A stretch of 64,000 nt of DNA from Chrysogorgia sp. JL179-B06 (lineage: Eukaryota > Cnidaria > Anthozoa > Scleralcyonacea > Chrysogorgiidae): assembly GCA_035772405.1 (NCBI GenBank), contig JAYKKM010000056.1:542501-606500 (forward strand). Direction: 5' to 3'. Positions 1-64,000 of the stretch are shown here, in pieces. Positions within the stretch are counted from its first letter, which is position 1; each line of letters starts with the position of its first letter. Below the pieces are notes generated by a model that worked only from the letters and a program-made list of their open reading frames with translations, ran no database searches and was not told the origin of the DNA. Both the position numbers and the translations under genes were made by a program.

Positions 1-754
1 CAGTCTTCATTAGCGTGACGTGCTCGTATGATAGAGATCTACCGGATGCGTATAGAGATGATACTTCATCAGCGATCTCTTGACTCTCGATAGTTTCGTA
101 CTCCAATTCGAGGTTCTCCAACGTGTATCCAGCTACAGCTGATCCGGATTGAGCCACCATAATATCAGTTGCTTTGGGGAGTGTGATTATGTACCTGAGA
201 TTGTTGTTCATGTTATACGGTGCGTATAAACCGTGATCTTCTAGAATCTTGTCTAGTTGAATCTTTTGTTTGGTACCATGAATAGAGAACATCAGACCAT
301 CGCTAACTTTTTGTACGTTTCCACTGGCCGCGCCGCTGTCGTCCTTCGAGATTAACTTTCGAAGGTTCTCGTTTGCTAGGCCGTATTCAATCATAGCCGT
401 TCGCTCTGTTTTAGGTCTCCACAAATCTCTGTACGTACCGATAACACTCTCACCACAGTTGTCGTACACAGTCTCACCTGCTAGTTTTATAACCAGTTTT
501 TCAGAGAGTAGTCTCGAGAGGTTATTAAGAAACCATGATTTCGCGTTCGCACTTTTGAAGTCGAATAGGAGATGGAAACTGGAGGGTACCAAGCAAGTGT
601 TACCCTTTGTCTTTGGGATATCAATGTATAACTCCTCCTCTGGATTGGCTTTGTTAGGGTTCAGTGTCACAACGTGACGGGTCCTTGTGCCTTTGATAGC
701 AGATATTTCACGACGTCTATATCCGGGAAGCAACTCTTTCTCACTAGTATTCAT
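1..754 (-). CDS. Major capsid protein, double jelly-roll type (N-terminal part, runs off the window)
   Basis: An open frame begins at the ATG at 752-754 and stays open for 251 codons to base 1, so the gene is cut by the window edge. Residues near 40-75 (a stretch with IDIPKT followed by VPSSFHLLFDF), then the GGETVYD-like turn read here as AGETVYDNC, a TYRDLW stretch, and later TLENLELEYE match what I know of hexon-like capsid proteins in cnidarian Polintons. The role would be the main shell of the particle. Family members are usually more than twice this length, so the second jelly roll should lie to the left. It is the first gene of the leftward cluster. Its promoter-like motif lies in the 22 bp separating it from the next gene's stop. 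Assignment rests on pattern recognition, not a search. Confidence 0.78.
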   Translation of the reverse strand, partial: MNTSEKELLPGYRRREISAIKGTRTRHVVTLNPNKANPEEELYIDIPKTKGNTCLVPSSFHLLFDFKSANAKSWFLNNLSRLLSEKLVIKLAGETVYDNCGESVIGTYRDLWRPKTERTAMIEYGLANENLRKLISKDDSGAASGNVQKVSDGLMFSIHGTKQKIQLDKILEDHGLYAPYNMNNNLRYIITLPKATDIMVAQSGSAVAGYTLENLELEYETIESQEIADEVSSLYASGRSLSYEHVTLMKT

Positions 755-776
755 ACTATATATTATAACACGTGTT
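755..776 (-). promoter_or_regulatory. Putative viral promoter before the capsid gene
   Basis: On the minus strand this gap reads ACACGTGTTATAATATATAG just before the ATG. The ACACGTG core followed by a TATA-rich stretch recurs before the BRO gene at 7264-7284, and the TATA-rich part recurs before most genes of the element. Function is inferred from position and recurrence only. Confidence 0.45.
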
Positions 777-1577
777 TTATTTCCTCTGTTTGTACTGGTC
801 GTAGACGAACCAAGCTAGTGCTATCGCTAGGATCCACAAATTAGACGCTAACCAAGATATACCTGCAGCTCCCCACTTTAGCGCAGTTGCCACCACGTTT
901 AGCAGTCCAGCCAGTAGAGGGCCAGCCTTTGTGGCTAGGTTAGTTATAGCTTTTCCTAGTTTTCCAAGTGCTTGACCACCTTTGAAGACTACGCTTCTAG
1001 CGGATATTATAATCGTGGTGATGAAAGAGGCTATGGTTATTCCTAAAGCTGAAGCGCCTAACCAATTTTCTCTAAACCACTCCTTTATTTTTTGTAACCG
1101 AGTGAGGTCCTCTTCTTGTCGCTCCCTAACCTCCTCCACCTCTCTTTGATTAGTTGTTCTGTCTCTCGCTTCTCTTAAACCGTTGATTCTTACTTCTAGC
1201 TCACTTATTTTATCAACATCTTCAGTCGTATCTAATTGCTCTAGTGTTTTGTTTACTGTTTCTTGATAGTGATCTGCCTGAACTTGTAAAGCGCCGTCAT
1301 CACCAACTCTTGATTGTGGGTCTATAGTATTTGACGAGTTTACCACACCTTGTAGCTCACGGTTCTCGCTATCTGTTAGACCTCTTATTAGTGAGTCGTT
1401 AGGGGTTGTGTCAATCATCGGCTGTCCTCTACTTGTCTTGTTCCTTTCAACGATTCTACCGATAAGACTTAGGAACTGTGTCAGTGCGTTACCGTTTTTC
1501 TTTGTTCTGTTAATAGTTAAACTACCATCATCGTTTCGCTTTAAGACGATGTGTGGTATACCTCTCTCACTATTTTT
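777..1577 (-). CDS. Membrane/coiled-coil structural protein, C-terminal half (frame-broken)
   Basis: The frame is open from 1577 to the stop at 777; the only in-frame ATG with a long product is at 1418 (213 codons). From that ATG, residues 50-115 are charged and heptad-like (predicted coiled coil), followed by hydrophobic segments near residues 120-142 and 165-205 and a basic tail. No start or promoter motif precedes the frame. It begins right where the upstream gene (1570-2085) stops, inside a run of seven A on the coding strand (1573-1579). The simplest reading is one gene of about 1.3 kb with one extra A, or a shift site. A particle membrane or minor capsid role is inferred from neighbours (capsid, integrase); I do not recognise a named domain. 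Confidence 0.6.
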   Translation of the reverse strand, partial: KNSERGIPHIVLKRNDDGSLTINRTKKNGNALTQFLSLIGRIVERNKTSRGQPMIDTTPNDSLIRGLTDSENRELQGVVNSSNTIDPQSRVGDDGALQVQADHYQETVNKTLEQLDTTEDVDKISELEVRINGLREARDRTTNQREVEEVRERQEEDLTRLQKIKEWFRENWLGASALGITIASFITTIIISARSVVFKGGQALGKLGKAITNLATKAGPLLAGLLNVVATALKWGAAGISWLASNLWILAIALAWFVYDQYKQRK

Positions 1578-2085
1578 TTAAAACAGGTTTGTACTCAACA
1601 TTATTGGTCCCTTTCGTTATGCTTGAGTTTTTAACTAGCTCGAGTACATTATCGTCGTGCATATTAAGATCCACACTATACGTATCCCTCATAAATTTAC
1701 CCAAAGCCGTACGCAAGTCGTTTTCAGGGTGTTTAGGTATATCGGTGATTGGTAGGTTTTTAACTGAAGGAACCTTCATGACGTCACCACTACCCTTATT
1801 GATGATTGTCACCGTTTTTCCATCGTCATTGTCTATGAACGATGTCTCACTCTCCTTATATTGTTGTCTCCTAGTTATCTCTCTTTTTACCTCAGTTATC
1901 CTGTCACTAATTTTATCGTATTCGACACGGACTTTACTCGGCATACTCTCGTTAACGTACTTATCGCGAATATCAACACGATACTCAATAGTATCGGAAA
2001 GTTCATCGTCTAGTTCTTCGTCACTATACGATTTAAACTCGTCAATCTGTTTCATTTCGATTTCATCGAACCCTCCTTCAGCCAT
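1570..2085 (-). CDS. Structural protein, N-terminal half (frame-broken)
   Basis: This ORF of 171 codons starts at the ATG at 2085, preceded on the minus strand by GAGTAGTATATA. It is hydrophilic and acidic at the N-terminus (residues 1-40, many D/E), with a likely helical stretch at 45-75. It ends in LKK and TAG exactly at the A7 run at 1573-1579, while the next frame continues open to 777. I read it as the first part of the same gene. The function is unknown; position between capsid and integrase genes suggests a virion protein. The opposite-strand ORF here is a serine-rich shadow. Confidence 0.6.
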   Translation of the reverse strand: MAEGGFDEIEMKQIDEFKSYSDEELDDELSDTIEYRVDIRDKYVNESMPSKVRVEYDKISDRITEVKREITRRQQYKESETSFIDNDDGKTVTIINKGSGDVMKVPSVKNLPITDIPKHPENDLRTALGKFMRDTYSVDLNMHDDNVLELVKNSSITKGTNNVEYKPVLKK

Positions 2086-2091
2086 TATATA

Positions 2092-3171
2092 CTACTCAAT
2101 GTTTTGAATATCAATCTCTGGTATCCATGAGTTGTGTTTACTGTCATAGCCAAGCCACTTAACCAAAACCATCTTTTTACCCTTAACCTTCTTTCTCCTC
2201 ACTATCTTCTCAACTTTGTAAACGTCGTCTTTTTTATCGACAGCTGACAACTCTTCCTCGTAAAACTTACCGATGATGGGTTCCCCTTCATGGTCCTCTA
2301 TCTCGTACACGGTAGGGTCACCACGTATGACCTTTGTCACTTTGAATAGCTCCTCAGTGAAGTTAGCCTCATACCCTTTCGCAAACATGCTCTTGTACTT
2401 TGATATCCTGACAGTGTCACCTACTTTAAACTTTGGTAGTGGGTAGTCACCGAAATGGTACCCAAACAACGTCGTCCATACTTCGTTTTCGTTTTTCTTG
2501 CTAACGTCTTTAGGTTTCATTAGAATAGTACTATGTTTGGTATTGTTGTAATTCTCAACAAGCTGGTCTAGAATGTCAATCCACTTGTACGTTCCTTTAC
2601 TGTAGAAGTACTTCCACATAGACGTCTTGAGTGTTCTGTTAAACCGTTCCACGACTGCTGCCTTTTTATCAGAGTTCGTGCTGAAGTACTTAACATCGTG
2701 TTTATCCAATAGATCCTTCACACCAACGTTATAGAATTCCTTACCGTCGTCAAACTGAGCCAGCTTTGGGTACTCGCCAAATCTAACCTTAGCCTTCTCT
2801 AGTAACTTTGTGACAGCCTTAGTCATGTTTTTCGTGTCTTTCCTATAGACGGGTATTGCGAAAGCATACCTACTAAGGATCTCAGTGGCTGTTAGTATCC
2901 AGTAGTACCCGTTGTTCTTATGCTTGTACTTGCCCATATCAACCAAGTCCATCTGTATCTGCTCACCCAGATAGTCAACAAATGTTTGTCTAAACTTATG
3001 TTTCTTAACAACTGGTTTGTACCTGGTGTACGTGTCTTGAGATTTTAACCAGTCCTTTATCTTTACCCTACTAGCGTTTAGACCGCCTTCCTGCGCCTTT
3101 TGGTACAGCCTCTCGGCAGATTGGTAACCAGTTGATGGGTTGTAGTAAATATCTCTTAGTTCTTGCTCCAT
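2092..3171 (-). CDS. Polinton integrase: DDE core plus chromodomain
   Basis: The product inserts element DNA into the genome. The N-terminal 60 residues resemble the HTH/zinc-like head. The RVE core carries D (QMDLVDMG, about residue 75), D (FDDGKEF, about 141) and E (VVERFNR, about 175), giving a D-x33-E spacing as in retroviral-type integrases. A beta-rich linker (FKVGDTVRI) follows, then a chromodomain over the last 45 residues with YKVEKIV, VKWLGYD and SWIPE. The chromodomain would tether the enzyme to histone marks. The ATG at 3169-3171 is preferred; the frame opens 2 codons earlier with GTG. It lies 5 bp after the stop of the upstream gene, so the two are likely co-transcribed. The frame is intact. 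Confidence 0.92.
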   Translation of the reverse strand: MEQELRDIYYNPSTGYQSAERLYQKAQEGGLNASRVKIKDWLKSQDTYTRYKPVVKKHKFRQTFVDYLGEQIQMDLVDMGKYKHKNNGYYWILTATEILSRYAFAIPVYRKDTKNMTKAVTKLLEKAKVRFGEYPKLAQFDDGKEFYNVGVKDLLDKHDVKYFSTNSDKKAAVVERFNRTLKTSMWKYFYSKGTYKWIDILDQLVENYNNTKHSTILMKPKDVSKKNENEVWTTLFGYHFGDYPLPKFKVGDTVRISKYKSMFAKGYEANFTEELFKVTKVIRGDPTVYEIEDHEGEPIIGKFYEEELSAVDKKDDVYKVEKIVRRKKVKGKKMVLVKWLGYDSKHNSWIPEIDIQNIE

Positions 3172-3176
3172 ATACA

Positions 3177-3821
3177 CTACGTGATGTGTAAATCTAACAA
3201 CACCTCGCCAACGTTAACACTGTTATCGTCCTGATCTGTTATCTTGAACTCTAGTTGGTTGATGACTCCTTTGTTTATTGGGATTTTAGATCCAACACCA
3301 AAATGTTGTACAGAGCCCTTAAGTGTCTGTGTGCTAGTTATTGGCAGTACTGCGATACAACCACTTTTGCTACCATTAACTATGTTATTAGACCTGTCCA
3401 CAATATTAGATGTTACTTGTATGTATTTCAGTCCTCTGTTAACGTTCACAACGTTAGGACTGGTTTTTGTGGTGGTTATTGTAGTGTTTTCGTCAAACCC
3501 TAGAAGTTGTCCAAATTTAAACAGTTCTATTTGCTGATCAGTTGTTATAGTACACGTCGAGTCATATCTGTTAGCCACTAGCTTGACGTCTCCTAACTCT
3601 CTCAAGTCGTCGGCAATCGTTTTAAAGGTGTGGTATCCAGGACTAAAAACGTGGTTGTTACTGTTATAAGTTATCTTGTTGTTAGCTGTGGTTACGTTAA
3701 CGTAGTTCCAAAAGATGGTTGCCTTCTCCACTAGTAAGTGAGGGTCTGAGTTAGTTGCTAGAGTTGACTCTGGTAGGTCTATAGTTTTCGTTGAACCACT
3801 AATCAATACTACCACTCTCAT
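3177..3821 (-). CDS. Small jelly-roll-like capsid/penton candidate
   Basis: This is a 214-residue, beta-rich protein with few charged runs and no membrane segment. It starts at the ATG at 3819-3821. Visible stretches include SPGYHTFKTIADDL (about 60-75), VNVNRGLKYIQVTSNIVD (about 128-145) and a C-terminal KITDQDDNSVNVGE motif. The same kind of protein, with a TDQ-x-NPVDxG-like ending, accompanies capsid genes in cnidarian Polintons as far as I recall, where it is taken as a minor capsid or penton-type protein. That function is inferred from context. The gene is divergent from the 3839 gene across only 17 bp and nearly touches the integrase gene. The frame is intact. Confidence 0.5.
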   Translation of the reverse strand: MRVVVLISGSTKTIDLPESTLATNSDPHLLVEKATIFWNYVNVTTANNKITYNSNNHVFSPGYHTFKTIADDLRELGDVKLVANRYDSTCTITTDQQIELFKFGQLLGFDENTTITTTKTSPNVVNVNRGLKYIQVTSNIVDRSNNIVNGSKSGCIAVLPITSTQTLKGSVQHFGVGSKIPINKGVINQLEFKITDQDDNSVNVGEVLLDLHIT

Positions 3822-3838
3822 ATAACGTACGGTATGTT
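3822..3838. promoter_or_regulatory. 17-bp divergent promoter region
   Basis: This gap separates the ATGs of two divergent genes and reads ATAACGTACGGTATGTT. Both strands contain a GTACG core near an ATG and a short A/T tract. It is the switch point between the leftward and rightward clusters, so any promoter elements must be very compact or lie inside the coding ends. Confidence 0.45.
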
Positions 3839-5569
3839 ATGATGGATGCGTTCAAAATAAAGTATCCTTATGCTGACAAGAATAGGTTTTTTCTTGACGT
3901 TGACGACAATATGCATATGCATATATTCTTCGTGACGAAAACTAATATTGGTGACGTTTCGATAGACTCGAGTAGGTTTAAGAGTAACCCTGTGTACACC
4001 AAGTATCTAACGATAAACAAACCAATAATACCTGACCAGGAAGAGATAGCTAATGCCATACGCGTGGCTAAGCTGAATCTAGTTAAAAAGTACCCTCACA
4101 TCACTTTGAGTAAGTTTGAGTTCGATCCAACTGTCTCACAAGACGGTGAGGTTAATGGCGTTGACATATATTTTAGAAACAACGACATCATAAGCACTAA
4201 CATAACTAGTGATACCTTCAAAAACGACAAGAGTATGTGGATTTGGTTACACAACAACAAGTCTCCAAAAGGTCACGACGATAAGTTTCCAAAAATATGG
4301 CTATCTGGTGGAACTATCCAACCACTATCAAAAGGTCGCAAGAACCACTGGGGACTTTGGGATGGCTATCCAACGGAAAACGTGTTGAACTACTCAGTGA
4401 ATAACTTTAGAGTCTTCGTTAATCAGAAGAACTACTTTCTCTCAAAGTTACCAATATTACAAATCACCACGTCAAAGACAAAGTCAAAGTGGGACGATAA
4501 TGAGAGCTACTATAGGGTAGTGTTTGCAACGTATTGTGCGAGTTTCTGTTGTGGAGTGTCGTTACAACACTTGTCACCATCGCAAGAAGTTCACCCTGTT
4601 ATCACGAGTGTAATGAGGTTTCATCTGTACTTTACTGTTAGAAGACTTCTCAGAAGGATGGAAGGTGGTGAGAGTATGAGATCGATAAGTAGAGAGTTTG
4701 ACGCTGGAGAATTGTATGGTAAGACAGACAAGATTCCTAGAAAACATTACTACCAAGGTAAAGTCCTTGCTGATGGTACAACAGGTGAGGAGAGAGTCTT
4801 CACGATTAACGACGTTAAGAACGACTACAAACGATACGTTCCTCTGGTATCGAATGGTTTTACCAACATTGGGCGACAATACCTAAATCAGTCCATAGAA
4901 GCCTTTGTTTACTCCACACTTGGTGCACAAGCGAGAACACGTGTGTCAGTCGTTGGTGATTCTGCAGGCAGTCTAGAGACTCAACAAGAGTTCCGAAAGT
5001 TGGTGGAGGATAGTGTTATAAACTACGACGTGTCAACGTGGATTCTCAACATGAACAAGTCGATTAGGGACACTAACGTTGTCCAAAACCTTGCGCTGTC
5101 ACCGTCTACGTGGTTAATGCCAAGTAACGTTGTAATCCTAAAGAACAAAATCGCTGGGTACAACAACCTATTGAAGACTGCTACACAGAGTATGAAGTTT
5201 GGGGTAAACACTGGGTTAAACCACGCGAGAACGACTGAGGTTAAGAAAGTACACCAAGAAGGTGGAGAGCACCTGGAGACACTTGACAAACCAAAGGTGA
5301 CGAATCGTCTGGTGACATCAAACGTGGCACACCAGGAAGGTGGAGAGCATCTGGAGACACTCGACAAACCAAAGGTGACGAATCGTCTGGTGACATCAAA
5401 CGTGGCACACCAGGAAGGTGGAGAGCATCTGGAGACACTTGACAAACCAAAGGTGACACATCAAGAACGTCGTCTAGAAGTGACACCAGGTGACAACACG
5501 ACAGAGTTGTGGCTAGTCTTAGGGGTCTCGGCTGCGTCTGGCTATTTAGTAAGTAAATATATGTTATAA
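3839..5569 (+). CDS. Large late protein with 26-residue repeats and C-terminal membrane anchor (unknown)
   Basis: The product is 576 residues; two tandem ATGs (3839, 3842) could start it. I do not recognise a domain. Residues 1-250 look like a mixed alpha/beta domain. Residues about 470-540 consist of 2.7 copies of a 26-residue unit beginning HQEGGEHLETLDKPKV (78-bp DNA repeat at 5252-5461). The last 20 residues, after ELWLVLGVSAASGYL, form one hydrophobic segment, so it is probably a C-terminally anchored membrane or virion protein. It is the first gene of the rightward set, 4 bp before the fibre-like gene, which suggests a virion component. Confidence 0.75.
   Translation: MMDAFKIKYPYADKNRFFLDVDDNMHMHIFFVTKTNIGDVSIDSSRFKSNPVYTKYLTINKPIIPDQEEIANAIRVAKLNLVKKYPHITLSKFEFDPTVSQDGEVNGVDIYFRNNDIISTNITSDTFKNDKSMWIWLHNNKSPKGHDDKFPKIWLSGGTIQPLSKGRKNHWGLWDGYPTENVLNYSVNNFRVFVNQKNYFLSKLPILQITTSKTKSKWDDNESYYRVVFATYCASFCCGVSLQHLSPSQEVHPVITSVMRFHLYFTVRRLLRRMEGGESMRSISREFDAGELYGKTDKIPRKHYYQGKVLADGTTGEERVFTINDVKNDYKRYVPLVSNGFTNIGRQYLNQSIEAFVYSTLGAQARTRVSVVGDSAGSLETQQEFRKLVEDSVINYDVSTWILNMNKSIRDTNVVQNLALSPSTWLMPSNVVILKNKIAGYNNLLKTATQSMKFGVNTGLNHARTTEVKKVHQEGGEHLETLDKPKVTNRLVTSNVAHQEGGEHLETLDKPKVTNRLVTSNVAHQEGGEHLETLDKPKVTHQERRLEVTPGDNTTELWLVLGVSAASGYLVSKYML
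5252..5461 (+). repeat. 78-bp in-frame tandem repeat, 2.7 copies
   Basis: Units start at 5252, 5330 and 5408 with a period of exactly 78 bp (26 codons). Copies two and three are almost identical in DNA, which points to recent duplication or ongoing exchange. They lie just before the membrane segment and would form a stalk-like spacer. Confidence 0.9.
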
Positions 5570-5573
5570 CATA

Positions 5574-6527
5574 ATGAGTCTAAGTTATGGATTTGAGGAC
5601 AGAGACTATGAGAGTGACAAAATATTAAGAAGAGCGAAGAGACATCTAGACAGTGACCCTAAGTTAAGCGTTAGCGGTGGGAGGATGTCTGGGAATATAG
5701 ATATGGCGTTCAGGGCACTCAAAAACGTAGCAGATCCAGAAGACGATTGGGATGCTATCAATAAAAAAGTGTTGGAGTCTGTATACTTATCACAATACTT
5801 TAGAACGCAGTCCTATAACGTTCTATTTGACTTTAACGTCACAAACCATGCTGTGAGTATGGTGGAATACCACAGTGGAACAAATAAAGTGAAAACCATT
5901 AGAGATAAAACGAACATGTTAGTTCAATACGATCCAACGTATGGTCCTATTATTGGTGTTAACAACGGTCATAGCTTCCTATCCCCTGAGCTAACTCCAA
6001 TTCCGTTTGAAGCTGGAGTGCATTTTAACTGTCCACGTATGCAATACTGTGACATATCCGTTTTTATGGTAGTGAGGTTAGCCATGAGGGTAAATACGAA
6101 AGATTGGGAGGCGATTATCTCAAACGATGATGGATCGTGGGACAAATACATAGGATACAAAGGAGGTGAAAATGATAAATTATCATACGGTGGTGGCTCT
6201 CCAGTAAGGGAGTACACGTGTACAATCCCAAATAACATCGACACCACCAAGAGACATATGATATCAATACATTGGCGGATGGGTAACTCCTACGTTAAGG
6301 TGAACAACATAAGATCAACAGACTCAGACTTCACAGCTAATCATGAAGAGATAGGGTCTCCTTACGTAACGATCTTTGGAGTTCATCGACCAAGAGTACC
6401 ACTCTCGCCCTACAAGTACCCGTCTATGATAGAGTTCTACGGTGTGAGGGTTGTCTCTGGCTACATGACGAGCCGAGACATAATATTAGTTGGTATAGAT
6501 ATGATGAGGGAATATGATGTGAGCTAA
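5574..6527 (+). CDS. Fibre-like/receptor-binding candidate
   Basis: The product is 317 residues, ATG at 5574, 4 bp after the previous stop. Residues about 31-67 contain SVSGGRMSGNIDMAFRALK followed by a D-PEDDWDAINKK stretch. This is the layout seen in phage and viral fibre shafts, where a GGxMxGxIDM-type repeat connects shaft and head. From about residue 75 the protein is beta-rich, with alternating hydrophobics compatible with a concanavalin/laminin-G-like head that would bind host surfaces. No signal peptide or membrane segment is seen. Its position between the anchored protein and the SLATT-like gene supports a particle role. The fibre call is strong for the shaft motif and inferred for the head. 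Confidence 0.6.
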   Translation: MSLSYGFEDRDYESDKILRRAKRHLDSDPKLSVSGGRMSGNIDMAFRALKNVADPEDDWDAINKKVLESVYLSQYFRTQSYNVLFDFNVTNHAVSMVEYHSGTNKVKTIRDKTNMLVQYDPTYGPIIGVNNGHSFLSPELTPIPFEAGVHFNCPRMQYCDISVFMVVRLAMRVNTKDWEAIISNDDGSWDKYIGYKGGENDKLSYGGGSPVREYTCTIPNNIDTTKRHMISIHWRMGNSYVKVNNIRSTDSDFTANHEEIGSPYVTIFGVHRPRVPLSPYKYPSMIEFYGVRVVSGYMTSRDIILVGIDMMREYDVS

Positions 6528-6532
6528 TATAT

Positions 6533-7033
6533 ATGAGGAAGAAGTCAGTTGTTGTTTTCAATCACATATCAAAGGATATGTCAGAGGAAGAGGTGCTAGA
6601 GCTCAAACGCTTGTACGCGTACTACCACAAACTAGAAGCCTGTTACAAATGGAAATACAAGAGGTTGAAGAAAGTTAAACTATCGTTAAACATGACTAGC
6701 ATAGGGTTAACGACAGTAGGTATTGTAGCTGGATCGATAACCGCTAACCCTCTAATCATTGCTTGTATTAGTGGTCCTGGTGTGATCATCCAAGGCTACT
6801 TGGCTAAATCCAATCTGACGAGTAGAGTGGAGCATTGCAAGTTTGCGCACACTAGCTACAAAAAGATATTGACACAACTAAGATCGTATCTTAGAGGTCT
6901 TCCTTACAATGAGTCAATGTTCCTCTCAGACGTTAAAGTATTGGACGATAATGTGACTGACTTATGCCCACCAATCAACGGAATGGTGAAAAGGTACAAT
7001 AAAGTATATGACGAGACCAACGTTCCAAAATAG
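6533..7033 (+). CDS. Two-TM, SLATT-like membrane protein
   Basis: The product is 166 residues, ATG at 6533 preceded by CTAATATAT. A basic helix (residues 25-48, KWKYKRLKKVK) leads into two adjacent hydrophobic segments (about 50-70 and 72-90) and a long C-terminal helix. This topology, two TMs flanked by long helices, is that of SLATT/DUF4231-type proteins, which in bacteria act as membrane effectors. The family link is a topology-level guess. The gene ends the first rightward block and is followed by a strong hairpin at 7112-7144. Confidence 0.5.
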   Translation: MRKKSVVVFNHISKDMSEEEVLELKRLYAYYHKLEACYKWKYKRLKKVKLSLNMTSIGLTTVGIVAGSITANPLIIACISGPGVIIQGYLAKSNLTSRVEHCKFAHTSYKKILTQLRSYLRGLPYNESMFLSDVKVLDDNVTDLCPPINGMVKRYNKVYDETNVPK

Positions 7034-7111
7034 GGTAAGACACAAGGGGTGAGTCACACACGGTCGGTCTACATATCAGAACCAGGAGTGTGTTCCACAT
7101 GAAAGACGACA

Positions 7112-7144
7112 AAAACTCAGGTCCCGCTTTGGGACCTGAGTTTT
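7112..7144. terminator. Perfect 14-bp hairpin after the late gene block
   Basis: AAAACTCAGGTCCC (7112-7125) pairs perfectly with 7131-7144 across a 5-base loop GCTTT. It lies 78 bp after the stop of the SLATT-like gene and before the BRO gene. In mimiviruses, hairpins of this kind set mRNA 3' ends; the same role here is inferred. Confidence 0.5.
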
Positions 7145-7164
7145 CGAGTGTCAAAACAGACTAG

Positions 7165-7199
7165 TCTGACCAACACCTCAAAATGGGACCTTGGTCAGA
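7165..7199. repeat. 9-bp inverted repeat TCTGACCAA/TTGGTCAGA
   Basis: Arms at 7165-7173 and 7191-7199 enclose 17 bases that repeat the word GGGACC of the hairpin just upstream. It could be a second 3'-end structure or a protein-binding site in the 250-bp non-coding gap 7034-7284. Confidence 0.4.
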
Positions 7200-7263
7200 T
7201 CACGTGTTCGTGCTATTAAGTGGTTACTCTCTTAAGACGACTGCTATTTAAACACAAAATAAA

Positions 7264-7284
7264 ACACGTGGTACATTATAGGTG
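7264..7284 (+). promoter_or_regulatory. Putative viral promoter before the BRO-nuclease gene
   Basis: It reads ACACGTGGTACATTATAGG shortly before the ATG at 7285 and shares ACACGTG plus a TATA-like stretch with the capsid promoter region. Confidence 0.4.
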
Positions 7285-8088
7285 ATGAGTATCACTAAAA
7301 TATTTAAAAATAACGACATGTCTGTCACGACTATTAAAGATGGAGACAATATTTGGTTCTATGGAAAAGAAGTCGCTAAGGCATTAGGGTATAAAAACGC
7401 GAAGTGGGCTATCAGCGTACACGTTGACGATACATATAAGGTCAAACGAGAGGTGTTTGAAGGGGGGCGCGAATCACGCCCCCCTTTAAACTTACAACCA
7501 AACACGATATTAATATCGGAGCCAGGAGTTTACGCTCTAGTCTTCTCATCGAAACTCGAGTCAGCAAGAAAGTTCCAAAAATGGGTATTCACAGAAGTCC
7601 TACCATCTATTAGAAAGACGGGACAGTACACACAACATAACCAACTATCGATTATGAATGAGACAGATTTACACTACGACATTGTGAAGTACATTAGAGA
7701 GTACCATCCAACAATAGTCATCCCAGGGTTGGGTGAGTACCAAGACACATCTACTAAAAGAATAGATGGGTGGAAGAAAGGTTACAGTGGTGGACAACCA
7801 GACTTGATAGTTCCACAACTACACAAGAGATACAATGGTTTTGCTATAGAGTTCAAAACACCGAAAGGTAGTGGGGTTATTAGGAATAACCAGTTGAGGG
7901 TATTGAGGAGACTAAGATCACAAGGGTACAACACGTTACTATCCTCAGACCAACATGAGATAATACATTTCATAGAAACATATATGATAGACTCTAGAGT
8001 TCTGTGCGAGTACTGCAATAGAAGATTTAAGAGTGAAACCACACTGTCTAATCACCAAAAATACTTTCACCGAATACTCTATCTGTGA
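7285..8088 (+). CDS. BRO-N / VRR-NUC nuclease / C2H2 zinc-finger fusion
   Basis: The ATG at 7285 is preferred over the GTG at 7282; product 267 residues. Residues 1-112 form a BRO-N domain (IWFYGKEVAKALGY, then VHVDD and an ISEPGVYALVFSS stretch), a DNA-binding module common in large DNA viruses and phages. Residues about 125-235 form a VRR-NUC/PD-(D/E)XK nuclease with D173 (QPDLIV), E189 and K191 (AIEFKTP) and Q203. The C-terminus has a zinc finger with C241, C244, H257 and H262. A structure-guided DNA nuclease in replication or recombination is the likely role. All expected catalytic residues are present and the frame is intact, unlike the polymerase gene. Confidence 0.85.
   Translation: MSITKIFKNNDMSVTTIKDGDNIWFYGKEVAKALGYKNAKWAISVHVDDTYKVKREVFEGGRESRPPLNLQPNTILISEPGVYALVFSSKLESARKFQKWVFTEVLPSIRKTGQYTQHNQLSIMNETDLHYDIVKYIREYHPTIVIPGLGEYQDTSTKRIDGWKKGYSGGQPDLIVPQLHKRYNGFAIEFKTPKGSGVIRNNQLRVLRRLRSQGYNTLLSSDQHEIIHFIETYMIDSRVLCEYCNRRFKSETTLSNHQKYFHRILYL
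7460..7486 (+). other. GC-rich hairpin inside the BRO-N coding region
   Basis: AAGGGGGGCG (7460-7469) pairs with CGCCCCCCTT (7477-7486) across a 7-base loop. It contains a G6 and a C6 run in an otherwise A/T-rich gene and encodes the EGGRESRPP segment. It may be chance or a regulatory RNA structure. Confidence 0.5.
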
Positions 8089-8099
8089 GATAATCTGTG

Positions 8100-8119
8100 A
8101 GATGACTGTGAGGTCATCT
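8100..8119. terminator. Short hairpin after the BRO gene
   Basis: AGATGAC and GTCATCT (7 bp) flank a 6-base loop, starting 12 bp after the stop at 8088. It resembles in position the hairpin after 7033, though it is weaker. Confidence 0.3.
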
Positions 8120-8132
8120 GTAACAAGACACC

Positions 8133-8146
8133 ACGTATAGTATAAG
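8133..8146 (+). promoter_or_regulatory. Putative promoter ACGTATAGTATAAG before 8147
   Basis: The motif abuts the ATG. It is one of the cleanest copies of the recurring GTATA-x-TATA signal. Confidence 0.45.
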
Positions 8147-8440
8147 ATGACTGACAGTGAGTCCGTACCTATTATAACGTCTACAACAAGGGTTAAAGAC
8201 CCTAAGAGAGTAGAGGCAGGCAAACGCTTGGCTGCTATATCTAAAGCAGCCAAAGAGAGGAAGATGAGAGAGAGAGTCACAAGTGAGGACGATAGTTTTA
8301 ACTACGGATACATCATAGGTACTATTGGAGTGGTAATAGCCGCTGGCTCACTGTACTACACGATTAGTCAAGACAAACAAGTAGTGGAGCCTAAGACCGT
8401 TGTTATAAAACCATCACGTAAACTCGACAGCCTCGATTAA
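8147..8440 (+). CDS. Small basic single-TM protein
   Basis: The product is 97 residues. Residues 18-45 are strongly basic (KRVEAGKRLAAISKAAKERK) and residues about 53-70 are hydrophobic (YGYIIGTIGVVIAAGSLYY), followed by a short polar tail. It is a likely type II or tail-embedded membrane protein. I recall similar small genes in cnidarian Polintons but know no function. It is the first of four small genes in tandem, each with its own promoter-like motif. Confidence 0.7.
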   Translation: MTDSESVPIITSTTRVKDPKRVEAGKRLAAISKAAKERKMRERVTSEDDSFNYGYIIGTIGVVIAAGSLYYTISQDKQVVEPKTVVIKPSRKLDSLD

Positions 8441-8442
8441 AA

Positions 8443-8457
8443 CATGTCGTATAATAT
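8443..8457 (+). promoter_or_regulatory. Putative promoter CATGTCGTATAATAT before 8458
   Basis: It abuts the ATG and fills most of the 17-bp gap after the previous stop, as expected if each gene has its own short promoter. Confidence 0.45.
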
Positions 8458-8691
8458 ATGGCATCAATAGACAGAAAAGAACTGATGAACGAGCTATACG
8501 ACGCAGCCCTCGTGACTGCTGGAGCCGTAGCCGTATCCATGGCATCAAAGAAAGTACTAAAAGAACCGTTAGGCACTCCCGAATCAGTGAAGGGCACCCT
8601 CAAGTTAGCGACTGCTGTAGGCGTTTCGACGCTACTCGTTAAGTGGGCGCAGAGCAAGAAATACTTACCTATTGACCCGTTCTCGAAATAA
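8458..8691 (+). CDS. Small alanine-rich membrane protein
   Basis: The product is 77 residues with two weakly hydrophobic, small-residue-rich stretches (about 16-30, ALVTAGAVAVSMA; about 47-62, LKLATAVGVSTLLVKWA) and a polar C-terminus ending DPFSK. A virion or envelope-associated peptide is possible. No named family is recognised. The frame is intact. Confidence 0.7.
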   Translation: MASIDRKELMNELYDAALVTAGAVAVSMASKKVLKEPLGTPESVKGTLKLATAVGVSTLLVKWAQSKKYLPIDPFSK

Positions 8692-8707
8692 CACAGCGTA
8701 ATATATA
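8691..8707 (+). promoter_or_regulatory. Putative promoter ACACAGCGTAATATATA before 8708
   Basis: It spans the whole gap between the TAA at 8689-8691 and the ATG at 8708. Confidence 0.45.
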
Positions 8708-9124
8708 ATGGCTAGTGCGGTAGCAGGTGGGTTGTTCAACGCCATAGCATTCGCAGGAGCTGGGTTTCTATTCAGCAAGCTAAACCATACAGGTTACGAG
8801 ACAGAGATAAAGAGACACAACAAAGCATTGGAGAGTCTTGCAAGAGCTAAAGAAAAGTTCTATGAGAACGAGATTCGTCAGAGAGATAAAGTCCAGGAAT
8901 TAAGACAACAGTTGTCAGACGCTAATGCAGACATAAACGACACGAACCACGCTCTGGATCAACTAAGACAAGTACTTACGATACAGTATGATGGGAAGAC
9001 ATTTAGTAAAGAGCCTGAGTTGTCAGACTATTACAAACCCTCGGACGAGATGAAAGAATACCAAACAGTATTCGTTGGAGTCGTTGGACTACCTTTAGGT
9101 TACTTAATATATAGAGTGTTATAG
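8708..9124 (+). CDS. Coiled-coil protein with N- and C-terminal hydrophobic ends
   Basis: The product is 138 residues. An N-terminal glycine/alanine-rich hydrophobic segment (3-24) is followed by a long charged coiled coil (about 30-90, EIKRHNKALESLARAKEKF) and a C-terminal hydrophobic stretch (about 121-138). The pattern suggests a membrane-spanning scaffold or fusion-like rod. The function is unknown. It is 2 bp from the next ATG, which lacks a full promoter motif and may be translated from the same mRNA. Confidence 0.7.
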   Translation: MASAVAGGLFNAIAFAGAGFLFSKLNHTGYETEIKRHNKALESLARAKEKFYENEIRQRDKVQELRQQLSDANADINDTNHALDQLRQVLTIQYDGKTFSKEPELSDYYKPSDEMKEYQTVFVGVVGLPLGYLIYRVL

Positions 9125-9126
9125 AA

Positions 9127-9312
9127 ATGAGCACTAAAACTTTGAAGGAGATGGCTATGGAATTCGATAAAAAGCGTAACTTGACAGATACACTCTCTTA
9201 CCAAACTCGTCAGATAGAAGAGTTGGAACAACTACTATCAGACGCTCTAAAACAGGTCATAACAATAAAGTGTGAGTTGGAGACACTCAACAACAAAATT
9301 ACTATACTATAG
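9127..9312 (+). CDS. Short coiled-coil protein
   Basis: The product is 61 residues, almost entirely heptad-like (QIEELEQLLSDALKQV). It may pair with the upstream coiled-coil protein. The ATG is 2 bp after the previous stop. No known family. Confidence 0.6.
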   Translation: MSTKTLKEMAMEFDKKRNLTDTLSYQTRQIEELEQLLSDALKQVITIKCELETLNNKITIL

Positions 9313-9322
9313 TCTAAAGACA

Positions 9323-9336
9323 CATATAGTATAGTA
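9323..9336 (+). promoter_or_regulatory. Putative promoter CATATAGTATAGTA before 9343
   Basis: This lies just before the VLTF3-like gene and nearly matches the signals before 9982 (CATATAGTATTATATA) and 10254 (CCTATAGTATATAG). Confidence 0.45.
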
Positions 9337-9342
9337 ACTTAG

Positions 9343-9963
9343 ATGGTTGACGAACGTACAATGAGAATGTTCTATGCTGGGTATACATTAGATGAGATTG
9401 CATCAAAAAAGTGGAGTGGTACTACATTAGGGTATACATTGGACGAGATCAAGAACGGAAGTAAGCACGCAACACCGAAAAAGTGGCACGACACCACGTA
9501 CTGTTATGAGTGTAGTAACCACAGAACCCAAATCGAAGATGGTGTATTTAGTTGTAACAAGTGTGGAGAGACTACTTACGGACGCGTGAGAAACTTTGTA
9601 CCTAACATTTGGATGTACAAGAAATCGACTCATAGTTATAGTAAGTGGCTAGATAGAATGTTGACTGGACTAGTTAGCGAGAGTGACATACCAACAGTTG
9701 TCAATGATTTTATAGAGATAGTATGGTCTCTTAAAAGAAACAAACTGATTGTCAAGAACATATCGAAATATATTTTCTATGTCATAAGAATATGCTCTAG
9801 AAGAGGTATAGAGTTGAGAGGTAGTCTTAACGACCTCAAACCTGGTAAGGTTAAGGTACGATTCGAGTATAACCTGTATAGCGTAGTATACAAGGATCTA
9901 GGTTGGGATGGGAGAGGAGATCCATACTACAACGAGTGGATCAGAAAAGGTCTAGAGAAATAA
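9343..9963 (+). CDS. VLTF3-like late transcription factor (probable)
   Basis: The product is 206 residues. A zinc ribbon is formed by C54, C57, C71 and C74 (YCYECSNH and FSCNKCGE), followed by an aromatic/basic helix (SYSKWLDRML) and a helical C-terminal domain with R/K-rich turns. This order matches poxvirus-type VLTF3 factors found in many nucleocytoplasmic viruses and some Polinton-like viruses. The N-terminus has a 51-bp direct duplication (9379 and 9430) giving GYTLDEI twice. Its likely job is to switch on late viral genes at the recurring short motif. Family membership is probable, not proven; other zinc-ribbon proteins are possible. Confidence 0.55.
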   Translation: MVDERTMRMFYAGYTLDEIASKKWSGTTLGYTLDEIKNGSKHATPKKWHDTTYCYECSNHRTQIEDGVFSCNKCGETTYGRVRNFVPNIWMYKKSTHSYSKWLDRMLTGLVSESDIPTVVNDFIEIVWSLKRNKLIVKNISKYIFYVIRICSRRGIELRGSLNDLKPGKVKVRFEYNLYSVVYKDLGWDGRGDPYYNEWIRKGLEK

Positions 9964-9964
9964 A

Positions 9965-9981
9965 ACATATAGTATTATATA
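9965..9981 (+). promoter_or_regulatory. Putative promoter CATATAGTATTATATA before 9982
   Basis: It abuts the ATG of a 59-codon gene and supports that short ORF being real. Confidence 0.45.
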
Positions 9982-10161
9982 ATGGGAAGACCTAGAATTT
10001 ACCAAACCAAAGAAGAAGCTTTAAGAGCAGCAAGAGCGCAAACTAAAGTGTGGATGAACACTCACAAATGGGTGTGTGAGACATGCGATAGGCCATACCA
10101 TGTGACCTCTAAATATAAACACCTAAAGACCAAAAAGCATTTGAGAAATTTGGAAGCGTGA
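9982..10161 (+). CDS. 59-residue zinc-finger protein
   Basis: This short ORF begins at the ATG at 9982 and stops at 10159-10161. The N-terminal half is basic and helical; the C-terminal half has CETCDRPYHV and KYKHLKTKKH, a C-x2-C ... H-x5-H arrangement like the U1-type C2H2 finger. It would bind nucleic acid. The promoter-like motif directly before the ATG and its place between VLTF3-like and polymerase genes make it a likely real gene. No function is known. Confidence 0.6.
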   Translation: MGRPRIYQTKEEALRAARAQTKVWMNTHKWVCETCDRPYHVTSKYKHLKTKKHLRNLEA

Positions 10162-10227
10162 TTACATTGTACTAGTATAGTAAATTATAAAACGACTCTT
10201 TTTAGGTAAGGGTCTAAAGAAATAAAA

Positions 10228-10245
10228 CATATCCTATAGTATATA
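10228..10245 (+). promoter_or_regulatory. Putative promoter before the polymerase gene
   Basis: It reads CATATCCTATAGTATATA, 8 bp before the ATG at 10254, with the same TATAGTATA core as the preceding genes. Confidence 0.45.
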
Positions 10246-10253
10246 GACATAAC

Positions 10254-13200
10254 ATGTCAAGTAGGATGGAAGAAACGACACATCCTGAAAACATAATGGA
10301 TAAACCAATTCCACACGGACTCGAAGAACCTGTAATGACACCTACACCTGCACCTCCCACACCAAGAAGAAGTGTGAGAGAGCGTATGACTTTGTTCAAG
10401 GAGTCTCTCAAAACTTTCAAAAAGAAGATGAGTCAATGGAACGAGTGGATCGTAGACCACATACCAGAACCCATTAAGAAACACACAACAAGTGCTTTCA
10501 ACTTGTTCAAAGAAAAGATAGACTCTATGTTTAGAGAAACTATACCACGAAAGAGTGAGACCTCACTTAGGGGTTTCTCAAACAACTTTGAGATTAACGC
10601 TGGGACAAACACAGAACCAAAGGTGTTCCTAGAACAGTCAAAAGTTGTTGTGTTAGACCTTTGGAAGAAACAGATGAAAAAAGGAATTAAGACCAAGTTA
10701 ATTCTGGATTGTGTGATGGTTCGCACAGCGAACGACGAAGAGGTTGAAGCTGAGGCACACTTTCACACTCTCACAAAGATTATACTACCTGGCACAAACT
10801 CTGAAGAGACGTACAACGAGATGGTTGAGAAAATGTTAGAGAGCTTCTCTACATACTTGACTAGAGGAAGTAACTGGAGACTTCTTCGTGTTGTGAGACT
10901 AACCATTCACATCGACAAGTACACACCAATGTCTGGGAGCTCCCACATTCCTACACCACAAGCACTAGTTCACAAAAAAAGCCATCGTAAACGTTAGAAA
11001 CAAAAAGGACGATATGTGTTTCAAGTGGTCTGTAACTGTTGCTAAAACGTCACTTGAAGAGAAAAACCAAGAAAGACTAAGTAAGAAACTCAAAGAAGCT
11101 TCGACGAATTACAATTGGACCGAGGTTAGGTTTCCAACACCACTAGAGGACATTAAGAAATTTTCAAAAAATAACAAGATAGGAATAAACGTATTTGGTT
11201 ACGATGAGGGTGAGGTGTACCCTCTTCTTATCCAAGGAAACTCTAGAGACATCATTAACTTGCTTTACATCAAGAATGAGACAACATCTCATTACGTCTG
11301 GATCAAGAACATGAGTAGACTCATGTCAAGTAAGAATAACAACCACCAACACGAGATTCACTATTGTTATAGATGTCTAAATAGCTTCAAGAATACTAAG
11401 TCACTAGAAAAGCACGACGAATACTGTTCAGACGTTAATAGTATTAAAACTATAATGCCGGAAAAAGGTAAAGATGACAAACTAACTTTCACAAACAACC
11501 ACAAAACACAAGACGTGCCATTTGTGATCTACGCTGATTTTGAGTCGTTCATCGAGAAGATTGAAGGATGTGAGAACAAACCAAACAGTAGTTTTACCAA
11601 CAAATACCAACACCATACACCATCAGGATGGACCTTCCACCTAAAATGTAGTGATGACAAACTATACTGGGAGGAGCCAGTAAGTAGAACTAAGAAGAAC
11701 CAGGAAGACGACCTGACCAAGTCGTTCGTAGAAGAGATAGAGAAAGCTGCGCGTAGAGCGTACAAGAGATTCAAGGTGATAATACCAATGAACCTAAGCT
11801 CTGAGGAGACGGAAATTTTCGAGAATAGCACAAAGTGCTGGATTTGTGAAAAAGATTCTCCCTACCCTGAAGACTACGTAGTCAGAGACCATTGTCACAT
11901 GACAGGAAAATTCAGAGGAGCTGCACACACGTCGTGTAATCTAAAATACAAATTACCAAAATTTATTCCTGTTATTTTCCACAACTTGTCTGGATACGAC
12001 GCTCACTTGTTCATCAAAAGCCTAGGTGGAGACATAAACTGTATTCCATGTAACGAGGAGAAATACGTCTCCTTCAGTAAAAATATTGTGGTGGACCACT
12101 ACACTGATAAGACTGGTAAAGAAAAACCTATCACCAGAGAAATTAGATTCTTAGACAGTTTTAAGTTCATGGCTTCTAGTCTAGATAGACTAGCAAAGAA
12201 CTTGTCTAAAGACCAGTTAGTATCCACAAGAAAACAGTTCGAAAAAGACGAAGATTTCGAGCTAGTTTCCAAGAAAGGTGTCTACCCATACGAGTACATG
12301 GATCAGATAGAGAAACTAAAAGAGGAAAAATTACCTCCTAAAGAAGAGTTCTACTCGAAACTGACTGACACAGACATCAGCGACGAGGACTATGAGCACG
12401 CCCAAAAAGTTTGGAAAAACTTTGGAATGAAAACCATGAAGGATTACCACGACCTCTACCTGTTGACAGATGTGTTGTTGTTGGAGGATGTGTTCGAGAA
12501 CTTCAGGTCTGTTTGTACGAAAAATTACGGACTAGACCCTGCATGGTATTACACATCTCCAGGGCTATCATGGGACGCACTACTAAAAACAACAAAAGTA
12601 GAACTAGAGTTGTTGACCGATATTGACATGTTGTTGATGATAGAGAGAGGTATCAGAGGAGGAGTCTCCACCATCACAAAAAGACACGCCCAAGCCAACA
12701 ACAAACATATGGGGTACACAAAAACACCAGAGTCAGAACCACGAGCAAAACACGATCCTACCAAACCTAGCGTGTACTTACCATACCTTGACGCAAACAA
12801 CCTCTACGGATGTGCTATGAATATGAAATTACCTATGGGAGATTTCAAGTGGATGAACAGTGCACAACTAAAGAACTGGAAGAAAACACCTTGTATTCTA
12901 GAAGTTGACCTAGAATACCCTAAGAAACTTCACGATGCTCATAACGATTATCCTCTAGCCCCAGAGAGGTTGATAATTAACGGAGTGGAAAAGCTAGTCC
13001 CTAACTTGATGAACAAGAACAAATACGTTATTCACCGTAAGAACCTTAAGATGTATCTTAAATATGGAATGAAGTTAACAAAAATTCATAGAGGGATTAC
13101 TTTCAGAGAGGGAGCTTGGATGAAGAAGTACATAGATCTTAACACACAACTGAGAACAAAGGCTACGAACAGTTTCGAGAAAGATTTCTTCAAGATGATG

Positions 13201-13971
13201 AACAACTCAGTGTTTGGAAAAAACTATGGAAAACATCAGGAACAGGGTAGACATCAAGTTAGTGACGAACGAAAAGAAAATGAATAAGTTTGTTTCCAAG
13301 CCAAATTACAGTCATCGCGCAATCTTTAGCGAGAACCTAATAGCAGTACACATGAAGAGAACAAAAGTGAAATTCTACAAACCTGTATACCTTGGGATGA
13401 GTATCTTAGACTTGAGTAAGACTGTAATGTACGAGTTTCACTACGAATACATTAAACCTAAATATGGGGATGCTGCTAAGTTATTGTTCACCGACACTGA
13501 CAGTCTAATGTACGAGATACACACCGACGACTTTTACGAAGACATCTCAAATGACGTTAGAGAGAGGTTCGACACCTCTGAGTACTCTAAGGACCACCCC
13601 TCCTGTATTCCAACAGGTTTGAATAAAAAGGTTGTAGGTCTATTCAAGGACGAGAATAATGGAGAGCAAGTCCTAGAGTTTGTTGGTCTAAGAGCCAAGC
13701 TGTACGCATGTAAGACTAACAACTCAGAGCAGAGGAAATGTAAGCTAGATCAATAACATTAGCTAGATCAATAACATTTGAAAACTATAAAGAGTGCTTG
13801 TTCTCCGGAGAGACACAGATGAGAAGTATGAATACTTTTAGAAGTAGGAAACACGAAATTTACACAGAGACGGTCAACAAGATAGCACTAAGTAGTAACG
13901 ACGACAAGCGGTACATCCTACCCGACAAGGTAAACACTCTGGCGTTGGGGCATCACCTCATCGCGGAATAG
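10254..13971 (+). pseudogene. polB: Protein-primed family B DNA polymerase, broken by three frame changes
   Basis: The polymerase copies the linear element using a protein primer. From 5' to 3': a 245-codon N-terminal region; a C2H2-like finger near 11363-11425; ExoI (ADFESF, about 11530); an Endo VII-like cluster with CWIC and DHCHMTGKFRGAAH (11836-11945); ExoII (HNLSGYDAH, about 11980); ExoIII (DLYLLTD, about 12450); motif A (YLDANNLYG, about 12785); motif B (MNNSVFGK, about 13198); motif C (FTDTDSLMY, about 13485). The frame moves +1 at an A7 run (10974-10980) and again at an A6 run inside motif B (13218-13223). It shifts back near 13743 beside an 18-bp tandem duplication, then stays open to TAG at 13971. 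The copy is inactive as read unless the shifts are errors or are bypassed. Confidence 0.9.
13743..13778 (+). repeat. 18-bp tandem duplication in the 3' end of polB
   Basis: AGCTAGATCAATAACATT occurs twice back to back (13743-13760 and 13761-13778). The length keeps the frame, but a one-base loss just before it moves translation into a stop within the duplication. Confidence 0.9.
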
Positions 13972-14101
13972 GGTATACGCACCACCACCAGGACCCGTCT
14001 GACTCGAACCTCCACCCGAACCCACCAAGCCAAGCCTGACTGCATGTCGTTGCTACAGAACGTGAATCACATCGCGCAATAATTCCTGGAGTCTAACTCG
14101 A

Positions 14102-14205
14102 CCACACCCTGATTTTAAAAAACTTGACCACGCCCTTTTTCAAGGCATCTCGACCACGCCCTTTTCTAAGGCATCTCGGCCACGCCCTTTCTCTCAAGGA
14201 ATTCT
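14102..14205 (+). repeat. 26-bp subterminal repeats with CCACGCCC
   Basis: CCACACCC at 14102 and CCACGCCC at 14128, 14154 and 14180 are exactly 26 bp apart, with CTTTTC-AAGGCATCTCG-like spacers. The reverse word GGGCGTGG recurs in the terminal palindrome. The word resembles KLF/EGR-type binding sites. A role in replication or transcription is inferred. Confidence 0.8.
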
Positions 14206-14232
14206 TGGAATTATTTCTCGAGATAATTCTTG

Positions 14233-14315
14233 GAACTTGACCTTGAAACTTGACCTCGACCTTGACCTTGAAACTTGACCTTGACCTTGAAACTCGACCT
14301 TGACCTTGACCTTGA
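14233..14315 (+). repeat. TTGACC hexamer array
   Basis: About ten TTGACC-like units separated by occasional AAAC fill this stretch. TGACCTTGA, which appears about six times, is the form of an extended nuclear-receptor half-site. It lies between the 26-bp repeats and the terminal palindrome. Confidence 0.8.
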
Positions 14316-14316
14316 C

Positions 14317-14446
14317 AGTAGTAGTAAAAGGCCTATTCTAACTCACAACCAGTTAGATTATTTAGTGGGCGTGGCCAAAGCTTTGGCTACGCCCACTAAA
14401 GGGTCTAACTGCGGGGGTGAGTTAGAATCGGCCTTTTACTACTACT
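14317..14446. repeat. 130-bp near-perfect terminal palindrome of the virus
   Basis: The outer arms 14317-14346 and 14417-14446 (starting AGTAGTAGTAAAAGGCC) match with one mismatch in 30. The inner arms around TTAGTGGGCGTGGCCAAAG meet without a loop at 14380/14381. I take 14446 as the right end of the element. The end can fold as a hairpin, unusual for a protein-primed linear element. It could also be a separate foldback element that landed at the end. Confidence 0.75.
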
Positions 14447-14593
14447 TTGGCAGTTTAGCACCTTTTCACTTTGTTATATATTCAAAATACTGTCTACGCA
14501 GCACTCTACTCTCGGATATCAATTGATTAATTGTGTGAATTTTAAAAATAAATTAAAACTACAATATAATATTTCAATTTCAAATATATTTAC

Positions 14594-16649
14594 CCGAAGG
14601 AGTTCAAAATGCACCAATTTTGACAAAGTGTTGCTAAACATGGTGTATACACCATATTTGGCACTATGCCCCATCGAATCAAATCGACCATCACCTGACC
14701 ATATGCTGTCCCCATTCTTCTCTTTTAATTGAATAATCATATTGGACTGATAATTTTCATAGTAGCTCAAAATCGATGGGAACAAGAATTTACTCTGGTG
14801 TACAAAGTATGTCCTTAATGATATAGACAACAAATTCATGTGTCTAAACATTAACATTGTCTGGCTAATGTTAATCCCTGACATCAAAATTCCATAGCTC
14901 ATTATATTGCCAGCTGGGTATCTTCCTAATACTAATGGTTGGCTTCTCCACTGGTAACATTTTCTTGGCTCACATTCTCTGCAAATTTGGGTCACTGTAG
15001 CCATAGATCCATTCCTCTTTATTTCTGCTTTAGGGTTGGGAGCTTTGCAGTTAAAGCAAAACATGGTAAACAGGCTCATTAACATGCCAAAAAATACCAC
15101 AAACTTTGGCTCTGATTGGACACTTGTCCCTGGCTCAACCCTAAAATATTAGGCACTGCCTTAGTGTATGAACTATGAAACCATGAATAGAAAGAAACAT
15201 GTATATATATGCATAATAAGTCATGTTGAGGTTTCAACCTGTTGACTCAAGCCTTCATCAAAGCAATCCTCATAGATAAAACATGTGCAAACTTTCAACA
15301 TAATGTACACCAAATAAATTATCTCAAAATACATGTATGAATCAAAAGATGAGAAAATATGAAGCTGTAATATTTCAACTTTATTCCAAGTCATGATCAA
15401 ACATAACTTTGGAAGGTCAATGCTTCATATGTTCTTGTCTTTTCACTCATATCTTGAGTTTTCGAGATGATTTTATCACTATGATTTTATTCAGCATATC
15501 ATGTTTCATCTTTTATTTCTTGAAAGGCAGTGGTTTTTCTTTCGACATAAATTGTTTCAAATGATAATGTATGTACTTACTGCACTTTATTGGAGGAGTT
15601 TTCATTTTCTTCATCATTGCCATCATATGATGATTGACTCATTTCTTCCATTGAGGACCAGTCATAATCCGATTTGTTTTCGGTAGGGTGGCTTCCTTCC
15701 TCTTCGGCTTCACTGTTTTCTGACTCAATTTTCCTTTCAACTTCAGAACCGGAAGTGCTACCACGTCCACTTTGCCCTTCGCCTTCGGCTTCGCTATGAA
15801 CTGCCTGAAGCTTCCTTGAAAGGTCCATTTTACCTTTTTTCAGCCAGCTCACCTTCTTCTGGAGCTTCTTGATTTTCTTTTTGAGAAATGCGCAATTTGT
15901 ACAGGATATATCCGACTCTAATAACATTTCGGCATCTTTTGAGCCTTCTTTTCCTTGTCCCTGCGCCAAACCCTCTGAGTCTGATGAGTCCTACTTGCTC
16001 GGCAATATTTTTTTGGGCAACACTTTCTTGCTGCGGCGAATGATCTATAGAATCAATTGAAACGCATTTTAAAACTTACTCGAACAGAACAGAATCAAAC
16101 AAGCAAGGGAACACGTATTATTTATGTATTATAATATGGCCTTATGAATATTTATATTATGAAGTGTCAGTTTACCTGTCTGCGCTTGCGATCTGAAACT
16201 CCAGGAGAAGTCGCAGGTTCAGCAACTCCTGCCACGTCGATTGTGGGAACAGCGTCATGATTTAATTTCCTCTTCATGCCAAGAGAAGTAGCGATTTCCA
16301 AATTTGTGGTGAACGAACTCTCTTCAAAATGCGCGGAACACAAAACAGATGAGCGCGAAGATGTAAAATTCGGCCTGTGTTTTCGAACAAAGCACTCCCA
16401 CTGTTTCCTTCTTTTACAGTCCTTTTCCTCGTTTGGGAATATATGGGTAGATATACCTGATGTATGTTGACTATTTTGGCAACTTACACGACCAGGGCCA
16501 CCAGCAACACACGTTCTACCTCCGTGTTTACGCGTTTTATGTAAAGCACTCGATGTACTCGCCATGTTGTATCTCGCCAAGTCGAATAAGCGTGTCCTCG
16601 TTATGACGTCACAGCACAAGAAATGATGCGCGCAAAGTTCGTATCGCAT
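14594..16649 (-). pseudogene. THAP-domain transposase-like gene, three exons, 3' end lost to the virus
   Basis: Exon 1 (about 16176-16649) encodes a THAP zinc finger: C-x10-C near GGRTCVAGG, a W, and LCSAHFEESSF. It ends CAG|GTAAAC. Exon 2 (about 15577-15988, acceptor GTAG) encodes an acidic coiled-coil linker with CTNC. Exon 3 (14594-15140, acceptor TTTTAG, donor CGG|GTAAAT) encodes a core with CYQWRSQPLVLGR and SGDGRFDSMGHSAKYG, the first acidic part of a DDE-like domain. Similar THAP-plus-core proteins are transposases or domesticated relatives; Kolobok, which uses TTAA targets, is my best guess. The next exon would lie beyond the virus, so transcription is probably interrupted. The likely start codon is the internal ATG at residue 29 of exon 1. 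Confidence 0.65.
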
Positions 16650-17762
16650 TTCGAAATTTTTGAGATTTCAAACAGTCATAAAATTAGTTCTACTGGACCA
16701 ATTTGCGTTCTGATTACAGGGAAATAACCGCAAAAGTTTGGCGAATTTATTAAACGAATAAAAGCAATACCTAAAATTTGGCTGCATAAGCACTTTAAAT
16801 TAATTTAAAACTACCAAATTTAAGACTCGCAAATCTAATGTTGATATTAAATGTTTTGTTTATATGTAAATGAGAACACCAAAGACATAAATTTATTAAA
16901 ATGTCATCATGTTTTCATTTCGTATTGAGAGTGCGTTGTTAACGTAGGACTAATTAACCATTTCACCAGCTGACCAGGGTCATTTAATAGTCGGTACAAG
17001 CTAGTGCGTCGTCGGTTGAAGTGAGCTTACACCCCCCATAAAATTTTCTGAGTACGGCCCTGGGTGAAACTTTGCTAGTTCATGCCAGGGTTTCTTGTAT
17101 TGTAAATTGTCCATTTTCCTTGCTGCTCAGTATTAGGCATGCAATTAATATTATTTATAACTACTGTATTGCCTCATGTACAGTGTTAGAATACATGGTA
17201 TTGATACTTTTTATATTTTGGCACCTGTAGTGCCCTTATCAGAGACGGTGATAGAGGAACTGGCGTACCAGGAATGCCAACGTGTTTGTGGAGCAAGACC
17301 AAGTATACATTTGATTTTTTGTTGTGCATGCGTATTATATATTTGAACAATTTACCTAATCAATTTCAGTCATTAACTAGTTTTTTCTAGACCAAAGGAG
17401 ACTCAAGTTCCCAGTATTACTATTATTTTACTCTGGCTATGCATGGTCAATTCTTAATGTGACCATTGGGTGGGGAATTGTTTTATTATTTTTTGCCCGG
17501 GGGTATAGGGTGGGGAAAGGGTCCCCACCCTTGGAAGTCTGGTAACTAAAGTAAAGTATTCGTATTCAAAATGGCGACGAAAAAAGTTGCTGAAAATCGA
17601 TGTTAGCTCAAAAAAGCAGCGACAGAAATGAGCCACTGGTTAAATTAAATTTACATTTGATGTTAAAATTTGTCTAATTATACATTTGTTTGATGTCCCC
17701 TTGCGCCGGGGTGGGGAATTTGCGATGAGCTTAAAAAATACAAATCCCCTGGTTACAGGAAG
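16650..17762. other. Non-coding stretch with fragments of repeats
   Basis: No gene is supported. A TE-like word ACACCCCCCATAAAATTTTC is at 17028, and two GGTGGGGAATT-like words (17470, 17710) suggest a degraded repeat. The rest is AT-rich sequence without a visible signal. Confidence 0.5.
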
Positions 17763-18187
17763 AATACACGGATCGCGAATCTCAACAATTGTGTGTATTT
17801 GGTGCATTATGGGACACTTCAGGACCACGATGGTCGAAAAAGGAATGACGGTAAAAACGCATAACACTTAAAAATTAAGAACTTCTAAATGTCGACGTAC
17901 TCAATGACGTCAGTTGGCCGAAAAACCAATAGAATCGTAATTAACATTCTACTTCCGGTTGGCTAAGTAACAATATTCAAGTGTTTATCTTGTTTAAGTT
18001 TAACTACAATGTTTCTACGCATGTAACAAGAATCAAAGCGCCTTATTACACATAAATCGTAGAAAACAACGAAAAATAACCATTTTTTAAATGTCCGTGA
18101 TTGAGCAAAACCGTGACTTTTACTCAGCTCTAGTATCCCACAATACAAAGCGCGGTTACATTTTTTGAGATTCGCGATCCGTGTATT
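17763..18187. mobile_element. MITE with perfect 23-bp terminal inverted repeats
   Basis: AATACACGGATCGCGAATCT... (17763-17785) is perfectly inverted at 18165-18187. A second, imperfect inverted pair lies inside (near 17803 and 18128, around ATTATGGGACAC). No ORF. The 425-bp element is a non-autonomous DNA transposon of unknown family; no clear target duplication was seen. Confidence 0.75.
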
Positions 18188-18327
18188 GATCCATGCATTG
18201 ATCCATGCATTAATGCCAGACGATTTTACTGGTCACCGTTTAAGCCCAAAGGGTTAATCGTAAATAATAAAATGGTCACCTCGGTTTCTTTTGTTTTAAC
18301 AGGGACGATTACTGTCGTATTTACGCC

Positions 18328-18429
18328 ATGAATACTGGATGAGGGATATTTAGTTCTAAACATCCTCAATCAATATATTCATGAGGGACCTTTAGAACTA
18401 TATATCCCTCATCCAAATCCAATATTCAT
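18328..18429. repeat. Imperfect 100-bp palindrome
   Basis: Arms starting ATGAATACTGGATGAGGGAT and ending in its near-complement ATCCCTCATCC...AATATTCAT enclose a short loop. It is either a small foldback element or part of one. Flanks to 18889 hold no recognisable gene. Confidence 0.6.
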
Positions 18430-18889
18430 TAAAAATATGTCTCAAAGAACTAATTGATTTGTTCCTACTCCACAATTGTACGTCTTTTGGTGATTAAAGG
18501 AACTCAGTTTTCATTTGCTTCGGCAACTTCTTTATCGCGCTCACAGACAAAAGGCGGACATTGTAGACAGGTGTATTTGCAAACCAAATTTATACAGATT
18601 CACTGAACCAATTCGATAAAGAGGTTTCACAAAACAAAAGCCTCCATTGTTGGTCTTGTTTATTTCCTCGATGACCATGTAATCACAAACTAAACGCATG
18701 TAGGGCTTCACCATTTAATCGCTAATCTCCCTCAAAAGCACGCGTTTACTTATAAGAAAATTTAAATTATAACGCGTCACCATGACTTGTTGTATTTATT
18801 TATAATACAGTCCTGACTTATAAAAACGAAAGGTGTTGCTTTAAAGCTTCATTCCACTACTCGCAAGAACCAACTCGCATTGCTAAACG

Positions 18890-19485
18890 TAAAGCCTGGT
18901 TCACACGAGAGCATAATCATAAGCATATTAAGGACAAGACAAAAGGAAAAATAAAGAAATGAAGTCAAGCCTGCGACATAAAGATGGACATAATCATAAG
19001 AAGCAGAAGCCAAGCATAAAGTTGGGACACAGGAGGCGACAAATCGCGGGGCGTGTCACGGGGACATTTCCCTTGTTGTGGACACACGAGGGGACATGTC
19101 AGAAAAGGAAAATAACCTTGTGATTGGTTTATTTTAATTTTGTCCTAGGGACTAGTTGCACGAGCTGTTCATACGATGGGACAAGTCACGGGGTCATACT
19201 TTTATCACCGTGACATGTCGCACGAATTCAAATCATTTTGAATAAATGCAACATGTTTCGGGGACAAAATTTTGTCCCAGCGACAAAGTTTTGCCTAGTA
19301 CACATGACAGGATTTGTCCATGCAACATGACCCCGGGATTTGTCGCCCTTTCGCATAAGGCAAGAGCAAGACAAAAGAAGAAACAAAGAAAAATTCTCGT
19401 TGTTTTGTCTTTGTACGTCCCAGAGGAAAAGTGATGCTTTGTTTTCGTTGCTTATGCTTATGTCGCTCGTGTGAACCAGGCTTTA
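18890..19485. mobile_element. MITE with 20-bp TIR TAAAGCCTGGTTCACACGAG
   Basis: The left TIR (18890-18909) is perfectly inverted at 19466-19485. The interior has several GGGACA/TTGTCCC words and no real ORF. Its TIR start (TAAAGCCTG) matches the start of the MITE at 41551, so both may depend on one transposase family. Confidence 0.8.
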
Positions 19486-20309
19486 GCACTTGTAGCCGGC
19501 TATGCGATGTTTTTAGTTAAATACAAGTGCTCGCTAATCGCAACCAGTTTTCTACTTGGCGACTTTTTTCACGCGAAGCGACTTTTTACATTGTCTGCAT
19601 GAACTACAGAAAAAGTAGCTTCGCACTAAAAAGTCTCCCAGTGGACAAACCACTGAGTTGTTCTATCTTTTATTAGTACCACAAGAGCAAAATGATTCCA
19701 ACAATTCCTGGATGTCAGCTTATGTTGATAACTTGAGAATTTTTTGCACTCTGAGATTAGTCGATTATTCTCTGCGAAAGACTTCCAGTTTAGTTTAATA
19801 GGTGAATGACTGTTTCAGTTTAACCAATTTCTATTTTTCTTTTGACAGAAGCCATATGTGCACAGATGGATCACTTTCGCCAGACGAAGTATCGGCAATC
19901 ACAAATAAAATTGGAAGGTAGTACTAAAAGTGTTAGCGGTACTAGGGGCAAATATATGATGGTTTAATGTATGTTGGGAAACGATGCCTCGGGTATAATT
20001 TATAATAATGTTGGCATCCTCATTCACAATATTTCTGCAATGATTTTTTGGAAAAATTCACATCTTTCAATCCACGATGGGGGTGGTAACGTGATGTTAT
20101 ATATACGGGCATGTTACATATATGGGCTCGATTTAAAAACGGATAGATTTAAAACTAGAAATAAACTAATCGCATAAGCACACTTATGCGAAGTTTCAAA
20201 AAGAAACTGTACCAACGAATTAGAGAAACGTTTCAACAGGGATTTCAAGGGCAGTGCAAAAAATATGAGTTAAACATAAGGAAGGCATGGGCGAACATGT
20301 ATCTGCGCT
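19486..20309. other. Non-coding stretch
   Basis: I see no gene. There is an imperfect inverted pair AGCGACTTTTTACATT / AAAAAGTAGCTTCGC near 19575-19620 and AT-rich sequence otherwise. Confidence 0.4.
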
Positions 20310-20951
20310 CAGGGGTGGATCTAGGGATTTTTGTGACTAGTTTTCGAACGCCGAAGGCGTGAGAATCGAGCGCCGAAGGTACGAGATTTCTAGGAGGGTT
20401 CGGGGGCATGCCGCCCGGAAATTTTTGAAATCTAGAGTCTCTGAAATGCCATTTCCTGCATTTTGTGGGAAGATTAAGGTCAGAAAACGTAAATACATGT
20501 CTAAATTTACAGTTGGAATAAAAATTAGTAGGGTTTTACAGTAATTTATACTTATGGAAGAGTGACATTTATGTTTATATAATTGTTTTTGATTTTCTAA
20601 GGCTCTGAAATGCTAGTTCCTGCATTTTGAGGGCAGTTTTAATAGTAAATATAAAATATTAAGGTCATAAACAACCTAACTATAGTCTACCTCATCATTG
20701 TACACTTCAATGGGAACAATTTTTCAATTATTGCATTCCCTCTCCCAAATCAATTTGTAACACGGTAATTTCGTACTACTTCTACTGTCGGATGGTGACT
20801 GGTAAAAATGTGTTATACAATGAATAATAGTTAGTAACCCTGACCTGGTTTTTCAAAATTACCCTTAATTTCAAATAATACCATAATTTCAAACATTTAA
20901 AGCACAGTATATATGTAGTGTTTTCAAATTAATGGCTGCATCAGTTCACCA

Positions 20952-21412
20952 CTAAGTTCAGCCCTTGCATGGCAGGTAGGAATATTAAATAGTTGAAAAT
21001 CATGTTAGTTCAGCACCACGATGGCAGGTAGGAAGGTCAAATAGTTGAAAATCATGTGAGTTCAGCAACTGTACGGCAGGTAGGAAGGTCAAATAGTTGA
21101 AAATCATGTGAGTTCAGCACCTCGATGGCAGGTAGGAAGGTCAAATAGTTGAAAATCATGTGAGTTCAGCACCTCGATGGCATGCAGGTAGGAATGTTAA
21201 ATAGTTGAAAATCATGTTAGTTCAGTATCTGGATAGCAAGTAGGAAGGTTAAAATAGTTGAAAAATCATGTTAGTACAACATCTGGATAGCAACTACCTG
21301 TAGGAAGGCTAAATAGTTGAAAATCATGTTAGTTCAGTATCTGGATAGCAAGTAGGAAGGTTAAATAGTTGAAAATCATGTTAGTTCAGCATCTCGATAG
21401 CAAATTGAAATA
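20952..21412 (+). repeat. Minisatellite, about nine units of about 52 bp
   Basis: Units read roughly AGTTCAGCACCTCGATGGCA then GGTAGGAAGGTCAAATAGTTG and AAAATCATGT. Units at the left share GGTCAAATAG and those at the right GGTTAAATAG, so the array has diverged by blocks. It lies inside the hAT-like element. Confidence 0.9.
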
Positions 21413-21977
21413 ACACTTGGAAGATGGCATCGTCTGGGTTGTCATCTCTCCTTCCTTATTACTCTGACAAAGAAAATCACGGTCTTAATGATGGACTTCA
21501 TCCTCTCACGGTTTTCGTTAATTCGTTCTTGCAGGAAAACCGCTCGCCTTGTCATATATTTGGCCATAAAATCCGCCATTGCAATACTACCGCATAACTT
21601 TGAAACTTAGTGGTCCAGAACGCAAGGGGAGATTTGAATAATTTGAATATTCAATTTGTTGCCATTCTTCCCTCACTCCATCAAAATTAAACAAAGGCAC
21701 CAGCATGGTTTCTTCGATCGAATAAACAAGCCAAGGGAAGCGCACAAGCCATTCAAACCTGAACCTTCGTAGCCACACAGCCTCGCACGTTTGAGGAATA
21801 ACAAACAACTGCTGGTCTGGTTTCCAGATATTTGGAATATAGCGTAATTTTATCGGGAGCTGAAAACCGGCCAATCGTTTGGTAAACAAAGTCCATTATA
21901 TTGAAAGGAAAACAGTCTTCCTTCGACAAACTGGTTGTCCACGCGACTATGCGAAAGGCATTTCGTATTTATATGAT

Positions 21978-22112
21978 CTGACTAGTTCATGACTAGTTCA
22001 CTCTAATTGGGTTGAAGGCGATTAACCAATAGGAGACAGTTTTGACTAGTTCACTCTGATTGATTTGAAGCGATTAACCAATAGGAGACAGTTTTGACTA
22101 GTTCACTCTAAG
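21978..22112 (+). repeat. About 60-bp tandem repeat, 2.3 copies
   Basis: TTTTGACTAGTTCACTCTRATT followed by GATTAACCAATAGGAGACAG repeats near the right end of the hAT-like element. CCAAT is present in each copy. Confidence 0.8.
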
Positions 22113-22798
22113 TTTTGACTGCCTGAGATTTCCACACCATTATTCCACGCGCGGCGCTCGATCGCTCCATTTTGCCCTCCCCCTCTCCCAAAAGCCTATA
22201 ATACAGGCTATCATTTAGCAAAATAGACGTGCAAGCAACTGCGCACGGTGAAAAGTAAAAATAAAAATAACATTAGTAATACATTGTTAATTTTTATTTT
22301 TTATCAAAATGTGACTAGTTTCCGGAAACTAGTTAAACTAGTCTGGATCCACCCCTGGCGCTTATGGACTTGTCTATGAATTATTGAATTATTATGACTT
22401 GCACCAATTTTGAAAGTGATACAATTACAATTATAATTTTGATTATTTGTGAAACATTAGTAGGTAAAAAAATTTTGAGTTTTTCTTGAAGGTATTGTAA
22501 GATTTTATGCTTTTGAGCTCTGGTTCTAAGTCATTCCAAATGTCTATTCCTTTACTGTAGAGCATATGTTTCCTATAATTTGTCCTTGAGTATGATTTAT
22601 GTATTTTTTTTGAATTTGTTGTATTGTAATTGTGTATATTATTATTAGTTACAAAATAATTTGAAAATATTTCAGGTAAATTATCCCCTCGCCCGGCGCG
22701 AAGCGCCGGCCTGAGGGCGAGGGTGCTAATATCGACCGGCGTTTAGTCCCTTATCACGCGAGAGATGCAAGCGAATCCTAATCTCAGATCGGATTTAT

Positions 22799-22801
<3 letters not shown>

Positions 22802-22861
<60 letters not shown>
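22802..22861. repeat. AT dinucleotide microsatellite
   Basis: About 30 uninterrupted AT units. Length is likely variable between individuals. Confidence 0.95.
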
Positions 22862-22865
<4 letters not shown>

Positions 22866-23771
22866 CAACCGTCCTCATGCGCCGCATCGGAAATTTGGCC
22901 CTGGATTATCAGCTGATTTCAAGCCGAAACCGTAGTGTTGAAGGACAAGATAATCAAAGACAGACACAAGTAAAAGGTAAAAGGACTATTATAATTATAC
23001 GTATATTGTGATTGTCAGCGACTCACCGGTCTGTTGAGCAATTAATTTGCCTTTTCTGCATAGTTTTTTTTGGTTAGGGTTAGGTTTAGGATTTTGGTGA
23101 TATTTACTTGCATTTCGTTGAATTCTAAGAGACTATAGCGTCGTACGAATAGCCATTACCTTCAGTTCAGTGCTTCACTTTATCGTTTATTAAACTTTTT
23201 GACTTGACTCGCTAATAAACACGTGCTGCGAGTTTATTAAACGGCTTCAAACACGACCCATTTGATAAGTTCATTGGCGTAGTAATTTTGAAAATCGATG
23301 TTGTCTAAGCCGAGAAAATCAAAGATAAAGTTTATGTAAATCAGGACGAATCTTTATCACATTTAAAACCACGATACGGTCGTGATTTTCTTTTGTCTTT
23401 TCCTCATGAATTATTAATGAGTGTTTGAATGTAATTTAAATAATTGTACACTTTATTGTGTATTTTCTCCAAGCTCCGAAATCTAATAGACACATTTTGA
23501 AATACTTAACAGAGAGATTTGGGAAAATTTGAAGGTGTGTAATGTTTTGAATTTTCAAAACATATATGCATAATATATTGACAGTTGGCAGTATGTTATG
23601 ACAGTTGGCAGTATTATTTGATTAAAATTATAAATACTATCTGCTTGATAATTAGCCTATATATACAGTAGTTTAGGGTGAAAAAACATGCATACTATTG
23701 CTGTGTTTATATGACCGGGCCTGGCCTACAATTTTGTAGCAATAAACAAGCATTACTATGTATACGTGTCA

Positions 23772-24026
23772 GTGTTAATACTTAATATATACACTGCTGT
23801 AGTGAATAAGGGAGAGCTTGGGGGGAAACAGACGATACAGTACATGGATGATTGTCAAGCAAGCTCATATCCTCAGAAAAATTATTCTGTGTCCCGGACA
23901 GGGATAACTTTCTGATTTCCAGTGAGATGCTCTGACCATTGAGCTACCAAGACTCAGATGGTGAGTGAACGTTACATTGATGTACTGATTCTATTGATAT
24001 AACAGCAGTGTATATATTAACACACC
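23772..24026. repeat. Foldback repeat with tRNA-like core
   Basis: GTGTTAATACTTAATATATA and ACACTGCTGT near 23772-23802 are inverted at 23999-24026. Inside, the minus strand over about 23886-23953 reads GGTAGCTCAATGGTCAGAGC followed by an anticodon-arm-like CACTGGAAATCAG, but the T arm is degraded. A second tRNA-like start, GATGGCTCAATGGTTAGAGG, is on the plus strand at about 24130. These look like tRNA-derived SINE pieces, not tRNA genes. Confidence 0.5.
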
Positions 24027-27000
24027 CAATCATTAGTCATTACTGAAATATATAGTAACTGCTGTGCATAGGCAGTACATATATCATTAGAACAAGTGCA
24101 TCATTGTAACCTCTCTCCATCTGAATCTCGATGGCTCAATGGTTAGAGGCCGTCACTGGCAATAAGAAGGTTATAATTTTTTCAACCAGGAATATTATGT
24201 TTCTGACGATATCATCTTGACGTCCATGTTTTGTATACTGGTATGTATTCCACATATAATCTGTGTTTACAGTACTCCATCCATTATGGAACATGTTAGA
24301 CCTACAGTACACTTAGCTGGCCCAGTGGGTCACAACTTATCCTGTAAATGTAAAATACAGCTTATTATTATAAGTTCACATTGGGTATGTTGACAGCTAC
24401 TATGTGTGTTAGCTAGATCATTGTCGACAAGCAGACTAGGCATGGCATTTTGAATATAGGTTATAATATATATGTGCACGGTGATATAATTTATATACTA
24501 TAGTACACAATGCCATATATTATATGCTTTCTTACATGGCAAATATCGTATCTGCAATCTGCATTAGGTATTATTATTATTAGTATTATTGTTAATGCAT
24601 TATTATTAGTAGTATTAATAATAATAATAATAATAATAATACAGAGCCTGAAATAACGGCCGGCGGTCCGCGGTTTTCCGGCCAAATTCCAGTTTTTCCG
24701 ACCAAATGCTGAATTGATCGGAAGTTTTGTCCGGACAAGTTTGAAAAAAAATCCAATCATTTTTTTTCTTCAAAAGATTGGGTCTGAGCTCAGCACAGTG
24801 AGTGACATCTATATTAGTCTTATATAGAGTAGTAAACTGGCTCAGCATCTCGCAAAGAATACGGGCTCAATAAACAAGATGGCGGCGTGTGGCTGTTGAA
24901 CTGAAAGGTGCTTCTTGCCTTATTTTAGAACATAATTTTGTATATTAAAAGATGTTAAAATAATTTCTGATAGTAAATACATATATTTGTAATATTGCAA
25001 GTTTGCAACAATTCCTCAAAGTCAAAATATGTCCGCATTTATAACTGCTTCGTTTTTCAAAAGTAAGTGTTAAATATGATAAAAAAAAAGATATTCTTGC
25101 AATTTCATCTTTAAACTTTGTGTAAACTCTATAGCATAGAGTGATTTACTACTTACGGGATTTACTCAACGGAGGGGGTCAAACTAAAATCGAAAAAAAA
25201 TTTCCGATCAAATTTGAAAATTTCCGATCAAATGTCATTTTGTCCTATGGAAGAATTAAATTCAAACAACACAAAGCTCTCAGAGATATTGTCCACTGCA
25301 AATTTATTCAGTTTTGCAAATAAATGGGCTAATACCTAATTCAAGTAAAAGAACTACAGTACTGCATGTATTACAGTAGTAAATTAGCAACTACGCTATA
25401 AAAGTTTCAAACAGTATAAGCAGGCGAGGGGTGTTGCGTATAACGTATTTCTAGTTTAGAAAGTTATATCGGTACATAAATAAGCTAGTAAGATAGTTGT
25501 TGATTCTAAATATATTTAATAAATTTAACCTTATAAACAATGGTTCTGTATGATCCAAATATGATTTGAAACTCATTAAACGTGTTATTTTCTTTTGAAT
25601 ATTCATCAATTTTTGAATTCTTGTTGGATATTTACTTCCCCAAATTAAATTACCAAGGTGAGATATGGATAAACTAGCGCATAATAAATTAATTTTAGTG
25701 AGTTCAAATTAGTAAAGTGTCGTATTTTTGCTATGATTCCAGTTGATTTTATAATTTTCTTGGATATAAAATCAATATGGTTTTTCCAGGTTAAGCACTC
25801 ATCAATTATGATTCCCATAAATGTTGTATTTTTAACTTGTTGGATATTTTGGTTGTTTATTTTGATATTTATGTCATGACTCTGTTTCTTTTTGGTAGAT
25901 CTAAATAGAATAAATTTTGTTTTAGAGATATTTATTGATAGTTTATTTATATTTAACCATTTAATTATTTCATTAACTTCCTTTTGCATTGTTGTATTTA
26001 AAGTTTTGAGGCAAGAATTTGAATAAAATGCATTTGTATCATCAGCAAATATCACAAATGAAATTATATCACTACAGTTTTGTATATCATTGATATATAA
26101 TACAAACAGGAGTGGTCCAAGCACAGACCCCTGAGGAACACCAGTTGAAATTGTCATTTTTCTTGATTCTTTCTGTTGATATTTAACAATCTGTTTTCTG
26201 TCTTTTAAATAATTTTGAAACCAGGTGAGGGCTAATCCTCTTATTCTATAATGCTCTAATTTTTTTGTAAGGATGTTGTGATTGACTGTATCAAAAGCTT
26301 TTGAAAGATCAAGGAAAATACCCAATGTATATTCTCCTCCATCAATTGCTTTTGTAATGTTATCAACAAGTTCAAGAATTGCTTACTCAGTAGATCTATT
26401 TTGTCTAAAACCATATTGATGTTTTGATGATATATTGTTTTTTTAATATATGTAATTAGTCTCTTCTTCATTAATTTCTCTAATAATTTTGAAAAACATG
26501 TGAGAACAGATATTGGTCGATAGGTTTCGAATCTGTGCTTGTCACCAGTTTTAAAAATTGGAGTTATTAGGGCTATTTTTAATTGATCAGGAATTATTCC
26601 GTTATGAATGTTGTATTAAATATATGTGTTAGGGGTTTACTAAGTTCTTTTCGTATTACTTTTATTACTTTCGAATTAATTCCATCATAACCAGGACTTT
26701 TGTTTTGTTTTAGTAAATTTATTTCAGTTTGCATTTCATTTTCAGTAATAGGATCAATGAACATGCTTTCTCTATAATTTCCAGTAAGATAATTATGGAA
26801 ATTAGTTGAATTATTGTCAATTTTTTTAGCCAACTCAGGACCTTTGTTAGCAATTTGTGTAGGCTCTTCAATCATTTCATTTTAATTATTTTTGTAAAAT
26901 GTGTTAGGTAATTCATTCCGACTTTTGTTATTATTCACAATCCTCTTAATTGTTTTCCATGTCATTTTGATATCGTTTTTGTATTTAATAAACTGATTCT

Positions 27001-27185
27001 CATACCTTTTCTTTGCTATTTTGATTATGTAATTCAGTTTATTTTTGTATCTTTTGTATTTGTCTTCAGTTGTTTTGTTAGGTCTTCTTAAGTAAGTCTT
27101 ATAGAGTTTTTTTTTTTTGCTTTACTGACTTAGAGATGCTTTTAGTCATCCATGACTTTTGAGTGTGTCTATATTTGTTTTTGAT

Positions 27186-27960
27186 TTTCTTATTAAAGGG
27201 AAACTTTTTTTCATAATGGTCAAATTTGGGCAAAAAGTATAAAGGGGTGAACCTTAACTTTTTGACGATTTTCGATCATTTTTAACTTCTCAAAATAAGC
27301 TTAAAACATGAAAATTTAGCCTAAATAATGCCTTAGATATTAATATGAGCAGAAACTAGCGTAAATTTAGTCATTTTTGGACATCCAAAAAAATGGCCAA
27401 ATTTGGCAAAAAAGTATAAAGGGGTTAACCTTCACTTTGTGACCATTTTTAACTTCTCGAAATAAGCTTAAAACATGAAAATTGAGCCTAAATAATGCCT
27501 TAGATATTAAGGGGGGCCCATTACCTTAAGAGGTTTGAAAAATTCATAAACATTTTTTTGCATATAAATCATCATTAGTATGTGTAGAATGTTGTGAAAA
27601 AAAATTGGAGCTGAAACGACATTCCTTTCTCTCAAAATTGCATTTTTTTTGAAAGGTTACACAACTATCTTTCCTGTAGCCATGGAAACGCATTTATATT
27701 TACTGTTTGTTTTGTCGGTTTTCTTGGTTGTTTGTGGGCGTTTTAATTTTTTTTAGCTATTTATGATAGCCCACCACATATGGGATTGGTAACGATGTTA
27801 AGACCTGGTCACTAAGCCATAGAACATCACATTTTCTTTCTTGTTTGAGAAAATAGCTATCAACACTGAGAATACATCAAAGATATATATTTTGAGTGGG
27901 CTTTACTTTATTTTCTTGCTTATTTGTAACGGCAAATAGTCTCTTAGAGATTATTCTTTC
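27186..27960. repeat. Diverged direct repeat of about 125 bp and upstream flank of a Mutator-like gene
   Basis: Two copies at 27216-27343 and 27391-27510 share AAGTATAAAGGGGT, AAAATAAGCTTAAAACATG and AATAATGCCTTAGATATTAA. The following 450 bp begins GGGGGGCCCATTACC, which may be the TIR of the adjacent Mutator-like element; no matching right end was found. Confidence 0.6.
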
Positions 27961-30052
27961 TTGGCAATGCCGAAAGTGTCGAAAAAGAAGCGATTTCGTG
28001 GTGTAACTCGATGGAATACTTCGAGTCCTAGCAGCTCTTCTGAGCCTGCTTCATCCTCAACATCGACGCCATGTGGCTCAACACCAGTCAATGCAACTGC
28101 GTCTGTACGAAAGATAACGAGCCAAAAGAACGATAGAAGAGAAGATTTCGATGGGGAGTATGGTTATAGGCTGATTGAACTTTCAAATTTAGCAAATGCA
28201 TTTCAGTCTTTGCATAATTGTGAATCAGGGGGAGAGTTGAAAGTCACTGATGATGAGGCTCGAAGATATGGAAATAGTGCTGTTATAATCATTTAGTGCT
28301 CTAAGTGTGACACCAAAATTGAACTCCAAACTTCTGGAAGCAAGAACCAGGGATGGAACCCCAAAAATTCCATGGACATCAATCGACGAATGGTTTACTC
28401 TGCATTGGAAATGGGAGTGGGGAGAGATGGAATGTCGGTTATGTGCGATATTTTCAACATACCTCCGCCTTGCCAGAATAATGCTTGGAACAACCATGTG
28501 ACCGCACTTTATGAAGCCCACAAGAAAGCTGTTTCTGAGCAGTTACAGAAAGCAAGGGATAAAGTCTTCTCACGCCACAATGAAAATGAGTCGGATGTTG
28601 CAGACATTGTTGTCAGTTATGACCGCACATGGTCTAAACGAGGGTACACGGCAAACTTTGGAATCGGTTTTGTTATTTCTGCTGAAACTGGTGAGGTACT
28701 TGATTACGACTTTGAATCCAAGATATGCAGAGAATGTTCGATAGCTAAGAATGATCTGGGTGAAGATTCCCCTGAATTTGATATCTGGTTCCGTGGTCAC
28801 CAGGATCAATGTACCCAAACTCACACTGGTTCCGTGGTCACCAGGATCAATGTACCCAAACTCACACTGGTTCAAGTGGATCAATGGAGTGCTCTAGCCA
28901 AGAAGATATGGGAGCGGTCGAAGGACAGCAATCTGCACTAAGTTTATGATCAGTGATGGTGACAGTAAGGCGTATGGTAGTACCTGGGATACATATGGTA
29001 GCTGTGCCGATTGTGAGAAATGGGAAAACATCGACAAGCGTTCAGCCGAGTATAAGAAATGGCGTGAATCGAAGAGCTATGAAGAATGGAAGGAAAGTCA
29101 TGAGTGGAAAGGTGGATTGTTCAAGGGTGACAAAGTTGGATTGTGTTGGGCATGTCCAGAAGAGAATGGGACACATTCAACGGGAATTGAGGAAGAAAGC
29201 AAACAAACTGAAGGATGGGAAATCGGTGAAGGGGAGCAAGCATAGACTAACGGACAAAGTGATAGATAAGCTCCAAACATACTATGGCAATGCAATCAGA
29301 GCAAATGTCAAGCCTGGGAAATTAACTGCACAAGAACAAAAGTATCAAATATCCATGATGCAACAGGCTATAATGGCAGTTCTATACCATTCATGTGAAC
29401 TTCCTAATAACAAAGAGCGACATAAATTTTGTCCGTCAGGACCGGATAGTTGGTGCTCTTACAAAAAAGAAGGAAACCTTCAGAAAAAGGACCATCATTT
29501 AGATCCAGTTTTCTTGGAGTTTCTGCTTCCTGAATTCGAGCGTCTCAGCCAGTATTCTCTTTTGTTTCGGTGACTTCCGGGTTATTCACAGAATGTCAAC
29601 GAAAGCTTGAACGGTCTCGTATGGAACCACGCCCGAAACACCGGTTCAAAGGGCCTCATGTTATTGAAATTGCAGCCATGTCAGCTATACTGGCTTTTAA
29701 TTGTGGCTCTACATCAAGACAAGATGTCATGAAGGCTGCTAACATCCCTGGTGGTGAGTTCACGCTGGAAGGCTGCAAGAACAAAGATGCGACTAGGATG
29801 AGGCACTCCATCAAGAAGGCAAACTCGAAAGAAAAGGTAAGAAGAAGGAAAATCAGAGAGGCCAAGCTGGTAGCAAACCAAGAGAAAGGTGAACCCTCTT
29901 ATGCCAGTGGGAAATTCAATGATGTTGATCCGCTTGATTTTGTTACATCATCTTCTGATGATGCTTTGCCATTAGCCAGACTTTTGGAGAACATTGATTC
30001 CGAGGACAGTGATGATGCCCCATTGGCACATTACACCAGCAAAGGACAATAA
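27961..30052 (+). pseudogene. Mutator-like transposase gene, broken
   Basis: A lysine-rich N-terminus (KVSKKKRFRGV) starts at the ATG at 27967. The core follows in three frames: SVMCDIFNIP, then SYDRTWSKRGYTANFG (first catalytic D), DGDSKAYGSTWD (second D), CVGHVQKRMG, and a K/R-rich tail after 29640. The same order appears in the better-kept copy at 58536. Frame changes occur near 28296, 28866 (a 41-bp tandem duplication, 28785-28866), 28941, 29200 and 29570. The family is the Mutator-like transposase group common in cnidarians. The copy is inactive. Confidence 0.75.
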
Positions 30053-30200
30053 ATGTGACATTGCAATATCCTTCCACTGATATATGTTGGTTTTGGACAG
30101 GTATATTACAGTAGTTCACTAATTTTAAATGGCGTTTTCTCAAAAACCGTGTTTTGGTTAGCGGCCATTACTTAAATCCTGAAAACTGAAAAGTATTTAA

Positions 30201-30986
30201 AGTGCCTATGACATGAAAATTTGGTTCATCTTATTTAAAAGAACTGCTAAAATAATTAAGAAAATCAATTTACAGCTTTTCCATATTTCACTTAGTTGTG
30301 GAGTTATTTAGACTTATATGATATTCAAATGAGATGATTTATGACGTCACAAGTTGTGCACAACATTTTAACATATTGGAAAAGCGCATATATCTTTAAG
30401 ATTATTGAAGGAAATCACTTGGAACTTTGAATGTGCATAAAGACCACTAAACTGGAGAATATAGTTTTAGTTTTATGGTCGCCATGGTAAATGATTAGAT
30501 TCCAGACCTCTTGATTTTCAAAACAAAATGATTTGTTTTCTTTTCGGTGGGAAACATTTTCGAATTGGTACTGGTTGAGTAGATTTGCACTAACTTAACT
30601 AATTTGAAACTGAAGTTTGACGTTGGTGCAAAGCCTACTATGTTAGAAAACGAATATTTTTTTCAAAGAGACGTAGTGGTCTGGGAACTATACTATTACT
30701 GTTGTAACATTAAAACTTGAACGATCTTATTCCGTTTAGTGGTCTGTATCGACATGCAAAGTTTCAAGTGATTTCGTTCAATAATCTTAAAGATATACAC
30801 GATCTTCCAATATGTTAAAATGTATTGCACAACTTGTGACGTCATAGATCATCTCATTTGAATATCATATAAGTCTAAATATCCCACGAACTAAGTGAAA
30901 TATGGAAAAGCTTTAAATTGATATTCTTAATTATTTTAAGAGTTCTTTTAAATAAGATAAACTTAATTTTCATGTCATAGGCACTT
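30201..30986. mobile_element. Foldback MITE, copy 1, TTAA-flanked
   Basis: The ends AGTGCCTATGACATGAAAAT and ATTTTCATGTCATAGGCACT are inverted, and inverted similarity extends through most of the element (TGACGTCA words near each third). TTAA lies at 30197-30200 and 30987-30990, the target used by piggyBac and Kolobok-type elements. No ORF. A near-identical copy is at 33673-34457. Confidence 0.9.
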
Positions 30987-30990
30987 TAAC

Positions 30991-31296
30991 CAATCTTGCT
31001 GATTTTTGCTGAGATTGTTCTTTAGGTACTTTTACACAAATTAATTGATGCTTTTTACTCTGCTAAAAATTGAATGTTCTATACCAAAATTGGTATTATT
31101 GAATAAGATCCTTACCTAATATTTGTTGCCATGGCAACAACATAGAGTGTTACACCAAAAGCATCTATTATTTTGTTGATGGGGATGTAATCTATTATAC
31201 AACATAAATATATCAAGTTTTGATGCTTAGTTTTTTACTAGATATAATTCAAATATGGACTAATTAAAAATTCACTTTTTTGGATTCGCAAGGTTC
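30991..31296. other. AT-rich non-coding stretch
   Basis: Nothing recognised apart from A/T tracts; probably flanking DNA between the TTAA MITE and the gypsy fragment. Confidence 0.4.
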
Positions 31297-31953
31297 TTAT
31301 ACATATAAGTTTTTTCCTGGGAAGTCACCTGTGCTGATATTTGTGTAGACCATGTTATAAGCTTTAAAATGATATATGGCATGTTGCATATACATGAAAC
31401 CACAATAAGATAGAGCGATCTTTGCAGGATCAATTGCCAAGAAAGTAAAAGGTTGACTAACTGTGATGTGACCTAAAGGGGCTGTGTTTCTATTAATTGG
31501 CGAATTATTTTGATTGCAAACATTGCACAACTGAATATGTTTGGTTACTGTTTTTCGAATGCCAGGCCAATGAAATCGTTTCCTGACTCGTTCCTCAGTA
31601 CGAGTGATACCCAGATGACCATCTAGAGGCCCATCATGCAGTGATTTTAGAACATATTCTTGTTAGGTATTAATATGACCTGTTGTGGATGCGAATTGCT
31701 ATTCTTACTAAGAGCTCTGTATAATATTTCATCATGTAGGAAATATTGGTTGTAGTGCCTAAGCCACTTCTTCAGTGCAGGATATTGCCCCCCAGAAAAA
31801 AAAACTGCCCCCCCAGAAAAAAAACAAGATATGTTTTTTATATTGTTTATTTTTATATTGATTATAAATTTATTATGGGTATTCAGACAATTATCAGGGA
31901 CCGCGGACATTTGAATATCAATAATTCCTCAAACTAATTGTGAATATATACAT

Positions 31954-32103
31954 GTGAGTCCTGCAGCTAGTGCAACTGGAGAGAGGTCATTTTCTGCCGC
32001 CAGAAGACTAAAAACATGGTTTCACGCAAATATGTCACAGAAAAGATTTTCAAATCTTACAGTACTGCATGTCCACAAGCAAAGAACTGAAAAACTTGAT
32101 TAG
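31954..32103 (+). pseudogene. hAT transposase C-terminal fragment
   Basis: Fifty codons with PAASATGERSFSAARRLK and LTVLHVHKQRTEKLD match the conserved dimerisation tail of hAT transposases. No upstream exon is present, so it is a relic. Confidence 0.75.
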
Positions 32104-32834
32104 TCTCGGTGGCAAATGAATTTGTGGCACAAAACGAAAATCGGAAAAGAAATTTCGGCGTATTCTCCATTTAAAAACACTAGTACTACTTTACTAAGAA
32201 GTTATAACTTCCTGTTATTTCAACCTAGTGTTTAATCTAGATGCTTTATTGTATGTGATGGAGTATTGGGGTAGAAACAAAAGTTGTCCTTTGATCGCAC
32301 AGTTAGCTGTGCAAGATTCGTGTTTAATTGTTAATTATTACTTACACCCCTGCCATTTCATAACCAATACAAGATTATCGGTTTTGACTTTTGGGGGTTA
32401 CTTGAATTAAAAGTTCTCCTTACTCCTAACGTCTAATGAGTAATGGTAAGCGGTTATTTTTGTGGGCTCTGTTAAAAGTGATGTGTTTCACCCTTCAGAA
32501 TTTTGTAAAATTGCTCTCCAAAATGCAGGAAATGCCCTTTCCGAGAGTCTAGATTTCAAAATTTCCCGGGGTAGTATGCCCCCGCACCCCCAACATAAAC
32601 GTACACGTCGTGCCTTCGGCACTCTGTTGTGCCACGCCCCGGTCCCTGATTATTTAGTTTGAGTGCTGAAATACGACGTAAACATAAACTAGAAATACGA
32701 ATCCGCAATAATCCCCTCGCTTGCCTTTTCTACCACTATCCCCCACCCAACCCTTAGTTTCTTTTCCCCATCCATGATTCCCAGTGTCCAGACTGCGTCT
32801 GTCGATAACAAATCCCCATGCGGTTATGGTTTAA

Positions 32835-33668
32835 AGGGAAATGGCAATAAAAATTAAGTTTATCTTATTTGAAAGAACTTTTAAAATGATATATGAAGAC
32901 CTTTTACAGATTTTCCATATCGTTCTTGGTTCTGTAAATATTTCACTTCTTTTTAACAAAGAACATTGAACATTCCGCCATCTTGGATATGCATAACCAT
33001 CCTTGGATATGCGTGACGTCACAACCAGGGTAGAATGTTTTTTTATATCAGCAATTATCGAGTCATTATAGATGCTAAATATTTAAATGTCGCACTAAAC
33101 GGTTTCAAGACAGTTTCTTACCATACTGCGTACGAAAATGGGACGCATTAGTTTAGCGCAGCTTTTCACTGAACATAAATATTGTCTACAAATTTTAACA
33201 TTTTAACATTTTACCTTAATTAGCATAATCGACTTATATAATTATATATTGTATTGTCCTATATTGAGATTGAAAACTCTTAATTATCACTATTGATGTA
33301 AACTTGAGTTTTTCAATTTACAACCTGTGTATATTGCAAATCAAGATTTTATTAAATAATTAAATAAAATAAAAATTAAATAAATCGTAGTTGTTTTGGG
33401 TGTTGTATACTTTTAAGTGAACTAGCAATCTATTTGAACGCATTCCACTGATATTTGGGCAATTATTTACAACTTTTAGAATGTTTACCCTGGTTTTGAC
33501 GTCACTTAATTAGATCTAATTATAAAACAAGATGGCGGATTGCAGATATTTTTGTTCACAGATATTTCAAAAATTAAGGAAGTTACGGGGAAATTTTAAA
33601 AGGTCTTCATATATTATTTTAAATGTTCTTTCAAATGAGACAAAGAACATTTTTATTGCCATTTCCCT
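32835..33668. mobile_element. Second TTAA MITE with long TIRs
   Basis: The ends AGGGAAATGGCAATAAAAATT and its inverse AATTTTTATTGCCATTTCCCT-like right end extend inward to paired TGACGTCA words and GATGGCGG/CCGCCATC words. TTAA is at 32831-32834 and 33669-33672. The right TTAA is shared with the next MITE. No ORF. Confidence 0.85.
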
Positions 33669-33672
33669 TTAA

Positions 33673-34457
33673 AGTGCCTATGACATGAAAATTTGGTTCA
33701 TCTTATTTAAAAGAACTACTAAAATAATTAAGAAAATCAATTTACAGCTTTTCCATATTTCACTTAGTTGTGGAGTTATTTAGACTTACATGATATTCAA
33801 ATGAGATGATTTATGACGTCACAAGTTGTGCACAACATTTTAACATATTAGAAAAGCGCATATATCTTTAAGATTATTGAAGGAAATCACTTGGAACTTT
33901 GAATGTGCATACAGACCACTAAACTGGAGAACATAGTTTAAGTTTTATGGTCGCCATGGTAAATGATTAGATTCCAGACCTCTTGATTTTCAAAACAAAA
34001 TGATTTGTTTTCTTTTCGGTAGGAAACATTTTCGAATTGGTACTGGTTGAGTAGATTTGCACTAACTTAACTAATTTGAAACTGAAGTTTGACGTTGGTG
34101 CAAAGCCTACTATGTTAGAAAACGAAGATTTTTTTCAAAGAGACGTAGTGGTCTGGGAACTATACTATTACTGTTGTAACATTAAAACTTGAACGATCTT
34201 ATTCCATTTAGTGGTCTGTATCGACATGCAAAGTTTCAAGTGATTTCGTTCAATAATCTTAAAGATATACACGATCTTCCAATATGTTAAAATGTATTGC
34301 ACAACTTGTGACGTCATAGATCATCTCATTTGAATATCATATAAGTCTAAATATCTCATGAACTAAGTGAAATATGGAAAAGCTTTAAATTGATATTCTT
34401 AATTATTTTAAGAGTTCTTTCAAATAAGATAAACTTAATTTTCATGTCATAGGCACT
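33673..34457. mobile_element. Foldback MITE, copy 2, TTAA-flanked
   Basis: This is the same element as 30201-30986 with only a few differences over 785 bp, so both copies moved recently compared with the gypsy host. TTAA at 33669-33672 is shared with the element on its left; the other is at 34458-34461. Confidence 0.9.
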
Positions 34458-35126
34458 TTAAGTAATACTGGAGCAGTGAGCTCTACATATATATGGAGCT
34501 AACAATGATCTCGCTGGACCATAGGTATTCTGGGGTTGGAAAGTTATCTGGAGTAAACCAGACCTTACAGATAATTTTTTCAGAATATTCCTTGCAGGAA
34601 ACGCACTCCTGGGGCTTTTAAAATTCAAATTTTTTCTGGGGGTGCATCCCCTCAGACCCCTTTACAAAGGTTCGCGTGAAACCTGCGAACACAAACTTTA
34701 CAAGATTTGTCTTACTGCCCCCCCCGGAAAAATAATCCTGTGTACGGCTAAGGATATTGAATCTGTGTTAAATTTGGTTTAGGCAATTTGCGTGTTTTCA
34801 TGTCAATAATGTATGCGAGATGTGGGTCAGTTCGTTGACTATCCCTGAGATTCATAATTGAGTTTAATGTTATTGTTCATCCTGTGTGGTTGTGGTGGAA
34901 TTTGAAGAATTAGTTTGTACCAGGCGAGAGAGCGCATCTGCATTATTATGAATGCGGCCAGCGCGATGAACGACTGAAAAATCAAACTCCTGTAAATCCA
35001 TAATCCATCGTGCTAAACGACCCTTAGCTTCCATAGTGTGCAGCCAACATAAGGCATTATGGTCAGTAATTATTTTGAAATGGCGACCGACCTATACGCG
35101 AAAGTGGGCTGTGCCAAAGACAACGG

Positions 35127-35289
35127 GCGCTTTCTCGATATATGAACAAACCGAAATTCAAAATAAATAATCGCTAATCCTAACCCTTATCCTAACCCTA
35201 ACCCTAACCCAAATCCTAACCCTAAAACTGACTTGGGTTGATGTTATAATAATTTTAAATTTCGGTTGCTCATATATCGAGAAAGGGCC
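35127..35289. mobile_element. 163-bp MITE with telomere-like core and 9-bp target duplication
   Basis: AGACAACGG is duplicated at 35118-35126 and 35290-35298; 9 bp is the Mutator-type length. The TIRs contain CTTTCTCGATATATGA and its inverse. The core (35175-35227) is a degenerate CCCTAA array. Confidence 0.8.
35175..35227. repeat. Degenerate CCCTAA (telomere-like) array
   Basis: About eight units with variants such as TCCTAACCCTTAT and CCCAAATCC. It is interior to the 163-bp MITE, so it is not a chromosome end. Confidence 0.85.
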
Positions 35290-35317
35290 AGACAACGGCA
35301 AACGAAAATTACGAAAA

Positions 35318-36017
35318 TGTGCAATGCTGCCTTCTTTCATCTTCATAACATCAGACGAATTAAGAAATACCTATCTCGTGACGCTTTACTGATGTAATTG
35401 GTTCATGCATTTATAACCAGTCACTTTGACTACTGCAATAGTTTACTATATGGTCTACCTAAGTCACAAACTATTAAACTACAGCGAGTTCAAAATGCTG
35501 CTGCAAGACTTGTATTTGATATGGGGAAGTATACCCACATAACTCCAGTTTTATATGAACTACATTGGTTACCAGTTACTTTACGAATTCATTTTAAAAT
35601 TTTATTACTAACATTTAAGGCAATCTATGTGCTATTGCCATTTTATCTTAGTGATTTAATTACTATCAAGCCAAAGTCTGCTTACAGTCTGCTGCCAACA
35701 CTTGGGGCCAGATCCTTCTCTGCTGCCGCTCCTGAACTGTGGAATAGTCTCCCGATTCATATTCGCGAAATTAAATCGATCAACATCTTCAAAAAGACAG
35801 TTAAGACCTATCTTTTTCGGGCAGCTTTTAGTAATTTTTAGTCTAACTTTATAACTTATTTTAGTTCTTTCTTAATTGTTTTTATTACTTGAATGTAATA
35901 TAATTATCATATATTGTGAATTATCATAGAATGTATTTTTATTACATTTGTAAAGCGCTGTTGATCAGCAAATGTAAATAGCGCTATATAAGTAATTAAA
36001 TTATTATTATTATTAAT
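35318..36017 (+). mobile_element. CR1/L2-type LINE 3' end
   Basis: The plus strand encodes [38 protein letters not shown] and [15 protein letters not shown], the conserved C-terminus of CR1/L2-type ORF2. An in-frame TAA at about 35395 precedes 35398; the frame ends at 35841. The fragment closes with an ATT/TTA microsatellite (about 36000-36017), the usual 3' tail. The strong 5' truncation is typical. Confidence 0.85.
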
Positions 36018-36202
36018 ACCCATCCACTTTTGAAACAGCATTTAAAGGCAGAAATACAAACCAGGATGGTCTAAAATGTCTTTAAATTTAATGTTGAAGG
36101 TTTATATTGTGTGTAGTTAGTTGTTGATTGTTATCAAATTAAATGGAGTTTTAAAATCGAACGAAGCAATTGTATATGATGAACTTTCCGTAATTTGACC
36201 CT

Positions 36203-37087
36203 TAAATCCCGTTTACACGACAATAACAGTACAGGATTATGATCGCGATCGCAATCCCTATTTTACGTTGTGTTTACACGGACAGCTATCCCAATTCGGT
36301 CTCGAACGCCCGAGTTGCTGCCCTCATGTTCGGGAAGTACTGCTCTTTTGGCCTCTCTGACTGTGCAGGCTACAAATAAAATGGCGGAGCATGTTTGGCA
36401 AGTCTTCCAACTATTTAAAGTGAATATAAACAATGGTTGTGAGAACATTGCGATGTTTAGAGCACAAAAGAATCGTGCTATGATGCTGGAGATGATTTTG
36501 TTCATGTTTGGAAACCTCCAGTTTATTCGGATCCAGTTTATTTGCACGCATGTTTATTCGGATCGCAATCCAAAACTGTTGACACGGCTATTTTCGATCG
36601 CGATCGCAAACCACCTCCAGCAGAACTGGATTAAATGATCGCGATAGCTCTCGATCTCGATATATGGCTGTGAAACATGGACCTTGAGAAAAGATGAATC
36701 ATGCAGATTGGAAGCCTTTGAGATGTGGATATGGCGGCGTATGTTTAAAATCAAATGGACAGATAAATTGACAAATGAAGAAGTGTTGGACATAGCGGGG
36801 GAAACGCGAAGATTTATGAAAACCATCAAATACCGGCAACAGACATGGATGGGACACATACTGAGACATGATAACATGCTGCGTGACATGATTGAAGGAA
36901 GAGTTGATGGAAAAAGACTACGTGGAGGTCAAAGAACAAAGATGTTGGATGCTATTATGGATAAAGACACGTATCAGGTGACCAAGCTACAAAGAAGGAC
37001 CTGTCATAACGACAGAAAACCAATGATGATGAGCTCTCGATCGCGATCGCAATCTCGATAATTTGGCTCCGTGTAAACGGGGTTTTA
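36203..37087. mobile_element. TIR element (AAATCCCGTTTACACG ends) carrying a LINE C-terminus
   Basis: The left end TTAAATCCCGTTTACACGA is inverted at the right end (CCGTGTAAACGGGGTTTTAG). GATCGCGATCGCAAT palindromes recur near both ends (36242, 36594, 37038). Inside, 36684-37061 on the plus strand encodes RLEAFEMWIWRRMFKIKW and GHILRHDNML, the tail of another LINE family. The LINE piece must have been captured or inserted later. Confidence 0.65.
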
Positions 37088-38562
37088 GTTACACATTTGT
37101 GAGGATACGATATAATGACATGCACCTGGCTTCATTTATATTCATTAAATTATTTAGTTCGGCTTTAAAAGAAAGAGCTTCACCCTTTCATGTTCGTCAT
37201 AAAATAGATGCTTTCGACGACGAGGTTCTTTTATTTTTGCGGTAGACGCACGTCTAGTCTTTCTGGTGTTATTGTTGTTGGCAATTGTCTTTTCTCTCTT
37301 GATGTCGCTTTGTCTGCGTTTTCTGAACCGCACACAGAGTGTTGGATTGACGGTTTTCCAAGTGCGGCAAACTCTATCTTAAAGGTAATCAGATTTAGAT
37401 ACATCCAAACTAAGTCGTTTGCAATCGTTTACAAGAATTGATCATTTGGCTTCCTTGCTTTCCGACTGTTTAAACAGGTTCTCCATCGAACACTTGGAAC
37501 TCCCGCATTTGATTTTGAAATTAATATAATTACATACACAACAAAAATCGTCTGTATAAACTGCTTTTGGTCCTTTCTTATTAAGAGATTTTTGTTTGAG
37601 TTTCTTTACTAGCCATGGGAATGCTCTTTGAATGAGGGTTTTCCACCAAGAATTTTGGACGAATATGATTGATCTGACTGGTAATATATGTGAATACTGA
37701 TTAGGTGGGCGTAATTGATTGATCAGATATGTCAATACTAATTAAGTGGGAGTAATCGATTAACACCCATGATTGTTGCAGGCTCTCCTTCCTCTCGCAC
37801 CTCCCCCAACCCGCAGAGCCAGCCTGCAGGCTAATATGTTGACAGCGGGCAGTTGAATGAAGCAGAAGTGATCGATGATGTGTGTAATTTAAAGATGCCA
37901 GACAATATATTGAAAAGTCAGTGTGGAACAACGCATACAAAAATAAGAAAGTAAGTGAAAAATATACGTCTAATAAAAGTGAAGATTGTTGAAGTGTTAT
38001 TGGTGTTATATATTCTCAGTTTTACCAAATAAAGAAATCGCAATTAGAAGTGTAGCGAGTATATTAGATGGGAATTATATCAGAGGGGGATATTACTCTA
38101 ATATTTCACTCATTCCCTTTTGACGATTAGGGGGTAATTAGTGTGGAATATCATGAAATAATTGTTTTTAGCCCTGCACTCCCGTGTTACAATCTAAGCT
38201 GCCACCAACTTTTATATAGCAGGGTCTATGGAATATTAATTTACCCACAAGAACAAAGGAAAACGATCGGACATGTGGAATATAGTTAATTATATTTTTG
38301 GTTTGTCAATTGTCAAAGTTTGGAAGTATATATTTTGACACAAATATACGTACATGACTGAAATGTTCATATAGCACACCTCATGGACAGGTCTGTCTCA
38401 GTTTTAAATGTGCTTCTTCTATAAACGTGTTAAGAACGACCCCATGGTATCGTTTTGGCCATTTAGTGGGCTAATAGCTGCAATTTGAACCATGGAGGAT
38501 AAAGCCACCTAAAAAAGTCTAAAAGAAAACGTGAAAATATAAATAAACAAAGCGAAAAATAA
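37088..38562. other. Non-coding stretch
   Basis: Only short ORFs without domain features. No repeat structure is recognised apart from local A/T tracts. It may be host intergenic or intron DNA. Confidence 0.4.
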
Positions 38563-38683
38563 ATGTTATTTACCAAACATAGTTATGGGAAAATGTGGCC
38601 CTCAGTGTTCACTGCATGGACCTCTGCAGTCAAGAATTCGAGCAACAATTTCCAAGTATGGCCTCCTGTTTGGTAAATAACAT
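38563..38683. repeat. 17-bp perfect inverted repeat, 121-bp span
   Basis: ATGTTATTTACCAAACA (38563-38579) is inverted at 38667-38683, a possible small MITE of 121 bp. A second perfect 11-bp pair, GAGAAGTGGAC/GTCCACTTCTC, lies at 39032-39074. A weaker pair around CGTTTCAAAGT lies at about 39148-39250. Confidence 0.7.
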
Positions 38684-39716
38684 ATTATGTACTCGTTATT
38701 GACAGTATTAAAAAGAAATAATCATTTGTAAGTATCCAACAAATACGATAAATACAGCCCTGAGAAATACAGTCACCTTTTCTAATAACATATATTCTGA
38801 CGCTCAAAATATTATATTTATATAGCTCGCCAAAGATTATCCGACACTAAGCTCAACACATGAGCAGCTGAAACGATATTTTAGCACCCATGTATCGTTG
38901 ATATGCTGCGAGGTGCGTATTCTAAAATTTTGGACCGCTGGATTACGGACTGGGTAAAAATAATGCACGTCAATAACTTACTCTTTGTAGTAACACGTGC
39001 ATTAATGCATGAATTGATGGTGTTACACCATGAGAAGTGGACGATGGTCAAGCTCGATGATTGTCCACTTCTCAATGAACCATATATATAGATATATTTT
39101 AATGCTACAGAACGTAATCTCAACATGAGAACTGCCACACAGAGAAGACCGTTTCAAAGTCGAACTTTTCAGTTGTTTAATTGTTCAAAATCCTTTATTT
39201 AATTAAGGTCATTTACATTCGAGACATGAATAGTTCCACTTTGAAACGGGCGTCAGATATCATATCACACATTTACACCCCAAGCTTACACTCGAATATC
39301 AATAGCAACAACTTGATAAAACCAAATGTAATAAAGAACGATCATTTTTAAAGTCCAAGATACGGATTAAAAATGATGTTATGCTCTTTTATGTATAGTT
39401 TTGGATTTATATCGTATTCGGATCAAAATAGGTTTAGTCATGCTGCCTTCGAAATCCGAAATTTAACTTTAGATATAGAAATGTTTCCCCGAGAAGTCCA
39501 TTTGAGAAAATAAAGTATATTAAAAAACACTGGTATTAAATAAATGCTGCCCTTATACCATGCTAGACTATTGTACATGCAGATTTTATATTGGATTTAA
39601 CATGAGGTTATGGAGAATGTTACAATTATTACTTAATCCTAGTGTATTAGAAGATAATTTGTACATTAAATCAGATACCGGAATTAAATTTTGTTGCATG
39701 CAACCATTCATTACAG

Positions 39717-40046
39717 TTAGATAAAAAACAAACCTGGAATAGCTTTTTTCAAAACCCTTAATGCCATCAATAAACTGCTCTTTTTAAGCGGCAATTTTAT
39801 TTGCGACTGCAATTTTTGCATATGTCTGTCACCAATGTAATTGGCAAGCCATTTATATTGACTGTCTTTGATGTTCAGCAAATTTCCTGATTCATCAATT
39901 TGGCAATGTTCGTTAAGCACCCATACGTCATGAGCCTGCCTACCATGGTGTGCTGGTGCAATCTGGGTTATTTCTCTGAAAATCGTTGGCCAGACCCATG
40001 ATGTAGTTTTTAGCTCACAAAATAGCCCCCTTCCTTGTTCTAGCAT
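39717..40046 (-). CDS. Possible conserved exon of unknown protein
   Basis: The minus strand frame has non-repetitive, protein-like composition (WVWPTIFREITQIAPAHHGR, HDVWVLNEHCQIDESGN). It is bounded by a possible acceptor TGCTAG at 40041 and a donor CAG|GTTTGT at about 39734. I do not recognise the family; it could be a host exon or an old element. Nothing in the neighbouring 500 bp on either side clearly extends it. Confidence 0.3.
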   Translation of the reverse strand: MLEQGRGLFCELKTTSWVWPTIFREITQIAPAHHGRQAHDVWVLNEHCQIDESGNLLNIKDSQYKWLANYIGDRHMQKLQSQIKLPLKKSSLLMALRVLKKAIPGLFFI

Positions 40047-41550
40047 TCATGGCCTTTAAAAATCTGGTGGTCTTTGTACAACCTCCATGGAGAAAAAATG
40101 GACGCTAAAAGACAGAACATTTTAATGGCATCTTTGCTCACTGAAATGCGTTCGATTGAAGGTTATATGAATATAAATGCAAAAAAGATGATGTTGATAG
40201 CAACAATAATTATGCAAACTGATGAGTTTTGATTGCCAATAGTTTATTTTATGGTTAATACAATGAGTAAAAACTGGAACATAAACAGTATTATTGGTTC
40301 AAATATCATTACATGTATTACTGGAGAAAACAGGATCCTTATATGAATGTCCGAGTTTAATGTTTATTGCATAATATCAATCAATTAGATCTGTGACTTG
40401 TGATTCGAAGTGTCAAAAGTGGTTAAATCGAGATTTTTGATGTGCGTTTGTGCATGTTTGTTTCACAACTTCTACTGCTGAAACGTTTCCGCCTCCCTGT
40501 ATATATAGGCTGGGGCTCGAGGTTTGATTTCGTGTTTCAAAGATTCCATTCGACCAGGCTTTTCATGTTTGTATATTTGATTCAAGCACGAATTGCACCT
40601 CATAGACATATCACATTCCTTATAGTGATGCAACTATTTTCAGTTAAAATGCCATCTTAATCAATCAATTATGTGTACGAACAGCGTATTTGTTCCTATT
40701 ATTGCGCATGCAGGGAGAAAATGTGGTTTGCAATGAAATATTAGTGTGAACGGGATCCCTGTCAGTGCAGCGAAAGAGCTCGAATATCCAAAGATCAATA
40801 CTAGGTAATGCCCGCCGCATCTTACAAGTCACTATCAACCGATTCTTCTTAATCTCATATCATATAATCGAAGAGTAATTGAAATTGAGCAAGCAGTTTT
40901 TACACCTTTGGTCTTTGGCACAAATATTGCGATGATGGGGTAAAGAATGTGCGAGATTCCACAAAATTCAACAAACCTTACTCAACAGCCATGTCTTGGT
41001 TATGCACGAAACTTTCTTTTTGCTTGCTCAGATCATCCCTTTGCTTGAGGGGCACTAGATTTCCATTTTATGTGAACAATAATAAGTTATTTGACAATCT
41101 TTATTGATTTCGAACTCGTTTTGGATATATACATTGGTTGTTACTTTTTACGAATACGATATGAATTAATCTTATCCTCTATAGTTATGTTTATATTCAA
41201 TATTATTCATGGTTGTTGATATAATTTTTAACTTGATCGATTTATTAATAACATTTCATGTTTTTTTTGTATTGGTGTCGGGTGGGAAGTTGCAGATGCC
41301 TTGCAACAAGGCTCTGGCAGTTTCTCCATCACCTTTGCTGAGAGTGTAGTCATAATATTAGGTTTTGTCATAGCTGACTTGATTGTAAATCGGATATAGT
41401 TACAAGTAATAAAGGACATTTGTGTCCTTTCATTTCTCTTCAGAGGCAATTTATTTTAGTTATAAAATAAATGTTTTATGGGTTTTGGATTTTATATTTT
41501 ATTTCTGGTGTGGAGACTTTCCGTTGCGAGACTTCCGGTTAAGAATTTAT
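40047..41550. other. Non-coding stretch with a short dispersed repeat
   Basis: No gene seen. A word CACCTTTGCTGAGAG followed by TAGTCATAATATTAGGTTTT occurs at 41329-41371 and again at 41950-41992, flanking the MITE at 41551. Confidence 0.5.
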
Positions 41551-41826
41551 TAAAGCCTGAAACACACTGGGCAGTCGCGTTGGTCGCGCAACCACGGCGA
41601 CGACTTTTTAAGAGGTCACTAAGTTAGTCGCATTGGTTACCTGACATGTTGAACTTTTGACCTTGGTCGCTTCAGTCTGATTGGCTGAGAATGTACTAGT
41701 TTCCAGTTTGCATGCTTTCAGGAGGCTTTGATTTAGTCGTATAGAAACTTTCCCATATTATATGGACCAACTAGGCATAACAACTCATCGAATACACGGC
41801 GACTGCCTAGTGTGTTTCAGGCTTTA
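41551..41826. mobile_element. MITE with TAAAGCCTGAAACACACT ends
   Basis: TAAAGCCTGAAACACACTGG (41551) is inverted at 41799-41826 with one difference, followed by GGCAGTCGC in both arms. It is 276 bp with no ORF. The TIR start matches the 18890 MITE. Confidence 0.85.
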
Positions 41827-43258
41827 GTGAAGGTGATCTGGTTTCAATCCTTCTTTGGCCATCACTCACATTGCAAGTTAAAGTTTTCATTCCCCTCCAC
41901 CCCTATTCATTCTCCCTGTATCTAGCCTCCTGGTGGCTGTTTTCCCTCACCTTTGCTGAGAGCATAGTCATAATATTAGGTTTTGTCATACACCGAACCC
42001 AATATGTCTGCTTGTACATTATGCCAACAAGGCTTTGCATGTTGGGTTGTGTCTTCATTAGAAGGTAGAAATTTGTAATGAAGGTTCTGTCTTCATTAGA
42101 AATTTTCCCTGTTACAGGGAAAATTAGAGATTAAATTCCCAGTGAGAACAAAAGAAACCTAGGCGATCATGGTATTACACTAAATAATCCAATTTCACCA
42201 AAAATAATTTACATTATACTGTAGTATAATATTACAGGTATATAATATATTATTATATAAATTATTACCTTTTGCCAGAGATAGGAGTTTCTGTGGTTCC
42301 ACCAGGAACTTCATCTTCTGAAGTTTTATCTTCTTTAATTGGTTATGTACATAAATGACTTCCACAACCAATTTCTGGTTCTATTTGATAAAACACAAAT
42401 TTTATTGAAAGTAAATATACTGTAAACTTCAAAGCAATGGAAACTATATCATAGAACCCTAATTTATGCAAATACAGTAGCTGGAATGGCTTTATGACAT
42501 GAGTATAAGTACATTAAATATACATAATTAAAAACAGTAGGTGAAAAAATCGCAAGGGTGCAAGCAGGTACTTGAACACCCTAAAAAGTTTAATATGTGC
42601 ATAATTATTATATGGTTTGATTTAAATTAAATTATTAGCTGTTGGAACAGGAACAAGCATGTTATATTATATAGATATATTGATAAAACTGCTATAAGAT
42701 ATTATTACCATCATAAACACTTTTCTTTTTTTTTTCGTGTAAATTTTTGGAAAATAGCTTTGGAATTTGGTGCGAGTACCTGGAAAACAAACACACAGTA
42801 TATATTATTTTATAATTTTGACATTTGTGAAGATGGGGTGTTTCCCATGGAATGTGTTTTGCACGATTTACTCAACCAAATAAAACGTTACGACGTTTTG
42901 AAAATGAGACAAAAATTGCCTCCGTGGAAAAAACGGAGATTCATTTTGCAACACCCTTACATATAAATAATATACTATGTCTGCATAACCTAGCCAGGTT
43001 TACCATATTGAATAAGATGGCTTGTGTACTGGCTAAGTTTACACAGTGGCCACCTATATGCCCTTCTTTGGCATGTTTCATTTCTCTTTGCCAGGTGTGC
43101 AAGGCTGCCCAGATTACTCTTGCAAAAATACACTACAATTGAAATTGGATCAGAAACTTGGTTTCCATACTCCTTAAATTTCCTGTAAGTGGTATTGCCA
43201 AAATAATTATATGAAAAACATGTTGAAATTGAACAAATTGTTTACCTAATGGTGTGTA
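41827..43258. other. AT-rich non-coding stretch
   Basis: No supported gene. ORFs near 42760-43142 have no domain-like pattern. It flanks the hAT element. Confidence 0.4.
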
Positions 43259-43266
43259 CTAGAAAC

Positions 43267-45901
43267 TAAGGGTGAGACGAAGGTTAAATATAAACCTTCG
43301 AACCTTCGTTCAAAACCTTCGCGAACCTTCGGTTCTTAGCCCCTCCCACCACAGTTCCGAAATTCAAATTTGCAGTAAGGTCCGGTTTACACGTTGCACG
43401 ATCGTCGCATTTACAGTAATTCAGACGAATTGAATTCAAACAATTAAATGCGACTGTTGTGCGACGTTTAAAACGAATTGAATTCGTCTGGGAGTTAAAT
43501 TCTTCTTATTTATACGACGTATAAACCGAAACCGGCCCAAACGCTAAGCAAACCACGAATGAGTTTGGGGTACTTTTCATGTCTCAGAAAACGTTGAAAG
43601 CTTTACAAATATAACTTTACTGTATTTCCATTTATATACGCACTCTCAACGAACAGGAAACAGTTTACTTATTACATGCGCCGCGATTTTTGTATCTAGT
43701 ATCTACGCGCGCGCGCATAGATATATTGTTGTTTTTAATAAAAATATACAATGTATGTAAACAGCAAATTCAAGAAAAACAAGAGGAAAATTAAACATCT
43801 GTGCTCCACTATGTAGATGATTTACAGGAGCTTGCCCAAGTTGTTATGTAAAAAAATTAAAGCGTCAATGTTTTTTGGCTTAAGACTGTTTCGAAGCTTT
43901 GTGACGGTATTTCCTGCTGTAGAAAATACCCGTTCGGAAGGCGTAGACGTTGCTGGAATAGCTAGAAGCATTTTTGCTAGACGAGCAAGATTAGGAAACC
44001 GCGTGGAATTTGCTTTCCACCATAGAAGTGGGGACTGGCTACGAGGAGATGCTATTTCGGATAGGAACTGTTGTAGTTCAATGTTAACAGGTGTTGCAGA
44101 AGGCGGTGGCTGCTCAGGACCCAATAGTACATCAAGCGCGGTCTTCGCTTTCTTTGACTGGCATTGAGTAACCTCTATGGAGTCTTCCTGCTTAGTTTTA
44201 AAGTATCTGCCAATTCTACGATCTTCTCTGTTAATTCCTCTTTCTGACCGTCGTCTAATTTTGCCGTGGTCAACTGCTTAAATCGCAGGTCAAGAGGACA
44301 AGATACGTCCACAGAATCAAGCTCCCATCTTCTCCTAATTTCTTTCGAAACTATTTCTTTGAACTGGCTAATTGCTGCAGAATCTGCTGAATTTGGTGAT
44401 GGTTTGAGCTGGTCAAGCAGTCCGTGTAGGATGGGGAAAACGGATGAGATTGAGACGTTTTCTTCATAGCTAAGAACGGCTGTAGCTACATTAAAAGGCT
44501 CAAGTACCTTCACTAAATCACCTGCAAGCTCCCACTGTTCGTTTGTTAGATCCAGATAACGATCGCTTCTTTTTGTCACCTCTTCGTCAGACAAAACTGC
44601 TGTCACAGGCCATCGAAGCTTAAGCAAACGATCCAGCATTGCAAGGGATGAGTTCCAGCGTGTGGCAGAACTGGTTACTAGCTTCTTTCCTTTCACATTC
44701 ATCTGTTCTTGCTTCTGTTTCAGGGCCTCGCTTGCCACTACACTGTGGTGAAAATGAGTTACGATCTTCCGTGAAGCACCAAGGAGTCTGTTGATAATAT
44801 TAATATCTAAACCAGACTTTAAGCATAGTTGAAGGCAATGCGCAGAGCAAAATACACTGTTCCAACCTTCGTTTTCTCGTAAAATCTCCATCGACACTTC
44901 CATATTTGAGGCCTGGTCATGAACAACAGCTACAACCTGGTCAGTGATTTCCCATCTCTCGCCTATTTCCTGTAACTTTGCAGCGATGTTTACTCCAGTG
45001 TGCCTCTCGGGGAAATGAATGGTTTCAAGGACAAAACTTTGCATCTCCCAATCGGAATCCAAGTAATGAACAGTAACAGTCATATATGCCTCAACAGCGA
45101 TACTGGTCCATATATCGGTTGTTAGCGCTACACTCAAGACCTCGTTCAACATGGACTCCAACTTGGCTTTTCCTAGAGTATGTTTGCGGTTTATGCGCAT
45201 TGTAAAGCTCTTCCGACTCGGTACTGTATACCTTGGTTCAAGGTAACTCATCAGTTTTCGAAATCCTGTGCCTTCTACCATCTGGATTGGTCTCATATCC
45301 ATTGCAATCATCTCGGCAATCCTTTCAGAAATTCCTTCAGCCTTAGCTTCATTGCATCGAGTTGGTTTGAGGAATGAACGAATATTTTGGGATGCAGGCT
45401 TGTTTTCATTCTGAAGCGCCAACGCATGTTTGGCTATAAGGTGCTCACGAAGGTTTGTTGTCCCACCGCAGAAGGCAAGCTCTTTCGAGGAAAGTTTGCA
45501 CTTTGCTTTGTTTTTTTCGGGAAGCTTTACAAAAGAATCCCAAACGTTTGAACGTGTTCATCCTTCGGCTTCGGCCATGCCTGTCTGAACTGTGTTCTTA
45601 CTTCTTATTTTGAAATAAGACCCGTAAAATTGGTCAAATGTCACTCAAATGTCAGAAACGCGATTGGTTCCTACTTTCTGTTGCTACTTCCTGTCGAGAC
45701 GAATCGAGATGCATTTCACACCCGGCAGCGGGGAACGGCGTAAAGATGAAAACAAACGCGGAATTTCGCTTTCCGTCCATGTATTATTAAAGTTTGGTGC
45801 TTAACTTTTTCTTAATGGGTGTGGCCGAAGGTTCGAAGGGCTAGAAAAACCTTCGAAGGTTGAAAAACCTTCGAAGGTTCGAAGGCTTCGTCTCAGCCCT
45901 A
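43267..45901 (-). mobile_element. hAT element with complete ends and 8-bp target duplication
   Basis: CTAGAAAC is duplicated at 43259-43266 and 45902-45909. The TIRs are TAAGGGTGAGACGAAGG (43267) and CCTTCGTCTCAGCCCTA-type right end (45901). Subterminal AACCTTCGAAGG words repeat near both ends. The gene is on the minus strand (see 43822-45575). Complete ends suggest a relatively recent arrival, though the gene is broken. Confidence 0.9.
43822..45575 (-). pseudogene. hAT transposase (ZBED-like), broken
   Basis: The N-terminus near 45575 reads MAEAEG then an in-frame TGA. A BED-type finger follows (CKLSSKELAFCGG, REHLIAKH); the position normally C-x2-C reads C-K-L-S, so one zinc ligand is missing. 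The core at 44175-45422 contains TTDIWTS, HDQASNM, CSAHCLQLCLK and SSATRWNSSL, the hAT RNase-H-like pattern. A frame change near 44195 leads to the C-terminal dimerisation part at 43822-44124 (PATSTPSERVFSTAGNTVT). Length and order are those of ZBED-type transposases. Confidence 0.85.
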
Positions 45902-45909
45902 CTAGAAAC

Positions 45910-47011
45910 TAAGGTAATTTCGCTGTTCCAAAGAGGTGCATTTTTTTCGAGCTCAGTCGTCTCCAATTCGGTCATTATAGGTTGCTTCCAGCCTCCCCCC
46001 CAGAGGTGCATCAATCCAGTACGCACCTCCCTGCATGGGTGTTTTTATAAAATCCAACCGAGCTGCACTTCGATTAGATTTTAATCACATTAGATTATAG
46101 AAATTCTGAATCTTCCTATTTGTAAAGTGAACTTATAGTATGTGACAGATTTGGAAAACCATCAACAACAGTTGCGACAATTGCCACAGCACGGACTTTC
46201 TCTCCTGTGACATCTTTAACAGATACAGTTTGGGTTCAGCCATGTCAATATCTGCAACAAAAGATTTAAATTCAATAATAATCCTCACATGATTTTTTTG
46301 TGAAAAACATGGCGTAATAACATCTTGATCTATAAAAAATTAGATAGGAAGTAATGTAACAAATCAGACTGCAGCAAACATTTCATCTGTTTTCTATAAT
46401 TATTATAATTTATACATTTACTATTATTACTACATCTACTGTATTTATGACATAATATGTATGTACAATAATTGTGTATTAACAATAATATTAACTTTAT
46501 CATTTGAAACGATTGTGGGAAGGATTTCAATAATATATCATTAGTATAGCCCCATCCAACCCCTAGCTTATTATGGCCCTATGTAATGATAATAAAAAGG
46601 TTTACCAAAGTATTTGCCAACACCACTGTTGCTACACCTTTCAGCCATCTTTCTTGAATGTTCATATTTTTTCAGGACATTCTTCATGACATTGATGATA
46701 GCATGTATTGACTCTGTATACACATCTTCCCGGAACTCAATAAACAAAATTGACCATGCAAGGAGAATACCTTATAAACATTAATGTTTTAATAACTATA
46801 TTTAACATTTGAATAAAAATTTTAAAACATTATCCTGTATCAGTTTCTTAAGCAAAGACAAAGAGTTTGTATTTTTAAACAAAATAATAGACTCACATGT
46901 ATTTTTAAACAAAATAATAGACTCACACAAGACAATCCTGAAAAATCAATATTGAAGTTATAGCTTCTTAACATGGTTTAGTTACAAAAAATTGTATATA
47001 GATGAGAAACA
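45910..47011. other. Non-coding stretch with a 31-bp tandem duplication
   Basis: No gene seen. TATTTTTAAACAAAATAATA followed by GACTCACA is duplicated in tandem near 46871-46930. Confidence 0.5.
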
Positions 47012-47760
47012 TACAGTACTGCTCAGAAATAACCTAACACTGCGTTCGCGTTCGGAACTCGTTCCAAATGCATTCCGAACTCGTTTGGAACGAGGTTGGA
47101 ACTCGTTCCAAACGCGTTCGGAACGCCATTGTGGCTTCGGTTGAAACGTTCGTCGGAAATTTAATTTAGCTTCGTTAATCTCCGACTTTAGCCAATTGTC
47201 AACAATAAAATCGTTGTTGGAGTGCTTGCGGTATATGGTTTATTAAACGAGATTAAAGGAGAAAGCACATTAAATTTCCGTCCTTTGAAAGGGTGATTTC
47301 CCCAAGTTTATAATGAAGGCTTTTATTTCAACGCTATTAAAAATCATATCGTTAAATGGGAGAGTAAATAAAGAGTACCGCGGAAAGTGTTCGGCGTTGT
47401 CACGTTCAATCGCTGACGATTGATGCATGAATATTTGCAAAGTGCTACGTCCTAAGTTTATTTATAAATATATTTATACTAGTGAAATAACTGTATATCG
47501 TTTATATATGATTTGGTCGCACACTTGTTGCTTTGATCCTCGCTGCCTCAAGTTAGATGTTGTGAAGCCATGTGTTCCGTAAAGAATATAAATCAGACGT
47601 CAAAACAATAGTTACAAATTCAAGTGTGTGGTGCCTTGTGTTTGATTGAAGAACGAAGATCTCTTGAGTATCGGGACACTTTTAATCGAAGAATGAAGCC
47701 GCTCGATGAATTCGACGAGCAAAGATGAATTTCGAGGCGCATGTTGTCAAATTACATGGT
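47012..47760. mobile_element. Solo arm of the long-TIR element found at 61623
   Basis: It begins TACAGTACTGCTCAGAAATA and follows the right arm of the 61623-63111 element (inverted) through TGCGTTCGCGTTCGGAACTC, CTCGCTGCCTCAAGTTAG and GCGCATGTTGTCAAATTACA. Only one arm is present, so it is a truncated or deleted copy. Confidence 0.75.
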
Positions 47761-48255
47761 AAGAATTAAGCCTATTCCGGGGGATGAATGGACTCATGCA
47801 TTAATAATCCTTTCCTGGTTCTAGATTTTTGGTCAATTTTTACATGACAGAGGGTTTTGCTGTGGCTATAATTGGCCTTAAACATCCTATAAATATAAAT
47901 CAATTTTATTCGACTTTCCAGGCGTCCCACATACACCATAGCTCAAGTGAGAGCTGTACAAACTGAATTTTTTGTGAAGCAATATTTTGTCTATCTTTTT
48001 TTCTTGACACATGGAGCTGCCGCATCTTCTGGCCCATTCACTTATTATGTTGTCCTGTAGGCCTATGGCCAGAGCTACAAAAATATATTACCTGTGGTTA
48101 TACTCTATATTAAAATTAGAAGGCAATATCCTTGCCTACCAAGATGCTAATGACCGAACGTGCAGGGAGAATTTGAAATACATTTAATATACTAGAACAT
48201 TGTTATCGTGAACATGATTTTGTAAACTTAAGGAAACTTTCCCAAAATGTAACCA

Positions 48256-49470
48256 ATGCAAGAGTGCGCTGTAGTGCTGTGCGCCAGAGGTCGGAGCACT
48301 GCAGGAGTTCTGGCATTTTTTGTGCAGACAGGCCGGAGTCGCAGTTGGCTTGTTTTCTTCCCGCTCCAGGTGGAAAATCAGAATGACAAAAAATATTACA
48401 ATTTCGAACCGGATATTATTCGCCTCAAATTTGTCCCGAGGGTCTTCTGGTGAAAGCCGTAAAACTGTCAAGCAACTCAAGCAAATGCAATGCTACAACT
48501 AGGAATGCCAGAAATGATGAAAACTTTATAATATAGAACCGAATAAGTTATGCTACTACAAAATACAAATAACGAAATACAAGTGTAAATTGCCAAGGGT
48601 TTTTGAAACTTCTTATAATTAAATTTAATGAACGCTATTAACTCTTTCCTGACATGCTGAAAACATCCAAAATTGAACCACCTGTTGCGAAAGCTATACA
48701 TTTTCTGAAAGTGGCTTTTAAATAAACCGGCTTTTACTTGTGCTTTTAAATTTCCCGAACAAAACACATAATGTTAATATCAATTAGCATTAATTATCAT
48801 AAATCAGGTTGAAAAATTTACATTTTTCTAGAAAAGGCCATCTTGCACGCCCACGTAGCATCTTGAAAACTCAAAATGCCACCAATCGCAGAGTTGTTTA
48901 TGAAATCAAATCAAACTTGGCGGGTGAGTGGATCTCATGTTCCTAGCTAGGGCTTGTCGAATTTCAATTTTTAATCTTGCGTTACTGTGTGCCGTGTTTT
49001 TCGATTGACGACTTCTGGGGTCTTCTACGACCCATTTTGACTGGGCCGGTCAGGAAAGAGTTAAGCGACCGATGTTGCCTGGAAAGAGTACGCAACGTTT
49101 CTTTGAGACGATGTTCCCCGTCAACGAAAAGATCGCTAAGAAGTGACAGAGGACAAGAAAGATACGAGAGAGCTGGCGATACCAATAATCCAATAATTCC
49201 TGAATATTAACTTTGCCGTCTCTGTTAATTTGGCTGTTTATGGTAGCTGAAATGGTTTGACTCAACAGACAAGACAAGAATCATATGCACATTCTGCAAA
49301 TTCAGTGTTGCCATTATTTGTGACCAAAGCTTTGTCGAAATTGTCATATTTTTTGTCATTCTGATTTTCCAGATGGAGCGGGAAGAAAACAATTCCCACT
49401 CTGGCTATGGCCTGTCAGCACAAAAAACGCTGGAGCGCCGGCAGCGCTCCGGCACACAGCACTACTGTAA
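48256..49470. repeat. Diverged inverted repeat, arms about 140 bp, 1.2-kb span
   Basis: The block 48256-48405 (TGTTTTCTTCCCGCTCCAGG, GAAAATCAGAATGACAAAAA) is inverted at about 49336-49470. The interior has no gene. It is probably an old TIR element or two inverted copies of a short element. Confidence 0.65.
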
Positions 49471-50705
49471 AGCGGCTGGAACCGGAGCTGAAAAATCGGA
49501 GTTTGCACACCTGTAGAGTGTTGCTATGATGTTTGTGATATTTACACCTGTATGATATTTAAATTTATATTGAAATTAGAAAATTATTATAAAAAACATT
49601 AAAATATAACATTCTACCTGGCATTTACCTCGTTTTCACTTTGAGATTTTGCAATTTCTGTTGGCTTGACCAGCTGCATAAACAACATAATCATTAACAT
49701 CAGTAGCTTTTTTTAATTGATGTTTAAAAAACTATATGCATGACAAAACAACAAAATTTCCCCATTAAAAGACTTACATCTATCAATATTTTCTCTTCGT
49801 CTTTATTAAGTTGGTATCCTCCTAGTTGTTCCTGTGTTCTGGCTACAAATATAAAATAATTATGGAAGTGGTGTGAGGATATAAGTTGTAAGTATTAAGT
49901 AAATTTAGTAATGCGATTTTTGAATATTTAATAAGTTTTTCAAATGGATGGAAACTTTAATGGGAAATGCAAAAATTAAAAGAGGAGCAAATATTTTTAA
50001 TGCCATTAGTGCAATACCTGGAGAAAACCTGTGGCATTTGATAGAGTCAAGCTGGAAGCACTCTTCCCACATGTGGCCAAGGTGAAACATTTTAATCAGA
50101 TAACTGCACTGTGCAGGAATCAAACCCTGGTTGTAGCGGTGATGTGTATTTTTGAAAAGTTTGTTTGGTCTGTGTTTGAACTATTAAAACATGAGAAAGC
50201 GCTGAACCTCAAAGGGTAGGGCCGTAATTATAGTCTTGTACCCACTTTTTCCCCTTGAAATTCTACCCATTGTATACAGGTGTGTTCATGTTGGAATTAA
50301 CATTTTTTCTATTTACCTATAATATCCATCCTAGTCATCTGATTTTTAGGTCAGGCACTGTAACTTCCAACCTCTATCTCGTCAGATAAAGTTGGATATT
50401 CATCCCAACATGCCAAATCTTCGTACAATGCTTTTACAGCTACAGATACCCAGCCATCTGTTAAGTAATAGCCATGGACTGTTTTAGCATTGTGATTTAA
50501 TTCGCCTATTCCAACTACTCTGCCATCTTTCATCAAGCGAACTACACATTGAAAAGAATGTAATAATGGAGTCATTTCTCATAAAAGACCTTAATAGGAT
50601 ACTTGTAGGAACTACTGTATACTGTTTTGTATATGCATCACGTTGTTTCACATGGTATATTCCCAGGAAAACCTTTGTAAATCAATATTTTGTATTCACT
50701 TACTA
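49471..50705. other. Non-coding stretch
   Basis: No gene or repeat structure is supported. Confidence 0.4.
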
Positions 50706-51062
50706 TTGGTTCCAGGTTGAGCTTGGACACAATCAATGTCCAGATGATTGTTTCATGTAATAAACTATCACGTTTCTAAGCGGAAACTGTGATGTTACTA
50801 AGGACAAATGAGATGATAAAATTTTAAAACTTACTAACAAACTTACTACCATGGAAAAGTGCTAGGTACTGACTTTAATAGTGCGACAATGGATTAGATT
50901 ATTGACAAAGGTGGTGTTATCCATACAGATTAAGCTCTACACAGAACATTTTCAGCTGTTGATTACAGTTTGCCCTTAGTAACATCACAGTGGCAACGTG
51001 ATAATTTCTTATGTGAAACATTCAGCCAGAAATTTATTGTGTCCAAGCTCAACCTCGAAACC
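50706..51062. repeat. Foldback repeat with about 90-bp arms
   Basis: GGTTCCAGGTTGAGCTTGGA and later CTGTGATGTTACTAAGG on the left are inverted at 50974-51062. The 357-bp structure has no ORF and is probably a MITE. Confidence 0.75.
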
Positions 51063-51745
51063 ATAGTACTTTCATGGCTATACACAATCATATTTTGAAC
51101 TGGGCCTTTATTTTTCTTCAATGTTAAATAACAGTATCTGTACCCAAGGAGCTGTGGAAAACATTGTACTGTATACACCTGTCAGCATGGGTTACTAAAC
51201 CAGTTCTTGTATGCATGTCTGTCATATTTATCATGGTCTGAGCACTGTCTCATAGTTATCAATGATGACAAATCTTCCGCAAACTGACTTACATAATTAA
51301 GCTTTCGTTAAATACAGTATTATCCACATGATACATGCAATACATGTGTACCGGTCCACTAGTGTATTGAATTGTAATGTTAATAAATATTCACATGTTC
51401 ACATGGTACCAAAATAGTATAATTTTAAATCCTGTTGCAGGATTGTATTCAAATTATTAATTATTTTTAACAAAAATATTCTGTTTTTGCATTGTATGAT
51501 ATGAGTACAATGCTATAAAACATACTGTATCTATAAACCATGAGATGCTCTAAATGAATGAGTTTGATGTTTATTGTACATGTAATTCAAAAAAGGTTTG
51601 CCAGAATGTTTTCCATTGATGACCACAAGTTTATCAGGTGTGTTGTCAGGTGTTATCCTCTTTAAGTATACACACACACAGAGACAGACAGAGAGACAGA
51701 GACATATAGACATATAGACATATAGACATAGATATATATATATAT
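51063..51745. other. Non-coding stretch ending in a compound microsatellite
   Basis: No gene. At 51668-51750 there is a compound microsatellite of CA, GACA, ACATATAG and AT units directly before the Penelope copy. Confidence 0.6.
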
Positions 51746-54008
51746 ATAGTGGTCTTACCTCAAATGATAAAAGGCGCAACTGTCAGTTTCACGCAAGGCG
51801 ATCTTCAGGCGAATGAAAAATTTCGATATTGATGGCCGCTTAAGTAGCTTTGGTGGAAAAGTGGGCGCGTGGTCGGTGCCGAAACAATGCATGCATTCCT
51901 CAAATTTTTGCGTTGCTAATTTTAAATTTGTTTTTGACGGCATGTCGAAATTATTTCTGATCTTTTGTTGAGTAGAAGATGTTTGTCTGCTTTCATTATA
52001 CAAAGTTTTTCTTCCAAACATAAATTGCATCTTTTTGATCCTCCGAATACGAAGCCGCTTTTTTCAAAATAGACCAGGTTATATTGAAATCTTGTTTCTT
52101 TTCTTTTTAACTCCAAATATGTTTCGAAAGTACTGTTTCGTTTAAATATATTTTGTTTTGAAATGACTTGGTGTGGTTTCTGTATCGCTCTTTAAAACTA
52201 CTTGCTGTCATGCCTATGTAGTGTTTGGTGCTGTTTGTGTCATTTGTGGAAACTGTTCCCTTGTATACTATGTTGTTTGTCAAGCACTGCCCAGGAAGTG
52301 GGCACTCTGCAGTTACAACTATTTGCGTTTTCATGTTGTGGCTTGTTTTTCCGAGTATGTGTGAGTTGTCTCTCATGATTGAGGATTTGATGTTATTCAT
52401 GCAACTATAACTAACTGACTTTTAGCGTGTTTTTATTGAAAATTTTGTGTAGTTTGTTTTCTGGTGGAAAATGCTTGTCTATAAGATTAAGGAAATTGCG
52501 TCCTATGTTTGTTTTGACATTTTTACTGTATGGTGGATTAAACCAAATAATATTCCGTTTCTGCGTGGTGTTTGTTGTGAGGTTTGCAGTGTGTAACTTG
52601 ATTTTCGTTAAAATTGCTGTGTCTTAATGCTTCTTGGTATAGTGGTGCAGATTCTTCGAATGTTGTGTTGTCTGATGAAAGAAGCGAAATGCGTTTATTT
52701 ATAGATGTTGGTAATTGTTTCAAAATGCTAGGATGGTGGTTTGATTGCATGTTTATGTATAATGATCGTCATTGGGCTTCCTAAAAGGTTTGTGTTTTCC
52801 ATTGCGAAGGTCGAAAGTGACGTCTAGAAAGTTTACTATGTGTAAATTTGCATCTGCTGTGATTTTGAGTCCAAACTGTTCGAAAATTTTGTGTAGATCT
52901 TTTCTTGTTTTGTCTGCCAATCGTGCGGTTTTGTTTTTTAATATAGCCAATCCGTCATCTCTATAAAGGCCAATGTTTTCTTTGCCAAACGTTTTTCCTA
53001 GGTTGTTTAAAATGAAAAGGCCAATTAGTTCGCAGATTTTGGCGCCGTCAAAGCTACCCATGGTAACATTAAATAAATTCTGGCTGCCTTTTTTGGTCCA
53101 TGGTTTTTCGTTATCAAAAAGAAGTGATTTTCTAGCATGCTTGATGACAGAAATCTCGTTTTCGTTAATTTTAGTCAAAGTTTTGGCCCAAGATATTGCT
53201 TGATCGAGCAAGTTTTCCGAAATTGAAGGGTAGAAATTGACAATTTCAAATGAAATAAAAGTATGTCTGTTTTTTTCGTTTATGTTTTCAAACCATTCAA
53301 TTACGTTTTGCGTGTTTCTCCATTGGTTTACCTTTTAAGTTTTTCTCAATTCGGAGTTAATTTTGTCAAGAAATACCTTGCTCAGTTTACCAGATTCGTT
53401 TTTTGCTGGGTTAATTAGTCGGCATGTTGGGTTGTTTTCGAAATTGTCTTTGAGTGAAATAAATGCTTCACGTTTTTTTGTCTGTTCAATTCTATCACTG
53501 ATATTTAGTTTGATCGAAATATGTTTTAATTCTTTGTCAATATGTGTTATTGAGTCCTCTGATCCATGTTTATATGTTTTTGTTATGTTATCATGTAGGA
53601 GCTTGTTGTATTTGTCGAGCGGGTTTTCATAAATATTTCTAGTTTTGTCGGCGAAAATGAAAATGTTAGATGACGAGTTAATTTTCTTTAAATCGTTTGC
53701 CAAAGATTGTTGAAATGGGTCTTGTGTGTTTTGAAATTTGATGTTTTCAATTAGATTAATTAGGTCATCTTCGAAAGGTTTAATTTCTTGAATTGTATGT
53801 GGTGTTTTGTTGGAAGGAAGTCCAAAAGAATTGTTTACGGTAGAGTTTTTGTTGCCGTTAAGGAAAAAATGAGCCTTCCATCTTATGCGTTTAATTACAC
53901 TTTCAACTTTTTCAATAAAACTTCTCAAATAAGCGTCCTGTGATGGTGTTGGGATGTTTTTCAGTGAATAATCAAATCGAAATTGTCTCATTTTTAGGTA
54001 TAAGAATG
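51746..54008 (-). mobile_element. Penelope-like retroelement, minus-strand copy
   Basis: From 5' (right) to 3' (left): N-terminal region at 53335-54021 (RIRWKAHFFLNGNKN); RT with FVSFE-type region near 53230 and IGLYRDDGLAIL (52753-53211); NFLDVTFDLRNGKHKPFRKP; a GIY-YIG endonuclease with VYKGTVS, HYIGMTASSFKERYRNH (52107-52400). Penelope elements combine exactly this RT and GIY-YIG nuclease. Frame breaks occur near 53211-53335, 52750 and 52540. A hammerhead-like motif lies in the 3' end (51775-51811). Confidence 0.85.
51775..51811 (-). ncRNA. Hammerhead-ribozyme-like motif, minus copy
   Basis: On the minus strand CTGAAGA (51802-51808) is followed by a CGC/GCG stem, GAAAC (51786-51790) and GTT, then GCG pairing with the CGC before the core. 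Penelope elements are known to carry minimal hammerheads in their terminal repeats. The stems are only 3 bp, so activity is uncertain. Confidence 0.45.
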
Positions 54009-54976
54009 AATAACTGCACAATTGGCAGACAAAACAAGAAAAGATCTACACAAAATTTTCGAACAGTTTGGACTCAAAATCACAGCAGATGCAAATTTAC
54101 ACGTAGTAAACTTTCTAGACGTCACTTTCGACCTTCGCAATGGAAAACACAAACCTTTCAGGAAGCCCAATGACGATCCATTATACATAAACATGCAATC
54201 AAACCACCCACCTAGCATTTTGAAACAATTACCAACATCTATAAATAAACGCATTTCGCTTCTTTCATCGGACAACACAACATTCGGAGAATCTGCACCA
54301 CTATACCAAGAAGCATTAAGACACAGCAATTGTAACCAAAATCTAAGTTACACACCGCAAACCTCACAACAAACACCACGCAGAAACCGACAACGGAATA
54401 TTATTTGGTTTAATCCACCATACAGTAAAAATGTCAAAACAAACATAGGACGCAAAGGCAACAGTTTCCACAAATGATACAAACAGCACCAAACACTACA
54501 TAGGCATGACAGCAAGTAGTTTTAAAGAGCGATACAGAAACCACACTAAGTCATTTCAAAACAAAATATATTTAAACGAAACAGAACTTTCGAAACATAT
54601 TTGGAGTTTAAAAGATAAGAAACAAAATTTCAATATAACCTGGTCTATTTTGAAAAAGCGGCTTTGTATTCGGGAGGATCAAAAAGATGCAATTTATGTT
54701 TGGAAGAAAAACTTTGTATAATGAAAGCAGACAAACATTTTCTACTCAACAAAAGATCAGAACTCATTTTGACATGCCGTCATAAAAACAAATTTAAAAT
54801 TAGCAACGCAAAAATTTGAGGAATGCATGCATTGTTTCGGCACCCACTACACCCACCTTTCGACCAAAGTTACTTAAGCGGCCATCAATATCGAAATTTT
54901 TCATTCGCCTGAAGATCGCCTTGCGTGAAACTGACAGTTGCGGCTTTTATCATTTTGAGGTAAGACCACTTTCACT
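54009..54976 (+). mobile_element. Penelope-like retroelement, plus-strand 3' fragment (head-to-head)
   Basis: It starts with TTGGCAGACAAAACAAG, equivalent to about 52920 of the minus copy, and runs through FEQFGLKITADANLHVVNF (54022-54477) and the GIY-YIG end (54506-54721, MTASSFKERYRNH) to the same 3' terminus as the other copy. The copies meet 5' end to 5' end at about 54008. Inverted partial copies are a known product of Penelope insertion. Confidence 0.85.
54906..54942 (+). ncRNA. Hammerhead-ribozyme-like motif, plus copy
   Basis: CGC (54906-54908), CTGAAGA (54909-54915), stem CGC/GCG (54917-54919, 54923-54925), GAAAC (54927-54931), TGACA, GTT (54937-54939), GCG (54940-54942). The order fits a type I hammerhead with a one-pair stem III. 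The core is identical in both copies. Confidence 0.45.
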
Positions 54977-55060
54977 ATATATTCGTTCTACCTTTATGGT
55001 ATTGAGCACTTTCAACGTTCCGTGAACAACATCACATTCCTTTTGTATATATATATATTT

Positions 55061-55165
55061 AGCAATTATACCATGAGCTCAAGTCGTATATGAGCTGATA
55101 GCCGACGAGGCGAAGCCGAGTTGGCTATCGGCTCATATACGGTGAGAGCGAATGGTATAATTGCT
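55061..55165. repeat. 105-bp double-stem palindrome
   Basis: The outer stem AGCAATTATACCAT (55061-55074 with 55152-55165) is perfect. The inner stem CGTATATGAGCTGATAGCC (55085-55103 with 55123-55141) has one mismatch. The tip contains GGCGAAGCC. It directly abuts the left inverted repeat of the Crypton-bearing element. Confidence 0.85.
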
Positions 55166-56791
55166 TTATAAGATCAGCAAACACCGTATAATACATTAAA
55201 AAATTATTTGTATTTATTGATTAATTTAACATCATTACATCAACAATTTAAAATTAACGACTTCCGCGCGGCCGACTTCTGCGAACGACAAATTACATGT
55301 AACTTCTGTCATGCTCAATAACAAAATCTGTGATCAGTGTTTGTCAAAGAAAAGTCAAGACTCGAACGCGTGGTTTACAACAGACCACTACAAGTTTTAA
55401 ATGATATTCAACGTTGATCATATTGAAATGCATCAGTTATAAATAAACGTTGCAGTTATTAAAATTGAATGTTGGGCCGTTAGCCAAATGAGTGCTTTGA
55501 TTGCATACAGTGATGGTTTGGTTTTCGCCGTTGACATTGCCGGGTCGGGAAGCATCTCGTTCAAATGAATCGCCGGGATTTTCAATATCTTGCTCCGTAT
55601 TTTCTTAATGCTTCGATGGACTGATCAGATTTATGGCCAGTGACGGATTTTATGTGTCGAGTTTCGACATGTGCTTCGGACAAAGCGGTTACCGAAGTAG
55701 CTCTGATTGAGTGGTTTGTGAGAGGTGGATCTATTCCTGCTTTTGTTGTCATCTGGCGAAGCATGTTGCCCAACGTCGATTCACCGATGGGGGAATTATA
55801 ATACCAGACATTGCTTTGAGCGTTGACGTTGTCTAACTTTGGGCCTTTGGAAAAGGGCATCACAACTCGGATTCAAATGACTGAGGTAATTGTGGATGGT
55901 TTTAACGGGACAAAACCGTGACTGTGGTTTGGCAAATATTTTCCCATCTGATTCATCTTCGACATCACCGAAACCGCCTTGGTGGTTCTTCGTGGTAGGA
56001 ATAGAGCCAGCAGCTTCTCTATTTAACTCAAAATACACTTTCCCTTCTGCTGTGGATCTCAAGGCAAGCATGTTTGGTTTGAGCTGCCTCTGGTTCTCTC
56101 TTCCTAAACAACAACTTTATTTGTTGTTGTGTTACTGGCTTTTTGTGTACCAGGCCTGTTATTTTGCCTGTTTTTCTGAGATGTTTAACAAAGGCGTCAA
56201 GTACGGAATTTGCTTCGGAGAAATTGGGGTCACCAATGATTGAAAAACCTTTGTTGTTTTGTGGACTTCTTCAAAACTTGTCAATGGCGGCCCGAATGGA
56301 TTTCATCGTGTTTTTTTTGTAGTAAGTCCCGTCTGCTTGCCTAGCCGACGTGTAGAAGAGCTTCAGGCATTAATTCAACTCCGTTTTTGACATTTCGGTT
56401 ATGTATGGACCTTTAGAAAGCTCAGTAGAAGACATGAACCAATCTAGAATTTTAAATATTTTAATATTGTTTGGTTTTAAAATAATTCCCGCTTTTTGTA
56501 CGTAGAAAAATTGCAAAAAAATATGTTCAGTATTTGTTTACTTTTTTGTTAATGTTATTTATTGGCAATTACTTACCATTGAATATTTTAATTCCATACT
56601 TTGTCATCTTTTTTGTGTTTTTTGGTGTTGTATTATTCAGCAAAATTTGTATTTCATCCTCACTCACTTGGGAAAAACGTTCAGCCATTTTGTTTTTTTC
56701 ATTATTAATGGTATATGAGGTGATATACGGCTAGTAGCAGAACCAATCAAATTGCAGAATAGCTCATATACGGTGTTTGCTGATCTTATAA
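55166..56791. mobile_element. Element with 25-bp inverted ends carrying a Crypton-type recombinase
   Basis: TTATAAGATCAGCAAACACC followed by GTATA (55166-55190) is perfectly inverted at 56767-56791. It encloses the tyrosine recombinase remnant at 55582-56400. Cryptons normally lack terminal inverted repeats, so this is either an unusual element or a recombinase gene captured by, or inserted in, a TIR element. Confidence 0.65.
55582..56400 (-). pseudogene. Crypton-type tyrosine recombinase, broken
   Basis: On the minus strand: an N-terminal helical DNA-binding part (IGDPNFSEANSVLDAFVKHL, about 56170-56240), then [20 protein letters not shown] (55796-56071) and the catalytic end [15 protein letters not shown] with H-x-x-R, followed by [14 protein letters not shown] and a C-terminal tyrosine. 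The frame changes near 55845 and again near 56090. These recombinases cut and rejoin DNA through a covalent tyrosine link. The copy is inactive as read. Confidence 0.75.
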
Positions 56792-57319
56792 ATATATATA
56801 TATATGGTTTAGCAATTAGTTTAGCTTATATTATATAATCTTCTGTTACTACATGATCTTAAGTTTTCTAAGCACTGTGTGTTTATTATACTGTACTTAT
56901 ACTAAAGAACTAACTATTCTAATGGAGATCTATTATGACTTGCTGTAAACTTGTGTTCAATCAAGTAAAAATAGAATCTCTTTTTCAGGTTATGGTTTTG
57001 ACAAAACTGATCTTAATCGCACTAGTTACATACGTTGAGTACTCAAGTTATATTGTACATCATTTGGTTCATCTGACTCCATCACAATTTCACCTGATGA
57101 AGAGTAATCTTCAAAATAAACAAATATGAAACTTGTACTGTAAGTACATTATTAATTGTTAAAGTAGTACAATCAAGCACCAAAATAGGAATTATAGACC
57201 ACTTGCACCTGACTTCAAAACGGCCATCTTGGGACAATTTCAATGGAGATTAATATCATTATTCTACATAATAGACCAGCATAATTATGCATGGTGGGGT
57301 GTTGCTTTGTTTGTAATAA
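56792..57319. other. Non-coding stretch
   Basis: No gene supported; A/T-rich, with a CCTGATGAAGAGTAATCTTC word at 57092 of the kind seen near Penelope 3' ends but lacking a GAAA box. Confidence 0.4.
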
Positions 57320-58148
57320 TCGCAGTTAATAGACGAAATGACTTAGAAAATGATGATATAGAAATGCTTTGGGTTGAATTTAAAAAACATAATTTTTACA
57401 CTAAGCTAAATTCTGACCCCACTCTCTCACCAAAAAACCATCAAAACTACTATTAACAATTTTATCCAAACTGGTGAACCACCTGACTATGCTTCGAATC
57501 TTATTTTAACTACACCCAGAACGCCTAGTTTAGTTTATATATTTCCTACCTAAAATTCATAAACCCAGCAATCCTGACTATTGTTTCTGCTTGTAGCTGC
57601 CCTACTGAACTTCTTTCCAGTTTTTTTAACAATGTTATGTCCCCTTTAGTTAAGAAACTAATTCTTTTATTAAAGATACCAAACATGCGTTGCAGATTTT
57701 CGACCGATTATATTTCAACAGTTCCGATAAATATATTTTCACCATGGACGTTAAATCCCTATACACTGTTATTCTATATTGTGGTGGCCTTGAAGTTTTG
57801 CTTTGATAAGCAGGCAAAAAAATAGATTTCCATGTTGATAGAAATAGATAGGTGAATAGATTTCCATGTTGTTTTGCTTTGAACTTCGCAGAACTAGTGC
57901 TTACCCTCGATAATTTTTCATTTGAGGCCAGACCAATTTAATTTTGTTTCTCGGATTTTTCCACTGTAGCAGTGACCTGGCAGATAAATCAAATTTTAAA
58001 CATCTGAGTGAGCAGTAAATCTGCAACCACAGCAATATAGATCGCCCTAGTAATATAGATCGCCCTAGTAATATAGATCGCCCTGGTCTATTCACACAAG
58101 CGGGATGCCTAGAACTTCCAAAAAGCACGCACAAACACGCAAATATAT

Positions 58149-60912
58149 TAAGGTGGTCTTATACATTGTAGTTCTGAAAAAATAATTTTTTTGACTTTAT
58201 AAATTTTGGCCCTCTATGATATGCACTTTCATGCTAGCATAGTATTTTTGTAGTATCTGAGTTCCTAAGGGGTAAATTTTAATCAAACTTGCCTAATATT
58301 GAAATTGGCACATAGCAACCGAATGTGGTTAAATCGATGTTATTTGCTCGGTATTTTTGACCAAAATAGTCCATACTTGTACTTGCTTACCCCTCCCATA
58401 TTACCCTTGTATTTGAAGCCAGTATAGTATATATTAAATGAAGTACAACGTCTATTTTGTTTGAAGTTTCAACTGAAGTCTTTCTTACAATGCCATCTTG
58501 TATTTTAAAGTTTCAGTAATTTTCTTGGTTTTTAATTGTGGTTTACTTCTTTGAAAAGGCCTAGGCTACGTTCTGGCTATTCAAAGATGCGTAACTTTAG
58601 TGGAAATCAGTTCACGGTAAACTCAAAACGTGTGAAAACGAGCGAAACGTCCACCGCAAGTACGAGCGAAGAAAATGTGTATGAATCAACATCAAAAGAC
58701 CAAGCCGCAAACACATGTACGTCAGCGCCGGCTAGAAAAATTGGTTTAGTTGATAAAGAAAGTGCTCTTTTGACGAGTGAATATCAATTGAGTGGTTATC
58801 GAATCATCGATGTTGATATTTTGGGGAACATCTTTAAATCCATGCCATGCAAGGTATGTTTGGAGTGCCAGTTAGAACTTGTTGAAGATGATACCAAGCG
58901 GATGGGTAGTGCTTCGTTTCTTTCTCTTCACTGTAGCTCGTGTGGACACTCTGAAGAGTTCTATACTTCAACAAAAGTGGGTCATTGTTTTGAACTAAAC
59001 AGGAGATTGATCTATGGAATGAGGTCTATTGGTTGTGGCTTATCTGGGTTGCAAAGATTCTGCTCAACAATGGACATGCCCCAACCTGTTAATCCGAGGG
59101 CTAATAGTTACCACACAAAAGCCATCTTGCGTGCTACCAGGGATGTTGCTGAATCAACCATGAAAGATGCGAACTCCATAATTTAAAAAGTGATGAGGTT
59201 GGTGAGAATCGAGTTCTTAAAACTGCTATTTCATGTGATGGTACGTGGCAAAGAAGGGGATTCTCTTCGTTACATGGTTGTGTTACGGCAATCTCTATGG
59301 AGACTGGTAAAATTTTAGACGTGGAGCCTCTCAGTAAAGTGTGTCACAGCTGTAAGAAGTTTGAAGGCAAAGATGATTTAGAGACTGAACGTTTGAAAGC
59401 GGAACATGCCTCAAAATGTAAAACAAACTATAGTGGATCGGCACCAGCTATGGAGCCTGAAGGCACAAAGCGTATATTTAAGCGCTCAGTAAGTTCTCAT
59501 AAACTTCAGTATAATGAACTGTTTGGTGATGGAGACAGCAAGAGCTTTAGTGCAATTGAAAACATTTACAAAGAGGATTATGATGTTGTTGTGAAGAAAA
59601 AGGAATGTGTTGGGCATGTGCAAAAACGTCTTGGGACAGCATTGAGAAAACTAAAAAAAGAAAACAAAGGGTTGGGTGGAAAGGGAAAGTTGACAGATAG
59701 CATGATTGACAAGATGCAGAAATACTACGGAATTGCCATAAGAAGCAACACTGGAAATCTTGATGACATGAAGAAAAATGTCATTGCAACGCTTTTCCAC
59801 TGTGCCTCAACAGATAAGCGGCCTTTGCACTCTACGTATTGTCCTCCCCTGGAAAGGATAGTTGGTGTGGATACATGAGGGATAAGGCTCTAAAAACCAC
59901 AACCTACAAGAATGGTAAAGGTTTGCCTGTTGATGTGACAGTGGCTCTAAAGCCTGTGTATGCCCGTCTAAGTGATGAAACGTTGCTAAAAAAGTGCCTG
60001 GATGGAAAGACGCAGAACCAGAATGAATCTTTCAATGGCATGATTTGGCGATGGGTGCCAAAAACAGTGTTTGTGGGGTCGGATGTCTTCAAAATGGGAA
60101 TATATGATGCTGTTGCACATTTTAATATGGGTGAGAAGGCTACTACAAAAGTCCTCGAAGCAATGGGATTGAATGTGGGAGGCCTAAATGAAGCTGGAGT
60201 TATCCAAGCAGATCGGCTGCGAGTAAGAAAGGCTAATTATAAAGCAAAGACAGACACAAAAAAAGAAGAAAGGTCCTCAGAGGCAAGAGAAAAAAGACAT
60301 GGGACAAGAATAAGGAAAAGGAAGGAGAAACATATGCAGCTGGCTCATTTTAAACTTTCCAGATGCCTATTCAAGCCTTTGAATTAGGATTGTTTGTCGA
60401 AAACATACCTACGAATATTTTAAACTTAATTTTCCCTAATTGTCAATTCACGAGACGGTAAAAACTCTCCTGGGTTTACTATTTATCCAATCAAGGTGAA
60501 ATTTTTAGCATTTACTCATTACTGTTAAAGCTTTGATGTGAACCTAAAAAATACTATGTGTGAGTTATACATGCCACAGGGCAACCCTATTAATGAACTC
60601 AACATGCCCATATTTTCATTCATCTATAAACAGAAGTAAAATTTATACACTCAATGCACATCATAGATAGGTCTATTTTGTATCCTTTAAAGCTGTTTGG
60701 GAGATCATTTGTAGTTTACTTTGGCTCCTATCATTTGTGGCGCAAACACCATATTTTACTCCATAGGGGGTCCTATCTTGGTTGCTATGGCAACAACAAA
60801 TGTATAAGTGAGTGATTTTGTGTCAGCCACCCATATTCTATAATATTAGAGTAAAAAATCAGGAAAAATTAAATTAGGAAAAAACGTTTTCAATGTATAA
60901 GACCACCTTAAT
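58149..60912 (+). mobile_element. Mutator-like element with TIRs
   Basis: The left TIR TTAAGGTGGTCTTATACATTG-type sequence (58149) is perfectly inverted at 60891-60912. It contains one transposase gene (58536-60387). Flanks are A/T-rich, so the expected 9-bp duplication could not be fixed. Confidence 0.85.
58536..60387 (+). pseudogene. Mutator-like transposase, two frame changes
   Basis: The N-terminal linker (RVKTSETSTASTSEE) leads to a zinc-like CKVCLECQ / CSSCGH region and a helical part (58536-59186). After a one-base change near 59180 come ISCDGTWQRRGFSSLHG (first D), CHSCKKFEG, FGDGDSKSFSAI (second D), CVGHVQKRLG and GKGKLTDSMID. A second change near 59850 leads to KDSWCGYM, KTQNQNESFNGMIWRW (catalytic E) and a K/R-rich tail. 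Only two single-base changes separate it from an open gene, making it better kept than the 27961 copy. Confidence 0.85.
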
Positions 60913-61622
60913 ATTAAAATAAATGGCAACAGGCCACTGAAGGTGTTCTGCCAACTAGTTTTTAAAATTGTTTGTGGTCAGACAGTTTTTTGGTTTACAA
61001 TAGAGATCCACGCATCTGACGCCGCCATTCTGCAAGCAAGCACTCACGTGAGCCTAATTTCCATACTTCACCCGGAAGCAAACGAATAAATTTGAACAAA
61101 TTTATTTTATTTACGAAAATTCACGAAAGTGACCTGGCCGGATCCAAGAAACATAAAATTTAATTGGTCTGGCCTGCAGGTGAACATTATCAACAGATAA
61201 GTGGTGTTACAATGGGCACAAAAATGGGTCCTTTAAGCTATGCTGATTTATTTGTTGGTTATGTTGAAAGAGACAGATCTTCGAACAATGCACGGGCCTT
61301 TTGCCTGATTTCCTTTGGCAGATACATCGACAACCGTTTAATAATTTTGTGAAATATTTTTATTTCAGGTTTTATTTTAGATATGGATATATGATTTTTA
61401 TTACCTTGAGTTGCTGAATCATTTGCGCTGGGTTCTTTATCTGGTACTCTTGCCACTTTACCAGGTGAGGAGTGACCTGAAAAGTTATATAAGGTACATT
61501 GTTAAGGTAAAACTTCTAGATTAGGATATTATTACTAGTGAAATCTATAGTCGACTAACTTGTTAAATTAGTATACTTTTTTATGATGTTCAGTTTCAAG
61601 TAACTGGGAGGTAAGGCCTTCA

Positions 61623-63111
61623 TACAGTACTGCTCAGAATTAACCTAACGAAAAACGCGTTCGAAAAGCGTTCCGAACGCGTGCGGAACGGGTTCCGAAC
61701 GAGGTCGGAATGCATAAGGTTCAAATATCGTGACCAAATCGGCCCCGGTTCGGCGATCTTCGCTGTTTTCCGAACGTTAATTGTTAGTCGAATCTATTAA
61801 GGCCTGTCTCAACACACTGGGATCATTTAAATGATAGAAAACTGCGCTAACTCTACGACTGTTAAAAAATATGTAAGAAACTGGATATAAACGGCGAACT
61901 GAATAGGCTTTCTTAATCCTAGTGTGTTGAGACAGGCCGAAGTGAGTCTATTTCAAAGAGATTTGATTAATTCAAATCTGTGGTCTTGCTTGAAGAATGA
62001 AGATCTCTTTAGTATCGGGACATTTTTAATCGAAGAATGAAGGCGCTCGAAGTTCGATGAATTCGACGAGCAAAGATGAATTTCGAGGCGCATGTTGTCA
62101 AATTACATGGTATTTAAACGAAAGAAAACTGAGCTAACTCTACGACTGTTAAAATATATGTAAGAAACTGGATATAAATGGCGGCTCTTACTTCGTGTAC
62201 CGGACACAGAAATTTGCATGAGTAAAATGTTAGTTTGCACTGTATAGAACTGCATCCTCTTTAAAAAATCCCGTTTATTTTATCTAGGATAGATTTAATT
62301 CACGAATTGGACAATTCCAGGACAAAAATAAAGGAGATATTTTAAAGAACAAGTTCTACACAAGTAAGAGCCAAAGCGGCGAACTGAATAGGCTTTCTTA
62401 CAATGTAATTTGACAACATGCGCCTCGAAATTAATCTTTGCTCGTCGAATTCATCGAACTTCGAACACAGAGCGTCCCGATACTAAAGAGATCATCGTTC
62501 TTCAAGCAAACCCAAGACACCACAGACTTGAATTTGTAACTATTGTTTTGACGTCTGATATATCATATATATTCGTTACGGAACACATATGGCTTCACGA
62601 CATGCAATGATGCGAAGCGGAAGCTAACTTGAGGCAGCGAGGATCAAAGCAACAAGTGGGCGACCAAATCATATATAAACGACATACAGTTATTTCAGTA
62701 TTTTTCTAGACTAGTATAAATATATTTATAGATAAACTTAGGACGTAGCACTTTGCAAATATTCATGCATCAATCGTCAGCGATTGAACAATACAACAGC
62801 GAAGACTTTTCGTGATGCTCTTTATTTACTCTCCCGTCTAACGATATGATTTTGAATAGGGGGAAAATCACGCTTTCAAAGGATGACAATTTAACGTACT
62901 TTCTCCTTTAATCTCGTTTAATAAATCATATACCGCAAGCACTCCAACAACGATTTTAGTTTTGGCTAAAGTCGGAGATTAAGCTAAATCAAAATTTACG
63001 ACGAGCGTTTCAACTAAACCCACAATGGCGTTCCGAACGCGTTTGGAATGAGCTCCAACCACGAGTTCCGAACGCGAACGCAGTGTTCGGTTATTTCTGA
63101 GCAGTACTGTA
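61623..63111. mobile_element. Long-TIR foldback element with a nested MITE
   Basis: TACAGTACTGCTCAGAAT-type ends at 61623 and 63091-63111 are inverted, and inverted similarity extends about 700 bp inward (GCGCATGTTGTCAAATTACA, ATCGGGAC, GAAGATCTCTTTAGT words). A smaller MITE, 61801-61938, with GGCCTGTCTCAACACACT ends sits in the left arm. No transposase gene is present. A solo arm is at 47012. Confidence 0.8.
61801..61938. mobile_element. 138-bp nested MITE
   Basis: GGCCTGTCTCAACACACTGG (61801) is inverted at 61916-61938 with one difference. The interior words CTAACTCTACGACTGTTAAA recur at 62140-62165 outside it, so its boundaries may be blurred by a second copy. Confidence 0.75.
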
Positions 63112-63642
63112 ATTCTCACATTGCCGCCTATCTCCAGATTTGAAAATTGGCGATACACACGCGTGCTTTCATTCGTCCATCCAATATAAATGCCCGTTGC
63201 AAGGGACAAGTTAAATATAAACGTTAGCAACGGTGCAATAATACTCATGACAATTTCAGTATTTTGGCAGGAATTTTATCCAGGTCAGTTGCTTTGGATG
63301 CTTTTAGGCCTTATAAGGTCGCGGCAACACCCAGTTTGCAGAGTATGGCAGAACTCGACGAGATCTCACGCGTGCAAATAAATTTTAGTGAGTGCATCGC
63401 GTGCAAACCGACAGGTACCTTGGCTCCCGTGTGCATCTCTTGGCGAGAATCAACTAGCGCAACTTCTAAGTTCTGACGAAATATCTCTTCACTCTTGAGT
63501 TGTGTCTAACGATTAAAATAATTCTCAGATTCGATCAACAGACTGAACAAAGGTTAGAAGAAGTAGTTCAAGTACTTCGTTTAGCGAAACAAAGCGGCAA
63601 CTGTCAATCGCCCACGGTCATTTTGATCAGTGCTCATTTATT
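63112..63642. other. Non-coding stretch
   Basis: No coding region supported; possible intron preceding the short exon at 63643. Confidence 0.35.
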
Positions 63643-63697
63643 TCAGTCTCAGACTGCGTTGCACCTCTGGGAAGCCAGAAAGACAGGCTTTATGATG
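63643..63697 (+). CDS. Possible short host exon (F5/8-type start)
   Basis: An acceptor-like CATTTATTTCAG ends at about 63642 and a donor GTAAGT begins at 63698. Between them one frame reads SDCVAPLGSQKDRLYD, resembling the C-x-x-PLG opening of discoidin (F5/8 C) domains. At 55 bp this is weak evidence. The remaining 300 bp show nothing further. Confidence 0.22.
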
Positions 63698-64000
63698 TAA
63701 GTACTAAACCTTTTACTTTTTTGATAAAAAACAAATTTGTTGTTGTTTTAATATAATTTATAACTCATTGAATTATTACACAAATGACAATTGCGTGAAT
63801 TGACAAATACAAAAACAGTAAAACACGAGCCATAGCCTGCAGGCGAGTGTTTTTTACTTTTTAGTTTTTCGAAAGTTTTTCAGTTTCAGAGTATCCAAAC
63901 ACGAAAAAACCATTTGGTATTTCTTTCATAAAATAATCACAAGTAAATATACATGTAATGTAATATACCTTCGATATTTTCAAAAAATCGTTTTGGTGGG

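Follow-up and report, generated by a model that had tools for sequence, protein, structure and literature searches.

As far as the portions of the literature available to us describe them, Polinton/Maverick elements (PMC4028283) carry a double-jelly-roll capsid, an ATPase, an rve integrase, a polymerase, terminal repeats and a 6-bp target-site duplication, all of which recur at the locus analysed here. An adenovirus-like protease is given for 74% of Polintons (PMC4028283), whereas here no protease was found, the penton is a candidate and the capsid is unrecognised by sequence. Adintoviruses are defined by an N-terminal OTU-like polymerase domain, a BLASTp-recognisable hexon and an rve integrase with a C-terminal chromodomain (PMC11071296). 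Chimeras between Polintons and large viruses are also known from the accessible text of that paper; in these 'meldviruses', for example Meld23486, a Polinton-type polymerase and an rve integrase are joined to virion proteins like those of large DNA viruses, as at our locus. Exchange of replication and capsid modules has been described for virophages (PMC8547959) and algal polinton-like viruses (PMC12220804). In the EMALE endogenous virophages, which likewise carry an rve integrase, probable recombination between EMALE01 and EMALE02 exchanged morphogenesis genes; the available part of that account infers a single such event, in a protist, whereas here there are two replicons and two inner cassettes in many copies. 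The cryptophyte polinton-like viruses also resemble our element in their rve-INT with 6-bp duplications and in a polymerase replaced relative to the capsid phylogeny, an exchange inferred from phylogeny there and from junctions between near-identical copies here. OmPLV of Oxyrrhis marina (PMC12721341) shares a Bro-N-VRR-NUC fusion, an A32 ATPase and the failure to find a protease, but has a tyrosine recombinase instead of an rve integrase, and, within the accessible text, a C2H2 finger is mentioned for our protein only. What is new at our locus is that exchange is resolved among near-identical copies in one genome, with polymerase and ends switching together, and that the element has covarying terminal palindromes. 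The locus bears on whether endogenous animal Polintons are dead transposons or live, mixing viruses.

The window, by which we mean the whole stretch of 64,000 bp analysed, is C56:542501-606500 of a genome of 781 Mb in 522 contigs. One integrated copy of a large, virus-like Polinton-type DNA element spans 16,907 bp (C56:540040-556946): its first 2,461 bases precede the window, and the remaining 85% lie inside it (1-14446). Its right terminal inverted repeat, of the kind that we call type A, lies at 14128-14446 and matches the left one, which was found 2,461 bases beyond the window, at 91.6% over 322 columns. Both repeats are flanked by the duplication ttggca (right copy at 14447-14452), so that the right end proposed in the first-pass annotation, 14446, is exact. 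The 6-bp duplication was resolved in 8 of 10 copies examined, in one of them as a run of A. The sequence to the left of the window holds the remainder of the capsid gene, a packaging ATPase (Pox_A32, E 9.2e-17, Walker A present), a 177-aa gene and a 112-aa gene; the ATPase and the left repeat were thus recovered where that annotation had suggested looking for them. The adenovirus-like protease sought at the same time gave no match in the element ORFs scanned, and one further search was silent in its controls too. With an rve integrase, terminal inverted repeats and 6-bp duplication, double-jelly-roll capsid and packaging ATPase, the window element is a real Polinton-type provirus, and the finding is not due to chance, since the capsid, the integrase, two polymerases and the 576-aa protein (ORF576) each have many close copies in the genome. 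The ORFs are packed as first described, but they do not all run head to tail; instead they form two arms, on the minus strand up to 3821 and on the plus strand from 3839.

The minus-strand arm enters the window with the first 251 of the 412 residues of the double-jelly-roll major capsid protein (2-754, minus), the remainder lying to the left; the first-pass annotation was right to read a capsid here, and the ORF that it named is one part of the gene. Among the best 101 of 4045 candidate copies of this gene in the genome, amino acid identity was 98-100% and a stop was present in 4 of 101. Next to it is a broken membrane-protein gene, of which the C-terminal piece (777-1418, minus) has two hydrophobic segments and lies in an exchangeable cassette, and the N-terminal piece is at 1570-2085 (minus). 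The two pieces form one 435-aa ORF in four of seven other copies with a 4-kb piece (L002, L003, L005 and L008), and in L069 and L070 both parts stand in one ORF that runs off the piece. The gene is broken in L007 as well, and the search motifs gave no match for it in L004, L006, L071 and L072. The integrase gene (2092-3171, minus) is intact and encodes 359 aa with the predicted chromodomain (rve E 3.5e-8, above the cut-off; Chromo E 3.9e-11); the best 113 of 5597 candidate copies were 96-100% identical at the amino acid level, with a stop in 1 of 113. The arm ends with a 214-aa protein (3177-3821, minus) that is part of the conserved integrase block; it gave no sequence match in the PDB, and we take it to be a penton candidate.

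The plus-strand arm opens with ORF576 (3839-5569, plus), a conserved 576-aa protein that contains repeats and is predicted to have a helix at its C terminus; it is exchangeable from about position 4024 onward, and 46 relatives of it were found. Its predicted model has a confident helical core (pLDDT 73.6 overall), and comparison of the fold of this model found no match. The database protein P0022 is a piece of this family fused to a protein similar to a Bro-N/VRR-NUC-like one. A 317-aa protein follows (5574-6527, plus), and the fibre-like label given to it earlier comes down to a weak N-terminal PHROG match (E 0.0016, 40 residues). After a 166-aa protein with one hydrophobic segment (6533-7033, plus) comes a 267-aa protein (7285-8088, plus) that combines Bro-N (E 2.3e-25), a VRR-NUC-like part (E 1e-4, just under the Pfam cut-off; Holliday-junction-resolvase PHROG E 1.2e-7) and a C2H2 finger matched weakly, below the cut-off. 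Five small genes without assigned role (8147-8440, 8458-8691, 8708-9124, 9127-9312 and 9343-9963, plus), two of them with hydrophobic segments, lead to a 59-aa Cys/His protein (9982-10161, plus).

The polymerase gene is broken into three pieces in the window copy, which is thus a mutated one with the membrane-protein gene in two: an N-terminal piece (10254-10997, plus), a middle piece with exonuclease motifs, an endonuclease VII-like part and motifs A and B (11014-13287, plus) and, in another frame, a C-terminal piece with motif C (13226-13756, plus). Its six ordered exonuclease and polymerase motifs presumably mark a family-B-like, protein-primed polymerase. The protein-primed polymerase called earlier is a putative one, read from the ordered motifs of a gene spread over three ORFs; searches of Pfam, PHROGs and the PDB returned the endonuclease VII-like part, weak unrelated models or nothing, and no polymerase-family match. 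Intact copies exist in the genome: among the best 59 of 5015 candidate places for this type A polymerase, 40 have a frame of at least 1,200 aa, 2 of these 40 with a counted stop, and a counted stop occurs in 6 of the 60 rows listed. A second, type B polymerase was represented by the best 36 of 6035 candidates, 95-100% identical and with a stop in 4 of 36; its dN/dS had a median of 0.165 (55 pairs, 11 sequences, some partial). Types A and B are mostly about 45% identical over the main part (34.7-54.8% depending on the stretch aligned; 22-27% for the N-terminal piece), with dS saturated and dN 0.53.

The element might also be read as an ordinary adintovirus copy with nothing else notable about it, and the integrase with chromodomain, the polymerase, the size and the repeats fit such a reading; an rve integrase with a C-terminal chromodomain is indeed one of the features named for adintoviruses (PMC11071296). 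The capsid, which was identified by its fold, found giant-virus capsids first in a viral fold library, with an adintovirus capsid protein 6th, and among solved structures giant-virus capsids are nearer to it than the adenovirus hexon. With Pfam at E 0.1, neither an intact type B polymerase nor the polymerase pieces of the window matched an OTU domain, and the missing protease match and the mosaic structure of the copies described below tell in the same direction. We consider this reading unlikely: of the earlier 'Polinton/adintovirus' designation the first half holds, and the second is not established. A Polinton-type polymerase (by motifs) and an integrase accompany virion proteins like those of large DNA viruses, and in this the element resembles the 'meldvirus' chimeras of PMC11071296.

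Comparison of the copies revealed two kinds of element around one core. Among 20 right-end pieces, taken as the best integrase matches, the window-type polymerase was present in one (C276, 98%), the other polymerase in 18 and none in the piece from C265; the type B polymerase sits on the strand opposite to type A. Similarity to the window ends at 10148, in the last codons of the 59-aa gene, in six right-end pieces and at 10041 in a seventh. On the other side, the leftmost gene has its start codon at L009:6771, and outward of this point 19 of 20 left ends no longer resemble the window; C276 alone stays similar into the window's repeat. The resolved type B terminal repeats are about 450 bp long and share with type A the tip AGTAGT, outside which blastn gave no match. 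Two replicons, each made up of a polymerase, its own pair of terminal repeats and a leftmost small gene, carry a near-identical capsid, integrase and ATPase-adjacent gene, and the module junctions coincide with gene edges; the 4.7-10.1 kb part of the type B copies was seen in pieces only. Since the A and B versions of the leftmost gene look like remote relatives, the outer parts are probably related stretches that have diverged from each other.

Repeats present in many near-identical copies are difficult for assemblers, and mosaics of this kind could be chimeras made by the assembly between repeated copies. The same junctions, however, recur across many contigs, repeats and duplication fit the copy's own site in the 8 of 10 copies mentioned above, and orientation follows a rule: a listed integrase lies near 12 of 59 type A polymerase places, divergent from the polymerase in all 12, and near 22 of 36 type B places, in the same orientation in all 22. 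Assembly error is accordingly a very improbable source of the mosaics. ORF576 (best 76 of 3889 candidates, 96-100% aa; stops in 1 of 77 rows) was near a listed type A polymerase at 10 of 76 places and near type B at 17; for the capsid (98-100% aa) the counts were 16 and 15 of 101. Listed integrases were lacking at 47 of 59 type A and 14 of 36 type B places, and listed polymerases at 49 of 76 ORF576 and 70 of 101 capsid places; these linkage frequencies are lower bounds, because the lists are best-scored subsets of the candidates.

Two old lineages whose capsid and integrase were kept similar by purifying selection, without any exchange, would also yield a shared core, and the low dN/dS of the integrase (0.07-0.13, window against 11 copies) agrees with this. 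Synonymous sites are near-identical too: integrase dS was 0.05-0.09 between the window and the seven closest copies compared (five type B, one type A, one without polymerase in its piece), and its value against the type A mate C276 (0.054) is within the spread of the values obtained for the five type B copies (0.049-0.091). Saturated polymerase dS beside integrase dS of 0.05-0.09 argues against selection as the cause of the core similarity, and at the shared junctions similarity is lost over just a few bases, which leaves two separate lineages with hardly any credibility.

Inner genes have been exchanged as well. In the element at C275:5158905-5175923 the type A polymerase is 99%, the type A ends 98% and the integrase 93% identical to the window, against 64% for ORF576 (first 143 residues) and 34% for the membrane gene. 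The same identity steps, near window positions 2030 and 4024, were found in C370 and C80; C3 has the step near 2030, and its piece ends near 4024. Within the piece 594-4671, identity drops in the membrane gene only in L004 and L006 (45-76%, 150-bp bins) and beyond 4195 only in L007 (30-42%), the profile showing steps between neighbouring bins and no gradients. These patterns give at least three combinations of ends and inner genes, and the 435-aa membrane gene and the 576-aa gene switch separately.

Purifying selection acts on both integrase and polymerase, as judged by dN/dS, and both repeats were complete in 9 of 20 copies, where their mutual identity ranges from 100% (C34, 445 bp) to 83% (C213). 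Repeat pairs of up to 100% identity together with low dN/dS indicate that the family has been under selection and that some copies were recently active, and near-identical copies with common capsid and integrase but different polymerase and ends point to recent co-replication and genetic exchange. We therefore favour, with a probability of roughly 0.8, a recently active Polinton-type provirus family in a probable animal genome, known here from its DNA, that exists as a recombining pool. Elements of different types would have replicated together in one cell and exchanged blocks through homologous recombination or template switching. Polymerase and terminal repeats may move as a unit, since protein priming requires a polymerase to recognise the ends that belong to it, and the shared integrase may accept both end types since both begin AGTAGT. 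The cycle would run from protein-primed copying through packaging by the A32-type ATPase into the double-jelly-roll capsid to insertion that leaves a 6-bp duplication. The joint switching of polymerase and terminal repeats is a natural experiment as to which origin each polymerase reads.

The last 130 bp of the element (14317-14446) form a palindrome with covarying arms. As single-stranded DNA it folds at -54.2 kcal/mol against a shuffle mean of -14.0 (z -14.4). Fifteen further type A tips, one end per copy, were added for covariation (17 rows, 16 distinct): 97.8% of cells pair over 57 pairs, and both sides have changed in 7 pairs and 24 cells. None of 500 shuffles reached the cell count or the score, 11 reached the pair count and 247 the number of pair types; a sliding-partner control gave 30-46% paired, with both-side changes in at most 3 pairs and 7 cells. 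Because the structure was taken from the window's own fold and related rows inflate the scores, we also relied on the independent type B palindrome. Type B tips, unlike type A in sequence, fold too (z -9.0 and -6.8), six type B left tips, two of them identical, giving -26 to -33.5 against about -8 for simple shuffles; self-complementarity is 71-78% in type B and 84-96% in the 17 type A tips. A narrow literature search, covering its sources in part, found no description of terminal palindromes in Polintons. The palindromes may form hairpins or cruciforms recognised by polymerase or integrase, with their arms kept complementary, although conversion instead of function could also have kept the arms; with this covariation they are a testable structural feature of the ends.

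Near-perfect 130-bp palindromes at both ends with covarying arms recall the hairpins of parvovirus-like rolling-hairpin replication. Such copying should invert the tip (flip/flop). A search of the genome for tips found 40 places, of which 4 are unpaired and the others make 18 pairs 16.7-22.6 kb apart, and all 36 paired tips are in one orientation; this single orientation, with no tip inversion, argues against rolling-hairpin replication, which we regard as improbable. Returning to the recombining pool, we tentatively consider, as a possible though doubtful extension, that exchange is built in as in phages. Replicon cassettes, made of polymerase and hairpin-ended repeats, and surface or membrane cassettes would be swapped among co-replicating proviruses at fixed gene edges, and the Bro-N-VRR-C2H2 protein of the element itself, as a resolvase-like nuclease, would help by acting on hairpins or cruciforms. 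The hairpin at the ends would then be a conserved structural origin that keeps its shape when its sequence changes along with the polymerase.

Several further features were observed beside these. The flanks of the type B insertions L039/L058, L042/L061, L044/L063 and L046/L026 match each other directly or are tandem repeats, a pattern suggestive of integration in satellite-like DNA, a target that a chromodomain integrase might prefer. At C190:938743-988235 (L074), ten integrase copies stand about 5,380 bp apart in a tandem array. The repeated unit extends from within the ATPase gene (L009:7726) across capsid and integrase to a break in the 576-aa gene (window 4485); the 2.6-kb piece that was read shows the join, with no ends and no polymerase, and the array is probably a host-level tandem amplification.

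Outside the element, an ORF at 16167-16649 (minus) resembles what we take to be a THAP-type zinc finger. A long nested inverted repeat (51762-54955, arms 94-100%) has ORFs on both strands, one of which we presume to be a reverse-transcriptase fragment. Seven pairs of inverted-repeat arms at 47002-63121 (each 61-159 bp, 89-97% matched, together covering a span of about 760 bp) are about 14.6 kb apart and resemble the terminal repeats that a second large element, poor in long ORFs, would have.
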